This document shows, one piece after another, positions 1-64,000 of a stretch of 64,000 bases of DNA (position 1 is its first letter; the number at the start of each line of letters is the position of its first letter). Both the position numbers and the translations under genes were made by a program. The notes beneath the pieces were generated by a model. The model saw only the letters and a program-made list of their open reading frames with translations. It had not been told where the DNA came from and made no database searches. Origin of the DNA: Phytophthora sp. 'mugwort' (lineage: Eukaryota; Oomycota; Peronosporomycetes; Peronosporales; Peronosporaceae); contig JAUCEF010000007.1 in the NCBI GenBank assembly GCA_033558025.1, positions 9,672,001-9,736,000 of the forward strand, given 5' to 3'.

Positions 1-3000
1 GTACTTCCGTTGGAGCCCTAAGTTCGATGAAGAGGGTTAAAACCGAGCGCAAAACGACAGAAAGGCACAATAACTCTTTAAAATAAAAGCAAGGGTGGTG
101 TTTCATATACTCCTGAACAAATACACACACATGCTGGGGCCACTTCGAGGTCTTTTCGTTGCTGTTATTTTTGTCAACATTGCCAGTTTTAATAAACCTA
201 TGATATCATCTCGTGAGGCTCCTTTCGGAAACTCCTAGGACAGATACCAAACTCACCTGAGCATCGTATGCGTAAATGAGCACGATGCCGCGCCACTTCA
301 TATCTAAGGAAAAAATCATTTTTTCTAGCGCCAAGGGCTTGAATACTATCCCTTTGACACGAAAAACCCGAATACCATCCGTGACAACGGCAATCGGGCT
401 TTCTTGCTGAAAACAAACGCTACGCCAATCATTTCACGAATATGAATTATAGTGGTACACTCCGTTAATCTTCGTTGAGTATCCTAAAACCACCTCATAA
501 AACCACGTGTCCCTATAAAATCCGACGTACAAAAACATACTTTTTCTGGGCTGAAAAGCCAAAAAGAAACAGAAAGGCACAATACATTTACATGCAACGC
601 ACACGTGCTTCGTTCGCACTCCGAGCCTCGCAATACTCAATGGCATGTGATGCTGTCCCCGCCTTTGAGGTCCTTAACAAGGGATTGTAATCCTTAATAA
701 TTGCTGCTGTGCAGTTTGAACGACAGTATAGCCACTCCAAGGTGTTCTTAACCAACTCGAGACCTAACGGAGGCTCGCTTCACCAAAAGTGCCCCATTTT
801 TGGCTCAGTCGGGGACAGCAGTCTTTACTTAAAAGTATACCAGTACAGTTAGTGAGCGGACTACGCTTGGGTAGCGATGGTACCGGTATCTGTAGCGCGG
901 CTACAGTACGTATGGTGGATATAATAGCTGGTGGGATTTCGCTTTACGTGCGTGTCTCGGGATGCGAGGCACAATGGCAGTATAACTTCACGTGTAAATC
1001 GCTGTTGGTGAAGCCAACGTCTTAACCAAATAAGCTTTTCGTCCATGGGGCACGGCACTTTTTCGCGGCTAAGGTTGGACTAAGAACTTTAACGAGGTTT
1101 TAAAGAGAAGTATCGCCTGCATGTTGAGCTTATCACTACGTAAGATGTCTGCCTGGAAATTTACCTCTATCTTCTACCATGACTGGAGCGTTCTCTTCCG
1201 CGATGGGCACGTGGGCCCATTGACCAGTCCCGGGTAGATTGGTGCGAATTGGACGCATTGCTGGGAGGCCAGTTACCACTTCGCACAGTCACAACTTGCC
1301 GCAAAAAAACAACCTAGCGATATAAATGCTTTGCACAAAATATTGCGTTGTACACTCCCTGTAATATTTCAGTAGAAACACAAATAGCGGGGGAACGTTT
1401 TTTTTTCTTTGGCTAACGTTAGTTAAAGAAATTAACCCCGTCGACCATGAGGGGCAACTAACCGACTTGTTCTCATTATAATCATAATTGAGTTTCAACA
1501 TTTATATATACGGTCACCGGTCTCGCTAAAATGGTGCAGATCACTAATGTAATCTAACTTATATAAAATGAAGATCCATCTTCAGATCTTCATTTTTTCG
1601 GAAACGTCCATTTCCTTCATTCAGGACCATCGAGCGCACAGTGACCGGGCTCTATCCTCCGCAATGTGCCTTGCTTCCCAAGGCATGAATGCAAGGTACC
1701 GGTAAGATCCCACAACTATTGCATCCACGTTACGACGGTGTAACAGGGCTGCTCACGCAACAGAGCAACCCGATATACCGATGGCAAATGGACGGTCAGT
1801 AGCACGCGGCACGAACAGCCGCAACGACGAAGCTTAACGAACGAAATGAGCAGTGGGGCGGCCGGCCAAAGCTGTCCTCACTTTACGACTTGCCGGGTTG
1901 AGCACACCCGACAACCAGAGACTGCCAGACGGTCGAGTTGAGCACACCCGACCCGACGGTAGCTGACGAATAACGAACTGAGCCTGGGGGATTGACGACC
2001 CCAGATCCCTTTGAGCGGTGAAAGCGACGGACGGCGAGACGAGCACGGCGGACGAGTACGAGCGACAATGAGGAGTGTGGCGGCGCAGGGCGGCAGTTTC
2101 CCCCTGAGTTTGCCGACGGTTGCACGAAGGATGGATGCCCGAGGCGTGAGTCCCAGTGACTAGGCGGGCGTTGGCCAAAGCAGTCCATTTTGAGTTGCTC
2201 AGCGAGGACGTACGGCGAGACGAGCTAACTAGGCGTAGTCCGCAGAGGACAACCGCAACGAACGAAACGAAAACGAATAAATAAAGTAGGTCGTGTGTCT
2301 AATAGGCACACACCGGCGTGGGAGACAACGTTTGTCGACCGACGGCCAACAGGACTTTAGACGTAATCATCATTGTCGACCAAGACCCGGCGTGCAGGGT
2401 TAGCTGAAGACACGTTACAACGGCACAGCTGCGTTATCGCCGCTACCGGTACTCTCATGTATGTGCAGTGCGCTCACTAGCCATACTTAAGTATGCAGCT
2501 CGTGTGCGTTGCAAATACATATAGCGACGCGTTTACAGCTTTACACAAACCTGTCTTCCTGCGAGATTTATTGTCTCACTCGGCGCAGTGATTCCCGCAC
2601 TTGCGCAAAATATCACGTAAGTCGGATCTGTTTCGACGTTCGAAATATGTTGACTGGTCGGTCGGACGCGCAGATATTGTTGATGTAGCTGACGGACATA
2701 ACGCGTTCTTGTAACCGGTTAAGGGAGCTTAAGCATTGCTGGCGAGTTCGTTTTGACTGCGAAGTGGGAGGGAGCCAAAGCGGCCGCAGCGCCTTAGCTA
2801 ATGCACATCCTTGGTAGCTGGCGTCGATACAGGGTTTGGACGATGTTGACGGTTAACAGCTCGTCTTTACTGCTACACCTACAAAAACTGCCGAACAGCA
2901 ACTGTCCGGTTGGGTGATCTGGACGGGCCAAACCGCGCACCTCTCGTCCTGGACGTGTGGCCGCAATGGTCCTGTACTGCCAAGGTGAGGCTGCGAACGC

Positions 3001-3195
3001 AAAAGTAGGCTCCGAAAGTATACAAGAATAAAACCGGCTAGCCTTATCAGCTACCACCGCGATTATTAGATTAGGGCCGTGCTACAAAAATCGTTTTGTC
3101 TCGCTGTGGGTGGTGCCTTCCTGTCAAGGCGATATACATACATGTCCTGCATTTATCCGATAAATATCTCGGTCAAAACATAATCTGACACGACG
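1..3195. other. Intergenic region without a recognisable gene
   Basis: No reading frame here resembles a known protein, and the longest frames (about 100-114 codons at 1834-2188) are mutually overlapping and compositionally biased. A CGA-rich stretch at about 1830-2290 holds a 15-base word (ttgagcacacccgac) twice, at 1898-1912 and 1938-1952. Short words such as cagaaaggcacaata recur at about 57 and 573. These hint at old repeat or transposon debris, but no element class can be named. Pyrimidine-rich DNA at about 3205-3260 could be the core promoter region of the copine gene; TCACTTT at 3239 resembles the oomycete initiator, weakly. Confidence 0.5.
1565..1596. repeat. Short perfect hairpin
   Basis: Two 12-base arms, aaaatgaagatc (1565-1576) and gatcttcatttt (1585-1596), are perfect reverse complements around an 8-base loop and are followed by a T run. 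It could be the remnant of a foldback element or a chance palindrome in AT-rich DNA. No gene end is nearby, so a terminator role is not supported. Confidence 0.6.
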
Positions 3196-3467
3196 GTGAC
3201 GGGATCTCTCTCTCATCGTGGCAAACTGCGTTGCTCTCTCACTTTTTCTCTCTCGCTCTCCTTCTCTGAGTCAGTGGGTTTTCTGCGTGTCAGCAAGCTA
3301 CCGCACGTACTTACCCAGAATACCCAGAACGGTGGAAATCATAACTCACTTCTATATATACACAAATCACAATTACGAGGCCAGATTTTGGTCCCTGGAT
3401 TTTCTGTCCCTACTCCCAGTCGCAAAATCTCTTAATTGATTAAACGCCTTCAAGATCCATCGCTAGC

Positions 3468-6063
3468 ATGTACTCCGCCGCGCCTCTCCCCGGAGGCGTT
3501 CGCCCCCCTACATCGTCCGTAGAGCTGTCTCTAAGCGCCAAGAACCTCAAGGACCGCGACATCATCTCGAAGTCCGATCCCTTTGCCGTTCTTTACGTGA
3601 AAAGTAGGTCCATTATCCCCTCCTCCTCCTCCTCTCACCTTCATCCTAAATGAACTCACTCGTTCTCCCTATTTCAGGTGGATCTGGCTGGACCAAATTG
3701 GACAAAACGGAGGTCAAGAAGAACGACCTGAATCCCCAATGGGCTAAGCTTTTCCTTGTCGAATTTCACTTCGAGTTTGTGCAACAATTCAAGGTAGAGG
3801 TTTACGACCAGGACAGTTCTTCCCCGGACAAGCTCAAGGAGCAAGACTTCATCGGTGGGGCCGAGTTCACTCTCGGCCAGCTCATGGGGGCTCCGGGCCA
3901 GAGCGGATCTTTCCTGCTCACACGGGGCAAGAGCACGTCCAAGCACCAAGGTTCGTTGTTGGTTAAGGCTGAAGAGGTTAAAGCTTCCAGTGAGGCGGTG
4001 CGTCTCCGCTTCTCGGCCACGGCTCTGGCCAATATGGACGGAATGTTCAGCAAGAGCGACCCGTTCCTGGTTATTAGTCGGCTCCGAGAGGATGGCAGCT
4101 CCTGGACGCAAGTGCACAGGACTGAGACGATCGACAACAACTTGAACCCGAACTGGAGACGCATTGAGTTGACCGTGCGGCAACTTTGCAACGGCGACTA
4201 CAGACGTCCATTGAGTCTGCAAGTATTTGATGAGGATCGTGGGGGCAAGTCGGAACTGATTGGTCAAGTGCAAACGACACTCGAAGAGATTCAAGGAAAG
4301 CGAGGCACCAACTTTATCCTGCACAATGAGGCGCTTCAAAAGAAAAAGGGCAAGAAGTACACGAATGCTGGACTGATTGTGGTTGCGGAGGTGGAGATGT
4401 ACCGAGAACATACCTTCATCGACTACCGTGAGTGATAAATTGCTGTGTAAAATGCTTGCAGCTCAACAGGTGCTTGAGATCTAACGCTGTATTTCTTTCC
4501 TGTGACAGTTCGTGGTGGCCTGGAAATGAACTTGATCATTGGTATCGACTATACGGCGTCCAACGGTCCTCCTAACGACCCGCGCAGGTACAATGCGCTT
4601 TTGCTTTGGACCTGAAGTAACAAGATTGAAGTGTTAATCACTGCTTACTCTGGGATGTAGTCTTCATTTTATTGATCCACGTGGCCCCAATCAATACCAG
4701 CACGCCATCTCAGCAACGGTTTCGATTCTGCAAGAGTACGATGTGGACAAGCAGTTCCCAGTCTATGGATTTGGAGGGATCCCACCTGGAGCATATGACG
4801 TGGACCACTGCTTTCCACTCAATCTGAACCCGTCAAACCCGGAAGTTGCAGGTTCTCAGGGAGTGCTTCAGGTATCGGTTACTAGGAGGTTTGTGTGTGA
4901 TTTACCGTACTGTCGAGCTAACTACCTTCGATGCATGAATATTTCCAGCTCTATACGGCATCTCTGGGACACGTTCGCCTCCATGGACCAACCTTTTTCG
5001 CCCCGTAAGACAAAACGCGTGAGTTATTGCGCTTTATGATAAAGACTTACACTGTGAGTTACGTTTTGACAGACTAATCAACCAGTCGATGCGAATTGCG
5101 AATCAGCTCAATAATCCTCGCAAGCAAAAGTACTTTGTGCTGCTGATTATCACGGGTTCGTTGGTGTATCGCACAGTAGTTTCTTCTTGCTGACCCCTTA
5201 GCTATTAAATACTTACTTCTCATTGCATCGTGTGAATGAAGATGGTGCAATTATGGACATCCAGGGAACCATTGACGCGCTGGTCGAGGCGTCCCACACT
5301 TCACCGCTTTCGGTAAGCACCCAGTTAGGAGACGTAATTTGACTTATGTACTAATGCGATGTGTTTTACATCTACAGATTGTGATCATTGGTGTGGGTCC
5401 CGCTGACTTCTCGTCCATGGTCGCTCTTGACGGAGACGGAGGCAAGCTGCGGGCTAGCAACGGGCGGGTGTCTGCACGCGATATGTAAGTTTCTTGTCAG
5501 ACTGCCGCTTATGGTGTCCTTCGAAGCACTGACATCAACGTTTTAACTAATTCTGTTGCAGCGTCCAATTCGTGCCATACAACCGCTTTGTGGGATACCC
5601 GGACGCTCTGACACGAGAAACACTGGCAGAGATCCCCCATCAACTGTGCCAATACATGAAAGTGAAGGGTGCGGCGCCCAACCCAGCGCTACCACCAACG
5701 TATCATTTGTTCTCCGAGCCAATGGGATCAGTGCCGAATGCACCCCCCTCCACTACTCAGCCACCTCCAGCTGCAGCAGCTCCACCAGCACAGCAGCAAT
5801 ATGCCTCGCAACCCCAGCAAGCTCCTCAAGGACAATATGCACCGCAAGGCTACGCTCAAGGCCCACCCCAAGGATATCAGCAAGGTGGCTATCAACCGCA
5901 GCCAGGATATCCTGGCCAGGGTCCACCGCAAGGTTATCAACAAGGCGGTTACCCACCGCAGCAGGGCTACCCTCCACAAGGCCCACCACAAAGTTATCCA
6001 CCGCAGCAAGGCTACCCGCCGCACGGCCCACCCCACGGAGCAGCTCCAGGCTACCGTGGCTGA
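3468..6063 (+). CDS. CPNE: Copine (two C2 domains plus copine/vWA domain, P/Q/G/Y-rich tail)
   Basis: Nine exons: 3468-3603, 3678-4427, 4509-4587, 4661-4871, 4949-5004, 5073-5155, 5242-5312, 5378-5484, 5562-6063, giving 664 residues. All introns are GT-AG and keep frame. Two C2 domains come first, at about residues 15-145 and 155-285. Both have the calcium-loop signature SKSDPF (DIISKSDPF and MFSKSDPF), which is typical of copines. The copine/vWA domain follows, with the family signatures [20 protein letters not shown], an FGFGG-like YGFGGIPPG, and [14 protein letters not shown]. Copines are cytosolic proteins that bind phospholipid membranes when calcium rises and recruit partners through the vWA domain. 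The last ~110 residues are an unusual tail of [13 protein letters not shown] repeats, as in some annexins and scramblases. The start is the first ATG giving an intact C2 domain. Confidence 0.93.
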
Positions 6064-6217
6064 TCGTTTTTCTCCCCAGTTGAAGTTAGCAAGGAGATTT
6101 GGTGACAATTCGTGAAATATCTCCTCTTGTGATCAGCAATTGGAGCAGGTCGTCCCCTTTTCGAGTTCAAGACACCGGATTGCTTATTGTTTGTTATATC
6201 AACGTCTCGGTTTGTGC

Positions 6218-7861
6218 TTAGAGGAATTGCTTCAACAATTGTCTCTTGTATCGCCATGCTTCAGATTTGGACGATGACAGTTGATCGTGCAGCTTTTTGA
6301 TTTCCTGTTGCAGGGACTTCATCGCTTCTTCGTCCATTCCTGCGTTCTTGGAAGGACCTGTTGGAGCACCTTCGGATGACACGAACGTTTGCTGGCGCCA
6401 CCGATGGAAATACGATGCTGTTCGCTTCACCTATCGTTGACACGACACAAAAAGTGTTAGTGGGGTCACCGTGACTACACAAAAGGTAAGCTCACACACA
6501 AAACACACCGTGGTTTGATCGATAACACGGCTAATTCTCTCGACAGCGATCATGCGGTTCCAACACGAAAGCGCCTGAGTCTGGAAAATGTGTGCTTGTA
6601 GCTGTCGAACTTGATCTCTCCACCTGTTGAAGCTACTCAACTTTTTACGGGACTCGAGGTGCAACGCGATGCGGTGCATATGCAGCACAGCGTTGAGGCG
6701 GAGGATCCTCGTGTTGGAAGCTTGGATTTTCCATCGGCAGAAGAGTTCCTTAGCTCCTTGATTCAGCTTCGCATGACGGATTAAAAGTGCTTTCTTGAGA
6801 GCTTCAAACCGGCGAGTGCGAACTTGCTCCAGTTGCATGCGCACGAGAACTTCGTCGAGTGTTCCGATGGAGAAATCGCTCTCTGCAGATCCGCGTGGAC
6901 TGAGCTTTCCCGTCGTCAACTCGGCCTGTGCTTGAAGAAAGGCAACCCGTTGATCGATCTGTGAACGTTGTAGCGCGTGCTTCATCTCCAGTCTAATACT
7001 ATAGCGATCTTCGTCCATAGCGCTCTCGTTTTCCTTCGCTCGTACAGCTTCGTCGTGTCGCCACTCGTTCAATCGGCGTTCACATTCCAATTTCACGTGC
7101 TCAACTACATTGGAGTAGTCGAGCTGGGCCTGATGCAATGCCAGTGATACCGCCATCTTCTGTCGTTCAACCGCATGTTCCTCAGTCAACTCAAGCTTTT
7201 GACGAAGCAACTCAATGTCCCGCTTGTACTTCTCAAGGCGCTCACTGAAGTCTAGTGATTCATCCACAATTGCATGGGATCCCAAACTCGCGGGACCTCG
7301 TGGAGTTGAAGTGTTCTTGGGTACCGGTGGAAGCAGACTTTGGCTCGTGGCATCGGCTCTTGACGCCTGCAGAGAACTGAGCTTGAAAATCGCGCTTTGA
7401 CGAGCTCGTTCGGCATCCTCGTATCGATTTTGGGCTTCCTCGAGCAACGCGACCAATGACGCCATTCGTTCGCGCTCACTAGCTTGCAGTGCTAGCACGA
7501 CATCTTTTTCTTGTCGGAAGGCATCACTGGTGTTTAACGCGTCGGTGAGAGATGCCTCTAACATCTCCACGCGTCGCTCTGTAGCTTGGAGACTGATCTG
7601 TTGACTGACATCGTGGTCTTTCAGTATGTGCAACTCATTTTCAAGCTCCTCGTTCGCTTTCTCAAGTCGCTGAATGTATCGGCACAAGCCCGAATTCCCA
7701 TCTTCATCGTTCGACTCGCCGTCATCTTCGTAAATGAAGCTGTCAGCATCGTCTTCAAGCACTGGAAGACTTGGCAACCGAGTCCGTGACCCCTTTGGCT
7801 CGAAGTCGTCGTTCATCTCCAGCTTGGTCCATGAAGCAGACGGTAGATCCAATGAGTTCAT
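6218..7861 (-). CDS. Coiled-coil protein of unknown function
   Basis: Two exons, 7861-6509 and 6430-6218, are joined by a 78-bp intron and encode 521 residues. The intron starts with GTGTGT and ends in GATAG, and its removal keeps frame. The same frame is open upstream to 7960 but has no ATG there (a TTG only), so the first in-frame ATG at 7861 is used; a further 5' exon is possible. Long heptad-rich helices occupy about residues 70-330 (repeated LE, EL, ER and QxxLE segments). Tryptophan-centred motifs follow (FCRWKIQAS, FNRWRDQV, ALSCWNRMI, FHRWRQQ), spaced about 30-35 residues, resembling Sfi1/IQ-like helical repeats that bind centrin or calmodulin. The C-terminus is another coiled coil. 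A cytoskeletal or basal-body role is plausible but only inferred. It converges on the copine gene, with about 155 bp between stop codons. Confidence 0.75.
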
Positions 7862-8185
7862 GAGCAATGAGGTGACGCCTTGGCAAGGTTTAGCCTTGAG
7901 GCTCCCAATCGAGTCGACCCGTTGCAAAACGCCCTTCACTGACCAAAATCGCAGCTTCAAATAGCTCTGAACGGGACAAAGTAAGACATGTCCAGGTCCC
8001 CGTTGACTCGTTCTCTCTCATCTTAGCAGGGTGAGCGAGTCCCGTGAATACCTTCAATCATCTGCCTCAGAACCGAGGATGTCATCGTCCAGTAAGGTCC
8101 AGCTCTTCACTTGTGGAAAACTACGGCAAAGTGACGATATAGAACTTCTAAAGTCCTCCCTGTCTCTAAGGTAGCTGTATCCGCC

Positions 8186-10595
8186 ATGGGTTGCATTAAT
8201 TCGGTACCGAGCCAAGTGGGGCAGACGTTTGATCCTGTCATTATGAGCGATGATGCCGTCGGTAAGTTTGTACGATATGGTACGTTTGTTTTCCACATAC
8301 TAAGGTCGTGCTTGATTGTTTGTTACTGCAGAACGAAAGATGAGTATCCTCTTGCGAGAGAAGCGCAAAGCTGCGATGCGCCGTGGGGACATTTTCGGAG
8401 AGAGCGTTCAGTTCGACACACCGCTCGAACTCAAAAGTGTGGCGAAATCAGCAGAATCCACTGGGATCATTCGACAGGCGCTGCTCAACAACTTCCTCTT
8501 CTACACTATTGGCCACAGCGACATCGAGTCCATCGTGGATTTCATGACGGAGAAACTTGCTGGAACTGGCGAAATCATCATCAACGAAGGTGATCGCGGC
8601 GACTTCTTCTATGTCGTTGAGACTGGGTTGTTCTCCATCTCAATGCATGGCCAAGTTGTCAACACGGTGCAACGAGGTGCCACCTTCGGAGAGTTGGCGT
8701 TGGTGTACAATTGCCCACGGACTGCCAGTGTGACGTGTTTACAGTCTGGTCGCCTTTGGGCCCTCGACCGTGTCACCTTCCGCCGGTTGGTAGCTCGCAT
8801 TCAATCCGAACAGATTGGTGAGTGCAAGAACGCACTTCGCAAAGTGTCGTTGCTGCACGCATTGACTGAGACTCAGCTGAGTCAACTCGCTGAAGCGGCT
8901 CAATTTGTCAAGTTTGCGAAAGGTAATCGGATCATCAAAAAGGGTGAACGAGGGAACATCTTGTACATCATCAAGAGCGGTGCCGTCATATGCACCGATG
9001 TGGGCGAGAGTCATCGGATGGAGTCAGTGCGTCTGACCGAGAACGACTACTTCGGGGAGCGTGCGCTTATGACACATGAGCCTCGTGCCGCAAATGTGAC
9101 GGCAGAAACGGACGTGACTCTGATTGCACTTGATCGTCAGGCCTTTGATGACCAGCTAGGCAGTCTCCGAGAGGTCATTGATCACAATATGAGCATGCGC
9201 GTCCTCCAATCCATCCCGATCTTGAAAATCCTCTCACCCTCGGAAAAAGAAAAACTGTTCTTGGCGTTGGAGCCCATTTCGTTTACTGACGGACAATTCG
9301 TGATCAAGGAGGGCGATAACGGCACCACCTTTTACATTATCAAGAATGGGTCTGCACTCGTCGCGAAATCGATCGCCAAGACCAGTGAAAATGGCGACGT
9401 GAGCACGGAAAAGATGCAAGTAGCGACGTTATCCACGGGTAACTTTTTCGGGGAGATGTCGCTACTGCATGGCGAACCTCGACAAGCTGATGTTGTCGCC
9501 AACGGCAATTTGGAGTGTCTTTCACTAGATCAGAGCAAGTTTGTCGAGCTGCTAGGTCCCATTCAAGAGATTTTGAATCGTGAAGCTGAGGAGCGGAGGA
9601 ATGCCTTAAAAATACAGGAGCAGAAACAAATTAAGTTGGATGAACTCGAGCTACTGCGCACCCTGGGCACGGGCACGTTCGGGCGTGTAAAGCTGGTACG
9701 GCACAAGTCCACAGGCGCAGCGTACGCGCTTAAAGTGCTCAACAAGGCATCAGTAGTTGCCTACAAACAACAGCGGAATGTGGTGAATGAAAAGTCTGTC
9801 ATGGCGCAATGCAACCACCCGTTCTTGCTCAAACTTTACACGACATACAAGGATGCTGTCCGACTTTACTTGCTCATTGAGTTTGTACAGGGTGGAGAAC
9901 TCTTCACCTATTTGCACTCGCCACCGTCGTCTCCAGGTCGCCTTACGAATGACCACGCTCGGTTCTACGCGAGCCACGTGCTCATGGCACTCGAGTATCT
10001 CCATGAGCGCTGCATCGTGTATCGTGACCTAAAACCCGAGAATCTGCTTATCGACCCGCTCGGATACCTCAAAGTGGTAGATTTCGGCTTCGCCAAGGTA
10101 GTACATGACCGGACGTATACACTCTGCGGTACAACTGAGTACTTGGCTCCGGAATTGGTACTTGGTAAAGGTCACAACCGTGGCGTTGATTACTGGGCAC
10201 TGGGAATTCTCATCTACGAGATGGTCGTTGGTCATTCGCCATTTGCAGGGTCAAACCAGATTGACCAGATGCAGATTTGTCGGAATATTGTCAAGGAGAA
10301 AGTCGAGTTCCCCGGGTGGGTGAGTTCGTCCTGCCGCGACATCATTTCGAAGCTGCTGGAGCGTGACCTCACTAAGCGACTTGGTTTGATGCACGGTGGT
10401 GCACGTGCCATTCGCTCCCACGCATGGTTCGCCAAGCTTGACTGGGACGCCATGCTGCAAAAGAAACTCAACGCTCCTTACAAACCCAAACTCACAGACC
10501 CGCTCGACGCCTCCAAGTTCGAAACCATCAATGACCACGAAGAAGAAGTTCCAGCCTACAAGCCAGAAGGTCACGAATGGGACAAAGACTTCTAG
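8186..10595 (+). CDS. Cyclic-nucleotide-dependent protein kinase (PKG-like, three CNB domains)
   Basis: Exons 8186-8261 and 8332-10595 encode 779 residues. The N-terminus MGCINS is a strong myristoylation and palmitoylation signal (Gly2, Cys3), predicting membrane attachment. Three cyclic-nucleotide-binding domains follow, each with an intact phosphate-binding cassette: FGELALVYNCPRTASV (about residue 150), FGERALMTHEPRAANV (about 270) and FGEMSLLHGEPRQADV (about 410). The AGC kinase domain (about 470-730) has the glycine loop GTGTFGRV, catalytic YRDLKPEN, DFG, the activation-loop TLCGTTEY and APE. An AGC C-terminal tail ends in EWDKDF. Family knowledge: multi-CNB PKGs occur in apicomplexans, ciliates and oomycetes and respond to cGMP or other purine nucleotides; the ligand here is not visible from sequence. 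The short first exon carries only the acylation signal and linker. Confidence 0.95.
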
Positions 10596-10680
10596 ACAGC
10601 TGAATAGATAGGAAAAGGTACTATAAATTGCAGTACAGTACGTACAACCAAAGCCGCAACAACCAAAGCCAAAAAAGGTT

Positions 10681-11376
10681 TTAGTTCTTTTTCTTTTTGG
10701 CACGAACTTTCTTCACGGCTGGCTTCTTCATGGACAGCGGATTGGGTCCTTTAGCCCTCTTCTTCTGAAGTCGCTGTTGTTCTGTGTGATCCGCTCCATT
10801 CTCTCCTTCCTGCATCTGCTCCAGCTTCCTCTTCTCGTTCACGTCCAGTCTGGCCATGTTCGCCTTCTCCTCCTGGCGAACAATCGCCAACGTGGATCGC
10901 GAGATCTCCTCGAATACCAACACCGAGCGGTTCAAGTACATAAGCGGCACTCCGGGCACCAGACGCAGCGCCTTGCGGAGTTCCACCTCCTGCGTACAGA
11001 CGACAAACTTGCGCTCGTTCTTGTCGCCGATAATGCTCTGGATTTGCTTAGACACGTCCACGGGCGAGTTCTGGTCATTCTTTGATTGATCGTAGGCTTC
11101 TGCCACCTTGAAACTCTTGGCCAGTTCGTAAGCCTCTTTAGTGGCTTCTCCCAGCATCTTCAGCTCGTCCAGCGCCGCACGGGAAACGTAGAGCTCACAC
11201 TCGTGCGGCTTGACCTGCAGGTACTTGGGCACGCGCTCGTGCACGTCTACCTTCATCTGCACGCACATGGCGATGAAGTTGCCATCGAGAAGTACCTTAT
11301 AGGGCGGTTTGATGCCACACAGGAAGTGGAACTGGCGCAGCGCCTTGCGAATGCCCTTGGCGCGCAGGTACCGCAT
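10681..11376 (-). CDS. UTP23: rRNA-processing protein UTP23 (PIN-domain, SSU processome)
   Basis: A single exon of 231 residues starts at the MRYLRAKGIRK methionine. It matches the UTP23/FCF1 PIN family: a basic N-terminal helix, then PPYKVLLDGNFI (first acidic PIN residue), the degenerate zinc-knuckle region around PHECELYVSRAALDEL, and KFVVCTQEVELRKALR with GVPLMYLNRSVLVFE near the end of the domain. The Lys/Arg-rich tail (VKKVRAKKKKN) is typical. UTP23 acts in the nucleolus on 18S pre-rRNA and snR30 release; its PIN site is usually inactive. The frame is open further upstream, and a tiny exon at 11534-11514 with a good GTACGT donor could be spliced in frame, but homology begins at 11376. 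It converges with the kinase gene, 85 bp apart. Confidence 0.9.
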   Translation of the reverse strand: MRYLRAKGIRKALRQFHFLCGIKPPYKVLLDGNFIAMCVQMKVDVHERVPKYLQVKPHECELYVSRAALDELKMLGEATKEAYELAKSFKVAEAYDQSKNDQNSPVDVSKQIQSIIGDKNERKFVVCTQEVELRKALRLVPGVPLMYLNRSVLVFEEISRSTLAIVRQEEKANMARLDVNEKRKLEQMQEGENGADHTEQQRLQKKRAKGPNPLSMKKPAVKKVRAKKKKN

Positions 11377-11545
11377 AGTCAAGAATGTGTGTCCTTGCCA
11401 GTCGATTCGATACTGAAGTGTGTGACGTCGGCTGGCCAATGCGGTAGTAGACAGCGATGATTGGCTGAAGTAACATTATGTGGACGATACGATTGGAAGA
11501 AAGTCGGACGTACCGTTATCTTGAAGCGACGCATACTTGCTGGCG
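11377..11545. promoter_or_regulatory. Shared divergent promoter region
   Basis: UTP23 (minus) and the next gene (plus) start about 170 bp apart, so both promoters and both 5' UTRs must lie in this stretch. No TATA box is evident. CCAAT occurs in the stretch (for example the reverse complement of ATTGG near 11463). The inference rests on gene geometry. Confidence 0.4.
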
Positions 11546-12329
11546 ATGGTTCGGCGCAAGAAGGACGGCGACGCGGCGGCGCTGAGCTCCGTGGTGACAC
11601 ATGCAATCGGCAGCGATAATAACGGCGAAGCGAGGCAGAAATTACAGGAGAATCGCCTGTCGCTGGCTCCATGGATGAATGCGGACGACTACAAGACTCT
11701 GCCGAGACGATTGAAGCTCGGCGTCGTGCACTTGCTGTGCGAGGCACTCGATACGGCCGACTCCCCTCACACCAGGTTCAAGACAGGATGTTGTGGTGAC
11801 AACGGCTCGGTTTGCAGCCCTCTTCTGACATGTATTGTGTCGTTATGATGCATGCTATAGCAACCACTTTATGGAGGACACGCTGGCGTTGACGAGCTAC
11901 GGGGCGCAGTATCTGGCCTCACACAACCTTGACAAGTGCACACTACAGCGATTAGATATCCATAGACGACGTCGAGACAAGGAAAGGCGACGATTGGACG
12001 CAAAGGCGGCGAATCTGATGCTGACATGGCGATGCCAGAGGTTCCCGACACAAGGGATGGCGCCGCTGGAGCTCAAGACCAGCGACTATTTCATTCCTCA
12101 AGTACAGACACTACAGAACGCTGGAAGGTCAGAAATACAGGATGTTGCGGAGGTTAATGACGACACTCTACGTGATGAGATTAAGCGGTACTCGAAGACA
12201 CTGCGACGACGCGTCGAAGTGCGTCAGCAAGAACTCGTGCGCGACCTGCAGCGCCAGCAACAGGAGCAAGTAGAGCTCAAAGAACGCAAGAAAATAGGCT
12301 TCCGCAGAGGCTGGGTCCATCTAATGTAA
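11546..12329 (+). CDS. Basic helical protein of unknown function
   Basis: Exons 11546-11775 and 11861-12329 join in frame (donor AG|GTTCAA, acceptor CTATAG) to give 232 residues. I do not recognise the family. The N-terminal third is a small folded-looking segment around RLSLAPWMNADDYKTLPRRL, followed by a hydrophobic helix with LLCEALDTADS; this loosely resembles the DDT/WHIM type of chromatin domain, a weak analogy. The middle is very Arg-rich (IHRRRRDKERRR). The C-terminus is a long charged coiled coil (RRRVEVRQQELVRDLQRQQQ) ending in GFRRGWVHLM. It shares a promoter region with UTP23, which would fit a nuclear or nucleolar role. A nearly empty 240-bp gap separates it from PRPF39. Confidence 0.7.
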
Positions 12330-12569
12330 GTATCGAGCACTATAATATAGTGCGTACTATGTAATTAATAAGACCTTCGCACTGCAAGTTGCAGTGTATC
12401 TAAATGTTGGCATATAATCATGTGGTGGACATCATATAAATGACACCCCGTCTTCCGATCCACGATTCTAAAGCCATTGCTGGGGATGTTCAGGACGGAT
12501 GTCAGTTCGCTAAAGTTTGAGCTTTAGCTAGTGACCCCCCACCAATCGCACCATTCGCCTCAAGAGCTC

Positions 12570-15220
12570 ATGGAGTCCCCTACCACGTCTGTAGACGCCG
12601 CCGCCAAAGGCTCCAACGCCGACGTTGCTGCCAATGGAGCCGCTCCCGCTGTCGTGACGGACGCGACGCCGCTGGAGAAGCTGACGGAGGTCGTGGACAA
12701 GAACCCACTGGACTTCAACTCGTGGGTCAGTCTGCTCGCGCTCGTGCAGAGCGAGGTACGACGCGATGCAAGTGCTTGCAACTATGACTGAAAAAAGGGT
12801 TAATAGGTCGTTCGATGGTTGATGTGCTTGTGACAGTCCGCAACGCCCCGCGAGACCGTGGAGGGCACGTTCGACCGCTTTTTGGCTGAGTTCCCGCTGT
12901 GCTTCGGCTACTGGAACAAGGTGCGGTGCTGTAACAACGTGTAGAGTACTGTATAGATGGTGGATCTAATGCTGACATTTGCTCGTATTGTGGTGGCTGC
13001 TTGGGTCTTGTAGTACGCTCAATATGAGTACGCACTTAGCAACAGGACGTCGGAAGATGGCTTGGGCACTGTGGCGACGCTGGAAGAAGCCAAGCAGAAG
13101 GCACGGGACGTGTATGAACGCGGAGTTGTGGCGGTCCGACACAGCGTCGACATGTGGATGAAGTACTGCGAGTTCCTCATTCACATGTTGCACTGCCCTG
13201 TCGACGAAACGCGACCGTAAGTCGCAGTAGCGTCGGGTTGATTGCCTATTAGTAGTTCTGACATGTTGTGGGCTGATGTAGAGTCCTGGAGAGAGCGGTG
13301 GAGGCGTGCGGAGATGACCCCATGGCTGGTCCGTTGTGGGAGCTCTACATCCAGCTAGAGACGGTTAATGTAAGTCGTATTAATGCTTACTTTGCTGCTT
13401 CTAGCCACAATATTGTTTAACGTTGACCCTTATGAATAATGTCTGCTGTACAGAATGACATGCCTCGCCTGAATCAAGTTTTTAAGCGGATCATGCACCA
13501 GCCGCTGCGTAATCTTGAAGAATTCTGGGAGAAATACAACCAGTTTGTGCTTGCCCAACAGTTGAATGCGTTGGCGACTTCTGAAGAGCAGAAAGCACTT
13601 GCTGGAGATGGGGGAGAGCTCATGGACGAAGGATTGTTACGTGTCAAGATCGTGAATGCAGTTGAGGCCGTGAAGAACAAGACGATGGAGGATATTTACC
13701 GTCGCCAAGCTTTTGAAGCTGGCATTGACCGAAGTTATTTCCATGTGACGCCGGTGACTGAAGCCGCAATGAGAAATTGGCACAGCTACTTGGATTATGA
13801 AGAAGAGGCGGGCAATAACGAGCGCTGTCAAACTTTGTACGAACGTTGTCTGATTTCATGCGCCAATTACGAGGAGATTTGGCTCCGTTACGTTGCTTGG
13901 ATCGAAACGGTACATGGATTTGACGCAGCGGACGCTGTGTTTCAGCGCGCGGTAACGATCTTTCTCAAGTACCGCGCTTCCATTTACCTGGAGTACGCGG
14001 CTTTCCTGGAGGCCCACGACAAGCTGCAAAGGGCTCAAGATACGTACCTGAAGGTACTATCCGATGTGGCCCCGAAGCTTGCAGAGGCGTTCGTGCACTA
14101 TTGCAACTTTGAACGAAGACGAGGTGACTTGGAGATGGCTAAGACGTGGTATGAAAGTGGAATGGATGCAGTTGAAAATGAGTCCGAGGTGTACGCGTAT
14201 ATGGCTACCTCGTACGCCACTTTCCTTCACAAGATTGTTGGTGATACAGCATCGGCTCGTGCTGTCTTTGAGCGCGCAATGCAGAAGCACAGCGAATCAG
14301 TACTGCTTTGGCTGAATTTCATCCACTTTGAGATGAATGCAAGCTTCAAAAACGCAGATTTTGTGCCCCGAGTCGCCTGTGTCTACAAGCTTGCGCTAGA
14401 AGATAGCTGCAACCTCTCGATGGACGAAAAGAACGACTTGTGGGTCCAGTATGGGGAATTTTTGGAGAATTACGGAGACAACATTGCTGAAGTGCGCGAA
14501 GGTCGCAAGAAAGAAATGATCTGGAGGTTGAAGAACTCCCAGTCTCGTAATCGCACCATCAAGGTGCTGAGCTTCCAGCCTGTCTGGGACGGCGACATGA
14601 GCGAATACAGTTCCAATGTGGACCTGGGAATGAAGCGTCCGCGTTACACAGCACCGCAAGCTTCAGTGGTTCTCTCAGCATCCACAATAACAGGAACAAC
14701 AGCGACGCCAGCAGTGACGGCGGCGGTGGCAACATCGGCGGCTGCAGCCTATTACCAAGGCTACCAGGTAAATCCTTGCTTTTCACTTTTTCATTCCCCC
14801 AATTTTGCTTGCGTTTCTTTAATTGTGGATACGGACTGGGCTACAAGTGAGCTCCGATGGGAGCTCCGATGAGCTTTGTCCGGGGAGAAGTGACTGACCC
14901 CCATGTCCTTCTTTCGACCCAAGAAATATGCTGGTAGTGCGGCGCACGTGTTGCGATAGGAATGAGGAGGCAGAGGGACATCGTTTGACAGGGGCGACTT
15001 TGCATTCGTATTTTTCTGCTGTCGCTATAGACGAAGCTTTTTCATGTAGGGGGATATTGCTCTCGATCTGAAGTACTAACCGAGTTTGCGTTGGTGTTAT
15101 TTATTGTAGGGATATGGAGCTCAAACCCAAGTTTATTCTCAGGCTGATCCTGTGGCTGTTGCTAGTCAGCAGACCTATACGCAAGCACAATACGCTATGT
15201 ACTACCAGCAGCAGCAGTAG
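12570..15220 (+). CDS. PRPF39: Pre-mRNA-processing factor 39 (HAT-repeat U1 snRNP protein)
   Basis: Six exons: 12570-12755, 12837-12920, 13014-13216, 13282-13369, 13454-14767, 15110-15220, giving 661 residues. It has the HAT (half-a-TPR) repeat array of PRPF39/Prp39, with repeated W...Y.....E motifs such as DFNSWVSLLALVQSE, CFGYWNKYAQYEYAL, VDMWMKYCEFLIHM, EEIWLRYVAWIETVHG and SIYLEYAAFLEAHD. The diagnostic central segment LRNLEEFWEKYNQFV is present. In yeast and animals this protein is part of, or associated with, U1 snRNP and acts in 5' splice-site recognition in the nucleus. The C-terminus is low complexity (Ala/Thr, then Gln/Tyr, ending in a short Q run) and crosses a 342-bp last intron. 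The start is the first ATG; an upstream GTG in frame is not used. Confidence 0.93.
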
Positions 15221-15378
15221 TGATGCACTATTGGGTCTGAGCTGGCATTTTACTTTCCGACAAACACTTTGCACGATGTAGAGAAGGGTAGTAACTCGCG
15301 AGAACTCGTGAAAAGGCATAGCAAAACAACACATAAAACATCGTCTCTTTGAGTTCGTTCAGTCTGCCGCCATCCTAC

Positions 15379-16669
15379 CTACTTGCCGATCATATCTAGT
15401 GCCTGTTTGCTCTTAAGGGTTTGCACTTGCGAGAGATGCACTAGCCGCAACTTGGACAGTTCTTTCTGAATTCCTGACAGCGCCGTCGGGTCCACGAGCC
15501 TGCACTCCGCATAGCGGTGTTGCAAGACCTGGATTTCACGGTATTGCTGCTGCATGAGTCGGTGGAGTTGGAACGAGTGCTCCATCTTTATCTGCTCTGT
15601 TGATTTCGACCCTCTTGGTGTTTGGGCATTGCCATTTTGTAGACGCTGCATCTGGTTCGGAGCTAGCCGCCCTCCTGCGGCAGCAAGCTGTGCCTGCATC
15701 TGCTGTATTTGTTGCGTAGTTTGTGTCTGTTGTTGATGAGCGGCCGTTGGGCGGGCAACGAGTGTCAACGCGTTGAATGGGACCTGGAACAGTGCCTCAT
15801 GTTCGTCGATGTAGACGGAAAAAAGTTCCTGGCCGTAGATCTGCGGAGCTGCAACAATGCGACCCGCCTTGCCCGCCAGATTCCGCGCTCCACACGCGAC
15901 CAAATCAGCAGTATGCTGCAGTGGTAGTAACAGATCATAAACAAAGTGAGCATCAACCCCCTATTGCCAACCAGAAGTAGCAAGCCCCACCATACCCGGA
16001 TGACAACTGTCGTGCCTACAACGAAGTCCGATCTTCTCGCCGTTGGCTGCTGCTTTGCACTCTTCATCTGTTGTTGATGCAACTGAATCTGCGCCGGCGT
16101 CATGCGTCCAGACGTCGTCGCCGCCACTGAACTCGTCACCGTCGGCGAGGCCAATGTCGTGGACGGGATCACGGACGATGTGGGCGGCGCCGCTGCAAGT
16201 TTCGGCGCCGGCTTGACCGCCACAGGCTGCGCCCTAGGCAGCATGGCCTGCAGCTGCAGCACCGCCGCCGGGTTAAACGTGGTGGACGACGTCGCGGGCC
16301 GCGAAACGTACAGCATGTTGCCCGCCGACGGCTTAACGCTGCCGCCGACGCGCTTTTTGCGGTTCAGCACGGCTTCGTAGCCCTTGTACGCGACCTTGGC
16401 ACGTCGCTTAAGGTTGTACGTGCTGCAGGAGCAACAAATGTAGCCATGTTAGAGACGTCCGCAGTGCCCCATGCTGGTGACCTGGGCAGAGCGCAGGCGA
16501 GCACGTACCGCAGCTTGGTAAGCTCCTCGTTGGCGTGCACGACGTCGGCCACGTGGCCGAAGTATTGCGCCGCATTCTTGGGCTCTGCGGCGGCCACACG
16601 GCGCGTCACAAGGCCCTGCAGGTGGCGTTGTGACGACGTAGAGGAAGTCGTTCCGGGCGTGGCCAACAT
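15379..16669 (-). CDS. Gln/Ala-rich protein of unknown function
   Basis: Three exons, 16669-16509, 16422-16020 and 15915-15379, encode 366 residues with all junctions GT-AG and in frame. I do not recognise the family. The first exon has a conserved-looking helix (NAAQYFGHVADVVHANEELT). The second begins with a Lys/Arg-rich stretch (YNLKRRAKVAYKGYEAVLNR), then Ala/Pro/Thr/Ser-rich linker and a Q-rich part. The third exon holds a compact domain around AAPQIYGQELFSVYIDEHEALFQ, then QTQTTQQIQQMQ and a C-terminal coiled coil (HRLMQQQYREIQVLQHRYAE). The composition suggests a nuclear scaffold or transcription/chromatin factor, only as inference. It is divergent from the V-ATPase subunit F gene (174 bp between starts) and converges on PRPF39. 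Confidence 0.7.
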
Positions 16670-16842
16670 CGAGCGCGGGCTTCAGAAAAGTCTTTGGACC
16701 GTTTTGCGTCGACACAAACATTGAGTCGGACTAAAATAAGCGAGCGACTCAAATCGGAAATCTATTCCTTTTGAAGTAAGCTGCTGCTTGAGGAGATCGC
16801 TTCGTTTCGTCGTCTTCCTCTCCGCGAGCTACCGCCTAGAAA

Positions 16843-17348
16843 ATGAGCGACAACACCAAACTCATCGCCGTGATCGGAGACGAAGATACCGTCACGGGCT
16901 TCATCCTCGCCGGCATCGGCCACCGAACGGCCGAAGGGACCAATTTCCTCGTCGTCAAGCCCAGTGCGTCCGCTTCCTGAAAGGCTTTCAGGCGTAGATA
17001 AATACTAACACAAGAACACGTTTTTGCAGCCACGCCGATCTCCGCCATTGAAGCTAGCTTCCGGTCACTTACGAGCCGCGACGACGTCGCTATCATCCTC
17101 ATAAATCAGCATGTAAGGCGGCGTCACTCTCCCCTTTCAGTCCAAGATCGAGGTTTAGTCTAGTTTCTTACTCTGTTGCTGCTCTGTTGCTCGGTTTTTT
17201 TTAGGTGGCTGAAGAAATCCGCCACCTTCTCAACACGTACGAGAAAACTATCCCCACAGTGCTGGAGATTCCGAGCAAGGACTCGCCCTACGACCCTGCT
17301 AAGGATTATATCATGAAGCGCGTGAATCTTATGCTCGGAGAGTCGTGA
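16843..17348 (+). CDS. VMA7: V-type proton ATPase subunit F
   Basis: Exons 16843-16963, 17030-17112 and 17205-17348 encode 115 residues, the usual size for eukaryotic subunit F. Key family motifs are visible: LIAVIGDEDTVTGFILAGIG at the N-terminus, DDVAIILINQH in the middle, and IPTVLEIPSKDSPYDPAKD followed by a final helix. Subunit F sits in the central stalk of the V1 sector together with subunit D and couples ATP hydrolysis to rotation, acidifying vacuoles and endosomes. Introns of 66 and 92 bp fall in the same frame. The start is unambiguous (MSDNTK). Confidence 0.95.
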
Positions 17349-17730
17349 GCAGCACTGATCGTCACACTTCGCTGCTAGGACGCATGGCATGAGGGTAGCG
17401 AACTGTTCTACAGATGTGACTTGTGTAAGGCAACGTGTTATCTATTGCGCGTGCGCCTTAAAATGATTTTTGTGCTTCCAGGCGTCTTCGCAATGTATCA
17501 AATGATTCACAAGTTTTTTAGTCGCAAAGATCGGTGTGAAGACAAACCCAACAATCGCACTCAAGTAGCTTGCAAACCAATAGATGCACTATTACACGGC
17601 GGTGGCCTCTCCTCTCTCTCTTTCTCTCCTATCTCTCCATTGCTTCACCTTCCTCTCCCTTGGCAACAGACAACCCGCCACACGACCTCACGACTGGGGA
17701 GCACGGCAGCAACGCCTTGGATCGATACGC

Positions 17731-21127
<3,397 letters not shown>

Positions 21128-21598
21128 TCACAAGCTGCCACCAAAGATAAAAACTCCTCTCACCGGCGAAATAACCCTTGTTTTACATTTGAGCTACCAT
21201 TGAAACCCATTCTTATCTCCTGGTACGACCCAATCTAGCGTAGTTTGGGTCCCCGGCGCGATCCAGCCACGTCTTGTTCGAATCCAGACCTCGACATAGG
21301 AAGAAGCTCTCAGGTACGTCGCCCCACGTTGCACTGTTCATTCAGCAGACTCCGCAGCCGCCCATGTTATGCTGTAGCTGACTGTGCTGTGTCATGTGCC
21401 GCTAACAGCTGCAGTACGTCTAGGACTAGCCGCTCCGTCGCAAACAATCAACACTCTTCGTCTGTTGCTCTCCGCATTGGCTTACGCGCCCGCTCTTCGG
21501 TCTCTGCAGCTGCGTTCCTCCTCGTTCTCCGACTGCGATTTTTATCTTCGACCCCCTTTATCTGCATAACACCCTCCCGCCCCTTTCCTCTGTTGCTG

Positions 21599-24059
21599 AT
21601 GGCATCGGATGGAGTTGGCATGAAGCGCCAGTTTGACGGCGGCGACGCCTTCGACCAGTCCAAGCGCCAGCGCAGCTCACAGTCGTCATCTCGGGTAACT
21701 ACTTGAGTTTGACGTGCCTTGGCTCAGAGTTTGCGCCTTGGGGGGCCCCTCTTCTGGCTACTTCTGTACTGCCTGCTCACTCACGCTCTGTCCTGCTCTT
21801 GATGTCCTGTTGTGCCCTGCCCTTGCCACCACGTAGGTTGTGTTCGTCTGCGGACTGCCCGCTGATTGTCTGGAGAGCGAGCTTCTCGCGCTTTGCTGCC
21901 CGTTTGCAGTCGTCGAGAAGTGCCTCATGATCCCGCAGAAACGCCAAGCATTCGTGCAACTACCAGACGTCACGTCGGCCTCCAACCTCGTCACTTTCTA
22001 TGAGACGCGTGACGCTCTCATTCGTGGCAAGACGATATTCTTCGAGTTCAGCAACCGCGATGAAATCACAGTGCGGCCGGAACACGATGCCCCTGTTCCC
22101 TACCAACAGCAGCAGCAACCTCCCAGATCCGCCCCGTACCAGCAACCCCCATCCATGCAGTATGCACCACAACAAGATTCGGCTCCATATCGTGGAGATG
22201 GCGGAGGTACGATGCTGCTGTGCTATGTGTAATTTGGTTGGGCGACGCACTGATGTTTCTGGGTTTATGTAATGTAGGCCAACCTGGCTTGATCCCCCAT
22301 GAGGGGCCTCGTCGTGGCATTGGGCCGCCGAACCAGATTCTGATGGTGTCAGTGTCCAAGATCGAGTACGATGTCACGGTTGACGTGTTGCAACAGGTAT
22401 GATAATTTGCATCATAATGGTGGTGACACCAGTAAGCTTACAAGGTTGTTTTACACTGCAGGTTTTTCAAAAGTTTGGCAATGTTCAGAAAATCGTCACA
22501 TTCTGGAAGGACAACGAGTTCAAAGCACTCGTGCAAATGGAGTCGGTAGATCAAGCCCAGGCCGCACAGTCTGCGCTGGATGGACGTGATATCTACACAG
22601 GCTGCAACCAGCTAAGCATTGTGTTTTCGCGCCACCCGGAGCTTCGCGTTCGCTACAACGACGACCGGTCACGCGATTATACCAATCCGAATCTTCCCCC
22701 AGGTCCAGGTCGTGGAGGAGATGCTCCGAGTGATATCGAGCCGGTCACCCCCACTTCGTCTGACCGGCGAGATGCTCCTCGGGATAACGGATACAGCAAG
22801 CCACCTGTACACCGTGATGATCTCGACTACCGCGGACCTGCTATTAATCCCCCCAGCAGCGTTGGACGTGGTGATCAATACGCTCCGGACTTGCGTGATA
22901 ATCGTAGCCTGCCGTCGCGATTCGATGAACGTCCCCAGAATGTGGATCGACCTCGCGAAGCTCGCGGCGGGCGCGAGTTGCCAGCACACTCGACAGGGCG
23001 GGCTATTCGGGGTGATACCCGACCATCTCCTGCCTTGATTTGCAGCAATATTGACCGTGAACTGGTTGTAAGTACCAAAATTCGTTTTTGTAGATTTATT
23101 CCAATTCACCATTAATTTTTTTATTTTCTTGTTATACATGACAGAGTCCATACCGTCTCTTTACACTATTTGGCTGCTTTGGCGACGTCCTTCGTATCAA
23201 GATCATGTTTCGTAAGCGGGATACAGCGCTGATCCAATTCGTTGATGAAGTTCACGTACGTCATTCTCGTAGGCAAACTGAGTCGGTAGTATGATGACTC
23301 ACATGAACTGGTCTGTTGCGTTATTTTGTCCTGGTTACGGCAACCGCTTTTCGATTCCAGGCGACCTCGGCATTGGATCATTTGGATGGCGTTTACGTTT
23401 TCGGCAAGAAGCTACGCGTGGACTACTCAAAGCACACGAGTGTGTCGATGCCCCATGCAGACGCAGACCGCTTCGAGATTGAAAATACGCTCGACTTTTC
23501 GGGCTCACCGCTTCACCGCTACCGACGACGTAGTCCGCAAGAGGCTGTCTCGCCATGCCCGCTACTTCACATCTCAGGAATTCCGATGGAACTACAGCGC
23601 AACCAGAATGCCCTTGTCGACCTTTTCGCGCAGTATGGCTTCGTCAAGAACTTCCACTACTTGCAGAATAACCCCAAGATGGCGCTGATTGAGATGGGCT
23701 CCATGGACGAGGCTATTATGGCACTCCTCCGACTCGATAACATGGCGTACCCGGACTCGCACATGCGCATATCCTTTTCCAAAGCCTACCAGCTTCCTGT
23801 CGGGAATGGCGCCGGTCCTGGTCTTGGCCCTACTCCTGGTCCTGGTCCTGGTCCTATGCATGGTCCTGGCCCTGATTCAGGTGGCTGGAACCCGCCGATG
23901 CAGTCGCGCCCAAGGGATCGCAGCCGTGATCGCAGTCGGAATCGCGAGAGAGGGCCAGGAGATCGAGACCGATCGTTCCGAGACCGAGGCCCGCCACCGC
24001 AGCGAGGACGCGACTACCAGCCGCGTGACAATTCTCGTCGCCCGCCTCCACGCTACTGA
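21599..24059 (+). CDS. PTB/hnRNP L-like RNA-binding protein with four RRMs
   Basis: Six exons: 21599-21694, 21837-22206, 22278-22396, 22462-23067, 23145-23255, 23361-24059, giving 666 residues. Four RRMs are recognisable by their RNP2-like strands and PTB-style loops: VVFVCGLPADCLESEL (residue ~33), ILMVSVSKIEYDVTVDVL (~180), ALICSNIDREL (~365) and LLHISGIPMELQ (~475). The lack of aromatic residues at canonical RNP positions is typical of PTB and hnRNP L, which bind pyrimidine- or CA-rich RNA and regulate splicing. Linkers are Q/P-rich and D/R/P-rich, and the C-terminus is RDRSRDRSRNRERG-like, as in nuclear splicing proteins. A PGPGPGP-type stretch follows RRM4. Exon boundaries cut RRM2 and RRM3, so the splice model is needed to see all four domains. 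Confidence 0.92.
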
Positions 24060-24315
24060 TCGCAACTATTTCACCTTTGAAAGCTCCTTTTTCCGTCCTT
24101 GATATTTGCAAGCTGTGGGTTTTCCCAGTGCAATGTACTTCCGACATTTTGGCCTTAACTATTGTTTCCTCATACTTTGGGGGTGTTGACCGAAACAGTG
24201 TACGCTTTGCCCTCGTAAAAATCACGATTGCTCTTTTGCATTTTACACTTCCGTACTTACCATTATTTCTTTGGATCAAGAAAGGGGGTCCTTTGTTGCC
24301 AGTCACGAGTAGGCT

Positions 24316-25224
24316 TCACAAGTCAACAGCACCGCTCACATCGGCCACTACAGTTGGAATGGATGGTGTTCGATGCAGATCTACAGCAGTCTGGCTAAGG
24401 CTGTCGTTCGGTCTATCACCATGATTTGGGTCTCCATCAATAGTACTAAAGGTTTCGACACTCTTCAGACTTGTCGCTGCTGTAGTTGTAACCGCTTGTA
24501 TTTTGCGCTTCTTCTTCTTCTGCACACGCTTGATGATTTCCTTGTCCATGTGTAGCACATTCCAGCAAATTTTCTGATGTTCTTCGCCTGGGTACATTCG
24601 AGGCCGGATACACACAGGCTTTTGGCAGCAGGCACAGTAGTGATCTGTGTTGCAGCGGAGACCACGATAGTAGCAAACGGAACAGCGTCCGTATCGCTTA
24701 TCGCGACCACAGCTACCATACATGACCGGATACCCATGTGCATCGAGCTCGCGCTGAGGCACCGTCATCATTCCTGTCGTTGGGTCAATATCACCGCTGT
24801 TCTTGCCTAAATGACCTCCCAGTCCTTGTTGTACTGCATGTCTTTTTGAGTTGTGCGGATTCTTGTCAGCTGCCTTTAACTGGCATAAATGATGACCTTC
24901 AAACGTCCAGAGGGCATTCATCGGGTCTCGATCTCCAGACAATACGGGATTATCGTCGCTTGCATCGGTCATCACATCCATGCCCGGCATCGTCGTGATG
25001 GAATTCATCACAGAACACGACGCCGCCGTGGAGGTTGACGGCGGCAGCACCTCACTCAGCATCGGCGGGGCTGAAGATGCTGTCGCGGATTGCGGGGGCT
25101 GCAACAATGCTGCAGATATACTCAATGTAGTGCCTGCGTCCATGGCGACGATCTCGCGAGGCGGCTGTTGCCCGGTTTCTAGAAAAGCGGCAGAATCAGC
25201 GACAGCGTGACCTGCGCCCCCCAT
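24316..25224 (-). CDS. Zinc-binding protein with PiggyBac-like Cys-rich domain
   Basis: A single-exon frame of 302 residues starts at ATG 25224. The N-terminal half is low-complexity Ser/Thr/Ala. At about residues 175-235 lies a Cys-rich segment: YGRCSVCYYRGLRCNTDHYC, then ACCQKPVCI, then CWNVLH. The CxxC...CxxCxxxxC...H layout resembles the C-terminal zinc-binding domain of PiggyBac transposases. A Lys-rich nuclear signal (KRVQKKKKRK) follows. No DDD catalytic domain is present, so this is either a host gene carrying such a domain or a coincidental RING/treble-clef-like cluster. It converges on the PTB-like gene, and its start overlaps the 3' end of the neighbouring small gene by about 45 bp in another frame if both models are right. 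Confidence 0.65.
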   Translation of the reverse strand: MGGAGHAVADSAAFLETGQQPPREIVAMDAGTTLSISAALLQPPQSATASSAPPMLSEVLPPSTSTAASCSVMNSITTMPGMDVMTDASDDNPVLSGDRDPMNALWTFEGHHLCQLKAADKNPHNSKRHAVQQGLGGHLGKNSGDIDPTTGMMTVPQRELDAHGYPVMYGSCGRDKRYGRCSVCYYRGLRCNTDHYCACCQKPVCIRPRMYPGEEHQKICWNVLHMDKEIIKRVQKKKKRKIQAVTTTAATSLKSVETFSTIDGDPNHGDRPNDSLSQTAVDLHRTPSIPTVVADVSGAVDL

Positions 25225-25512
25225 ACTTCGGCGCGAATATTCAGCTGCAACTGACCTCTATAGTAGCTCTCCTTGGCCAATGCAAACACCTTCTCTATGC
25301 GCTGCGGCTCCAGATTGTAAGCCTGTCAATGTGTGAACAACAAGAGTCTTTGTGAGCAGGAACAACGTTTTGACGACGTTTGAACGGCACCATTCAGCGT
25401 CTTTGGGGATAATTGCCGGTAGAGAAAGGCGACGCACACTCTCGACGAGCTTGACGAGGTCTTCGTCGTCCATGCTCTTGAGGAACCTGCCCAAGGACGG
25501 CCCGGCTCCCAT
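25179..25512 (-). CDS. Small protein of unknown function
   Basis: Proposed exons 25512-25378 and 25322-25179 give 92 residues. The reading frame is also open without splicing to 25258. However, splicing out a 55-bp GTCGTC...GACAG intron joins two protein-like halves: FLKSMDDEDLVKLVESVRRL and NLEPQRIEKVFALAKESYYR. I do not recognise the family. The first residues (MGAGPSLGRFL) could be a myristoylation signal or a short targeting helix. The second exon runs into the 5' end of the zinc-binding gene on the same strand, so the two might instead form one gene through an unseen splice. This is the last host gene before the repeat-rich region. Confidence 0.5.
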
Positions 25513-26045
25513 GGTACTCGCGGCTCCGAGCGCTTATTGCGCGCGAAGATTTGATTGGTAGACAATATTGTAAAAGAGCACTTCCGACTATACAATGTAT
25601 ACAGCGTTCGGAAATCGGGATAAAGTTTTTTGGGTTTAGGGATGCAAAAAGTCCACCCACCCGACGGTGAGAAAAATGGGAACATTTGGATTAAACTATG
25701 CAAAGCAGTATAATAGAAGGGCATCTGAGCGGTCTGGTGTACCGCCTAACAGATGTGGTGAGGCGAAAGACGTGCTGGTACTGTAGATGGTACCATTTGT
25801 GGAATGACAGCACAACAGAAGGGCAATATGCTTTTCGTAGCGATTTCTATAGATTTTTTTTTCTATCAAAACAAAATTGACATATTAGGGCGCTTCAGAA
25901 TCGACTCCACGCATTTGACAATCAGTCGCATTCAGTCTCCTTCGCCGTACTGTTCCTATCAAATCCGACCCGATCCGTGGTTATGTCGTCGTAGGATTTG
26001 CTGTTGCGACAAAAGAGTCAGTTTGAGATTTTCTTTACGTCAACC
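25513..26045. other. AT-rich intergenic DNA at the start of the repeat-rich region
   Basis: No gene is seen. The sequence includes the presumed promoter of the small gene to the left and A/T-rich stretches near 25850-25880. Open frames here are short and unlike proteins. Confidence 0.4.
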
Positions 26046-26474
26046 ATGGCGAAGGAGCACCTCAGGAAGGAGGACTTGCTTTCGCTTGTCCTGTGGTTCG
26101 AGCACACGCCGAAATTCGAGAAGTGCTTCGCGGGTGATGAAGAAGACTGGCACCACGCACAAGCAGGCCCCTGAAACCGATGGTTTCAGAGAGATGGCAG
26201 TGGCGATAAAGAAACCAGCAAAGGTCGGTTCGATCTGAAAGCCCAGCAGATGAAGGAGCGCTTTCAGACGTACAAGACTCGCTATATGAGGACCAAGGAG
26301 TACGGGGCGTCTACAGGGGCTGGCATCACAGCCGACGACATGACCAACGACGTGTACACGATGGCGCAGAAGCTTGAGGCTATGTGCCCTTGGTACGAAA
26401 ATATGAACGTTCTGTTTGGTGCTAAAGCAAACGTATCTCCTCTCAGCACGTTCGACTCGACATGGCCACTCTAA
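26046..26474 (+). pseudogene. Decayed SANT/Myb-like DNA-binding protein of transposon type
   Basis: Several frames together resemble the SANT/Myb-like domain proteins abundant in oomycete transposons. There is an N-terminal KFEKCFAGDEEDWHHA segment, then a shifted frame with GFREMAVAIKKP, then MKERFQTYKTRYMRTKEYG, STGAGIT and KLEAMCPWYENMNVLFG. A stop (TGA) and at least two frameshifts break it. Such proteins often accompany a separate transposase, but none is recognisable alongside. DNA from 26480 to 28000 has no other gene-like content. Confidence 0.5.
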
Positions 26475-27564
26475 CCACGACGGGCGCACGTCCCTGAGCG
26501 CAACTAACACCCTCGTCGTGTACTGCACGACGGAACCGATTGCTATTCCAAAATAACGGTGCAGCTATCCGACGCTGGCTCCGTTTCCATTCTCTCCAAG
26601 GCGTGTTAGCCCTACAGCTAACTGCCAGCATACTGGCTGCTGCTATGATGTGCGTTCGGCGACGTCGAATACAAGACTGGGTTTGCTGGAGGTGTAGTCG
26701 TGTAGCGCGCAGAACGATCGCTTGGAGATCCGAGTGAGCTGCCTGAAGTCTTTGGTGCTTAGCGTCATGAGAGCAGCGATGCGAGAGTCAGTGTGGTGAG
26801 AGCCAAGACGGAACGAGAGGCATCAGCTTGTGTCAACTATCAGATACGCCGCTAGAACAGCTTTTGCTGCATCGTTGTCCTCGCTCGAGATATAGAACAA
26901 CATACAGCGCTTGCAGCGCCGACAGCAGCGCCCTTCGCGTCGAGCGGCGAGACATCGCGGCGCGGTTCTGCTTGTTTAGCTCCCGTAACCTTGACGCGTA
27001 TCGATGTCCCTTAACAAATCTGAGGATATTTTCAAATCCACCACCTGTGGGGCTGGTGGATTTGACAGAAGCAAAATACAGTAGGATGCCAAAGATTCGC
27101 TCGTATCATGCAATTGAAATTCTGTCCATTTCAGTCGATTCTGAAACTCCCTATTAAACGTTTTTATCGGTCTTTTATAAAGACGTCGCGATTTGACTGG
27201 CTTTGAGGTGTGGATCACACACCAATTTGGATCAAATTTATGTGCTTCGGGGAGCGATGCACATGCCCCGACAGGCTCCTCGTCGATGCCACCCTTTGAT
27301 GCTCAAAGAGCATCTCCAGCCGTAAAGATTGTTCTAAGACTTAACCGAGCCATTAAGGAAGACTCCGAGTTTAAACTTGGACCGTTGCCATCCCGGTGCG
27401 GTACGAAATTATTGTATATAAAATGGGTTATCGTGTGGATGACGTCATTCGGGTAAAAAAAACAATTCAACAAACAACCCACCCACCCGCTGTAACTGTC
27501 ACACTCACCCGGCCAAATTTTAAACCATAGGTTTGGCAAACCCTGAATGTATACATATTTGGAG

Positions 27565-27640
27565 AGAGCTTTATTTTTTGAACCAAAACGACTGACCTCT
27601 GTACGAAATGACTGAGGCATCGACTTTGGTACTGGGCAAC
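27565..27640. repeat. Dispersed repeat, copy 1
   Basis: About 75 bp beginning gagagctttattt and containing gaaccaaaac recurs at about 33570-33645 with roughly 85% identity in the same orientation. It lies beside old MULE remnants and may be a terminal or flanking piece of that element. Confidence 0.6.
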
Positions 27641-28016
27641 AAAGTCGCGCGATGCATGAGGAAGCTCTGAATTCTCAGGACTTTATATCCTGAATCTTAC
27701 TGGGATCGCAGTGATACCACTCTTTGCTCAAGTCGCTAAAGACGAAGTGTTTCACAAAGTGAAGGGTGGGAGGGAGTGAAGTGATTAGAATTGCCGAGTG
27801 AGCGACTCCATGAGAAACAAGTTATGCATGGATTTGACGCGGGTAGCAGCGGCGTAGAAGGAGGAGCGTTGAGGTTTGCGCCTTGCCTGGTGTCGGAGCA
27901 ATCCAATAACCACTTTGTTCACGGTAAGGCCTTGACACTTATCAATTAGAGTAAGAGCCGGACCGAGTGGCACCTTTGAACCGGTAAAAATATTTGGGGC
28001 AACCAGCGCAAACATT

Positions 28017-28346
28017 TTCAAGATGGCCACCAATACGTATTGTATCCATAGGGACCCAAGCTAGCGACAACTAACAACTTCTACTACATTGAAAGAAAAT
28101 GCTTTTACGACGTGCTTACTTTTCTAGTGCCGACAGAAACACTATGTTAAATTTGCAATCTCCAAGAATACCCGCACCGAGTAGCGCTTTAAGGATCCGC
28201 CCGAGTGTGGATGCGTTAGCAGCGGGCGGAAGCGCAACCACCACAACCTTCATCAAGATGGCCACCAATACGTTTGCATCCACAGCGACCCAAGATAGCG
28301 CCAACTAACAACTTCTACTGCATGAAAGGGAAATGCTTTCACGTCT
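28017..28346. repeat. Pair of ~90-bp direct repeats
   Basis: The words tcaagatggccaccaatacg, gacccaag, agcg and caactaacaacttctact occur in order at 28017-28106 and again at 28252-28346. Identity is near 80%, and the two copies are offset by about 235 bp. They could be LTR-like ends of a very short element or a local tandem duplication. No coding sequence is supported between them. Confidence 0.6.
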
Positions 28347-28649
28347 TTCTTAGCCAACACGGATACTATCTCCACCATAACTACCTTCGTACAACATGCG
28401 TTATAACCATTGGCTAATACATTACGTACTTAGAGTGATGGGGTGACGACACAGGCAAGATGCACGTAATAGCATCAGTTTCCTAGGGTATTACTTCCTG
28501 TATCACTCACGCTACTTGCTCTATTGAAATTTAGTATACAACTTCTTTTAAGTGGTATGTGAACTTTGAAATAAATTTACCGGATATTCTTGTTTTGCAA
28601 AATCATACGTCCACTGCGATCGTGTCTTAGCTCTTAAGATAAATTTCAG

Positions 28650-28772
28650 ATAATACACTAAGGGTTGTAGGTTTGGATGGTTGCCTTGTGAGTTTCTTCT
28701 TACACATACCCCTAAAGCGGAATGTCCAATCAGAAGCGGTAGTTGCCTGCAGTGAATCGACTGGTGCTTATA
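28650..28772. repeat. Dispersed repeat, copy 2 family (also at 33645-33765)
   Basis: About 120 bp including aatacactaag, ttcttacacatacc and gttgcctgcagtgaatcgac occurs here and again at 33645-33765, same strand, about 85% identical. The second copy lies exactly between the two head-to-head MULE remnants, so this is probably MULE terminal sequence and the copy here a solo end. Confidence 0.6.
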
Positions 28773-28860
28773 AGAGAGAAGCTGAAAAATAGACATACCG
28801 GTCTGAGCTTCCCGACCAAGCACTGAGTTCTGTACTCAGGTGGATTAGGGGACATCCTCA

Positions 28861-30510
28861 TTGTGTGGTACACATACACGTACCGCTTCGGTGGCCGCCC
28901 CCCGCCGCATTTCGATCGCTACCCACCCGACCGGCAGCAGAAGCAGGCACTTGTCAAGGAGGTTCCTCTCGACCCATACAAGCCGGCTAAGGCCGCAATC
29001 AACCCCAAGAACAAGCAAGGGCTTGTCCAGAGGCACCGCCGCGTCCCGTGAAGCCGCCCAGAGCTTCGCCAGCTGCACGCGTTCGCCGAGGAAGGCTCGC
29101 CACGCCCGAGGATCTCAAGAGAAGCAGCGCAGGCTTCAGGAGTCGCCGCCGCGCGTACGCCGCCCTTGTCTAGGGCGCCACGTCTAGCCCAAACCAGTGG
29201 CTGCCAGCAAGGGTCGCAGCAGTTGAAGGTCGTGACAAGAGACCGACGCACACACATCCTGACGCTCGACACCGGGACGTGCAACAGGCGCTTGTCGACG
29301 GGGATCGCAGCGCCGCTCAGGACACGCAAGCTTCGGACAGCTGACAAGGAGAGCGAGGCGTCAGCGGGAAGGAGATCGAGGTGCCGGCCTCTACTCTATT
29401 GTGTCAAGGTGCTCAGGTTTATAGCGGTCAGGCTAGTGGCTTTCATTTTGGCGTTTAAACAAGCAAATATGAACGGCTATATGGAGCAACTTCGCCTCAC
29501 CGTGAGTTCTGGAGACTACGGCGAACCCATATCTACTTGCTGAAATCTACAAGCGCATTCCAAGATTTCCGATCGATATATTGAAGGTGGATTCTCGTGG
29601 AGTATGGCTGTAAAAAGTAATGCGCCTGCCTTGGTATTTCGCCAGGCGTGCGGCGACGTCGCTGGGTCAGAGCAAGAAAAATGACGAGATGATCCAAGCA
29701 CATGCACGAGATTCTGAAAACAGAAGATATTCCAAGGTTTGTGAAAGATGGTGCTCAGGCCCGATGGAACGCAAACATTGAGAGTCCACCGGACCAGGTG
29801 TCTGTCAATCTACGCGGCTATCATTCGAAGCTTCGTTGGGATCGAAGCGAGGCATACGTTTACGACTCAGAATTTTGGCTACAAGCTGGCAACCGCGAAA
29901 CTCCAGTGCATATTGACCACGGGCGGGTGGTGTCTTACATCCCACCCAGCGCCCGGCACTGCTTCAAGATTTGGGTATTCTTTTCACCAACCTACATGGA
30001 CTCGTTCAAGTGGGCCGACAAGAGAAACTCCTTCAGCCGCATCCTACGCTGCACTTTTGCGGAGATGCTGATGCAGTTTCCTGGAGATGTCGTGTACCTC
30101 AACAGTTTTTGTTCCGCATGCTATGCTGCTCGGATTTCAGCCAGAGACGCCTACTAAGGACCAATGGGGTGGCAGCTTTGGGGACGTGATTGTACGAGAG
30201 ATCGACTCGAGTCTTTCCGGTACGCAACGCAGATTGCGCAGAGGTTCCAAGGATGTCTGGCTGTCGCTGTTGTCAGTGTACTACTTCATGGAAGGTCGAG
30301 AATCGGATGAAGCGAATTACGAAGATGAGAAGTGTCGATTTCTGGAGAAGCTACCAGCCCCTGAAAAAAATACTGTCCGAGCTAAGGCAGCAGCAAAAGG
30401 TAAGTGGGGTAAGAGGAAGCGACTGCTAAACAAAATGAGTGAAGCTCGGAAAGCAAAGAAGCAGAGTGACAGGGGGAAACGGAATAAATCCTCAACTGGC
30501 TTAGGATAAA
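28861..30510 (+). repeat. Left arm of a large inverted duplication
   Basis: This ~1.65-kb arm is matched in reverse complement by about 35595-37170. Shared landmarks are the start (gtggtacacatacacgtac against gtggtacacgtactgcacc on the other strand), the JmjC-like gene, and its 3' end. Identity in the gene is roughly 75-85%, with indels. The arms are 5.1 kb apart. Confidence 0.75.
29481..30509 (+). pseudogene. JmjC-like (cupin) protein gene, copy A, frameshifted
   Basis: The gene runs over several frames, so it looks broken. It starts at MEQLRLTVSSGDY; a stop and shift occur around 29540-29700. The main frame (29702-30157) holds ETPVHIDHGRVVSY, with an HxD metal motif, then HCFKIWVFFSP (the K-x-W of JmjC folds) and FPGDVVYLN. 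After another shift near 30090 the frame continues with PHAMLLGFQ, which supplies the distal histidine, and ends in a Lys/Arg-rich tail at 30509. HxD...K...H is the Fe(II)/2-oxoglutarate site of JmjC hydroxylases and demethylases. A second, inverted copy is at 35600-36544. The duplication within a transposon region suggests a mobile-element cargo gene; the host element is not identified. Confidence 0.6.
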
Positions 30511-30779
30511 CGCTACCCCAGAGAATAAAAACAAATATAACATGATTTTCATGCATTCGTACTATAGTCAATTAGTATGCAAAGTATGGTTACTTTAACT
30601 TCAGCTACCTCTTCTATTTTTTTGCAGCCCTGACATCAATACGTTCGATATGAACATACCGAAACCTGCAGGGCATTGTATGAGCGTTTACCGATAACTT
30701 CTATAAACTAGTTTGCACAAAAACAGCATCCGCAACTTTACATGAGAGATATCAAACATTTAAGAATTTGAGTTTCAAG
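30510..30779. other. AT-rich DNA between JmjC copy A and the repeat array
   Basis: No coding potential is seen. It contains A/T runs and the presumed 3' end of the JmjC-like gene. Confidence 0.4.
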
Positions 30780-31440
30780 ATATATCGTCGGGGCTGCAAC
30801 TTTAACTATTCATTTTCTACGATCGGTTGTCCGGTTTCTAAATGATGCGAATCAACATTGTAATGATATTGCGCCGGCATAAGTGCCGCGCATCTCTCCG
30901 TTAGAATTAATCGGGTGTCCATATTGAGCACCTCGTTGATTTGAGCTAGATGCTGCAAATCATGTGTAGGTCAGGTAAAGCTGAAGTTGAGTTGAATTTT
31001 ACTCTCTGCCGAACAATTCGCATGAACTATCTTGTATGTACTGTGAAGAGCTCCCGGAGCCGCATTCTAATTGCCTCAACGAGTACTAATACATAGAATT
31101 AACAACAGGGCTGCCAAAAGAAAATGTATGGTATGTAACGTTCAAGTCAACGTTAACCGTTCCCGGTATTGTTCGTGCTCACTAGTCTAATGAAGTTCTC
31201 GGTAAACGTCCGTATAACAAGCTGCAGGTTTCAGAAAGTTCATACAACACGAATTGATGCCAGGGCTGCACAATTCCGGAAGTGGAAGCTCCCAAAAGTT
31301 GGTATGTCGCCTGTAAAGTTGCGGAAGCTATTGCAGGTTGCATTAGTCTTTAAAGGTTCTTGCCAAACGCTACAGCATGATGATGCAGGTTTCAGAGAAT
31401 TCAACAACACGAATTGACGTCAGGGCTGCAAAAACGTCCG
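30780..31440. repeat. Repeat array 1 with cagggctgca units
   Basis: A first segment (about 30780-31120) is followed by units of roughly 140-165 bp, each ending in a cagggctgca-type word at about 31110, 31262 and 31422. Units share tttcagagaattcaacaacac-like text and gaattgacgt. The whole block recurs in the same orientation at about 34745-35445. These look like subterminal repeats of a transposon. Confidence 0.65.
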
Positions 31441-31689
31441 AATTAAACTAAAGTCACTGACCTCCACGCTTACCAGATAGCATACCGATTCGCTATAGCA
31501 TCGCATAATTGGTTTCCGACGCACGTTGCAGTCTGGATCACCCGTAAAAGTATGTCAAGAAGCAACAAATGTATTTTCTTAATGAAAACGTGCAGCCCTG
31601 CTCTCCAAGTTCTATAAAACGCAAGATAGTCTGACGGACTCGGTTGAAATTAGTCCAAACATAGCGCGTAGGAACCAACCGCCAGGGGT

Positions 31690-33560
31690 CCACGTTGGCA
31701 TCCTGTTCACGGCTTGACACGCTTCAACACGCCTATCCACGAAGCGACACTCTGTTCCTGGCCAGCCTGGAATTTTCTGGTTGACTTGTTTCAAGCAGGC
31801 AAGGAGATGCACATACGCTCCAAACTTGTAAAAACCTTGGCAACCGCACCTCCCGCCCTAAATCGACTGTCCGCCAACCACTGGCTGACCAAGGTGCTCC
31901 ATCTGACAATTGTTTATTCGCCTTCCTCAGCATTCTTGGCGTTTTCGTGTGGGTCGAGCCAGCTGCGTACATGATATTCACTTCGTCGTCCTCTAGAACC
32001 GTCCAGCAGAAACTGCACGCTCTGACGAGCTTGAGTGACCACTATTTTCTTAGCCTTGATCTACGACTTCGTTCTTGCAATCAGTGTGGTCGACGGCTTT
32101 GGTTTAAGCGCAAAGTTAGGGTGGATGATAGAACGATGGCGACACATCGACATCATCTTCGTGAGCAAAGTACACAGCTTTATGCGGACTCGCAAGGTGT
32201 AATCACGCTTGGTGACCTTGTTGGACTGCTCCACGGGGTTGTTCGTCTTTGCAAACCCGATCGGAGACCGGTAGCACTGCCACTTGCAAAACTTCGACTT
32301 GATCAATGTGCTGGTGAAGTAGTCAGCAAACCTCCGGAGCTCGGGGACAGCTCGCCACAGCGTGTCACCTCGCTCCTGAACTACCCCGAGTTCGGTGCAT
32401 CAGGACAGTAATTCATCTCGTAAATTAGTCGATAGACCAGATACTTTGAGTTGTTGGAGAGACTTGATACGCACTTCTTGACGTTTTCCACCACGTGGAA
32501 AAAGCACATCAGGTAGTCCATGAATGAACTCGTCGCGAACTGACTCGGAACAGCTAGAGTTTGCTCGACTGCGTTGCGTCGCGCGTTTTCAGTCGCCCAT
32601 GCAATAACTGACGACGAGATCCCGCCCAACTACCGTCTGAAAAATCTCCATGAGGCGGCGGAGAGAGTGAGTGTACTGCACGACAATCCGTTGCGATGTT
32701 ATGAAGAATGTCATGGGGTAGAACTGACGTGCAGCGTCAGATACTCCGCACACAATGAGAGGGTACGCACACGTGACGAGCTTGAACGTTGCATCCATGT
32801 GGAATACGAACGTGTCAGAATCCCTGGCTGCCGACTTGAGCAAGAACGTCGTCGTAATACCTATCACTAATGGATTTTCATCACTGCCATATCCAAGGGC
32901 CGGTGAGCCGTCCTCGTTCTACGAATACCCGCAGGTAAACGGTGTAGGGTCCGGTAGCTCGTCCGTGAGACGGGCTCCAGCGGCAATCTCCTCCATCTGC
33001 TTGACAATGTCGGTGTTCTTCACGTGCTTCATCTGTAGCTGTAGACAAAGTTTTGAATTTGCTTCAACGCAGGCACAGCACCTGACGACAGCACGAAGCT
33101 GTCCACCAGATCGTTGCAAATACGAGCTGGCTTAACGTCTTCCTCCACCAGCTCGCGGATAGAAGCTTTCATTTCCAGGGATAGCTCCGTGCGCTTGACA
33201 GGGCCGCAGGGAGAGCGTGATCCGCGTGTTGGTAACTGTGACACTGGCGCGTGCGGTCACAGCACACGGTCTTAAGCTTGAATTTGCAAGCGGAACGAGC
33301 AGGAGAGCATGGCGCTGACTTGCAGCATAGATTCGGTACCGCATGGGATGTTCGTCGACGTTGCTGGGGCAGACTGTACATCGCTTGAGCTGGCTTGCAA
33401 TCACTCCCATCGGATGCATGACGTCGAGCTTCCGGTTGATGCGCTTCTCGCCGCGAAGGTTGTCGATGAGGCGCCAGTTTTATAGTGCGATGACACGTTC
33501 GTAATGTTCCTGGGTTTTGAGTTCCCCAACCCGAGCTCCAAGCTCGGCGTTACAGGATTA
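31690..33560 (-). pseudogene. MULE (Mutator-like) transposase remnant, antisense
   Basis: Minus-strand frames joined by many shifts resemble a MULE transposase. An N-terminal Cys/His-rich region lies at about 33450-33170, followed by a segment with LSLEMKASIRELVEEDVKPA. The catalytic core is clearest at 32867-32589: DTFVFHMDATFKLV, CAYPLIVCGVSDAARQFYP and VVSYCMGD. The MDAT aspartate and the CGVSD block are typical of MULE DDE domains. A C-terminal SWIM-like tail lies near 31810-31690. No intact frame remains. Confidence 0.65.
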
Positions 33561-33774
33561 TAAGCACGCGAGAGCTTTATTTTGAACCAAAACACTTGAC
33601 TTCTGTACGAAAAGCCTGATACATCGACTTTTGTACTGGTCAATACACTAAGAGCTGTAGGTTTCGATGACTGCCTTGTAAATTCTTCTTACACATACCT
33701 CCTAAAGTAGAACGTCCAATCAGGAACGATAGTTGCCTGCAGTGAATCGACTAGTGCATAGAGACTCGCGTACG

Positions 33775-34530
33775 CTGACCTGGGAGCTCAGTTCGGAGAA
33801 CTCAAAGCCCCGGAAACACTACGACCATGTCATCGCACACGTCTCATCGACAACTTTCGCGGCGAGAAGCGCATCAACCGGAAGCTCGACGCCATTCATT
33901 CCGATAGGAGTAATTGCAAGTCAGCTCAGGCGCTGCCAGTCTGCACCAGCAACGTGACAGCATCCCAATGGTACCGAATATACTCCTACAAGTCAGATCT
34001 GTGCGTTCCTGCTCGTCGTCCTGCCTGCAAATTCAGTGCAAGATCGTGTGCTGTGAGCTCACGCACCAGTGCCATATATACCAATATGACGAGCAGACTT
34101 TTTCCAGCGGCCCTGCCAAGCGCACAGAGGTATCTCTCGAAATGAAAGCAGCAATCCGCGAGTTGGTGGGGAATATGTTAAGGCAGCTCGTGTTCGCAAC
34201 GTGTTCGCCGACATCTTTGTGCTGTCGTCAGGCGCAATGCCTACATGAAAGCAAATCCAATACTTCGTTAACAGCTACAGACGAAGCAAGTTGAAGGGCA
34301 CCGACGTTGTCGACCAGATATAGAGATTGCCGCTGGAGCTCGCCTCACGGACGGCTACCCGAACCATGCATCGCTTCTGTGGGCTTCCTTGCCTGCTTGA
34401 AACACGCCAACCAGAAATTCCAGGATGGCCAGGGACAGAGCGCCGCTTTGTCGATAGGCATGTGAAGCGTGCAAAGCTATCAACAAGAAGCAACCGTGGC
34501 CACCCGGCGGCTGTTTCCTACGCAGACTAG
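33775..34530 (+). pseudogene. Internally deleted MULE remnant, sense
   Basis: The N-terminal part matches the antisense MULE (SSTTFAARSASTGSST, then KRTEVSLEMKAAIRELV). It then jumps at about 34345-34370 straight to the C-terminal tail (PCLLETRQPEIPGWPGTERR), so the catalytic core is missing. It lies head-to-head with the other copy, the two 5' ends being about 215 bp apart. This looks like a deletion derivative that could only move with help from a full copy. Confidence 0.6.
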
Positions 34531-34744
34531 ATCATAATCGAGTCCTTTAGACTATCTCGAAAACTATGTGGACAGTGCTGAATGTTTCATTAAGAAGATT
34601 CGAGAAAATACATTTATTCTTTCTCGATATACTTATGGAGGTTCTGGACGGCAAAGCGCACTGAGAAATCGATTATTTCGGATATTTTAGCAAATCGGTA
34701 TGCTGCCTGCTAGGCACGGAAGCCAGAACTTCAGCTGAATCTGG

Positions 34745-35445
34745 GGGCTGCAACGCTAACTATTCAACATTCGTGATCGGTGTGGGGCTACGACGCTAAC
34801 TATCCAACATTTGGGATCGGTTTCGGGTTTCTAAACGAAGTGAAGACAATGCCTTGATGACGCCACGCCGGCGCAAGTACCGCGCATCTCTCCGTAAGCA
34901 CTTATCATGTGTCAGCATTGAACAACTCGTCGATTGGATCTTGAGGCTGCAAACCATGGATTGGCCAGGGCAAGCTGAAAATGAGCTGAACTTAACCCTC
35001 TCCGCAACAATTCGCATAAACGGGCTTGTTCGTATTGCGAAGCGCCCACAAAAACGTATACTAAGCGCCTTCAAGAGTACTAACAGATAGAATTAACATC
35101 AGGGCTGCAAAAAAGAAAATGTATGGTATGTACCATTTAGAAGTTGAAGGTAACCATCCGCGATATTGTTGGTACTAAGTAGTCTATAAATTCTCCTAGA
35201 AGACGTCAGGGCAGCGTAATCTAAGTTTCAGAGAGTTTATGCAGCACGATTTGACTTCAGGGCTGCAAAATGCTAGAAAATTATTGAAGTTAAAGCTGAC
35301 CAAGTGTTTTGTATGCCACGTGTAAAGTTGAAGATGATAGTTTTGGTGTGAGATAGGCCATGGATGTTCTTAGGATATGTCAGGACAGCGTAATGCTAGT
35401 TTCAGAAAGTTGATACAGCACTATTTGACTTCGGGGCTGCAAAAG
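34745..35445. repeat. Repeat array 2 with cagggctgca units
   Basis: Direct-orientation partner of array 1, with the same opening segment (gcgcatctctccgt is shared) and cagggctgca/cggggctgca words at about 35100, 35258 and 35430. The array is in direct orientation although the flanking JmjC-like genes are inverted, so the arrays were not carried by the same inversion. Confidence 0.65.
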
Positions 35446-35594
35446 GTCGGAAGATGTGTCTTGAAGTTGAAGTTGAAAAACCACAGTTGTCATTTTCTAT
35501 AGGATGCATGCATGACAAGCAAGTAGATAATTATTTCATGGTTGTTGTGGTAGCGTACATAATAAGACAGTTGATGCTTTTATTCCATTTCTCT

Positions 35595-37170
35595 TTTCCC
35601 CCTGCTTCTTAGATCCCCGAGCTTCGCTCAATTTGTCAAGTAGCCGCTTCCTCATACCCACTTGCCTTTGTGCTGCTTTGGCTCGGACAGTTTTTTTTTC
35701 CAGGAGCTCGTAGCATCTCCAAAAATTGAAGCTTATCGTCTTCTTAATTTAATTCATCCCGTTCTCGCCCTTTCACGACACAATACACCGCAGCAGCGAC
35801 AGACAGGCATCCTTGGAACCCGAGTGCGACCCCGAAGCAACCTTCGTTGCGTACCGGAAGGACTCGATTCGGTCTTGAATCCGAGCAGCATTCGGAACCG
35901 AAGCGTTGAGATACACGACAGATGTCGTGTATCGAGGATTCTATACAAGTCCCTCCGCAAAGATGCATTCTAGCATGCGGTTGCAGAAATTTATGTTATC
36001 TGTCCACTTGAACAAGTCGACGTGGTTCGGTGAACAGAATACCCAAATCTTGAAGCAGTGCCGATCGCTAGTAGGACGTAAGATACCACCCGCCCGTGGT
36101 AAAAAAACATGCACTGGAGAGAGTTTCGCGGTTGCCAGCTTGTAGCCAAATCTGAGTCGTAGACGTATGCCTCGTTTGGGTTACTATCCAAGTGAAGCTT
36201 TAAGCTATACCAGCGTAGATTGGCATCGCAACTGGTCTGGTGGGCTTTTCTGGTTAGCGTTCCATCGTGCCTGGGCGCCTTTTTTCACAACGTAGGAATA
36301 TCTTCTGTTTTCAGAACGCGTTCATGTGCTTAGGATCCCCTGGTATTTTCTTCTTTCTTTGAAACCCTGCGACGTTGCCGCACGCCTGGCGAAATACCAG
36401 GGCAGGCGCACTACTCTTCACAGCCATATTCCACGAGAAGCTGCCTGCAATGTAACGATCATGAAACCTTGAAATGCGCTTGTAGATCGCGCAAGTTTTA
36501 TCGTCGTAGTATCCAGAGCTCACGCTGAGGCGAAGCCGCTCCACATATCCCTCGTTTCATATTAAATTGTTCATACGCCGTTGTGTTGTGATAGCCACAC
36601 ACCTTGTCGCTATAATCGTGAACGTCTTGTCACTAACAAACAGGAGCCAACGACTTGGTATCCTTCGTGATGGCGTCTCGCGCTCCTTGGGAGCTTTCCA
36701 TAGCTTTGCTTGCGCAGCGATCTCCGTCGACAAGATTCTGCTGTTGTTCCTGATGATAAGCGGCCTGATGTGGGCGCGCCGGCCTCCGTCGACAAGCTTC
36801 TGCCGATGCGTCTCTTGCTGGCATTCACCGGCTTGTGCTGGTCGGGGCATCTCCCAAGCAGGGCGACGTGCACGCGGTGACGACTCCTACAGCTCGAGCG
36901 GTTTCTCCTGTGGCGCTAGGTCTCGGTAAGCCTTCATTGGCAAGCGCCCGCAGCTGGTGTTGCTCTTCCTGATAAAGAGCGACCTTTACGGGACGCGTCG
37001 GTGCCTCTGGGCAAGCTCTGTTGCCCTTGAGAACGGCTGTGGCCTCGGACTGCGAGAGGCCCTCCTTGGCAAGCTCCTTCTTCTTCCCCTGGTTGGGTGT
37101 GTGGCGTTCGTGAAATGCGGGCGGTGCAGTACGTGTACCACAATATATAATAGAGATCAGCGGGCATGTA
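35595..37170 (-). repeat. Right arm of the large inverted duplication
   Basis: Reverse-complement partner of 28861-30510. It is slightly shorter through deletions in the upstream repeated-coding part. The outer boundary is near the gtacgtgtaccac word at 37130-37142. Confidence 0.75.
35600..36544 (-). pseudogene. JmjC-like (cupin) protein gene, copy B, broken
   Basis: Reverse-complement copy of the gene at 29481-30509. Conserved blocks include RLRLSVSSGYY (36540), SFSWNMAVKSSAPALVFRQACG (in two parts), the Asn/Trp-rich segment at 36190-36270, and the tail with GMRKRLLDKLSEAR-like text at about 35600-35650. The stretch that should hold the distal histidine is lost around 35960-36000. There are more deletions and stops than in copy A, so this copy is dead. 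The two copies share defects only in part, so decay continued after duplication. Confidence 0.6.
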
Positions 37171-38790
37171 CCTCAGTAAGAATTCACGGCTCGGTCGAAA
37201 GCTCATACCTGTGAGTCTATTTTTCAGTTTTTCTCACATTTGTGCGTGAATAATATTGACTAGCTAATAGATTCAGCATTAGTACTATATCACTATTATG
37301 AGAGAAGTAGTAATATATGTAGAAGTTATTAAAACTCCAATCGAAAATCGTTAGTACTACTGCAAGATAGCAAAAAAAGCGAAAATCGTTAAAATACTAC
37401 AAGATCATTAGTAACACATGGCCAAGGTTTCAGATTTGGGCACCGCTGCATCACTCGAACGCTCCACCACATTCCAGATAGCTAGCTACCCAACATTCCG
37501 CCCTGATGGGAATGGGGTTGCAGCTCTACCCTCGTCCCAGTTTTTGGGTGGTAATTCAAGATCTAGTGGTGACACGATTCAGCGGTGACACCCGAACTAA
37601 TGGCGACAGTCCCAGAGTTGGCGACATACGAGTTCATAGTGGCATTCGATTGGTGCGATGGCAGCGGAGACTTCCCACGCATGTTAGAGCCATGACTCAT
37701 GTCGCTTTAGCTGGGAACTTCTCCGCAACCTTCCTTTGACTTCGCCCATTTCCGAGTTCCAGGATCTTGAGTTCTGCTGTTCACGAGTCGCACACAACCA
37801 TCCGATTCACCAATGCGATGGAGAAGGTTGTGATATCTGGAAGGGCGATTGCGTTAGCGTGATTTGTAAACTCTATTTCTTCTCTAAGGTTTCGTGGAAG
37901 GTGTGGGGCTACGAAGTATCCAGTCGACTACAAGTCTACCATAACAGATGGACCATGTACGACTTGATGATGACGTCTGTCGAAGAGCTTAAAGCCTGTC
38001 GTCACCAACGTTGAACAACAGCTTCACGAATGAGTTACGTCACGGACAAGAATGGATTGCGTTTGTCAAATACAAAAGTATTCTACGTCAGACTCTCGAC
38101 TTCCATCGCTCTCTCTCTCTCTATGTCCGATGTTGAAAACCGAACCCGTTTGCTGCTTCTTCGGGTTGGCTGTCAAGGTTTAAGGCGGGGCCAAATTACA
38201 ACTCGATTTCTGCTAGACGATAAAAAAGACGTGCATGGATTTCATCGAGAAGACACAGCGTCTTATTCAGGAACACAACATCCAATCACGCAATAGTATT
38301 CATGTCAGAATTGGGGTTCTACGTTGAATATCGTGTAGTCAGTGATAGCAGCCCGGTAGATATTTCTAAAGGCGGTATTCTGGGAGGGAGTGTGCGGTCT
38401 GCTTCTGTAGGGGTACCTACTCATTTCTTTCTCAAACAGCGATTGTGCACATCGTTCGTGCAGCCTGGGTCTCTCTCTCTGCAGCTGTGCTTTATGAGTA
38501 CTCTCATTCCGCATTTAACACCCTGAAGAAGTATCATGCCTCGCACCAATTCGTCTCGCCGATCCGCCTCTCTCTCGTCCGCTGGTGCGCCAGCATGTCC
38601 GTATCTTCTGCTCCCGCTCCTGGATGAGTGTCCAGGGAGACGGCCTCACGGTCGTTCATGATTTGGCAAGGACTGGATGCTGAACAAGTTTCTAAGAGAA
38701 CATGCTATGACAACCACCCACTCCCACCAAACGAGGGTGATGAAGTTTCTCCTCACCCCGTCCTGGACACCTAAGTCGTACGATATGTGA
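37171..38790. other. Gene-free repeat-derived DNA
   Basis: AT-rich DNA at 37220-37420 is followed by degenerate sequence. Frames at 37736-38014 and 38030-38296 are short and unlike anything I know, though they could be the decayed 5' part of the transposase at 38800-39520. A CT microsatellite sits near 38105-38120. Confidence 0.4.
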
Positions 38791-38799
38791 GGAAGGCGT

Positions 38800-39520
38800 A
38801 CTCAAACTGGCAAACTTTACGCCTACAGTAATCTCTCGCCTCTGGAGAAGCGTCAGCGCGTTCATGGCTACGAGGTGGAATGTTGACAAGGGCAACAAAA
38901 GGTTGCTCCAGCAGACATCCTGTTCATGACGCTTTGCTTTCTGAAGAACGGTGACCATTGTGACGTGCTTGCTGTCTCCTTTTAACACACAGGCACCAAC
39001 ATTCGAAAAGCCGGCGGCGAAGTTCCTCGGCATTTTATCTCCGCATCTATTCACGCGATTTGTTGTGCACGCTGAGCAAGAGCATACGATGCGGAAGGTT
39101 GTGCTGTCAGGTCAAGCTTTTAACAACTTTCCCGCTGCACGCTATGCTGTCGATGTTTCGTTCCAACCGCTAATATGCCTAGCGGAAGGCAACACGAGCG
39201 AGCGGCATACTGCAGTGCTAATCAAAAGCTACATGCCTACAAGACCGAAGTTCCGATGATCCCGACTGGCTTGGCGATCAACTGCTCTAGTCACTACAAT
39301 GGCTCCGTTGCTGACATCACTATCCTACGCAGAAACGACGATTTCCATTGTTGTTGCTGTGGTGAAGTCTCCCTCTGAGGAAGGTCTACCCGACAACGAT
39401 TCTCTCCGTGAAGAATTCCCAGGTTCATGGAGCGACTCTGGCAGACAAAGGTTATCAGGGACTTGTGACCCTAACACGTTCTCAACCAACGACTACCTGT
39501 GCGTTTGTCAATTGAATGTG
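38800..39520 (+). pseudogene. DDE transposase remnant (DDE_Tnp_4-like)
   Basis: Plus-strand frames show RYAVDVSFQPLICLAEGN (first catalytic Asp), a shifted frame with GLAINCSSHYNGSVADITIL (second Asp in the GSVADI block), then EEFPGSWSDSGRQRLSG, where a D-K-G-Y-Q-G-L motif would be expected. This order fits Harbinger/IS5-related DDE superfamily transposases common in oomycetes. Multiple shifts mean it is inactive. No terminal repeats were found. Confidence 0.5.
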
Positions 39521-40057
39521 CATTTCTCCTTTCATCCTTGCTGGTGCTGGTCGGTCCACTGAATCGACCAATACAATTCTCAAGGTTTTGTGAACCATTC
39601 CATATGGTTCGGAGAGGTGTCGTCGGGGGTCCGATTGCGTACTTAGATGTGACATAGTGAAATCCGGTGCCGTCGCGGTTTCGGTCGATTTGCAGATTGA
39701 TTCGCCCGACCAATCGACCGCGGAAGTTTCAAGTATACCGCTCAATACTCGCGCGGCCCAGTCGACCCGAGCCCCGACCGCACTTGAGTCCATTAGCATC
39801 ACTTGTATGTACCCAACCGTACTTAGCCAAAACCTCTTCATACCAAAATTTGGTACTACCCGTATTCATTGTTAAGCTGGCCCCCTTTTTTTCAGCGACA
39901 AACCCCACTCTTTTTTAATATAGTGAGTGGCAGTTAAAGGGACGTCATCGATAAGTCTCCCCTCATCCAATTTACCCAATCAGAATTCATTAGGGAGAAA
40001 ACCGCAGAAGCTAAGTCGATCGCTTGTTTTTGTATTTTTCAAACTTCGATGCTCCAG
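39521..40057. other. Transposon-flanking DNA up to the viral inverted repeat
   Basis: Composition changes from mixed to AT-rich near 39890. A pair of open frames at 39482-39875 (both strands) cannot be assigned. Weak similarity to the start of the first viral ORF, in reverse complement, may extend the left repeat arm out to about 40015. Confidence 0.35.
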
Positions 40058-40257
40058 ATGTTTTCAGTTGGGTGTATCTATATACATAGCCTATACTTTC
40101 TTAATAAAATTAAGTATCTTATTGATCGCTGGAAGGTAAAGGTCGTCGGCATATGCGACAACGTGTAACGCTTGAGCCTCATCCTCGTGTTCTAACCCTA
40201 CCAACAGCTGGATATTAAGAAATGTTTAGAAACGGTTAGAAGCGTTTATACCTACTA
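40058..40257 (+). repeat. Left arm of the viral-end inverted repeat
   Basis: The reverse complement matches 40838-41083, with several long identical words: taggtataaa, gcttctaaccgtttctaaac, gcgttacacg, tgtcgcat and tatatagatac. The outer end atgttttcagttgg pairs with ccaactgaaaacat at the first viral start codon. The overall match is imperfect but continuous over about 200 bp. Confidence 0.75.
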
Positions 40258-40815
40258 CAGTCGCACCTCTATAAGTGACACCCGATCGATCCGGGCCAGG
40301 ACGTTGTTACATTTAGAGAGTTAGTCAGAAAGAGAATTGGCTACAGTCACATTTGTGTGAAAAAAAACTATCTAGTGACGTCTGCCGCCGAAGCTTCACA
40401 ACTTGTGCTCTAGCTACCGTCGTCAAGGGCTGCAGCATTTCCTGCTCACGTTTTGTATCCTCTTCACATTGGAATAAAAGCGAAGAAAGCTCCATACAGT
40501 AGGCGAGCGCTGTCGATGCTGACACAGGGGGCTGGTTGTTCTCATCGTCTTCGTGCTCCTCGTCCACGTCATCACCAGCCTCTCCAGCAGCATTGGGGTC
40601 ACTATCGTCTTCTGGTAGCTCGTGAACTTCAGTCTCAGAATCAATCTTCAAATATCTGACAGGCTGTCGTGTGCGCTCACCCCGTCAAGCATGCTCGCAA
40701 TATCGTCTATCACCTTTTGGTCAGCAGCCAACGCATAGTCTCCTGCTTGCCGGAGCTCCCCCAAGTCGTAACTTTCAGAATTTACGTGTACGTTTTTTTA
40801 AAATTCGATAATTCT
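40258..40815 (-). mobile_element. Pogo/Tigger transposon fragment (C-terminus plus one TIR)
   Basis: At 40258, directly after a TA dinucleotide, is cagtcgcacctctataagtg, a classic pogo/Tigger terminal repeat. Minus-strand frames at 40651-40325, with a shifted upstream part to about 40800, encode an acidic region (EDDSDPNAAGEAGDDVDEE) ending in QTSLDSFF, the usual C-terminus of Tigger/CENP-B-like transposases. The DDE core and the other TIR are absent. The fragment sits between the two arms of the viral inverted repeat. Confidence 0.65.
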
Positions 40816-40837
40816 TACCTTACTTCTGTATCGAGAG

Positions 40838-41083
40838 TAGGTATAAAATGCTTCTAACCGTTTCTAAACATTTCTAATATTTAGCTGTTGTTTCGACGAC
40901 GCAGCGATTCGATAGGGTTAGAGTAAAAGGATATACTAACGCGTTACACGCTGTCGCATAAGCTATGGATCATTAACATCGAGTCAAAATAAATTTAATA
41001 AACTCCGCGATCAATTGAATTAATAAAAATTATCTTAAAAAAGATAGGGACTGTGTATATAGATACATCCAACTGAAAACATG
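40838..41083 (+). repeat. Right arm of the viral-end inverted repeat
   Basis: Inverted partner of 40058-40257. It runs directly into the start codon of the first viral ORF (41081), so this arm is probably the virus's own terminal inverted repeat. It is about 45 bp longer than the left arm because of an insertion near 40895-40925. Confidence 0.7.
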
Positions 41084-41491
41084 TCGAACGAATATACTTT
41101 TGGAAATACAAGACCAAGGATCGAGGAAATATATTCTTCTGATCCTGGTAATTATCGATGGGTATTTAACCAACCGAGTTTAAATATTGGAGAAGATATT
41201 AATATATTCCTACACTCCAACTTTCTGACTGATGGTAATTCATATATGATGACGTGGGGGAAATATCGAGTTAAGTCTCTCAAACAAATTAGTCGAACTG
41301 ATCCCGATTATATTGATGGCTTCGAACGAGTCAATTCGTAATTGATAACAGTCCTAAGCTTTTAGCAGAATTAAACGAAGATAACAAAGTTTTTTTTTAC
41401 TTAAGCTACGACAGAATTATGGGTGTCCTCACAAGTTGATCTTATTTTGTTTTCTCTCGACGAATGGTATCCAAAGTCTATGCGGTCGTAA
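41081..41491 (+). pseudogene. Viral ORF of unknown function, frameshifted
   Basis: An 86-codon frame begins MSNEYTFGNTRPRIEEIY and stops at 41341. Protein-like sequence continues in a second frame (SPKLLAELNEDNKVFF) and then a third (LILFSLDEWYPKSM) to a stop at 41489-41491, so the original protein was about 137 residues with two later frameshifts. I do not recognise it. It converges on the capsid gene, overlapping its 3' end by about 14 bp, and its start codon lies at the inner end of the terminal inverted repeat. Confidence 0.55.
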
Positions 41492-43051
41492 AATGGATCA
41501 CTTCACCTGTAAGCCGATCAAAAGTCAGCTCCTGCTCGCTCACCATGATCACCAATCATATTTCCCTGGTATCCTGCGTTTGTTCCTTAATTCTGAATCG
41601 CTTGGGGTACATCACGCTCGGTTAGGCGACTAACGTCAGCAATGCGCGCGCGGTTCGTTAGAGGCCACGTTTGACAGTCAAGAAGACCGTTTACCAGCTC
41701 AGGGGTAAGATCACCATTGATCGAAGAAATCTTAGCAACTTCATTCGTAAAGTGATGGAAATCGTAATCATGACTGATATCAAAGGTCTGCTGGGAACCC
41801 ATACGAACATTAAAGTTTCTAATACTGGATCCGGGGTGGAGAGTCCAAGGAGCTGAATCAAAAGGACTTTGGAACTCCTGAACAGCAGCATAGGCAAAGC
41901 TTCCAGTTTGCTCAGCAAAGGCATTATAATTACATACTTGGCGTTCTTTATAGAAGCAGATAGTTGTAGATCGAATGACACATTGACTGAGTCCATTGTG
42001 CCTAGCAATCATTAAATCGAACCTTCTTAACTGCCTTTGAGATAATAGCCTGAGGATTCTCAAGATGTACAAACGGAACGTATCAACGAGAAGTGGTAAA
42101 AGGCATGTAGGTACCATTAAAAGTAGGCTCAAGGGCATTGCCAACAGCACCCCAAGCAATACTGAACCCGGCAGAAGCGGCAAGAACTCCAGCCATCCCG
42201 ATTTCCAGTGGATGAAGCAAAAATCATAATTGGACATGTATCGCCAGAGACAAGAGTAGTACAGGTCAGCGACATACCCTTCGAAGCATCGACAGCAATA
42301 GTAGAAGTACCTTCATACGTTCCCATGATTGCGTTAGCAGTAGCAGCACCAGCTACAAAGGCACCACGCGCCAATTGATTTCAGATTGTGGTAGAAGCTG
42401 CAGCTCCACCGAGCGAAGGCCACGACGTGGAGAAATCAGAGCCCGCGTTAGGAGGGTTTCGTAACAGACGCTTTACAAGACCATCGTTGACGATAGAAGC
42501 ACCACCAGAGGGGCCAGTAGTAGCGAATGAGAAAGAGAATGCTGTAGTGTTAGTATAACCATCTCCCGTTGTCGAATAGTAGCAGAACTATACAAAGCTG
42601 ACTGAGCAGCGTCCGGGAAAAGAAAGACTCCGCACCATGCTTCTCAACGACTGAGGACTATAGCTAGTCTGAGCGCGAATGTTGTTCCAAAAATAGCTTG
42701 TAGTCCGACATACTAACAACGGTCTTGCCATTAAGTTCAAGCGACAAGCTATCGATGACATTCCAGTTACCGCACTTCAGCGTAGAGCAGAAACGATTGG
42801 CAGCAGCCGTCTGGACAGTAGCACCATTCTTATCTTGTATGGAGCATGACGTATGCATCGCGAAGGCAAGCAAATCCTTCACTTCCATTCAAACGGGCTG
42901 TAGCATCGATAGTTATAACGCCATTCTGGTAAGATCCTTGATTAAGATCGATTGCAAACGGTACACGTTTGCCGGAAGATACTTTGATCTCCGGGTCGCT
43001 TTGAAGCGAACTCTGGTATAAATACTGATCGGATAGTTGAGTTTCACTCAT
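41478..43051 (-). pseudogene. Major capsid protein (double jelly-roll), frameshifted
   Basis: Reading in minus-strand frames gives about 524 codons, the usual size for a Polinton/PLV MCP. The N-terminus MSETQLSDQYLYQSSLQSDP and the following VSSGKRVPFAIDLNQGSY are typical of PLV capsids. Later blocks include NGKTVVSMSDYKLFLEQH, RGAFVAGAATANAIMG, CVIRSTTICFYKERQVCNYN and FAYAAVQEFQSPFDSAPW, with a C-terminal QELTFDRLTGEVIHFTTA. At least four frameshifts and a stop interrupt it. In PLVs and Polintons this protein forms the trimeric hexon-like capsomer of the icosahedral shell. It is divergent from the protease gene, the starts lying 47 bp apart, and so shares its promoter region. Confidence 0.8.
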
Positions 43052-43098
43052 TGTTGAATCTATACGGTTCTAATATACTTTTGAGGAAATTAAATATA
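43052..43098. promoter_or_regulatory. Divergent viral promoter region (capsid/protease)
   Basis: Only 47 bp separate the capsid start codon (minus) and the protease start codon (plus). The stretch is very AT-rich (ttaaatataatg just before the protease ATG), as in compact late-gene promoters. The role is inferred from geometry. Confidence 0.35.
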
Positions 43099-43440
43099 AT
43101 GAGCGATCTTATTGAAGCCATTGTGAGGGACTATAACCTGATTGAGCTTGCAAATCGAATAGGAGTACATCTGGATAATATATATGAATCAAACGAAATA
43201 ACGAAACCAATCCCAAAAGAAAGGTACCTACCTACTTGTTTTATTAAGACCTCCTAACCATGCTGTAGACCCTGGACCTGTGTCTTCAACGGTGAATACT
43301 TTGATAGTATGGGTGAGACGGGTCCTACCAAGTATGGGCTTGGAAACTACAACCCTAAACAATACCAAGGTACATACGTGGACTATTGTGGAATATGGTG
43401 TATGCTCTTCCTGTATTGCAAACAAAAAAAAATAAGATGA
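43099..43440 (+). pseudogene. Adenain-like maturation cysteine protease, one in-frame stop
   Basis: The frame starts at MSDLIEAIVRDYNLIELANR and is open except for a single TAA at 43255-43257, after which the same frame continues to a TGA at 43438-43440. Downstream of the stop are the family hallmarks: a Trp preceded by a degenerated His position (PWTCVFNGEYFDSMG), then YVDYCGIWCMLFLYC, which matches the catalytic Cys motif (CGxWC) of adenovirus-type and Polinton proteases. The expected histidine of the HW dyad reads as Pro (or a nearby Arg), so catalytic function is doubtful even apart from the stop. In relatives this enzyme cleaves capsid precursors during maturation. Confidence 0.7.
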
Positions 43441-43524
43441 GTCTACTAGCTAGGTTTAAGGACTTAAACTTAACTATTCTTTAAATAAAATCAGTTTTTC
43501 TCTTATATAAATAATACAAACAAG

Positions 43525-44269
43525 ATGTTCAAAGAGTTAGCAGTTTCAGCGTCTATCCCAGAGACAAAGCTCAAGAGAGCATTCAAGACAGGCATTCTAT
43601 CACTCAGCGCAACCGAATTGGCTGGAAACGATGCTACGCTCCATCTTCATCCTGAATCATATGCTAAAGCTCTTCGAGCTTGTAAGTCTGGTAAAGGAAC
43701 TCTGTTAGCCATTACGAAAAAAGAGGTTGGCTATCCATTCAAGCACATGCAAGGTGGAGGTATGCATGGAGCGAATATCTGGGGAAACATTTGGGGAGGT
43801 ATCAAATCTACTTTCAAATTTGCAAAGGACTCGGGCATTTTGTCTCGAGTTACTGGTGTAGCTGTCCCCGCACTTGCAACGTATGCTGGTCAATCAACCG
43901 CAGCCACTCCCAGCCAGACCTGCTATTCGATCTATGACGGGTATTGGAATTTATGACTCCGATAGCGATAGTGAAGGAGGACGTCTGACCAAGGCTGACT
44001 TTAGTAAAGGGGCCAAACGTGCTCTTGCCTACACGAAGCGCAAGGGTATTCTTACAGATGCTGGAGATGCCGGAGAAATTTTTCTCCTTTCCAAGGCAAC
44101 CCAATCTCAGTATAAATATTTAATAAAGTCGCTTCGTGGCGAAGTCCGTCGTCGTTATGGTGTTGGCGTTGTCGAGCCGAAGCAAAAGGTTTTTGTAAAG
44201 GGCTCGCAAGAAGCCCGCGAACATATGGCCAGATTGCGGTCTATGAAGAAGAACGGAGGAAGTTTTTGA
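43525..44269 (+). pseudogene. pVI/core-like virion protein (GGG, W-rich), frameshifted
   Basis: The first frame (43525-43956) begins MFKELAVSASIPETKLKRAF. It carries KHMQGGGMHGANIWGNIWGG followed by a Phe/Lys-rich amphipathic helix and a hydrophobic segment. Around 43870-43920 the frame shifts to a second one, which contains GIGIYDSDSDSEGG, many Lys/Arg residues and the terminal KGSQEAREHMARLRSMKK. Small proteins combining a GGGxxG/IWGxI amphipathic helix with a basic C-terminal KGS-EA--HMA-LR motif are common in Polintons and PLVs. They are compared to adenovirus pVI or pX (membrane-active and DNA-associated virion proteins). This assignment rests on motif and position between protease and penton. 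Confidence 0.55.
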
Positions 44270-44309
44270 ATGTGAGTTCCGCCTCATTTGATTTAAAACT
44301 AACTCAAGT

Positions 44310-45184
44310 CTATTGTATTGGTCTTAACAAGAACATAATATGAAACTGAAGTATCACGGAATCTCACCTTTTGGTCATTCTGGTTAGAGATACTGATTGT
44401 GATAGTCAATCTCGAACCATTGTAGCAATTCATCCACGCATAGTGAGATGACTTATAGTTGATCAGCTGGCCAATACCCGCCCCGCCTCTATCAAAAGCG
44501 CTTAGGATATCACCGGATGCGACGTAATCATTTTTGATCAGATCACAGCGAACGATATATGAACTGGTTGGGTGAATCTGTGGAATGGTATTGGATAGCT
44601 GAGCGCTGGCAACTATGCTGAGGCAGCAGGATATGTTGCTATAGACAATCCAAGGACTGAGCCAAAAGCAGCGTTTTTTTATTGATTGATGATCAGACGA
44701 GGAACGCGAGTCGTTGTAGGCAAACCAGTTCCTCCAGCTGAATATAGACCAGTAGCAGGTCTCGTGTATCCCACAGGAAGATTCGAAGGAGATGGAGAGA
44801 AGTCGATATGAGCTGCATAATAGACGCTGTTCTCAGTCAATTTGATATAGAATACGTGTTTCCTGTAACATCAATAAGATACGCTCCAGCATTAACGAGA
44901 GGTGTCTGAATACTCCGGTTGATGTCATCGTAGGAGCAATATCCATCAGCGAGATTGATACTAATTGTAGAAGTGGTAGTAGCCGTCGGAACCTCGACTT
45001 GAGATGTTGTATTCTGAAATTGAGTAGAATCGATGTTATACTCGCTATTAAGAAGACAGATTGATTGGATGGCGCAAACAACATCGCAGAAGTCAACTGC
45101 TGATCCCGGAAACTGATATTTTCACGACGAATTGTATCCATCTGCTACGAGGTTGGTGCTATCGATTTTCAAGAAACTCGACAT
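44310..45184 (-). pseudogene. Penton-like minor capsid protein, frameshifted
   Basis: It starts MSSFLKIDSTN at 45184. An early TGA is followed by a series of frames with QNTTSQVEVPTATTTSTISI, LADGYCSYDDINRSIQTPL, VYYAAHIDFSPSPSNLP and GLPTTTRVPRLIINQ. The C-terminal part is the clearest: SSYIVRCDLIKNDYVASGD, FDRGGAGIGQLINY, SRLTITISISNQNDQ and VSYYVLVK. The β-rich C-terminus with I-CDLI-ND, GDIL and LTI-IS-N blocks resembles the single-jelly-roll penton proteins of Polintons and virophages, which occupy capsid five-fold vertices. About 290 codons in total, with four or more frame breaks. It converges on the pVI-like gene, 40 bp away. Confidence 0.6.
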
Positions 45185-45249
45185 GATGACTATATGATGA
45201 TCATCAAATCTTAGCTGATATTTATTCAAAAGCTTCAGTTTTGATTGAT

Positions 45250-45935
45250 TTATCGAAGTTGTATCTGATTTCCCCCCTTCACAGAGTCGATGAGCAACAT
45301 CTGGCCTTTGCTTTCAGTTGCCTTATTGTAATAATAGACGATTGAGCGATCATCTACGCCCTTTATATTAAAATCCTTCACTACCATATGGAGGTCGCGT
45401 TTCGAATTAGCTTTTAGAATCACTACATACTCAGAGTTCAACCTGACCATCTTATCAGTTACAAAGTAGCTGTGGCTTAGAAATATAGTTGATAGCTGAA
45501 GTGCGACCTCTTGTCATGTAATGAGAAAATATATTCTTCTGGAGTAGCTTATCGTTGCTGTAATCGTCTATGATAACAAGCTCGGGTTTGTTAGAGCACA
45601 AGGTGTATGATGCACCTGATCAACTTTCGGAGGGTTATCTGGGTCAGTGAAAGTGATGAAATCTTCAAGCTTGTCGCGAAGACAATCACAGAGCTCTTGA
45701 TGTGGATTACGAGCAATGATCGTAAGATGGGCAAATACGTGTGGAGACCATTTGAGAATGAAAAGGCAGAGATTGTTCTTTCCGCTGAATGAGGGGCCAA
45801 GAACTACCATTCTAAAAAGCTTATTGATATCGAGTGCAGGAATATCACTTATTCCAGCTGACTTGACTTTTTCGACAACGAAGCCCCATAGTTTGGAATA
45901 GCGCTCATGGTCGTGTCTTTTAATCGCTGGATCTA
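45250..45935 (-). pseudogene. FtsK/HerA-type genome-packaging ATPase, frameshifted
   Basis: A frame covering KLWGFVVEKVKSAGISDIP and VVLGPSFSGKNNL gives a Walker A motif (GPSxSGK). LTIIARNPHQELCDCLRD and FITFTDPDNPP follow, then a shifted frame with ELVIIDDYSNDKL (Walker B, IIDD) and FSHYMTRGRTSAINY, the sensor/arginine region typical of A32-like packaging ATPases. The C-terminal frame 45450-45250 has SEYVVILKANSKRDLHMVVK and YYYNKATESKGQMLLID. About 225 residues, normal for the PLV/virophage family. The start is uncertain because the ATG at 45908 is in another frame. It is divergent from the fibre gene with about 20-50 bp between, and is followed by the penton gene on the same strand. Confidence 0.75.
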
Positions 45936-45957
45936 TATAGATTAAGATAAAACAACA

Positions 45958-47380
45958 ATGAGTTCTGGCTTCTCGTATCCTCAGCCAATATACACATCAC
46001 CAATCTACAATCCTCAATTCTATCTGTCGTTAGACGCCAGTGGTTATCTAACAGACGAATATGCGCAGACTTTATATATTCGCAAGAATGATTTCGACTA
46101 ACCTACCTCACCGGTATTACTCCTGGAACAGCAACACAAGGTGTGCGCTTGTACCAGGTACTAACAAAGATATCAGTGGCATTAGAACACTATCTTGCAC
46201 TAGCCTGATTATGAATGGATACGCCATGTCCCCTGCTCCTGATTACATAATGAGCATCATTCCAGGTACAGCCGCTAATCAAAAGCACTGGTACTTGACA
46301 GTTCAGGCGCTAGTGCTACTATCAGCTCGCTCACTGCTACCAACATTTACGGGACCATTAAAACAGCAACTCAGCCATCAATCACGTCTGTGAGTACTCT
46401 CTCATCGCTGACGCTGGTTACAGCCGGAACAGGCTAATAGATACCATCGTTGAAGTTTTGGGATGGTGTATCGGCTTACACCACATTTAATCAGACGTAC
46501 TACCTCGGCATAACAGAGGGCGGTGCTACTGGTTCTAAAGCAACGATTCTCAATTCAGCGAAATACTTCTCAGGTGTTAATTCGTTCTCAGCTTCAACCA
46601 TCAATGGTATTACGAAGACTTCTGGCACAATTGGCGACTTCAATCGCTTCAAATCGGTTCAACGACGGTGATCATCAAGTCGCAATATTTCAAATATTAA
46701 CTCGCTTTCTGCTACATCGCTAACAGGTACTCTCCTGACTGCCTCTCAGCCAAATATTACGAGTGTTGGTACACTGACTTCTCTAAGCGTGTCTGGCAGC
46801 CTGACGGTATCGGCTAGTATAAATGGATGTTTAGGATATGGTAATCAGGCGGCTATAACGACGTAAGATCCTTGACCGCTAAACGTCCCTGGTACACAGT
46901 CTCTGTCAGTTTTGGAACGGGGGGCAGTACGGTCTATAGGCTGCGGACGGACAGTGGAGTAACGGAGAGTGCACTGGGTCCTATTAGCTATAGCATGGCG
47001 GCAGTCTTTGGAGGGTACATTGCTTGCACTGCAATGGTGATGGCCTCAGACAGACACCTAAAAAGGATATTCAGATTGCACCTCTTCATCGTATCAAGAG
47101 ACTCTATGACAGCGTTGACGTATGCTTGTACGACTGGATCGAATCCGAGAATCGTCCAGGTCAAGAGGTAGGTCTCATCGCTCAAGATCTTGTTTCGGCT
47201 CATCTGACTGATTTGGTATCGGTTTTCTATCGAGATGATATTGAGGAAGGAGAAGATCCATCGCTTGAGCCTGCTAAACAACAGCTGAACGTTGATTATA
47301 GTCGCATAGCCGTTTACAGTATGGAGATGATTCAGTATTTACTTAAAGCAATTGAGGATCTGCGAGCGATTATACGATAA
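45958..47380 (+). pseudogene. Fibre-like protein with C-terminal S74 intramolecular chaperone domain
   Basis: It begins MSSGFSYPQPIYTSPIYNPQ, with SLDASGYLTDEYAQTLYI, then a stop at 46099-46101 and frame changes. Repeated units follow along the length: VPGTNKDISGIRTLS, ATNIYGTIKT, SINSLSATSLTGTL-like blocks, SQPNITSVGTLTSLSVSG. This is the repeat style of trimeric fibres in phages and PLVs. The last ~115 codons show SDRHLKKDIQ, VGLIAQDLVS and a final helix VYSMEMIQYLLKAIEDL, matching the Peptidase_S74 chaperone, whose Ser (in SDR) and Lys (LKKD) form the self-cleaving dyad. A receptor-binding spike role is likely by analogy. At least five frame breaks are present. Confidence 0.65.
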
Positions 47381-47388
47381 ACTCCGCG

Positions 47389-47621
47389 ATGATAGCAAAT
47401 GCACAGTTAAGCAATTTCTTTGGAGCTAATACAATCATGGGTTACAGACTGAGTAAAGATCTCAGAACATTCTGACTACCGATGAACCAAGTCAAATTAT
47501 TGGCTCGACTTTATTAAAAGCGGATCAAATCATAGTTTTAGGTGACAGCGTGTGTCTACCCACACAGAGTCCTGATGGAGAATCTGCCATACTTGAGATT
47601 AGTATTAGTGATAAAAAATAA
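47389..47621 (+). pseudogene. Small viral ORF, unknown, frameshifted
   Basis: It begins MIANAQLSNFFGANTIMG, shifts near 47475, and continues with TDEPSQIIGSTLLKADQIIV and DGESAILEISISDKK to a stop at 47619-47621. About 77 residues of β-type composition. It follows the fibre by 8 bp and may be a companion structural protein; no family is recognised. Confidence 0.4.
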
Positions 47622-47639
47622 CTTTTATTACCGTTGGTA

Positions 47640-48220
47640 AGGGGCGCAGCCGCAGCCGCTGTCTCGAGGGTATCGGAATAAACTGGTAAGAAATGGAAAA
47701 AAGGTTTTATAGTTTTTCTTTTTATTTTTGGCTGGTAAACCACAAACGACCTCCCTCAGTCTGAGTCGATACATCTACCTTCTTGATAGTTTGTTAAGGT
47801 CAGTTGCCCAAACAGCTGCTTGTGTTTTCTGGGGTCGATCATGGATTATTAAATTCTGAATTATGACTTTGAGCTCAGCGACATTAAGATCGCTTTTGTC
47901 ACCATAGCTACCACCCGGAACTTGAAATAATCCGTGGATTAAAAAAGAACATGATCAAAAGTCGAAGCAAGTTCTCTTAGTTTACTAATTATAGTAGACG
48001 AGTGATAATAGGCTTGAATTCTTGATCACTGATAAGTTGATTGCTGTACATATCCACGGTGAGAGACTTAAGCTGCTTGATTATGCTTGAATTATCGCTC
48101 GCTAGCTCAAGTTCACCCCTTTAGCTTACCATACTCACCTCGAAGAGTCTTCAACGGATCCTCGGGCTTATCGTGGAAGTTGTACTGGAGATGGGTGGTG
48201 GCAAATATCTCCTTGAACAT
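47640..48220 (-). pseudogene. Viral ORF of unknown function, broken
   Basis: From ATG 48220, frames read MFKEIFATTHLQYNFHDK, then SIIKQLKSLTVDMYSNQ, KPIITRLL and, after more shifts, QVPGGSYGDKSDLNVAELK with IHDRPQKTQAAVWATDLNK. Together this makes a roughly 190-residue protein, with a Lys-rich C-terminus, that I cannot name. It is the first member of a long minus-strand series reaching to the right end. Confidence 0.45.
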
Positions 48221-48322
48221 TTTTATCCTCGATTTTGAGCTTATCGTATGAAGCTTGATCGATATGTTGCTTATAGACGAGGATTTTTTATCATAGCTTG
48301 AAGATTGTCACTAATCTGACAC

Positions 48323-48860
48323 TTAGGCCACATTTTCTACGTTAGGCTGTACCAGCACGAGTGTCGTAGAATCTAGATCAGCCAAACGAATGTACTTGCT
48401 ACCAAGCTGACGATATATGTATGCAGACGGGGTAGCTAAGCCCTGAATCTCATTCAGATTGTATATTCTACCTGTCGAACTACACCATCAAGTGGTGCAA
48501 CACCAGCGCCTCTTAGACCACGACCCTCTAATTTAGGCTTTGGATCACTGAGAGCTTCAGAGTATCGCTTAGCTTTGAATTATATACAGCTTTCATAGCT
48601 TTAACTGCTGATTGTGTAGCTTTCAAAGCTGACCTTATTGATTTTGAGTTTGACCCTTCCACAGCTTCTCTAGTTGCTTCATGTCGCTTCTGTGCCTCTC
48701 CATACTCCTGGTAAGCCCGTTCAGCGTCAACATGGAGATTTTGTAATACTTCGTCGTGATCATATGGCTCAGCACTTTGCACTTTAATATCAGATGCGTT
48801 TCTAAACATGACTTCACGAACAATCTTGAAATTGGCATTTACATTCTTAATCATTTTCAT
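48323..48860 (-). pseudogene. Viral coiled-coil/Gly-rich protein of unknown function, frameshifted
   Basis: The clean N-terminal frame (48860-48528) begins MKMIKNVNANFKIVREVMF and contains an Ala/Lys/Glu-rich helical region. A shifted frame follows with KPKLEGRGLRGAGVAPLDG, GRIYNLNEIQGLATPSAYIY and RQLGSKYIRLADLDSTTLVL, ending at a TAA near 48323. The last block (KYIRLxDLDSxTLxL) recalls a motif in virophage and PLV proteins of unknown function. About 180 codons. Confidence 0.45.
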
Positions 48861-48899
48861 CTCTTCTTTGGTTGCTGGGGTTTCATATTACTCACAGCC

Positions 48900-50519
48900 T
48901 GATGTACATCTTTCAGCTCATTCAGTAGTAGATCGAACGTATCCATCCATCTAATAGTTTTCATAACATCAGTCCAAGCTTTTCCGTAAACAATTTTACT
49001 GTCCTTGTTTCTAATGTTTAGAGTACGATCACGCATTGGTGCACCAAATAATAGATTGGGTGAGTTCTTACACCAGTTCTAGAATCTACCACAGGTCGAA
49101 GGCGAAATGGAATCATAATCTTCTCATCAAGAATCGTATAATAATACTCGTACAGCATTTCCTTAGCTTCACTGTCGAAGATATATATATTTTGATCCAA
49201 GTCTTCGTCAATTCCAGTTTTAATACCATCACGTCCGTCTCATTCGTCATCACCAGCAGTAGCTTCATATGATTTTATAACCCTTTCAGAATCCATTTTC
49301 CCCACCATAGAGAGTTCTAAACCCCTGCTCTTGACCATGTTCAAAAAGGCTCGGAGTGTTGATTGCCAATCAACCTTGTTGTTTGATGATGGGTGTTTCA
49401 AATTTGATTCGTTTCCGTACACATCTATGGATCATATTTTTACCCAAACATACTGTTTGAGGTTGTTCCGTCAGATTTATACATCTCTTGGTGAATTGGT
49501 ACAACACTCTTCATCAGACCATTAGACTCTAATACCTCCATGCTTTTTGAAATAATCCAAAGCAACTGGATTCGATTGTGTTCATTACAGCTGTTGTCGA
49601 AGTTGATTTCCGACCAAAATGAATGTCAGGTAGTCTACGATCCTTAAGAATAACTTCGAGTTCTCTAATTCCTCACCAGCTCGCTTCTTTTTTTTTAATC
49701 GCGTGACTGTTCGCGCTTGAGTTTCCTCATCACGTATGGCTCCAACTTCATCGATTGAGTTACTTTCACCTTCATATAAGATACCCCTGATTAGTTCTTC
49801 AGTAGCTAACCAGTCAATATGCTTATATCCTTTTTATTTCTTCCCAGTATGTTCTGATCTGAGAGAACCCTTTTCTCTAATAGCATACTTTTTTTCATCT
49901 TGCTTACCCCTTTTTTTCTAATGGGATGAATACTAATAGAAGCCCAGTTTGGATTTTCTATTTAAGATTGTTAATCCAGTTCCTGGAATGAACTTGCTCT
50001 TCCGTATCAACATTGTTAGCGCTCAAGTCTCTTTTTGTTGATGTTGCAACATTTATTATTTGGAGTGTTATCAATTGCAGCATTCACCATTTGTGGACTG
50101 TTGTTAACACCAACATCAAATGTTATGGGTTGAGCCTGTACGTTTCGATCAGTCATATTGACTCGATTTGTATTCGTAAAGGTGCTCTTTGTTATAGCAC
50201 TATTATCAATTTCGGCATCTACCATAATACGCTACTTATAATGGACTAACATTTACTTCAGAAATTGATGAGACCTCAGGGTTTGTCTGGGAGAATTTAT
50301 CACTCAGAGTTTTCTTAAAGAATCAGACAAATCTGTCTGAGTTGATGTAGATAATGATGTCTTTTCCAAGTCAATAGTTTTATCGGCATCGCTGGCCCAC
50401 GATGCACCTTCATACATACCGCGCTTGGTGTTAGCTTGTCTAACGCATCGCTGAGCTCGCTCAAGAAGCTCCTGTCGCTTTTGCTCTCTCTGAGCGAGGG
50501 ATTTGAAATTGGGGAACAT
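48900..50519 (-). pseudogene. Large viral ORF region of unknown function, heavily broken
   Basis: A minus-strand series of protein-like frames begins at ATG 50519 (MFPNFKSLAQREQKRQELLE) and continues with MVDAEIDNSAITKSTFTNTN, KHIDWLATEELIRGILYEG, RSRGLELSM-like text, MDSERVIKSYEATAGDDE, DQNIYIFDSEAKEMLYEYYY and KIMIPFRLRPVVDSRTGV. It could be one ~500-residue protein or two genes. No helicase, methylase or nuclease motif is visible. I do not recognise it. Confidence 0.4.
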
Positions 50520-50654
50520 TGTGGCTATATCATGCGTATCGTAAAAAATGAGTATTCATAATTACCAAAAGCTCGGCATAACTAAATCATGTCGGTACGG
50601 GACACACGTATGACAGATGGTGTTTCTCTCTTTTAAAAGGCTAAAATATATCTC

Positions 50655-50852
50655 CTAAATGCAATGAAATGGAACGCCAAAGATTGTTTCCAATTTACGT
50701 TGATAGTTACGATTAACAACAGTTGTGTGGAACTTGGATACTGCATCAAGATTCAGCAACTCGTTTTTAATGCGGCATACTTCCTGAATTATCCGTAACT
50801 TTCGCCGTATCTTAACAAGCTCGCGGTCTTTACCTAAGCAGTTCGTACACAT
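50655..50852 (-). CDS. Small viral protein with a CxxC start, intact
   Basis: This frame of 65 codons is one of very few in the virus without a break. It starts MCTNCLGKDRELVKIRRKLR, a CxxC pair followed by a basic helix, and has a second helix around AVSKFHTTVVNRNYQRKLE. A small DNA- or RNA-binding protein is possible; nothing in the sequence settles it. AT-rich DNA on both sides may carry promoters. Confidence 0.4.
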   Translation of the reverse strand: MCTNCLGKDRELVKIRRKLRIIQEVCRIKNELLNLDAVSKFHTTVVNRNYQRKLETIFGVPFHCI

Positions 50853-51117
50853 TCCTTTTATTTAGAGTCTATATATATATAGAGAGAGAGTCGCATATAA
50901 AAGCTCGTACAAAACAAATTGTGGCGGATAATACACTTGAGTCAAAGCTTACAGAGGATGTCTCTATCAGATTTATTACCAAGCTGATTATGTCTCACCA
51001 TTTATGTATTTTTTGAATTCCAGTACTCCTTTTCGAGAGTCGATCTTCTACTCTTATTAACAAGTCTAAGATTATCTTGTGGGTCCCAGGAATCAGGTTC
51101 ATCTCCGACCCAACTAA

Positions 51118-52079
51118 CTAAGTATTTATATTACCACTTCGCATATTTTTATGGTCTAAGATCCTCTCAGCTTCAAGGATATCGCCACGATTGATTGTTG
51201 CATCAGTTGGCTCTGATTGTATCATTTTAAGATCATTTGGTGCCTTGTAGAGTGTATAATTATTTCTGGACTTGATTTGTACTCGATACCCATCTATTCC
51301 GACGACTGTATACACAGCCTTGCTCCAGCGTACTGACTTTTTGTTGAACTTTGCTTCTTGAGTCGGTATAACACATTTGTTCCTACTTCGAATTTGTTGT
51401 CAATATCATCAACTTCCGCTTCATTATGGCTCAGCTCCGACTCGATGACCCTACCTTTGGCCTCATTTGGAGTCATTCCAATAGATCTATGAATAGTGCT
51501 GCTATAGTTATCAATAATATCGCTGACAAGCTTCTGCGTAATCTTCTTGGGTGATATTTTAGTTAGTCTGTGTTTGATCGTACTGTTGAATCGCTCAATT
51601 ATCCTTATTGTTCCGTGATCTCCTGGCTCGTTGTTGTAGTGCTCGATATTTTTGGATTTAAACCATGCTTGTGCTTGTTTGTCCATGAACTCACTCCCAG
51701 TGTCGCTGGTGATGATGTCTGCCTCATGAGATTGAACAAAATCTTTTCGCGCAGCCAATACGACTGATGCAGTCTTCTCTTTGAGTAACTTAGCGTAGCC
51801 AATTCGTGAGTTGATATTGATAACTGTCAGTATTGGTCACTTTTCCCAAAACCCGAGATCCATCTGCCATGAATTTGGGTTATGGAACGTGATTTTGAAC
51901 CCATCGTAGTGTCTTTTCGGCTCCTGGAAGCGTTGAATATCGGGCCGAGTCCCATACCATTCCTTCACTATTTGAACGTTATTTTTAGATCTAATTCTCT
52001 CGCTTTCTCATATAGAGCTCGAGCAGCAACTTATCCGGGTTTTGGATCGTAGTAAAGTTCTTCAAGATCCCAGCCATAG
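51118..52079 (-). pseudogene. Retroviral-type (DD35E) integrase, frameshifted at its N-terminus
   Basis: Frames from about 52079 read GWDLEELYYDPKPG and ARALYEKARELDLKITFK, then a shifted part with YGTRPDIQRFQEPKR, and NSWQMDLGFWEK with the first catalytic Asp. The long intact frame (51758-51294) carries IITSDTGSEFMDK (second Asp) and IIERFNSTIKHRL (catalytic Glu), with exactly 35 residues between them: a DD35E integrase core. The tail has KFEVGTNVLYRLKK and VVGIDGYRVQIKSRN, an SH3/chromo-like C-terminal domain. Polinton integrases insert the viral genome into host DNA. The N-terminus abuts the stop of the polymerase gene (within 4 bp), so the two were probably expressed together. No gag or reverse transcriptase is nearby. 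Confidence 0.85.
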
Positions 52080-52080
52080 T

Positions 52081-55000
52081 TTATATATTGTAATCAAATA
52101 AAAACTGTACGGCTTCTGTTTTCGACCAAAGACTTCTCCCTGAATATTTAGTGGGGTAGTTGATATGCCATTCGAAGACACATGTCGCTTGTCGTAGAAA
52201 TTTGAAGGTGGAGTTTTGCTCTAACTGTATGTGATGATTGATTCGTTTCTTTTGACAGCCCAAATCCCTTGTTAATATCCCGAAGTGTGATACGATCGCG
52301 AAATATTGACTAGAATCCCGAAAGGTTACATCCTCATTGCGACCACGACTCTGCTATAAACCCTTGGCCGATATCTTGACCTTATATAACTCATCTGGAA
52401 GATAGCAAATATATAGTATTACTCGATAGTGAGACCATGGCATCGCCTGGCCATGCATCCTTGACTAGACCAGGGGTTCAACGGTCAAACTTAGCTACTT
52501 CCTTGTTATAAGTCGCGCGGGAACCAATCGAACTGGTGCTGTTCATAAGCTCACGAAGCTCAGGTTTGATGCACTCTTGTGATGGTTTGTTTTTCTAAAA
52601 GCGATGTAGGCAGAGTCCGTGTCCATCTCTTGATATTAAAAATCGCTTCGATTGAAGTAAAAGTCAATGCACTCGTAGTCGAACTCAAGCATGCACAGCT
52701 TAGCAAGCTGGTAGATGGCAATGGACAAATGAATTGGGTACTTGTTATTTAGACGAAGTTTCTTCATATTTATCTCACAAGAATCATTCAGCTCCTCCAA
52801 TCCATCAAACGCTGAAGTGCTCAATACGCGACTTGATCTTAGCCTCCTTAGACTCATATTTGACTTGTTTGTGCTTACGCATGTCCATGCCCAATGTCCA
52901 AAAGCAGAATTGCCACCAATTTCATCATCTCAGCAATCATGGCCTTACTCTTATCTTTGTCACCGACACGGCGTGCGCTCGACACAGCATCCATGAATGG
53001 AGCAAACGCCTTGTGAGAGCTGGCCTGTATAAAGGAGTAAGTTTTTGTTATTTCCATTCCATGGGCTAGATACCATTTGAGAAGAGGTGTGTAGATCAGA
53101 ATCTTCTCACCGAAATAACTACCGATCCACTTACGAGCAGGCTTAGCTCGGCTTTTCCACGAGTCTGATTGCATTCATACATGCGTGAGCCAATGATGGT
53201 CTCATCGGTACAATCGATTAGTATATTCTTGAAAATTCGTGTCATCTCGCTAAAATACTCTTTAAGGTGCTCTGGGGTAAAGAATGTCACATTCAAGGAA
53301 GCCAATATCTTGTCAGCCTTGATGTCTTCGACGGTACCGGGATAAGTCGCGATAGTGGTCAATCGCCCGCACGGCATCTCATTACCGAGCACCCATAAGT
53401 ACAGTGCCTTAGCGTCGTATCCAATGATCTTCTTACAAGTCTTATTACCTCGATTTTTTTGTCTCGTTGCGTTTAGCGTAGCGGTTGAAGATAATTGATG
53501 GTCTGCCAGCGATGTTTGCCTTCATAAATGTCCTTCTCCTCACGATCAATCGAGTACACAAGTCTGTCTGAGTTGAATTCAAGTAGCTTATTGAATCTTA
53601 AACCAATGAGAGACATACTCTTGCGTGCGACGTTGCATTGAACGCATGAGATGAGAACATTACCGTCAATGTGCCCCAATTTGTTACTGATTCGATCGGC
53701 TGAATCAGTATCGACAATAAGCTGGCACCAGCATAGACCCCACAAAGATATTTTTGTCGTTTAAGCAAAGTGTTTAAGTGATCAAGGGTCATATTGAACT
53801 CACGCTTGGCATCAACATCTTGGGCTTGCAGCCACTCATACGCTTAGCTGAGAAACTGAAAGCTTTAGCAGGTACTTTTATAGGGTGTTCAAGCTCATTG
53901 AAGCAAGTTTGATACATAACCTTCTCCGAGAAGACCCGGAAGCGAGACACCATCAGCGAACATGTCGAGATCAAAACGTTTAAATAATTCACGCTGAGCC
54001 TCCATAGCTTAATAAATGGTACAACATCTAAGTTATTGTACCACATCAAAAGATCCTTGACTGTCTTCATTTTGTAATGTTCCCAAACGAACCTGACTCG
54101 TTTGTAATCTTCATTACTAATGTTGGTTCTCGGAAATCGCTGTTAAAAGCCAACTTTGAAGGAAGAGAAGTCTGATTGAGTACATCGAATGATTTGATGT
54201 GTTCATATGGAAATAAGCCTTTAGCAAGGCCGCAAACACAACGAATCTTGTCTTTGCACTCACACTCACCGAGATACGTACTAAGATACTTCTCATAGAT
54301 TGTTCCAGCAGGAACATAGTTGCTAATATCAAGCATCTTCAGGTCTGAGGTAGCGATACACATATAGCTCGGGATCTTGATCACAGATTTGATGTTCTCC
54401 GTACCAATTACGGCAAACAGATCGCTCTTAATCAAATTGATATCATATCTACCGGAGTTAAACCCCCCATACTGGTACCTGATCGAGCTGTTTCTTGATT
54501 TTACCGTAATCAGACCTCTCCTTCCCAAAGGAAATTTCCTATGAAAAAATCTAAGATACTGGCATACGTCCCATCCTTGATCCAGCTATCAACGTCATGC
54601 ATTGAATACTTCTTCCCAAGCTTCAAAGCAGGGATATCCATACCACCAAAACCATGAGCTTTAATAATCTTCTGTAGAAGGGAGGCATACTTTTGGACAT
54701 TGTACTGCTGAATATGTAACCGACTTCCATAATGTAACTAAATATATATCTTAGCAAATCTTTTGGCTCAGCATTAACAAAGCATCGTACCTTTCCGGAA
54801 AGACTGTCAGTTACCGATACTGAAACAGGAATATGCTCATTTGTAAAGACAGTGCTTTCATCATGTTGGATACCCGTCGGCTTAGAATGGCCTCAAAATC
54901 ATAAACGATGAAGTGATCAATGTAGTGATCGAGATTTTTAATGGAGTACTTTGTCAGCATCGATTTGATAGTGTTCTGAGGCTATCTGTAAATAGTTGGC

Positions 55001-55470
55001 TCAGCTGGAGAACTTTCAATATTGACAAGCTCACATTGGTTCTTCTTATGTGTCGGAGCTAACCAAAATCATCTCACACTTTGGACACTGATACTTGCTT
55101 TGAAGCATGTTCAGATTACTGGTGTAGAGAGCATGATTCTCGTGAGATAAAATATTGAGACGTTCATATTTCTTATACGACGGGCGGATGCATTCAATTT
55201 TTCCCGACGCCACATCCATCGTATATACACTGATGCTGAGCTTGAAGCAATCTTCCCATCGAGCTGCAGAAGATCGATCGGTTTAAAATTGCGAAAGAGC
55301 TTCATCGAGTAGCTAAGACCTTTATAAGAACAGTAGCGATTGAATACCAGTTTCACCAGAGCCTGTATTCTCTGATAATCTTTCTCCGGGTCTGATCGAG
55401 TGTGATAGGCAATGCAATGGGAGGCGCACTTATTGCTTGTCTTAGGAAAATTGCAGAAATGATAGCATTT
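52081..55470 (-). pseudogene. Protein-primed family B DNA polymerase, frameshifted
   Basis: About 1130 codons of minus-strand frames. N-terminal Cys/His-rich region: CYHFCNFPKTSNKCASHC and a CPKC pair near 55080. Exonuclease region: HIPVSVSVTDSLSGK, then GGFNSGRYDINLIK (ExoII) and WYNNLDVVPF. A zinc/HNH-like insertion has DRISNKLGHIDGNVLISC and CNVARKSMS (53690-53600). Polymerase motif A region: GYDAKALYLWVLGNEMPCG. Motif B: KLVGNSAFG in split frames near 52920. Motif C: DTDSAYIAF near 52610. The C-terminus has AWPGDAMVSLSS, YLPDELYKVK and SRGRNEDVT. This order fits the pPolB of Polintons, which start replication from a protein bound at the terminal repeats. At least ten frame breaks make it non-functional. 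Confidence 0.85.
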
Positions 55471-55710
55471 CCTTCATGCCTGCGAAATAGTCGACGAGCT
55501 GCTGCTCGAACTCAGTAAACTTCACCCAATGCCACCGAGTTGCTGACGAATTCGCGCTGCAATAGTAAGACGGCTGCTTGTTTCGAATACGCCGAATAGT
55601 GCTGATGCTGATGGTCTTTCAAAGGTACTGCAGGATCATAGCAACAGCTTTCATATCCCTTATCCTGGGCTCGCGGTGGGCTTTCAAGCAGGTCTGGAAC
55701 TTCTCCTCCA
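55440..55710 (-). pseudogene. Possible pogo-type HTH transposase N-terminus
   Basis: A minus-strand frame reads MEEKFQTCLKAHREPRIRDM, then a TGA, then KTISISTIRRIRNKQPSYYC and WVKFTEFEQQLVDYFAGMKE before merging into the viral polymerase region. The spacing of a psq-type helix-turn-helix followed by a CENP-B-like EFEQQLVDY segment resembles the N-terminus of pogo/Tigger transposases. It is on the same strand as the pogo C-terminal fragment on the other side of the virus. The match is weak; a different frame over the same DNA (55751-55512) is also open. Confidence 0.35.
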
Positions 55711-56300
55711 TCGTCAACGAAGGCGTTCGGCCTTGGGGTGGTATGGCTCACGGCTGGAAATGCTAGTTCGGACTGAGCGCTGAGGCGAGAGGTTGGGACT
55801 GAACGTTCTCCAGGAAGAGGTGCTGTCTAAATGACTGGCAGACAGCGGTCGAGAAACAATAGGCGGGGAACCGTTTGGCGTCCATTTAGGGAGTCCCCCA
55901 CCCGCTCTGGTTATCAGTTAGAGAGTAAGGATGGTTTTGATCAGTTATAGAACGACAATAGTGATAGTCATATTGTCTCATTTGCGCACAGAGAAGACTA
56001 ACCAGATACAGGATGTGTAGTCAGGTAGGGAGGCTCAGTAAGGGAGGTGTGACTGTATTGATACCGAAATTAAGGTAAGGATTTTTATCGGGAATTAGAA
56101 AATGTACACGTAAAGTGATGAATATTTCTATTACCGCAGCTACAGCCTCTCTCACCGTCGCTGAGCCGACGAAACCCGCTTTCGATACCGTCACCATCGT
56201 CTTCTGTGGCGTCTTCATCGAGTCTGAAAAGCTTTGGGGGAGAGCGCAATGCTTTCGAGATGGATGTCTTAACCTCAACTGAGTACAATAATCTTCGAGT
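55711..56300. other. GC-richer DNA right of the virus, no clear gene
   Basis: Composition returns to host-like. Open frames at 56021-56365 (minus) are short and match nothing I recognise. Confidence 0.4.
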
Positions 56301-56339
56301 TGCTTTCCACTGGTACTGAACAAATACGTTATTTGCCGA

Positions 56340-56731
56340 CTCCTCTGCCAACTACGCACCTGCATTCCCCTGTGTCACTGATCACGAGTCCGCCAGCTCC
56401 GGCGGCTCAAGCGTCATCGGCTCGAAGTCGCCACTGTCTAGACGACGCCACTCTCGACACCCCGCAGTACGACTTCCTGTCTGACACAGTCTTGAAGCTG
56501 AGTATTCCGGGCAAGTCATAGGCAGAGTCCAAGGCCGCGCTGCCGTCTTCAGCAACTACTAGAGAAGATGTCGTCCCTACGCCCACCTCGCCACCATCAG
56601 CTACACCCCATGGAGAAGACACAGCTGTCAGCCGAGCTAATGCCGTGTGCAGCAGCAGCTCAGAGAACTTCGACTGTAACGACATCGACGACATGCCCGA
56701 GTACTTCGAAGGTATGACGCTCCCTATCTAA
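56340..56731 (+). pseudogene. Possible host gene fragment with one in-frame stop
   Basis: A plus-strand frame has CLDDATLDTPQYDFLSDTVL, a stop (TAG 56518-56520) and continues in frame with Ser/Thr/Pro-rich text, ending in NDIDDMPEYFEGMTLPI. Composition resembles a host Ser/Pro-rich protein. It may be the end of a gene cut off when the virus and transposons arrived, or noise. No domain is recognised. Confidence 0.3.
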
Positions 56732-56893
56732 CCGTCTTCACTATTCCCTAAACTACTAACCGGAAATCAAAATTAAATACCTGGGCAGATAAGACTTCAA
56801 CTTGACTACCTATCATTTAACCTACTAATTTTGTATTCTATACAAAAGGTTTTCAACTATCGCCACGCATTTCAAGTACAGTAGCCGACTAGA

Positions 56894-58841
56894 ATGCTCC
56901 GCCGCCTGTGCGCATTGCGGAGCAACGCCCCCGCCGCCCGTGCTCGGCGTTTCGCCAGCGTTTCAGCTTCTACGACGACTGGAGAGAACGATATCGGCGT
57001 GTACGACCTCGATACCATCTACGCGCTATCCTCTGCACCCGGGAAGGCTGGCGTGGCGGTCATTCGCATCTCCGGTGATCAGGCAGACACGTGCCTGCAG
57101 CAGCTGAGCCAGTTGACGACGCTCCCGAAGCCTCGAGTGTGAGCGCAATTGAATATCAGTATCGAGATATTGATGGTAGTATTAGTCTGATGGTGGAATA
57201 TATGATGCAGTGCCGCGTTGAGGAAGCTGTACCACCCCAAGACGAAGGAGCATCTGGATGACGCGCTGGTGCTGCGTTTCCCACATCCCAAGAGGTGACG
57301 ACGATTAATACAATATTATTGTCAAGTGGGGGGCTGATTTAATGGTGAATTTGTTGCTCGGGTGCTCATAGTTTTACGGGCGAAGACATTGTGGAGCTGC
57401 AGACCCACGGAAGCGTTGCAGTGGTCTCTGGCATCTTGGAAGCGCTTAGTCATGTGTCGGTGAGTGCGTGAGTGAATATGTTGCAATTGCGAGTAACGTG
57501 ATAAAATTGAACACGTGTGGTGGTGCTGGGACAGCATTGCCGTGCTGCTGAAGCGGGTGAGTTTACGGAACGAGCATTTGACAACAACAAGATCGATTTG
57601 GTGCAAGTTGAGGGGTTGGCGGATCTGTTAAGTGCTGAGACGGAGGCGCAACGCGGCCAGGCGCTTCGACAACTTTCAGGTGATATTGGAGAGATCTACG
57701 AAGGGTGGCGTCACGGGCTAGTCAAGTGTTTGGCCTACACGGAGGCTATGATCGACTTTGGCGATGACGAAGATGATGTCACAGATGCTGCCTACGTGGC
57801 TGCAGTGGATCGGTATGAGTGATACTCGGATACTCATTGCATGAAAACCCCTTTCCAATCTTGCTGACACGTAGTTGTGCGTGGCGTTTTAGGGTTCGCG
57901 CGCTTGCAGATTCCATTCGAGGTCACTTGGCAGACGGCAGAAGAGGAGAAATCCTGCGCAGTGGCGTGCAAGTAGCTATCCTTGGCCCTCCCAATGCGGG
58001 CAAGAGCAGCTTGTTGAATGTTCTTGCACGGCGGCCTGCAGCAATCGTATCATCCATCGCTGGAACGACACGAGATGTCGTTCAAGTGCCGTTGAACATC
58101 GCCGGATACCCTGTCATTGTCAGCGACACTGCTGGACTGCGTGAAACAGAGGACATTGTTGAGAAGGAGGGCGTTCTGAGAGCCCAGCAATGTGCCAGTG
58201 GCGCAGATATTTGCGTAGTCATGATGGATATCCAGGTATGACGGATCTTGAGAGCAGATTCCATGTCACTTTTCGTGTCTAACGTTAGTCCTTGTATACT
58301 TGTATAGGAAGCTGTCCAACTGCACAGTGAGGAATACCAGTCTTATGTGCAGGATGGCGCGCTTGTTGTGCTGAACAAGAGCGATCAGATAGACGAGGAC
58401 AATATCGCAAGAATACTGCGATCTTTTGACTCGAAGCAGCGTGACCAGCTGCTCGTTGTCTCCTGTGCCGATGGGAACAACATCGACGTTTTCGTCGACA
58501 AACTTGCGATTACAGTGAAGGAAAAGTACGTATTACTTTAGAGCTTCACACATATATGTACAATCTCTTGGTATTCACAATAAATGTGTTTTATCTTTCA
58601 TAGGTTGAAGGTTTCTGCTGGAAATTCTGCTAACGGAGCGCTGATCACACGAGAGCGTCACCGCCAGAATCTCGTTGAGTGCCTCTCGTGCTTAGATCGA
58701 TTTCTAGTTGATCCTTACCAGAGTGAGATTGCGGCCGAGGAACTCCGTCGAGCTGTCATGGCGATCGGCCGGATCCTCGGCCGGATTGATGTCGAAGACG
58801 TACTGGACGTCCTTTTTGCTGACTTTTGCATCGGAAAATAA
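56894..58841 (+). CDS. GTPBP3: tRNA modification GTPase MnmE/GTPBP3 (mitochondrial)
   Basis: Seven exons: 56894-57138, 57211-57294, 57372-57459, 57535-57812, 57893-58235, 58308-58525, 58604-58841, encoding 497 residues. The first ~30 residues are Arg/Ala/Ser-rich without acids ([20 protein letters not shown]), a mitochondrial presequence. The TrmE N-terminal domain follows, with [28 protein letters not shown] and [10 protein letters not shown]. The inserted G domain has [12 protein letters not shown] (P-loop), a switch region [13 protein letters not shown] and NKSD. The C-terminus ends FCIGK, the invariant CxGK motif. With MTO1/GidA it makes the 5-taurinomethyl- or carboxymethylaminomethyl-uridine at tRNA wobble positions in mitochondria. 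All family motifs are intact. It is the first intact host gene after the viral region. Confidence 0.95.
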
Positions 58842-58903
58842 ACGGTCTGTCAGCTCTGAAAAGACGCCAAATTGTAGTCGTTTTGGCCAGACACCATCAA
58901 GGA

Positions 58904-61637
58904 ATGATTGAGTTCACCGCGTGGGAAGTTTATGCTTTCGAAGATGGCAGTAGCAGCAAAAGCGCTTCAAACGAAGACCGCACAGGGCCTGGCCACCCTT
59001 CAACGAAGTCCGAGTTCCGGCAGGACCTCAGCTCGGTGCACGGTAGCAACCGAATTAGACGAGTTGTGCTCGCAGAACATTTACCACAAGTACGCAGTAT
59101 ACTTATTAAAGCTATTTCTTTGCTTGGTTCTTAATGCTATTATTTACGGGTATACCAGATTTCAGCTAAAACTCTAGCCTTTGACAGCTATCACATTCAT
59201 GTCGACAAGGGGATATTTGGTGGCAGGGTTAGTATTTCGTACGTATGATATTTTTTTCTATACAACAATTCGTACAGATCGCATTTGCGTGTGGTTGCTT
59301 GCAGCACGATGGTGTCATTATGCATTGGCCTCTCTCACGGTCTCCAAGTGTGACAATTCCATGTGTACGTTAAATAACTGCATTTATCCGTTGAGAGTTC
59401 TTACTAATGTGTATTCAATATATTATTATAAGGCATACACAATGCGTGGACATACAGGTGCTGTACTCTCGCTTGATTTCGCTCCAGATTTGGGGCCCGA
59501 AGGTTTGCTTTTCTCGGGCTCAGCAGATCGCTCCATTAAAATCTGGGATCCATGGGGCAACACCGAGTCTCCGTTACCTCCTACTCGAAGTAGTTACGTT
59601 TGTGTGCAAACTCTCACCGAACATTGCGGTAGCGTCGTGTGTTTGCGAGTCTTAGCACAGCAAAATCATTGTATCGTCAGCTGCAGCTTGGATCGGACTG
59701 TGAAAACTTGGTACCCAGCGGAAGGACGTGCTTTACTGCTTTACCCATGGTACCTACCAGCTCAGTCAATCTCGCAGCCGGGAAGTAGCTGGCCTTCGAC
59801 GTTTTGTGTCCGCTCTGGTGCTAGTGGCACCCTCTTTGTCGGAGATTCAGCTGGCGGGATCTCCGTGTACGCCCAATCTTCGGACAATCATAACTCGATA
59901 GTCTCAGATTCCGCGTTTCAATTTGTGGACAAGTCATTGAGCGATGAATTCGACGCCAAATTTCGATTTGATTTCAAGCGAAAGTTTTCACACTTTCACT
60001 CGCTTGGGATATCGAGGCTTCAACTGGTCGCGGATAATTGCTTCATTGTATCTCTTGGATATGACGAAAAGGCTCAGATTATCGACGCCATCTCGGGTGC
60101 GCTCTCGTCTACAATCTATAGTGCTAGTGCGGCGCGCTTTGTCTCGTGCACGTGGGATGCCCGAGGTCACCTTTTACTTCTCGGAGATGCGGCAGGTTTT
60201 GTGCACTTGTGGAATCTTTTCGAAGACAAATTGGTCGGTAAGAAACAAATGGTCTCAACAATGCCCTTGACACTTGTTGAGATCCATTCACTTACCGGTA
60301 TCAAAGCAGGAGATTACTTATTTACATGTCTGTCAAATGGGGTGAAGCAATGGCTCTGCAATCGCAACGTTGGCTATGTTAATTGTACAGGCCACTCTGA
60401 AGCAGTTGTTGCCGTTGCTGTCATCGACAATGATATTAGTTCTTTTGCAGAAGATAAAACTGACCCAGGTTGTTTAATTGATGAAAGAGGGCGTGGGATA
60501 CCACCTGCCGCAAAAACTTGCCAGTTTTTTAGTGTGTCATTGGACGGCTCAATTCGCTGCTGGGACTCGTATGAAATGAAGGTATCGTTCGGATTCGAAG
60601 AGAAAGGATCGGAAATTACCTGCATGGTTGCGTCCAAGCAGTTCCATAAGATTTTTACAGGACACGACGCCGGATGCGTCAAAGTCTGGAGTATCCACGC
60701 GGGCGAAATGTCAGAGTTATCACTGGAAGCAAATGGCTCAGTCACGTGTCTAGCAGGTAAGTGCTTATCACAATAAATGGAGGAGGTGTAGTTTAATGAC
60801 AATTGTGCAGTGGGGATTGTTCGAGACCAGGAGGTTTTACTTGCTGGCAGCACGGATGGGTGTGTTTCTGTGTGGGAATCAACTCATGATGGTATTTCGC
60901 GAGCCGTGCCGTTCCAACCGACCCTTCTACCTGAGACGAAGGGAGAAATGACGTCTTTGGCATTTTGCAATGGTAGCTTCTTAGCCCAAGGAGGACAAGA
61001 GTTTTTCGTCGCTGGCTACTTTACAGGCCAGATTGTTGTACGTACTTGTAGTTTTTTTATTGGTTAGAGACTTTATTTATACAATAACTCGTGCGGCTTT
61101 TACTGCGATGACAGATGTGGAGCTTCGCAAAGAAAGATGTTATATGTTCGTTCAAGGCCCATAGCGACGCAGTATGTTGTTTGACTCTACACGGTTGTTT
61201 CCTTTTCTCAGGCTCAGAAGACACGCTGCTTCGTATGTGGAACATGTTGAATCCGTCAGAAACCTACGAACTGGGCGTCCTCCGTCCTCCCTCCTCGTCC
61301 TCATCTTCTGGCTCGGGGTCGCCCATCGTGTGCTTGGACGTGATGCCGTTCCGTGGTCTTGTTCTGAGCGCCGCAGCCGACGGAACTCTGATCGTCTGGG
61401 ACTACACGAAATTTCAAGATGAGAACACACTCGACGCCTACGGAAAGATTGTGTTTCGAACAAAGTATGTACCATTATCAGTTTTTTCAGCCGTATCTAC
61501 AGTTAATATTCTTGTGTACGAGCAGGGTGGACGGTAACGTCAAGTGCCTTCGGTGCTGGCCAGACCGCAAAGCCATGATATGTGGCACTACTGAAGGCAA
61601 ACTCACTGTATTCGATCTTCCATCTGAGGTAAGCTGA
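58904..61637 (+). CDS. WD40-repeat protein of unknown function
   Basis: Five exons: 58904-59089, 59433-60756, 60811-61037, 61115-61464, 61526-61637, giving 732 residues. It starts 62 bp after MnmE. At least eight WD40-type repeats are visible: TMRGHTGAVLSLDF...RSIKIWDP, TEHCGSVVCLRV...RTVKTWYP, GDAAGFVHLWNL, NCTGHSEAVVAVAV, VSLDGSIRCWDS, GHDAGCVKVWSI, GSTDGCVSVWES, SGSEDTLLRMWNM and AADGTLIVWDYT, suggesting two β-propellers. The arrangement resembles the WDR49/WDR64-type or cilia-associated WD proteins, but this is weak. The long second exon is also open upstream into intron 1; exon 1 was chosen because its donor (GTACGC) joins in frame to AYTMRGHTG. The last exon ends VFDLPSEVS. Confidence 0.8.
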
Positions 61638-61835
61638 GTCCTCTAAGCCTTTTTGATCCTGAATTATGAAACCTTAACCGATCCGCTCCAGTTCTTCGAT
61701 AGAACTGACTAACAGATGTCAGTCAGTTAATACTTAAGTACTTCGTAGATATAAGTAAATAAAACTCGTCTACAGCTTTAAGATGCACCCATTAAGTTGC
61801 GCAATCTCCGACTTCTTTCGCGCAACCTAATCCTT

Positions 61836-62712
61836 ATGTCCCATTTTGGTCGCCACCTCCGCATCATGAACGACCCCTCCGCCACTAAGACGCTGTACTG
61901 CATCCGCCACGGCGAGTCCACGTTCAACGAGTGGCGCAAACGCAGCCTATGGAACTTCTCGTGGATATGGGTTCGCGACCCCATGATTGTGGACGCGCCG
62001 CTGAGTGCCAAGGGAAAGAATCAGGCGACTAAACTCCACGAACAGATCGAGGCCCAGCAGCTCGAGGACAAGATTCAAGTGGTTCGGACTCTGGAGAGCG
62101 CAAGGCCCAGTAACTCGCCACATGTTGACGTCATTCTGCTGTATATTTGCGCAGATCATCACGAGCCCATTGACCCGAGCCATCGAGACGACCATCGGGG
62201 CGTTCCCCGACACGAAGATCCCCATCATCGGTAATAGATTCTATACAATTTTAATGTGTTGAAGGTTGTGCACTACTAAAATGCATCTGCCATTTGCAGT
62301 GGATCCTTCGTGTCGAGAGATGCTGGACACGGCCTGCGACATTGGCCGAGTGCCGGCGGAGCTGGCGCAGCAGTTCCTACCCCAAGCAGACGTGGACTTC
62401 TCGCAGTTGGACCCGTTCTGGTGGTTAGAAATGGAAAAGTTTCCACGTACGGGGCCGGGCAATGCGCCCCCTGCCAACATCGTGGCGCCCAGGACAGTGG
62501 ACCAAGTGCTGCCACTTCGAGAAACGCAGGAGGAGCTGGACGCACGGATCCGGGAGTTTGTTGCCAAGCTGGCGGAGAGACCGGAGCAATACATTGCAGT
62601 TGTGGGGCACTCGTCATTCTTTAAGCGCATGCTGTCGATGAACCGCAAGCTCAACAACTGCGAGCTATATGAGACGTCGTTTGGTGAGATTCAACTTCGC
62701 TATACGCAGTAG
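61836..62712 (+). CDS. Histidine-phosphatase superfamily protein (phosphoglycerate mutase-like)
   Basis: Exons 61836-62078, 62155-62230 and 62300-62712 encode 243 residues; an alternative start is the second ATG at 61866. The catalytic RHGEST motif (CIRHGESTFNEW) is near the N-terminus, followed by DAPLSAKGKNQA, the phosphate-binding SPLTRAIETT assembled across the first splice, and a C-terminal VGHSSFFKRML with the second catalytic His. The WIWVRDPMIVDAPLS region is like small PGAM-type phosphatases of plants and protists rather than glycolytic PGAM. Substrate unknown; cytosolic by default. Both introns are required to unite the three motifs. It converges on the acyltransferase gene, with 163 bp between stops. 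Confidence 0.88.
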
Positions 62713-62875
62713 GAGCACGAGACTTCATAGAGGAAAAGGTGCGTTCATTGAGTCGAATGTTCCTAGACTGCTTGTCTCTGTCTGATCATACAAGAAGCTC
62801 TCATTTTGTTGATACCTACACGTGTACTAGCTATTTACTTGCTTCTCTTGACGTCGTGTCAGTTTTTCCAGCGGT

Positions 62876-64000
62876 TTATGCTTGCTTCTTCCTCGATCTA
62901 CTGAGATGCATCAGCGAAGCAACGATTACTCCACCAAACCCGAAGATCATGGCCGGCATCATAATGACCATGAAGATCGGCTCCCCACCGTGGTATTCGC
63001 GACTGTAAATGACGGCTTGCAGCGGGAGTCCGAGGATCATACCGAGCCAGAAGGTCAGATTGCCTAGACGCGTGCCACGTAGGCCGCGGCCGTAGATAAT
63101 AATGACCAACTGGACCATCTGAAGAAAGAAGAAGTACATCTTGACCGTGCGGAACATGAGGATGAAGACGCATTCGTGTAGTGCTGCAGACATGAAGAAT
63201 GTAAAGACTGTGGCTTTGGTTTTGGAGATATTGTACGAATCCAACGTCTCGAGATACACGTGTCGTAATAGGAACTCGTGCACCGGTTTATTCCATTTGC
63301 GAGCAAACTCGTCGAACGTTGTGCTGTTCCACCAGTCGGAATAGAAATCCCGGTCAGCCAAATACGTGACCTCTGCAAATCCATTACAGATACACTCGAA
63401 AATGATGAACCACGTGAGGAGGTAGCACCCTAGGAATGGGAGCAAAAGGCTCACAACCGATAGCACAGGGTTCACTGTGCCCGAGTCTTCCAGTTTAGGT
63501 ATCACATGAGTCGTAACAATGATATAGAGCATTGAAATCCCCATAATGACGGAAAACGTCTTCTCGGCGAGATATCCCCAGCGGATTCGATCAGTGCGTG
63601 GAAAGTTGGGCTCGTATACCAGTGACGGGATCAGTAAGTACATAGTATAGTCCTCAATGTCGGGTGAAGGCGGTTTATTCTCTGAGCGGGAGATCTCCAG
63701 CTTGGTACGGATGTACGATTGCATCTTCATGAGCAGTACAAGACCTTCAATAAACGCCGACACGGCGTGAATGAGGTTCCAATCGCGCCACACGATGCAC
63801 ACAACTGTGAAGAAGAAGAGCAGACTTTGTAGCGTGTGGTGCACGATGTTGATAAGCAGTCGGTTGGCGAACTTGTCGGTGCCGGCCATGTACACTGGTA
63901 GCAGCGCCGTGTAGGCGTACAATGCCTGACACATGAACGTGGCGAGTACTTCGAGCAAATGAGTCGAGTAGAAGACTGACAGAAGCAGCTTCAAGTCGGC
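62876..64000 (-). CDS. MBOAT sterol/acyl-CoA acyltransferase (SOAT/ARE-like), partial
   Basis: The frame is open to the right window edge, so the N-terminus is missing; at least 374 residues are present. It is a polytopic membrane protein with about eight hydrophobic helices. Family signatures are DRDFYSDWWNSTTFDEFAR (FYxDWWN motif), WNKPVHEFLLRHVY, and the catalytic histidine in SAALHECVF. The combination FYxDWWN plus RKWNKPVHEFLLRHVY is closer to sterol O-acyltransferases (SOAT/ARE) than to DGAT1, though the two are hard to separate without the N-terminus. The enzyme would make steryl or acylglycerol esters in the endoplasmic reticulum for lipid droplets. The C-terminus is a short basic tail (SRSRKKQA). 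Confidence 0.9.
   Translation of the reverse strand, partial: ADLKLLLSVFYSTHLLEVLATFMCQALYAYTALLPVYMAGTDKFANRLLINIVHHTLQSLLFFFTVVCIVWRDWNLIHAVSAFIEGLVLLMKMQSYIRTKLEISRSENKPPSPDIEDYTMYLLIPSLVYEPNFPRTDRIRWGYLAEKTFSVIMGISMLYIIVTTHVIPKLEDSGTVNPVLSVVSLLLPFLGCYLLTWFIIFECICNGFAEVTYLADRDFYSDWWNSTTFDEFARKWNKPVHEFLLRHVYLETLDSYNISKTKATVFTFFMSAALHECVFILMFRTVKMYFFFLQMVQLVIIIYGRGLRGTRLGNLTFWLGMILGLPLQAVIYSREYHGGEPIFMVIMMPAMIFGFGGVIVASLMHLSRSRKKQA

What the first reader, a model, noticed from the sequence alone, without database searches (positions are those of the whole stretch)
40838..55470. Integrated Polinton-like virus (Maverick) with a near-complete but broken core gene set
In one 14.6-kb AT-rich block I can read motifs of capsid, penton, packaging ATPase, adenain-like protease, DD35E integrase and protein-primed DNA polymerase, plus a pVI-like protein and an S74 fibre. 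This is the full Polinton toolkit in an oomycete-type genome. The integrated state with structural and replicative genes together indicates a virus and not just a transposon. Its decay (dozens of frame breaks) shows it is old; sister copies elsewhere might be intact.
Basis: partly seen in the sequence, partly recalled or inferred. Interest (0 to 1): 0.9.

Follow-up and report, generated by a model that had tools for sequence, protein, structure and literature searches.

The report
Broken resident Polinton-like virus, right-truncated
This stretch is a broken copy, cut off at one end, of a small DNA virus-like element that sits in scores of other places in what is likely a Phytophthora (water-mould) genome; relatives with unbroken genes are predicted to build a virus shell and to copy and insert their own DNA, so it is likely a fossil of a known kind of resident virus.

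Summary
Largely right. Window 40764 to about 55490 holds one decayed Polinton/Maverick-type element (41% GC against 50%) with remains of capsid protein, penton, packaging ATPase, S74 fibre, rve integrase and protein-primed DNA polymerase. Two corrections: no adenain-like protease was found, and the right end is missing (polymerase N-terminus, right terminal repeat). It is not an assembly join: both flanks are parts of one roughly 2-kb repeat found elsewhere in the same order, so a deletion removed about 0.94 kb of that repeat and some 4 kb of the element. The family is large (about 150 scored matches for each of three genes, capped lists) and widespread in Phytophthora; open frames for capsid, penton, ATPase, integrase and polymerase survive in other copies. 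Predicted capsid and penton folds match virophage and adenovirus proteins. Divergent copies show purifying selection on capsid genes; the youngest pair does not. Such oomycete elements (Gossevirus/GKS1 group) are already published. One detail that eight paper searches did not turn up: an endonuclease VII-like segment inside the polymerase, between exonuclease and palm, as conserved as the palm.

The parts
40016..40256 (-). inner part of a terminal repeat of an older, otherwise lost Polinton copy
   Evidence: inverted matches to stretches of 40836-41124 in the element's own left end
40257..40763 (.). left part of an interrupted ~2-kb repeat (DNA-transposon-like, TA at its ends), the insertion target
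   Evidence: 9 other places in the genome; 7 of 9 are followed by the right part in the same order
40764..41080 (+). left terminal inverted repeat, starting AGTCGTAAC where most relatives have AGTAGTAAC; its inner border is not fixed
   Evidence: alignment of termini of relatives
41081..41379 (+). ExoX-like C-terminal-domain gene, one frame change
   Evidence: PF20600 E 2.2e-5, under cut-off, on 41081-41338; 76.5 bits in a relative; tblastn
41481..43051 (-). major capsid protein (double jelly-roll family), 6 pieces, 6 stops
   Evidence: tblastn with an open-frame relative; fold of a family member
43528..44266 (+). 'pVI-like' small protein, 2 pieces; function by position only
   Evidence: tblastn with relative; no informative HMM match
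44323..45040 (-). penton (minor capsid) protein, 3 pieces, 3 stops
   Evidence: tblastn; fold of a family member
45225..45861 (-). A32-type packaging ATPase, 2 pieces, 2 stops
   Evidence: tblastn; PF04665 in relatives
45949..47383 (+). fibre with C-terminal Peptidase_S74 chaperone domain, several breaks
   Evidence: PF13884 on window:47024-47380 E 1e-4; relatives
47992..50546 (-). large gene of unknown function, heavily broken
   Evidence: tblastn with relatives' frames of 667 and 823 aa and shorter ones; no meaningful Pfam match
51020..52066 (-). rve integrase (chromodomain in relatives), 4 pieces, 2 stops
   Evidence: PF00665 E 4.6e-5 on window piece; tblastn; chromo domain in relatives
52143..55500 (-). 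[quoted passage not shown]
   Evidence: tblastn; relative matches PF03175 above cut-off
53524..53745 (-). endonuclease VII-like (HNH-type) segment inside the polymerase
   Evidence: 78% identical to relative residues 798-871, no stop; endonuclease VII PHROG matches in relatives; no Pfam match on the window piece itself
55481..56057 (.). right part of the interrupted ~2-kb repeat
56059..56122 (-). outer end of the older Polinton's terminal repeat
   Evidence: alignment score 59 to the element's outer TIR against a maximum of 30 in 300 shuffles

Best explanation
The block 40764 to about 55490 is a broken, right-truncated copy of a multicopy Polinton-like virus family of a likely Phytophthora genome, whose working members would copy their linear DNA with a protein-primed polymerase, are predicted to pack it into a double jelly-roll capsid with penton and S74 fibre, and likely insert it into host DNA with an rve integrase. 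Shown: the gene remains, the split target repeat, the 6-bp target duplication in a relative, the fold matches of models of family capsid and penton proteins. Inferred: that virions formed, that the fibre binds a host, and the order of events, namely an old Polinton, a DNA-transposon-like repeat inserted in its terminal repeat, this element inserted in that repeat, then a deletion of its right end and point decay.
Against: No maturation protease found, although Polintons by the older definition have one (control silent). The MCP model has mean pLDDT 67.6 only. The youngest MCP pair shows no purifying selection (pN/pS 0.57 and 1.39 on its two parts), which fits copying inside the genome as well as infection. 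A scan of IMG/VR with the MCP alignment gave 12 pattern matches and no relative among them, so no free form was seen. In the third relative with TIR matches at both ends the terminus pattern was not found, so its target duplication was not tested.
Confidence: 0.93

Rival explanations
1. The family now behaves as a transposon: it multiplies inside the genome and its capsid genes are passengers that decay.
For: The youngest compared pair has MCP pN/pS of 0.57 and 1.39 at pS 0.03 and 0.01, and close integrase pairs reach 0.63; many listed copies are short or hold stops; a tandem-like run of MCP copies on C12.
Against: 7 of 9 MCP pairs of at least 100 codons, those with pS 0.33 or more, have pN/pS 0.13-0.19, as low as integrase (0.14-0.18 for 9 divergent pairs) and polymerase (0.11-0.18 for 8 pairs). 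Unused capsid genes would not be expected to stay so.
Confidence: 0.3
2. The block is an assembly join of separate Polinton fragments.
For: Many fragmentary copies exist in the genome.
Against: Gene order matches relatives and both flanks are parts of one repeat found elsewhere in the same order (7 of 9), itself lying in one older terminal repeat.
Confidence: 0.03
3. The element is a virophage or adenovirus relative and not a Polinton-like virus.
For: Best fold matches of MCP and penton include mavirus, Sputnik, other virophages and adenovirus.
Against: rve integrase, pPolB, 6-bp target duplication and AG-starting termini in an 18-19 kb unit, and the published placing of oomycete MCPs in the Gossevirus group, whose MCP has no BLASTP similarity to virophage MCPs (PMC7805220, passages).
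Confidence: 0.04

Closest known systems
Gossevirus (GKS1) group PLVs/Polintons of oomycetes, Bellas and Sommaruga 2021 (PMC7805220, passages seen)
   Same: Integrated in oomycete genomes including P. infestans; four of the 15 oomycete elements have both RVE and pPolB; TIRs in some and target duplications in fewer; one virus cluster of the group has a hypothetical protein in place of the protease
   Different: This copy is right-truncated and decayed; the word searches of that text for S74 and fiber found nothing, and the nuclease-like polymerase segment is not in the passages seen
PLVs with PF13884 fibres and HNH-helicase fusions, PMC12220804 (passages seen)
   Same: S74 fibres are called ubiquitous in PLVs of most eukaryote groups; oomycete MCPs form part of GKS1; P. 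infestans polB clusters with cryptophyte PLV polymerases
   Different: There HNH units are fused to helicases, among others; here an endonuclease VII-like segment lies inside the pPolB
Animal Polintons/Mavericks (Polintoviricetes; features partly recalled, partly PMC11071308 passages)
   Same: pPolB, rve integrase, packaging ATPase, capsid proteins, TIR, 6-bp target duplication
   Different: No maturation protease found here

Membership tests
Polinton by gene content (pPolB, RVE, MCP, mCP, ATPase; [quoted passage not shown]
   PF03175 on the relative's frame at 37.2 bits against cut-off 25.8; window remains aligned to that frame
Polinton by gene content (pPolB, RVE, MCP, mCP, ATPase; PMC7805220 passage) | rve-type integrase | tested here: met
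   PF00665 24.0 bits, E 4.6e-5, on the window piece, under cut-off 32.6; 39.7 bits in a relative
Polinton by gene content (pPolB, RVE, MCP, mCP, ATPase; PMC7805220 passage) | double jelly-roll MCP | tested here: met
   model of P0002 (P. rubi), 95% identical to a same-genome relative of the window copy
Polinton by gene content (pPolB, RVE, MCP, mCP, ATPase; PMC7805220 passage) | minor capsid (penton) | tested here: met
   model of P0124, 89% identical to a same-genome relative
Polinton by gene content (pPolB, RVE, MCP, mCP, ATPase; PMC7805220 passage) | packaging ATPase | tested here: met
   PF04665 29.5 and 28.7 bits over cut-off 22.8 in relatives; window remains
Polinton (older definition) | adenain/Ulp1-like maturation protease | tested here: inconclusive
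   no PF00770 match in the genome but the control was silent; no candidate by eye in the gaps looked at
Polinton (older definition) | two terminal inverted repeats | tested here: not met
   in the window copy only its left one was found; 3 relatives have matches at both ends
Polinton (older definition) | 6-bp target site duplication | not testable with these tools
   right end lost in the window; in two relatives 6 of 6 and 5 of 6 bases equal
Gossevirus/GKS1 group | MCP of that protein cluster | tested here: inconclusive
   listed MCP relatives include P. infestans proteins at 66-80% identity; the paper puts the P. infestans MCP in the group, but no Gossevirus sequence was compared here

The most novel reading that the evidence does not exclude
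The polymerases of this family are two enzymes in one: a protein-primed DNA polymerase with a built-in endonuclease VII-like (HNH) branched-DNA nuclease between exonuclease and palm, which resolves folded or joined terminal repeats as the genome is copied and made ready for packing.
Probability: 0.3. Interest if true: 0.6.

Novelty: new member of a known kind. Interest (0 to 1): 0.32.

Why it matters
Oomycete genomes carry large, partly recent families of elements that encode what looks like a virus shell, yet no particle of theirs is reported in the passages I saw. A family with old selection on capsid genes and relaxed selection in its youngest compared copies is a good place to ask when and how a virus turns into a transposon. 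The nuclease-like segment inside the polymerase, if active, would be an unusual way to handle inverted terminal repeats during protein-primed copying. The window copy itself is ordinary: one more fossil.

Tried and rejected
Adenain protease: PF00770 over the genome (silent control), Pfam on the main frames, and a reading by eye of frames of 45 aa or more in two gaps of the window and three stretches of relatives gave no candidate; other gaps were not read. Free viral relatives: the MCP alignment against IMG/VR gave 12 pattern matches, none a relative. MCP, polymerase and ATPase against PDB sequences gave nothing useful. Naming the species: a host protein-kinase frame found its best listed relatives at 91% in P. 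cinnamomi and P. ramorum; clusters at 90% identity hide closer ones, so I say only 'likely Phytophthora'. The flanking repeat looked pogo-like to me by its ends; Pfam on two pieces gave nothing, so the name is dropped. Nuclease reading of the polymerase segment: PHROGs endonuclease VII at E 2e-8, 5.5e-7 and 4.9e-8 in three full polymerases, and 0.01 and 9.7e-4 in two partial ones; but Pfam Endonuclease_7 gave only E 0.067 on one piece (behind a DUF at 0.0053) and nothing on three others, one of them from the window; the only PDB sequence match was a zinc peptidase at E 0.027. One PHROG over the same segment is labelled Srd anti-sigma factor, so the label is not unanimous. The usual Asp-His of this nuclease type (recalled) reads Gly-His here, so activity is doubtful. 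TIR length: a lenient local alignment runs about 0.6 kb at 78-79%, but the ExoX-like gene inside that span was found only at the capsid end of the relatives held at both ends, so the true repeat may be nearer 0.3 kb. Six further stretches (L023-L028) showed no TIR match. In one search rows under 75% coverage and pairs with saturated dS were dropped; one search repeats the count with frames chosen by hand among those held, at least 100 codons aligned.

Full report
What is there. The window is G000:C7:9672001-9736000 of an 86.26-Mb, 154-contig genome. From 40764 to about 55490 the GC content is 41.4%, against 50.5% for window 1-40000 plus 56201-64000. With 17 pieces of open frames from relatives in the same genome, tblastn places, from left to right: an ExoX-like C-terminal-domain gene, the major capsid protein, a 'pVI-like' protein, penton, ATPase, a fibre with S74 domain, a large gene of unknown function, integrase and polymerase. 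MCP is in 6 pieces with 6 stops, penton in 3 with 3, ATPase in 2 with 2, integrase in 4 with 2: 11 frame changes and 13 stops, 24 breaks in four genes.

Borders. Termini of relatives mostly share AGTAGTAAC. Three relatives have TIR matches at both ends. In the one on C7 (18,449 bp) the flanks are GGCATG on both sides; in the one on C5 (18,819 bp) GGGAGC and GGGAGT; in the third, on C17, the terminus pattern was not found. The window's left terminus is 40764. No right terminal repeat of this element was found. The polymerase match stops at about residue 208 at 55500.

Why it is one insertion. Search with 40257-40763 found 9 other places, search with 55480-56150 found 12 other rows. For 7 of the 9 left-part places the right part follows on the same strand; in five of these the two are 0.93-0.95 kb apart, one has a longer gap (C7) and one keeps only a short left part (C4). 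So the element sits in that repeat, and a deletion took about 0.94 kb of it and, by comparison with the 18.4-18.8 kb relatives and if no other length changed, about 3.7-4.1 kb of the element. The repeat in turn appears to split a terminal repeat of an older Polinton: its inner part is 40016-40256 and its outer part 56059-56122 (score 59; 300 shuffles reach at most 30).

The family. Integrase, MCP and polymerase pieces gave 150, 155 and 150 matches; 150 candidates of 260, 330 and 273 were scored, and some rows are pieces of one copy, so these are neither copy numbers nor complete. Rows without stops reach frames of over 500 aa for MCP and over 1000 aa for polymerase, so relatives with open genes exist; I did not test whether any copy is open throughout.

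Selection. Among frames held, 7 of 9 MCP pairs (pS 0.33 or more) have pN/pS 0.13-0.19; the other 2, both from one young pair of copies, have 0.57 and 1.39. Nine divergent integrase pairs lie at 0.14-0.18 and six close ones at 0.13-0.63; eight polymerase pairs, one of them close, at 0.11-0.18; six penton pairs at 0.155-0.225; one pVI-like pair at 0.14. pS is near saturation in many pairs, and some frames (such as the MCP of L019) come from partly broken copies. I read this as old selection for capsid function and recent relaxation. Pieces of the window copy itself against relatives give 0.08-0.26, so most of its divergence likely dates from before it decayed.

Polymerase segment. Residues 776-872, between the third exonuclease motif (699) and motif A (908), match endonuclease VII and HNH families of PHROGs in three full polymerases and, weakly, in two partial ones. 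Between the two most distant frames held this segment is 62% identical, the palm 61% and the exonuclease 46%. Search with it gave 150 matches from 150 scored of 216 candidates in the genome, among them the window. Against it: Pfam gives E 0.067 for one of four pieces, no solved nuclease was matched, and one of the matching PHROGs is labelled otherwise.

What is in print. Papers seen as passages only: PMC7805220, PMC12220804, PMC8204020, PMC9667082, PMC10120064, PMC12721341, PMC11071308. The first reports 15 elements from oomycetes, four with RVE and pPolB, and identifies the P. infestans MCP as Gossevirus-type. The second reports S74 fibres as ubiquitous in PLVs and HNH fusions to helicases. 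PMC12721341 reports other pPolB fusions, with a helicase. The listings of eight paper searches and the passages seen held no report of a nuclease-like segment inside a Polinton polymerase; most subscription papers are not held, so this does not show that none exists.

Noticed in passing
G000:C12:2344587-2509988: Seven MCP matches in the same direction at spacings of 26.4, 26.4, 26.4, 27.2, 29.3 and 29.3 kb, with no integrase or polymerase match listed between them (capped lists): a tandem-like array of capsid ends. PMC9667082 (passages) describes a gene cluster in P. agathidicida separated by repeats that include Maverick.
   Followed up: no
window 53524-53745 and relatives L045, L046, L050: Endonuclease VII-like segment within the protein-primed polymerase, as conserved as the palm.
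   Followed up: partly
window 41081-41379: ExoX-like C-terminal-domain gene next to the left terminus; in the relatives held at both ends it was found only at the capsid end.
   Followed up: partly
G000:C5:520434-522565: Another copy of the ~2-kb repeat lies directly beside a Polinton terminal-repeat match, perhaps a second nesting of the two elements.
   Followed up: no
window 17732-20933: Two pairs of 300-bp direct repeats, 99-100% identical, 2.45 kb apart: likely a recent local duplication.
   Followed up: no
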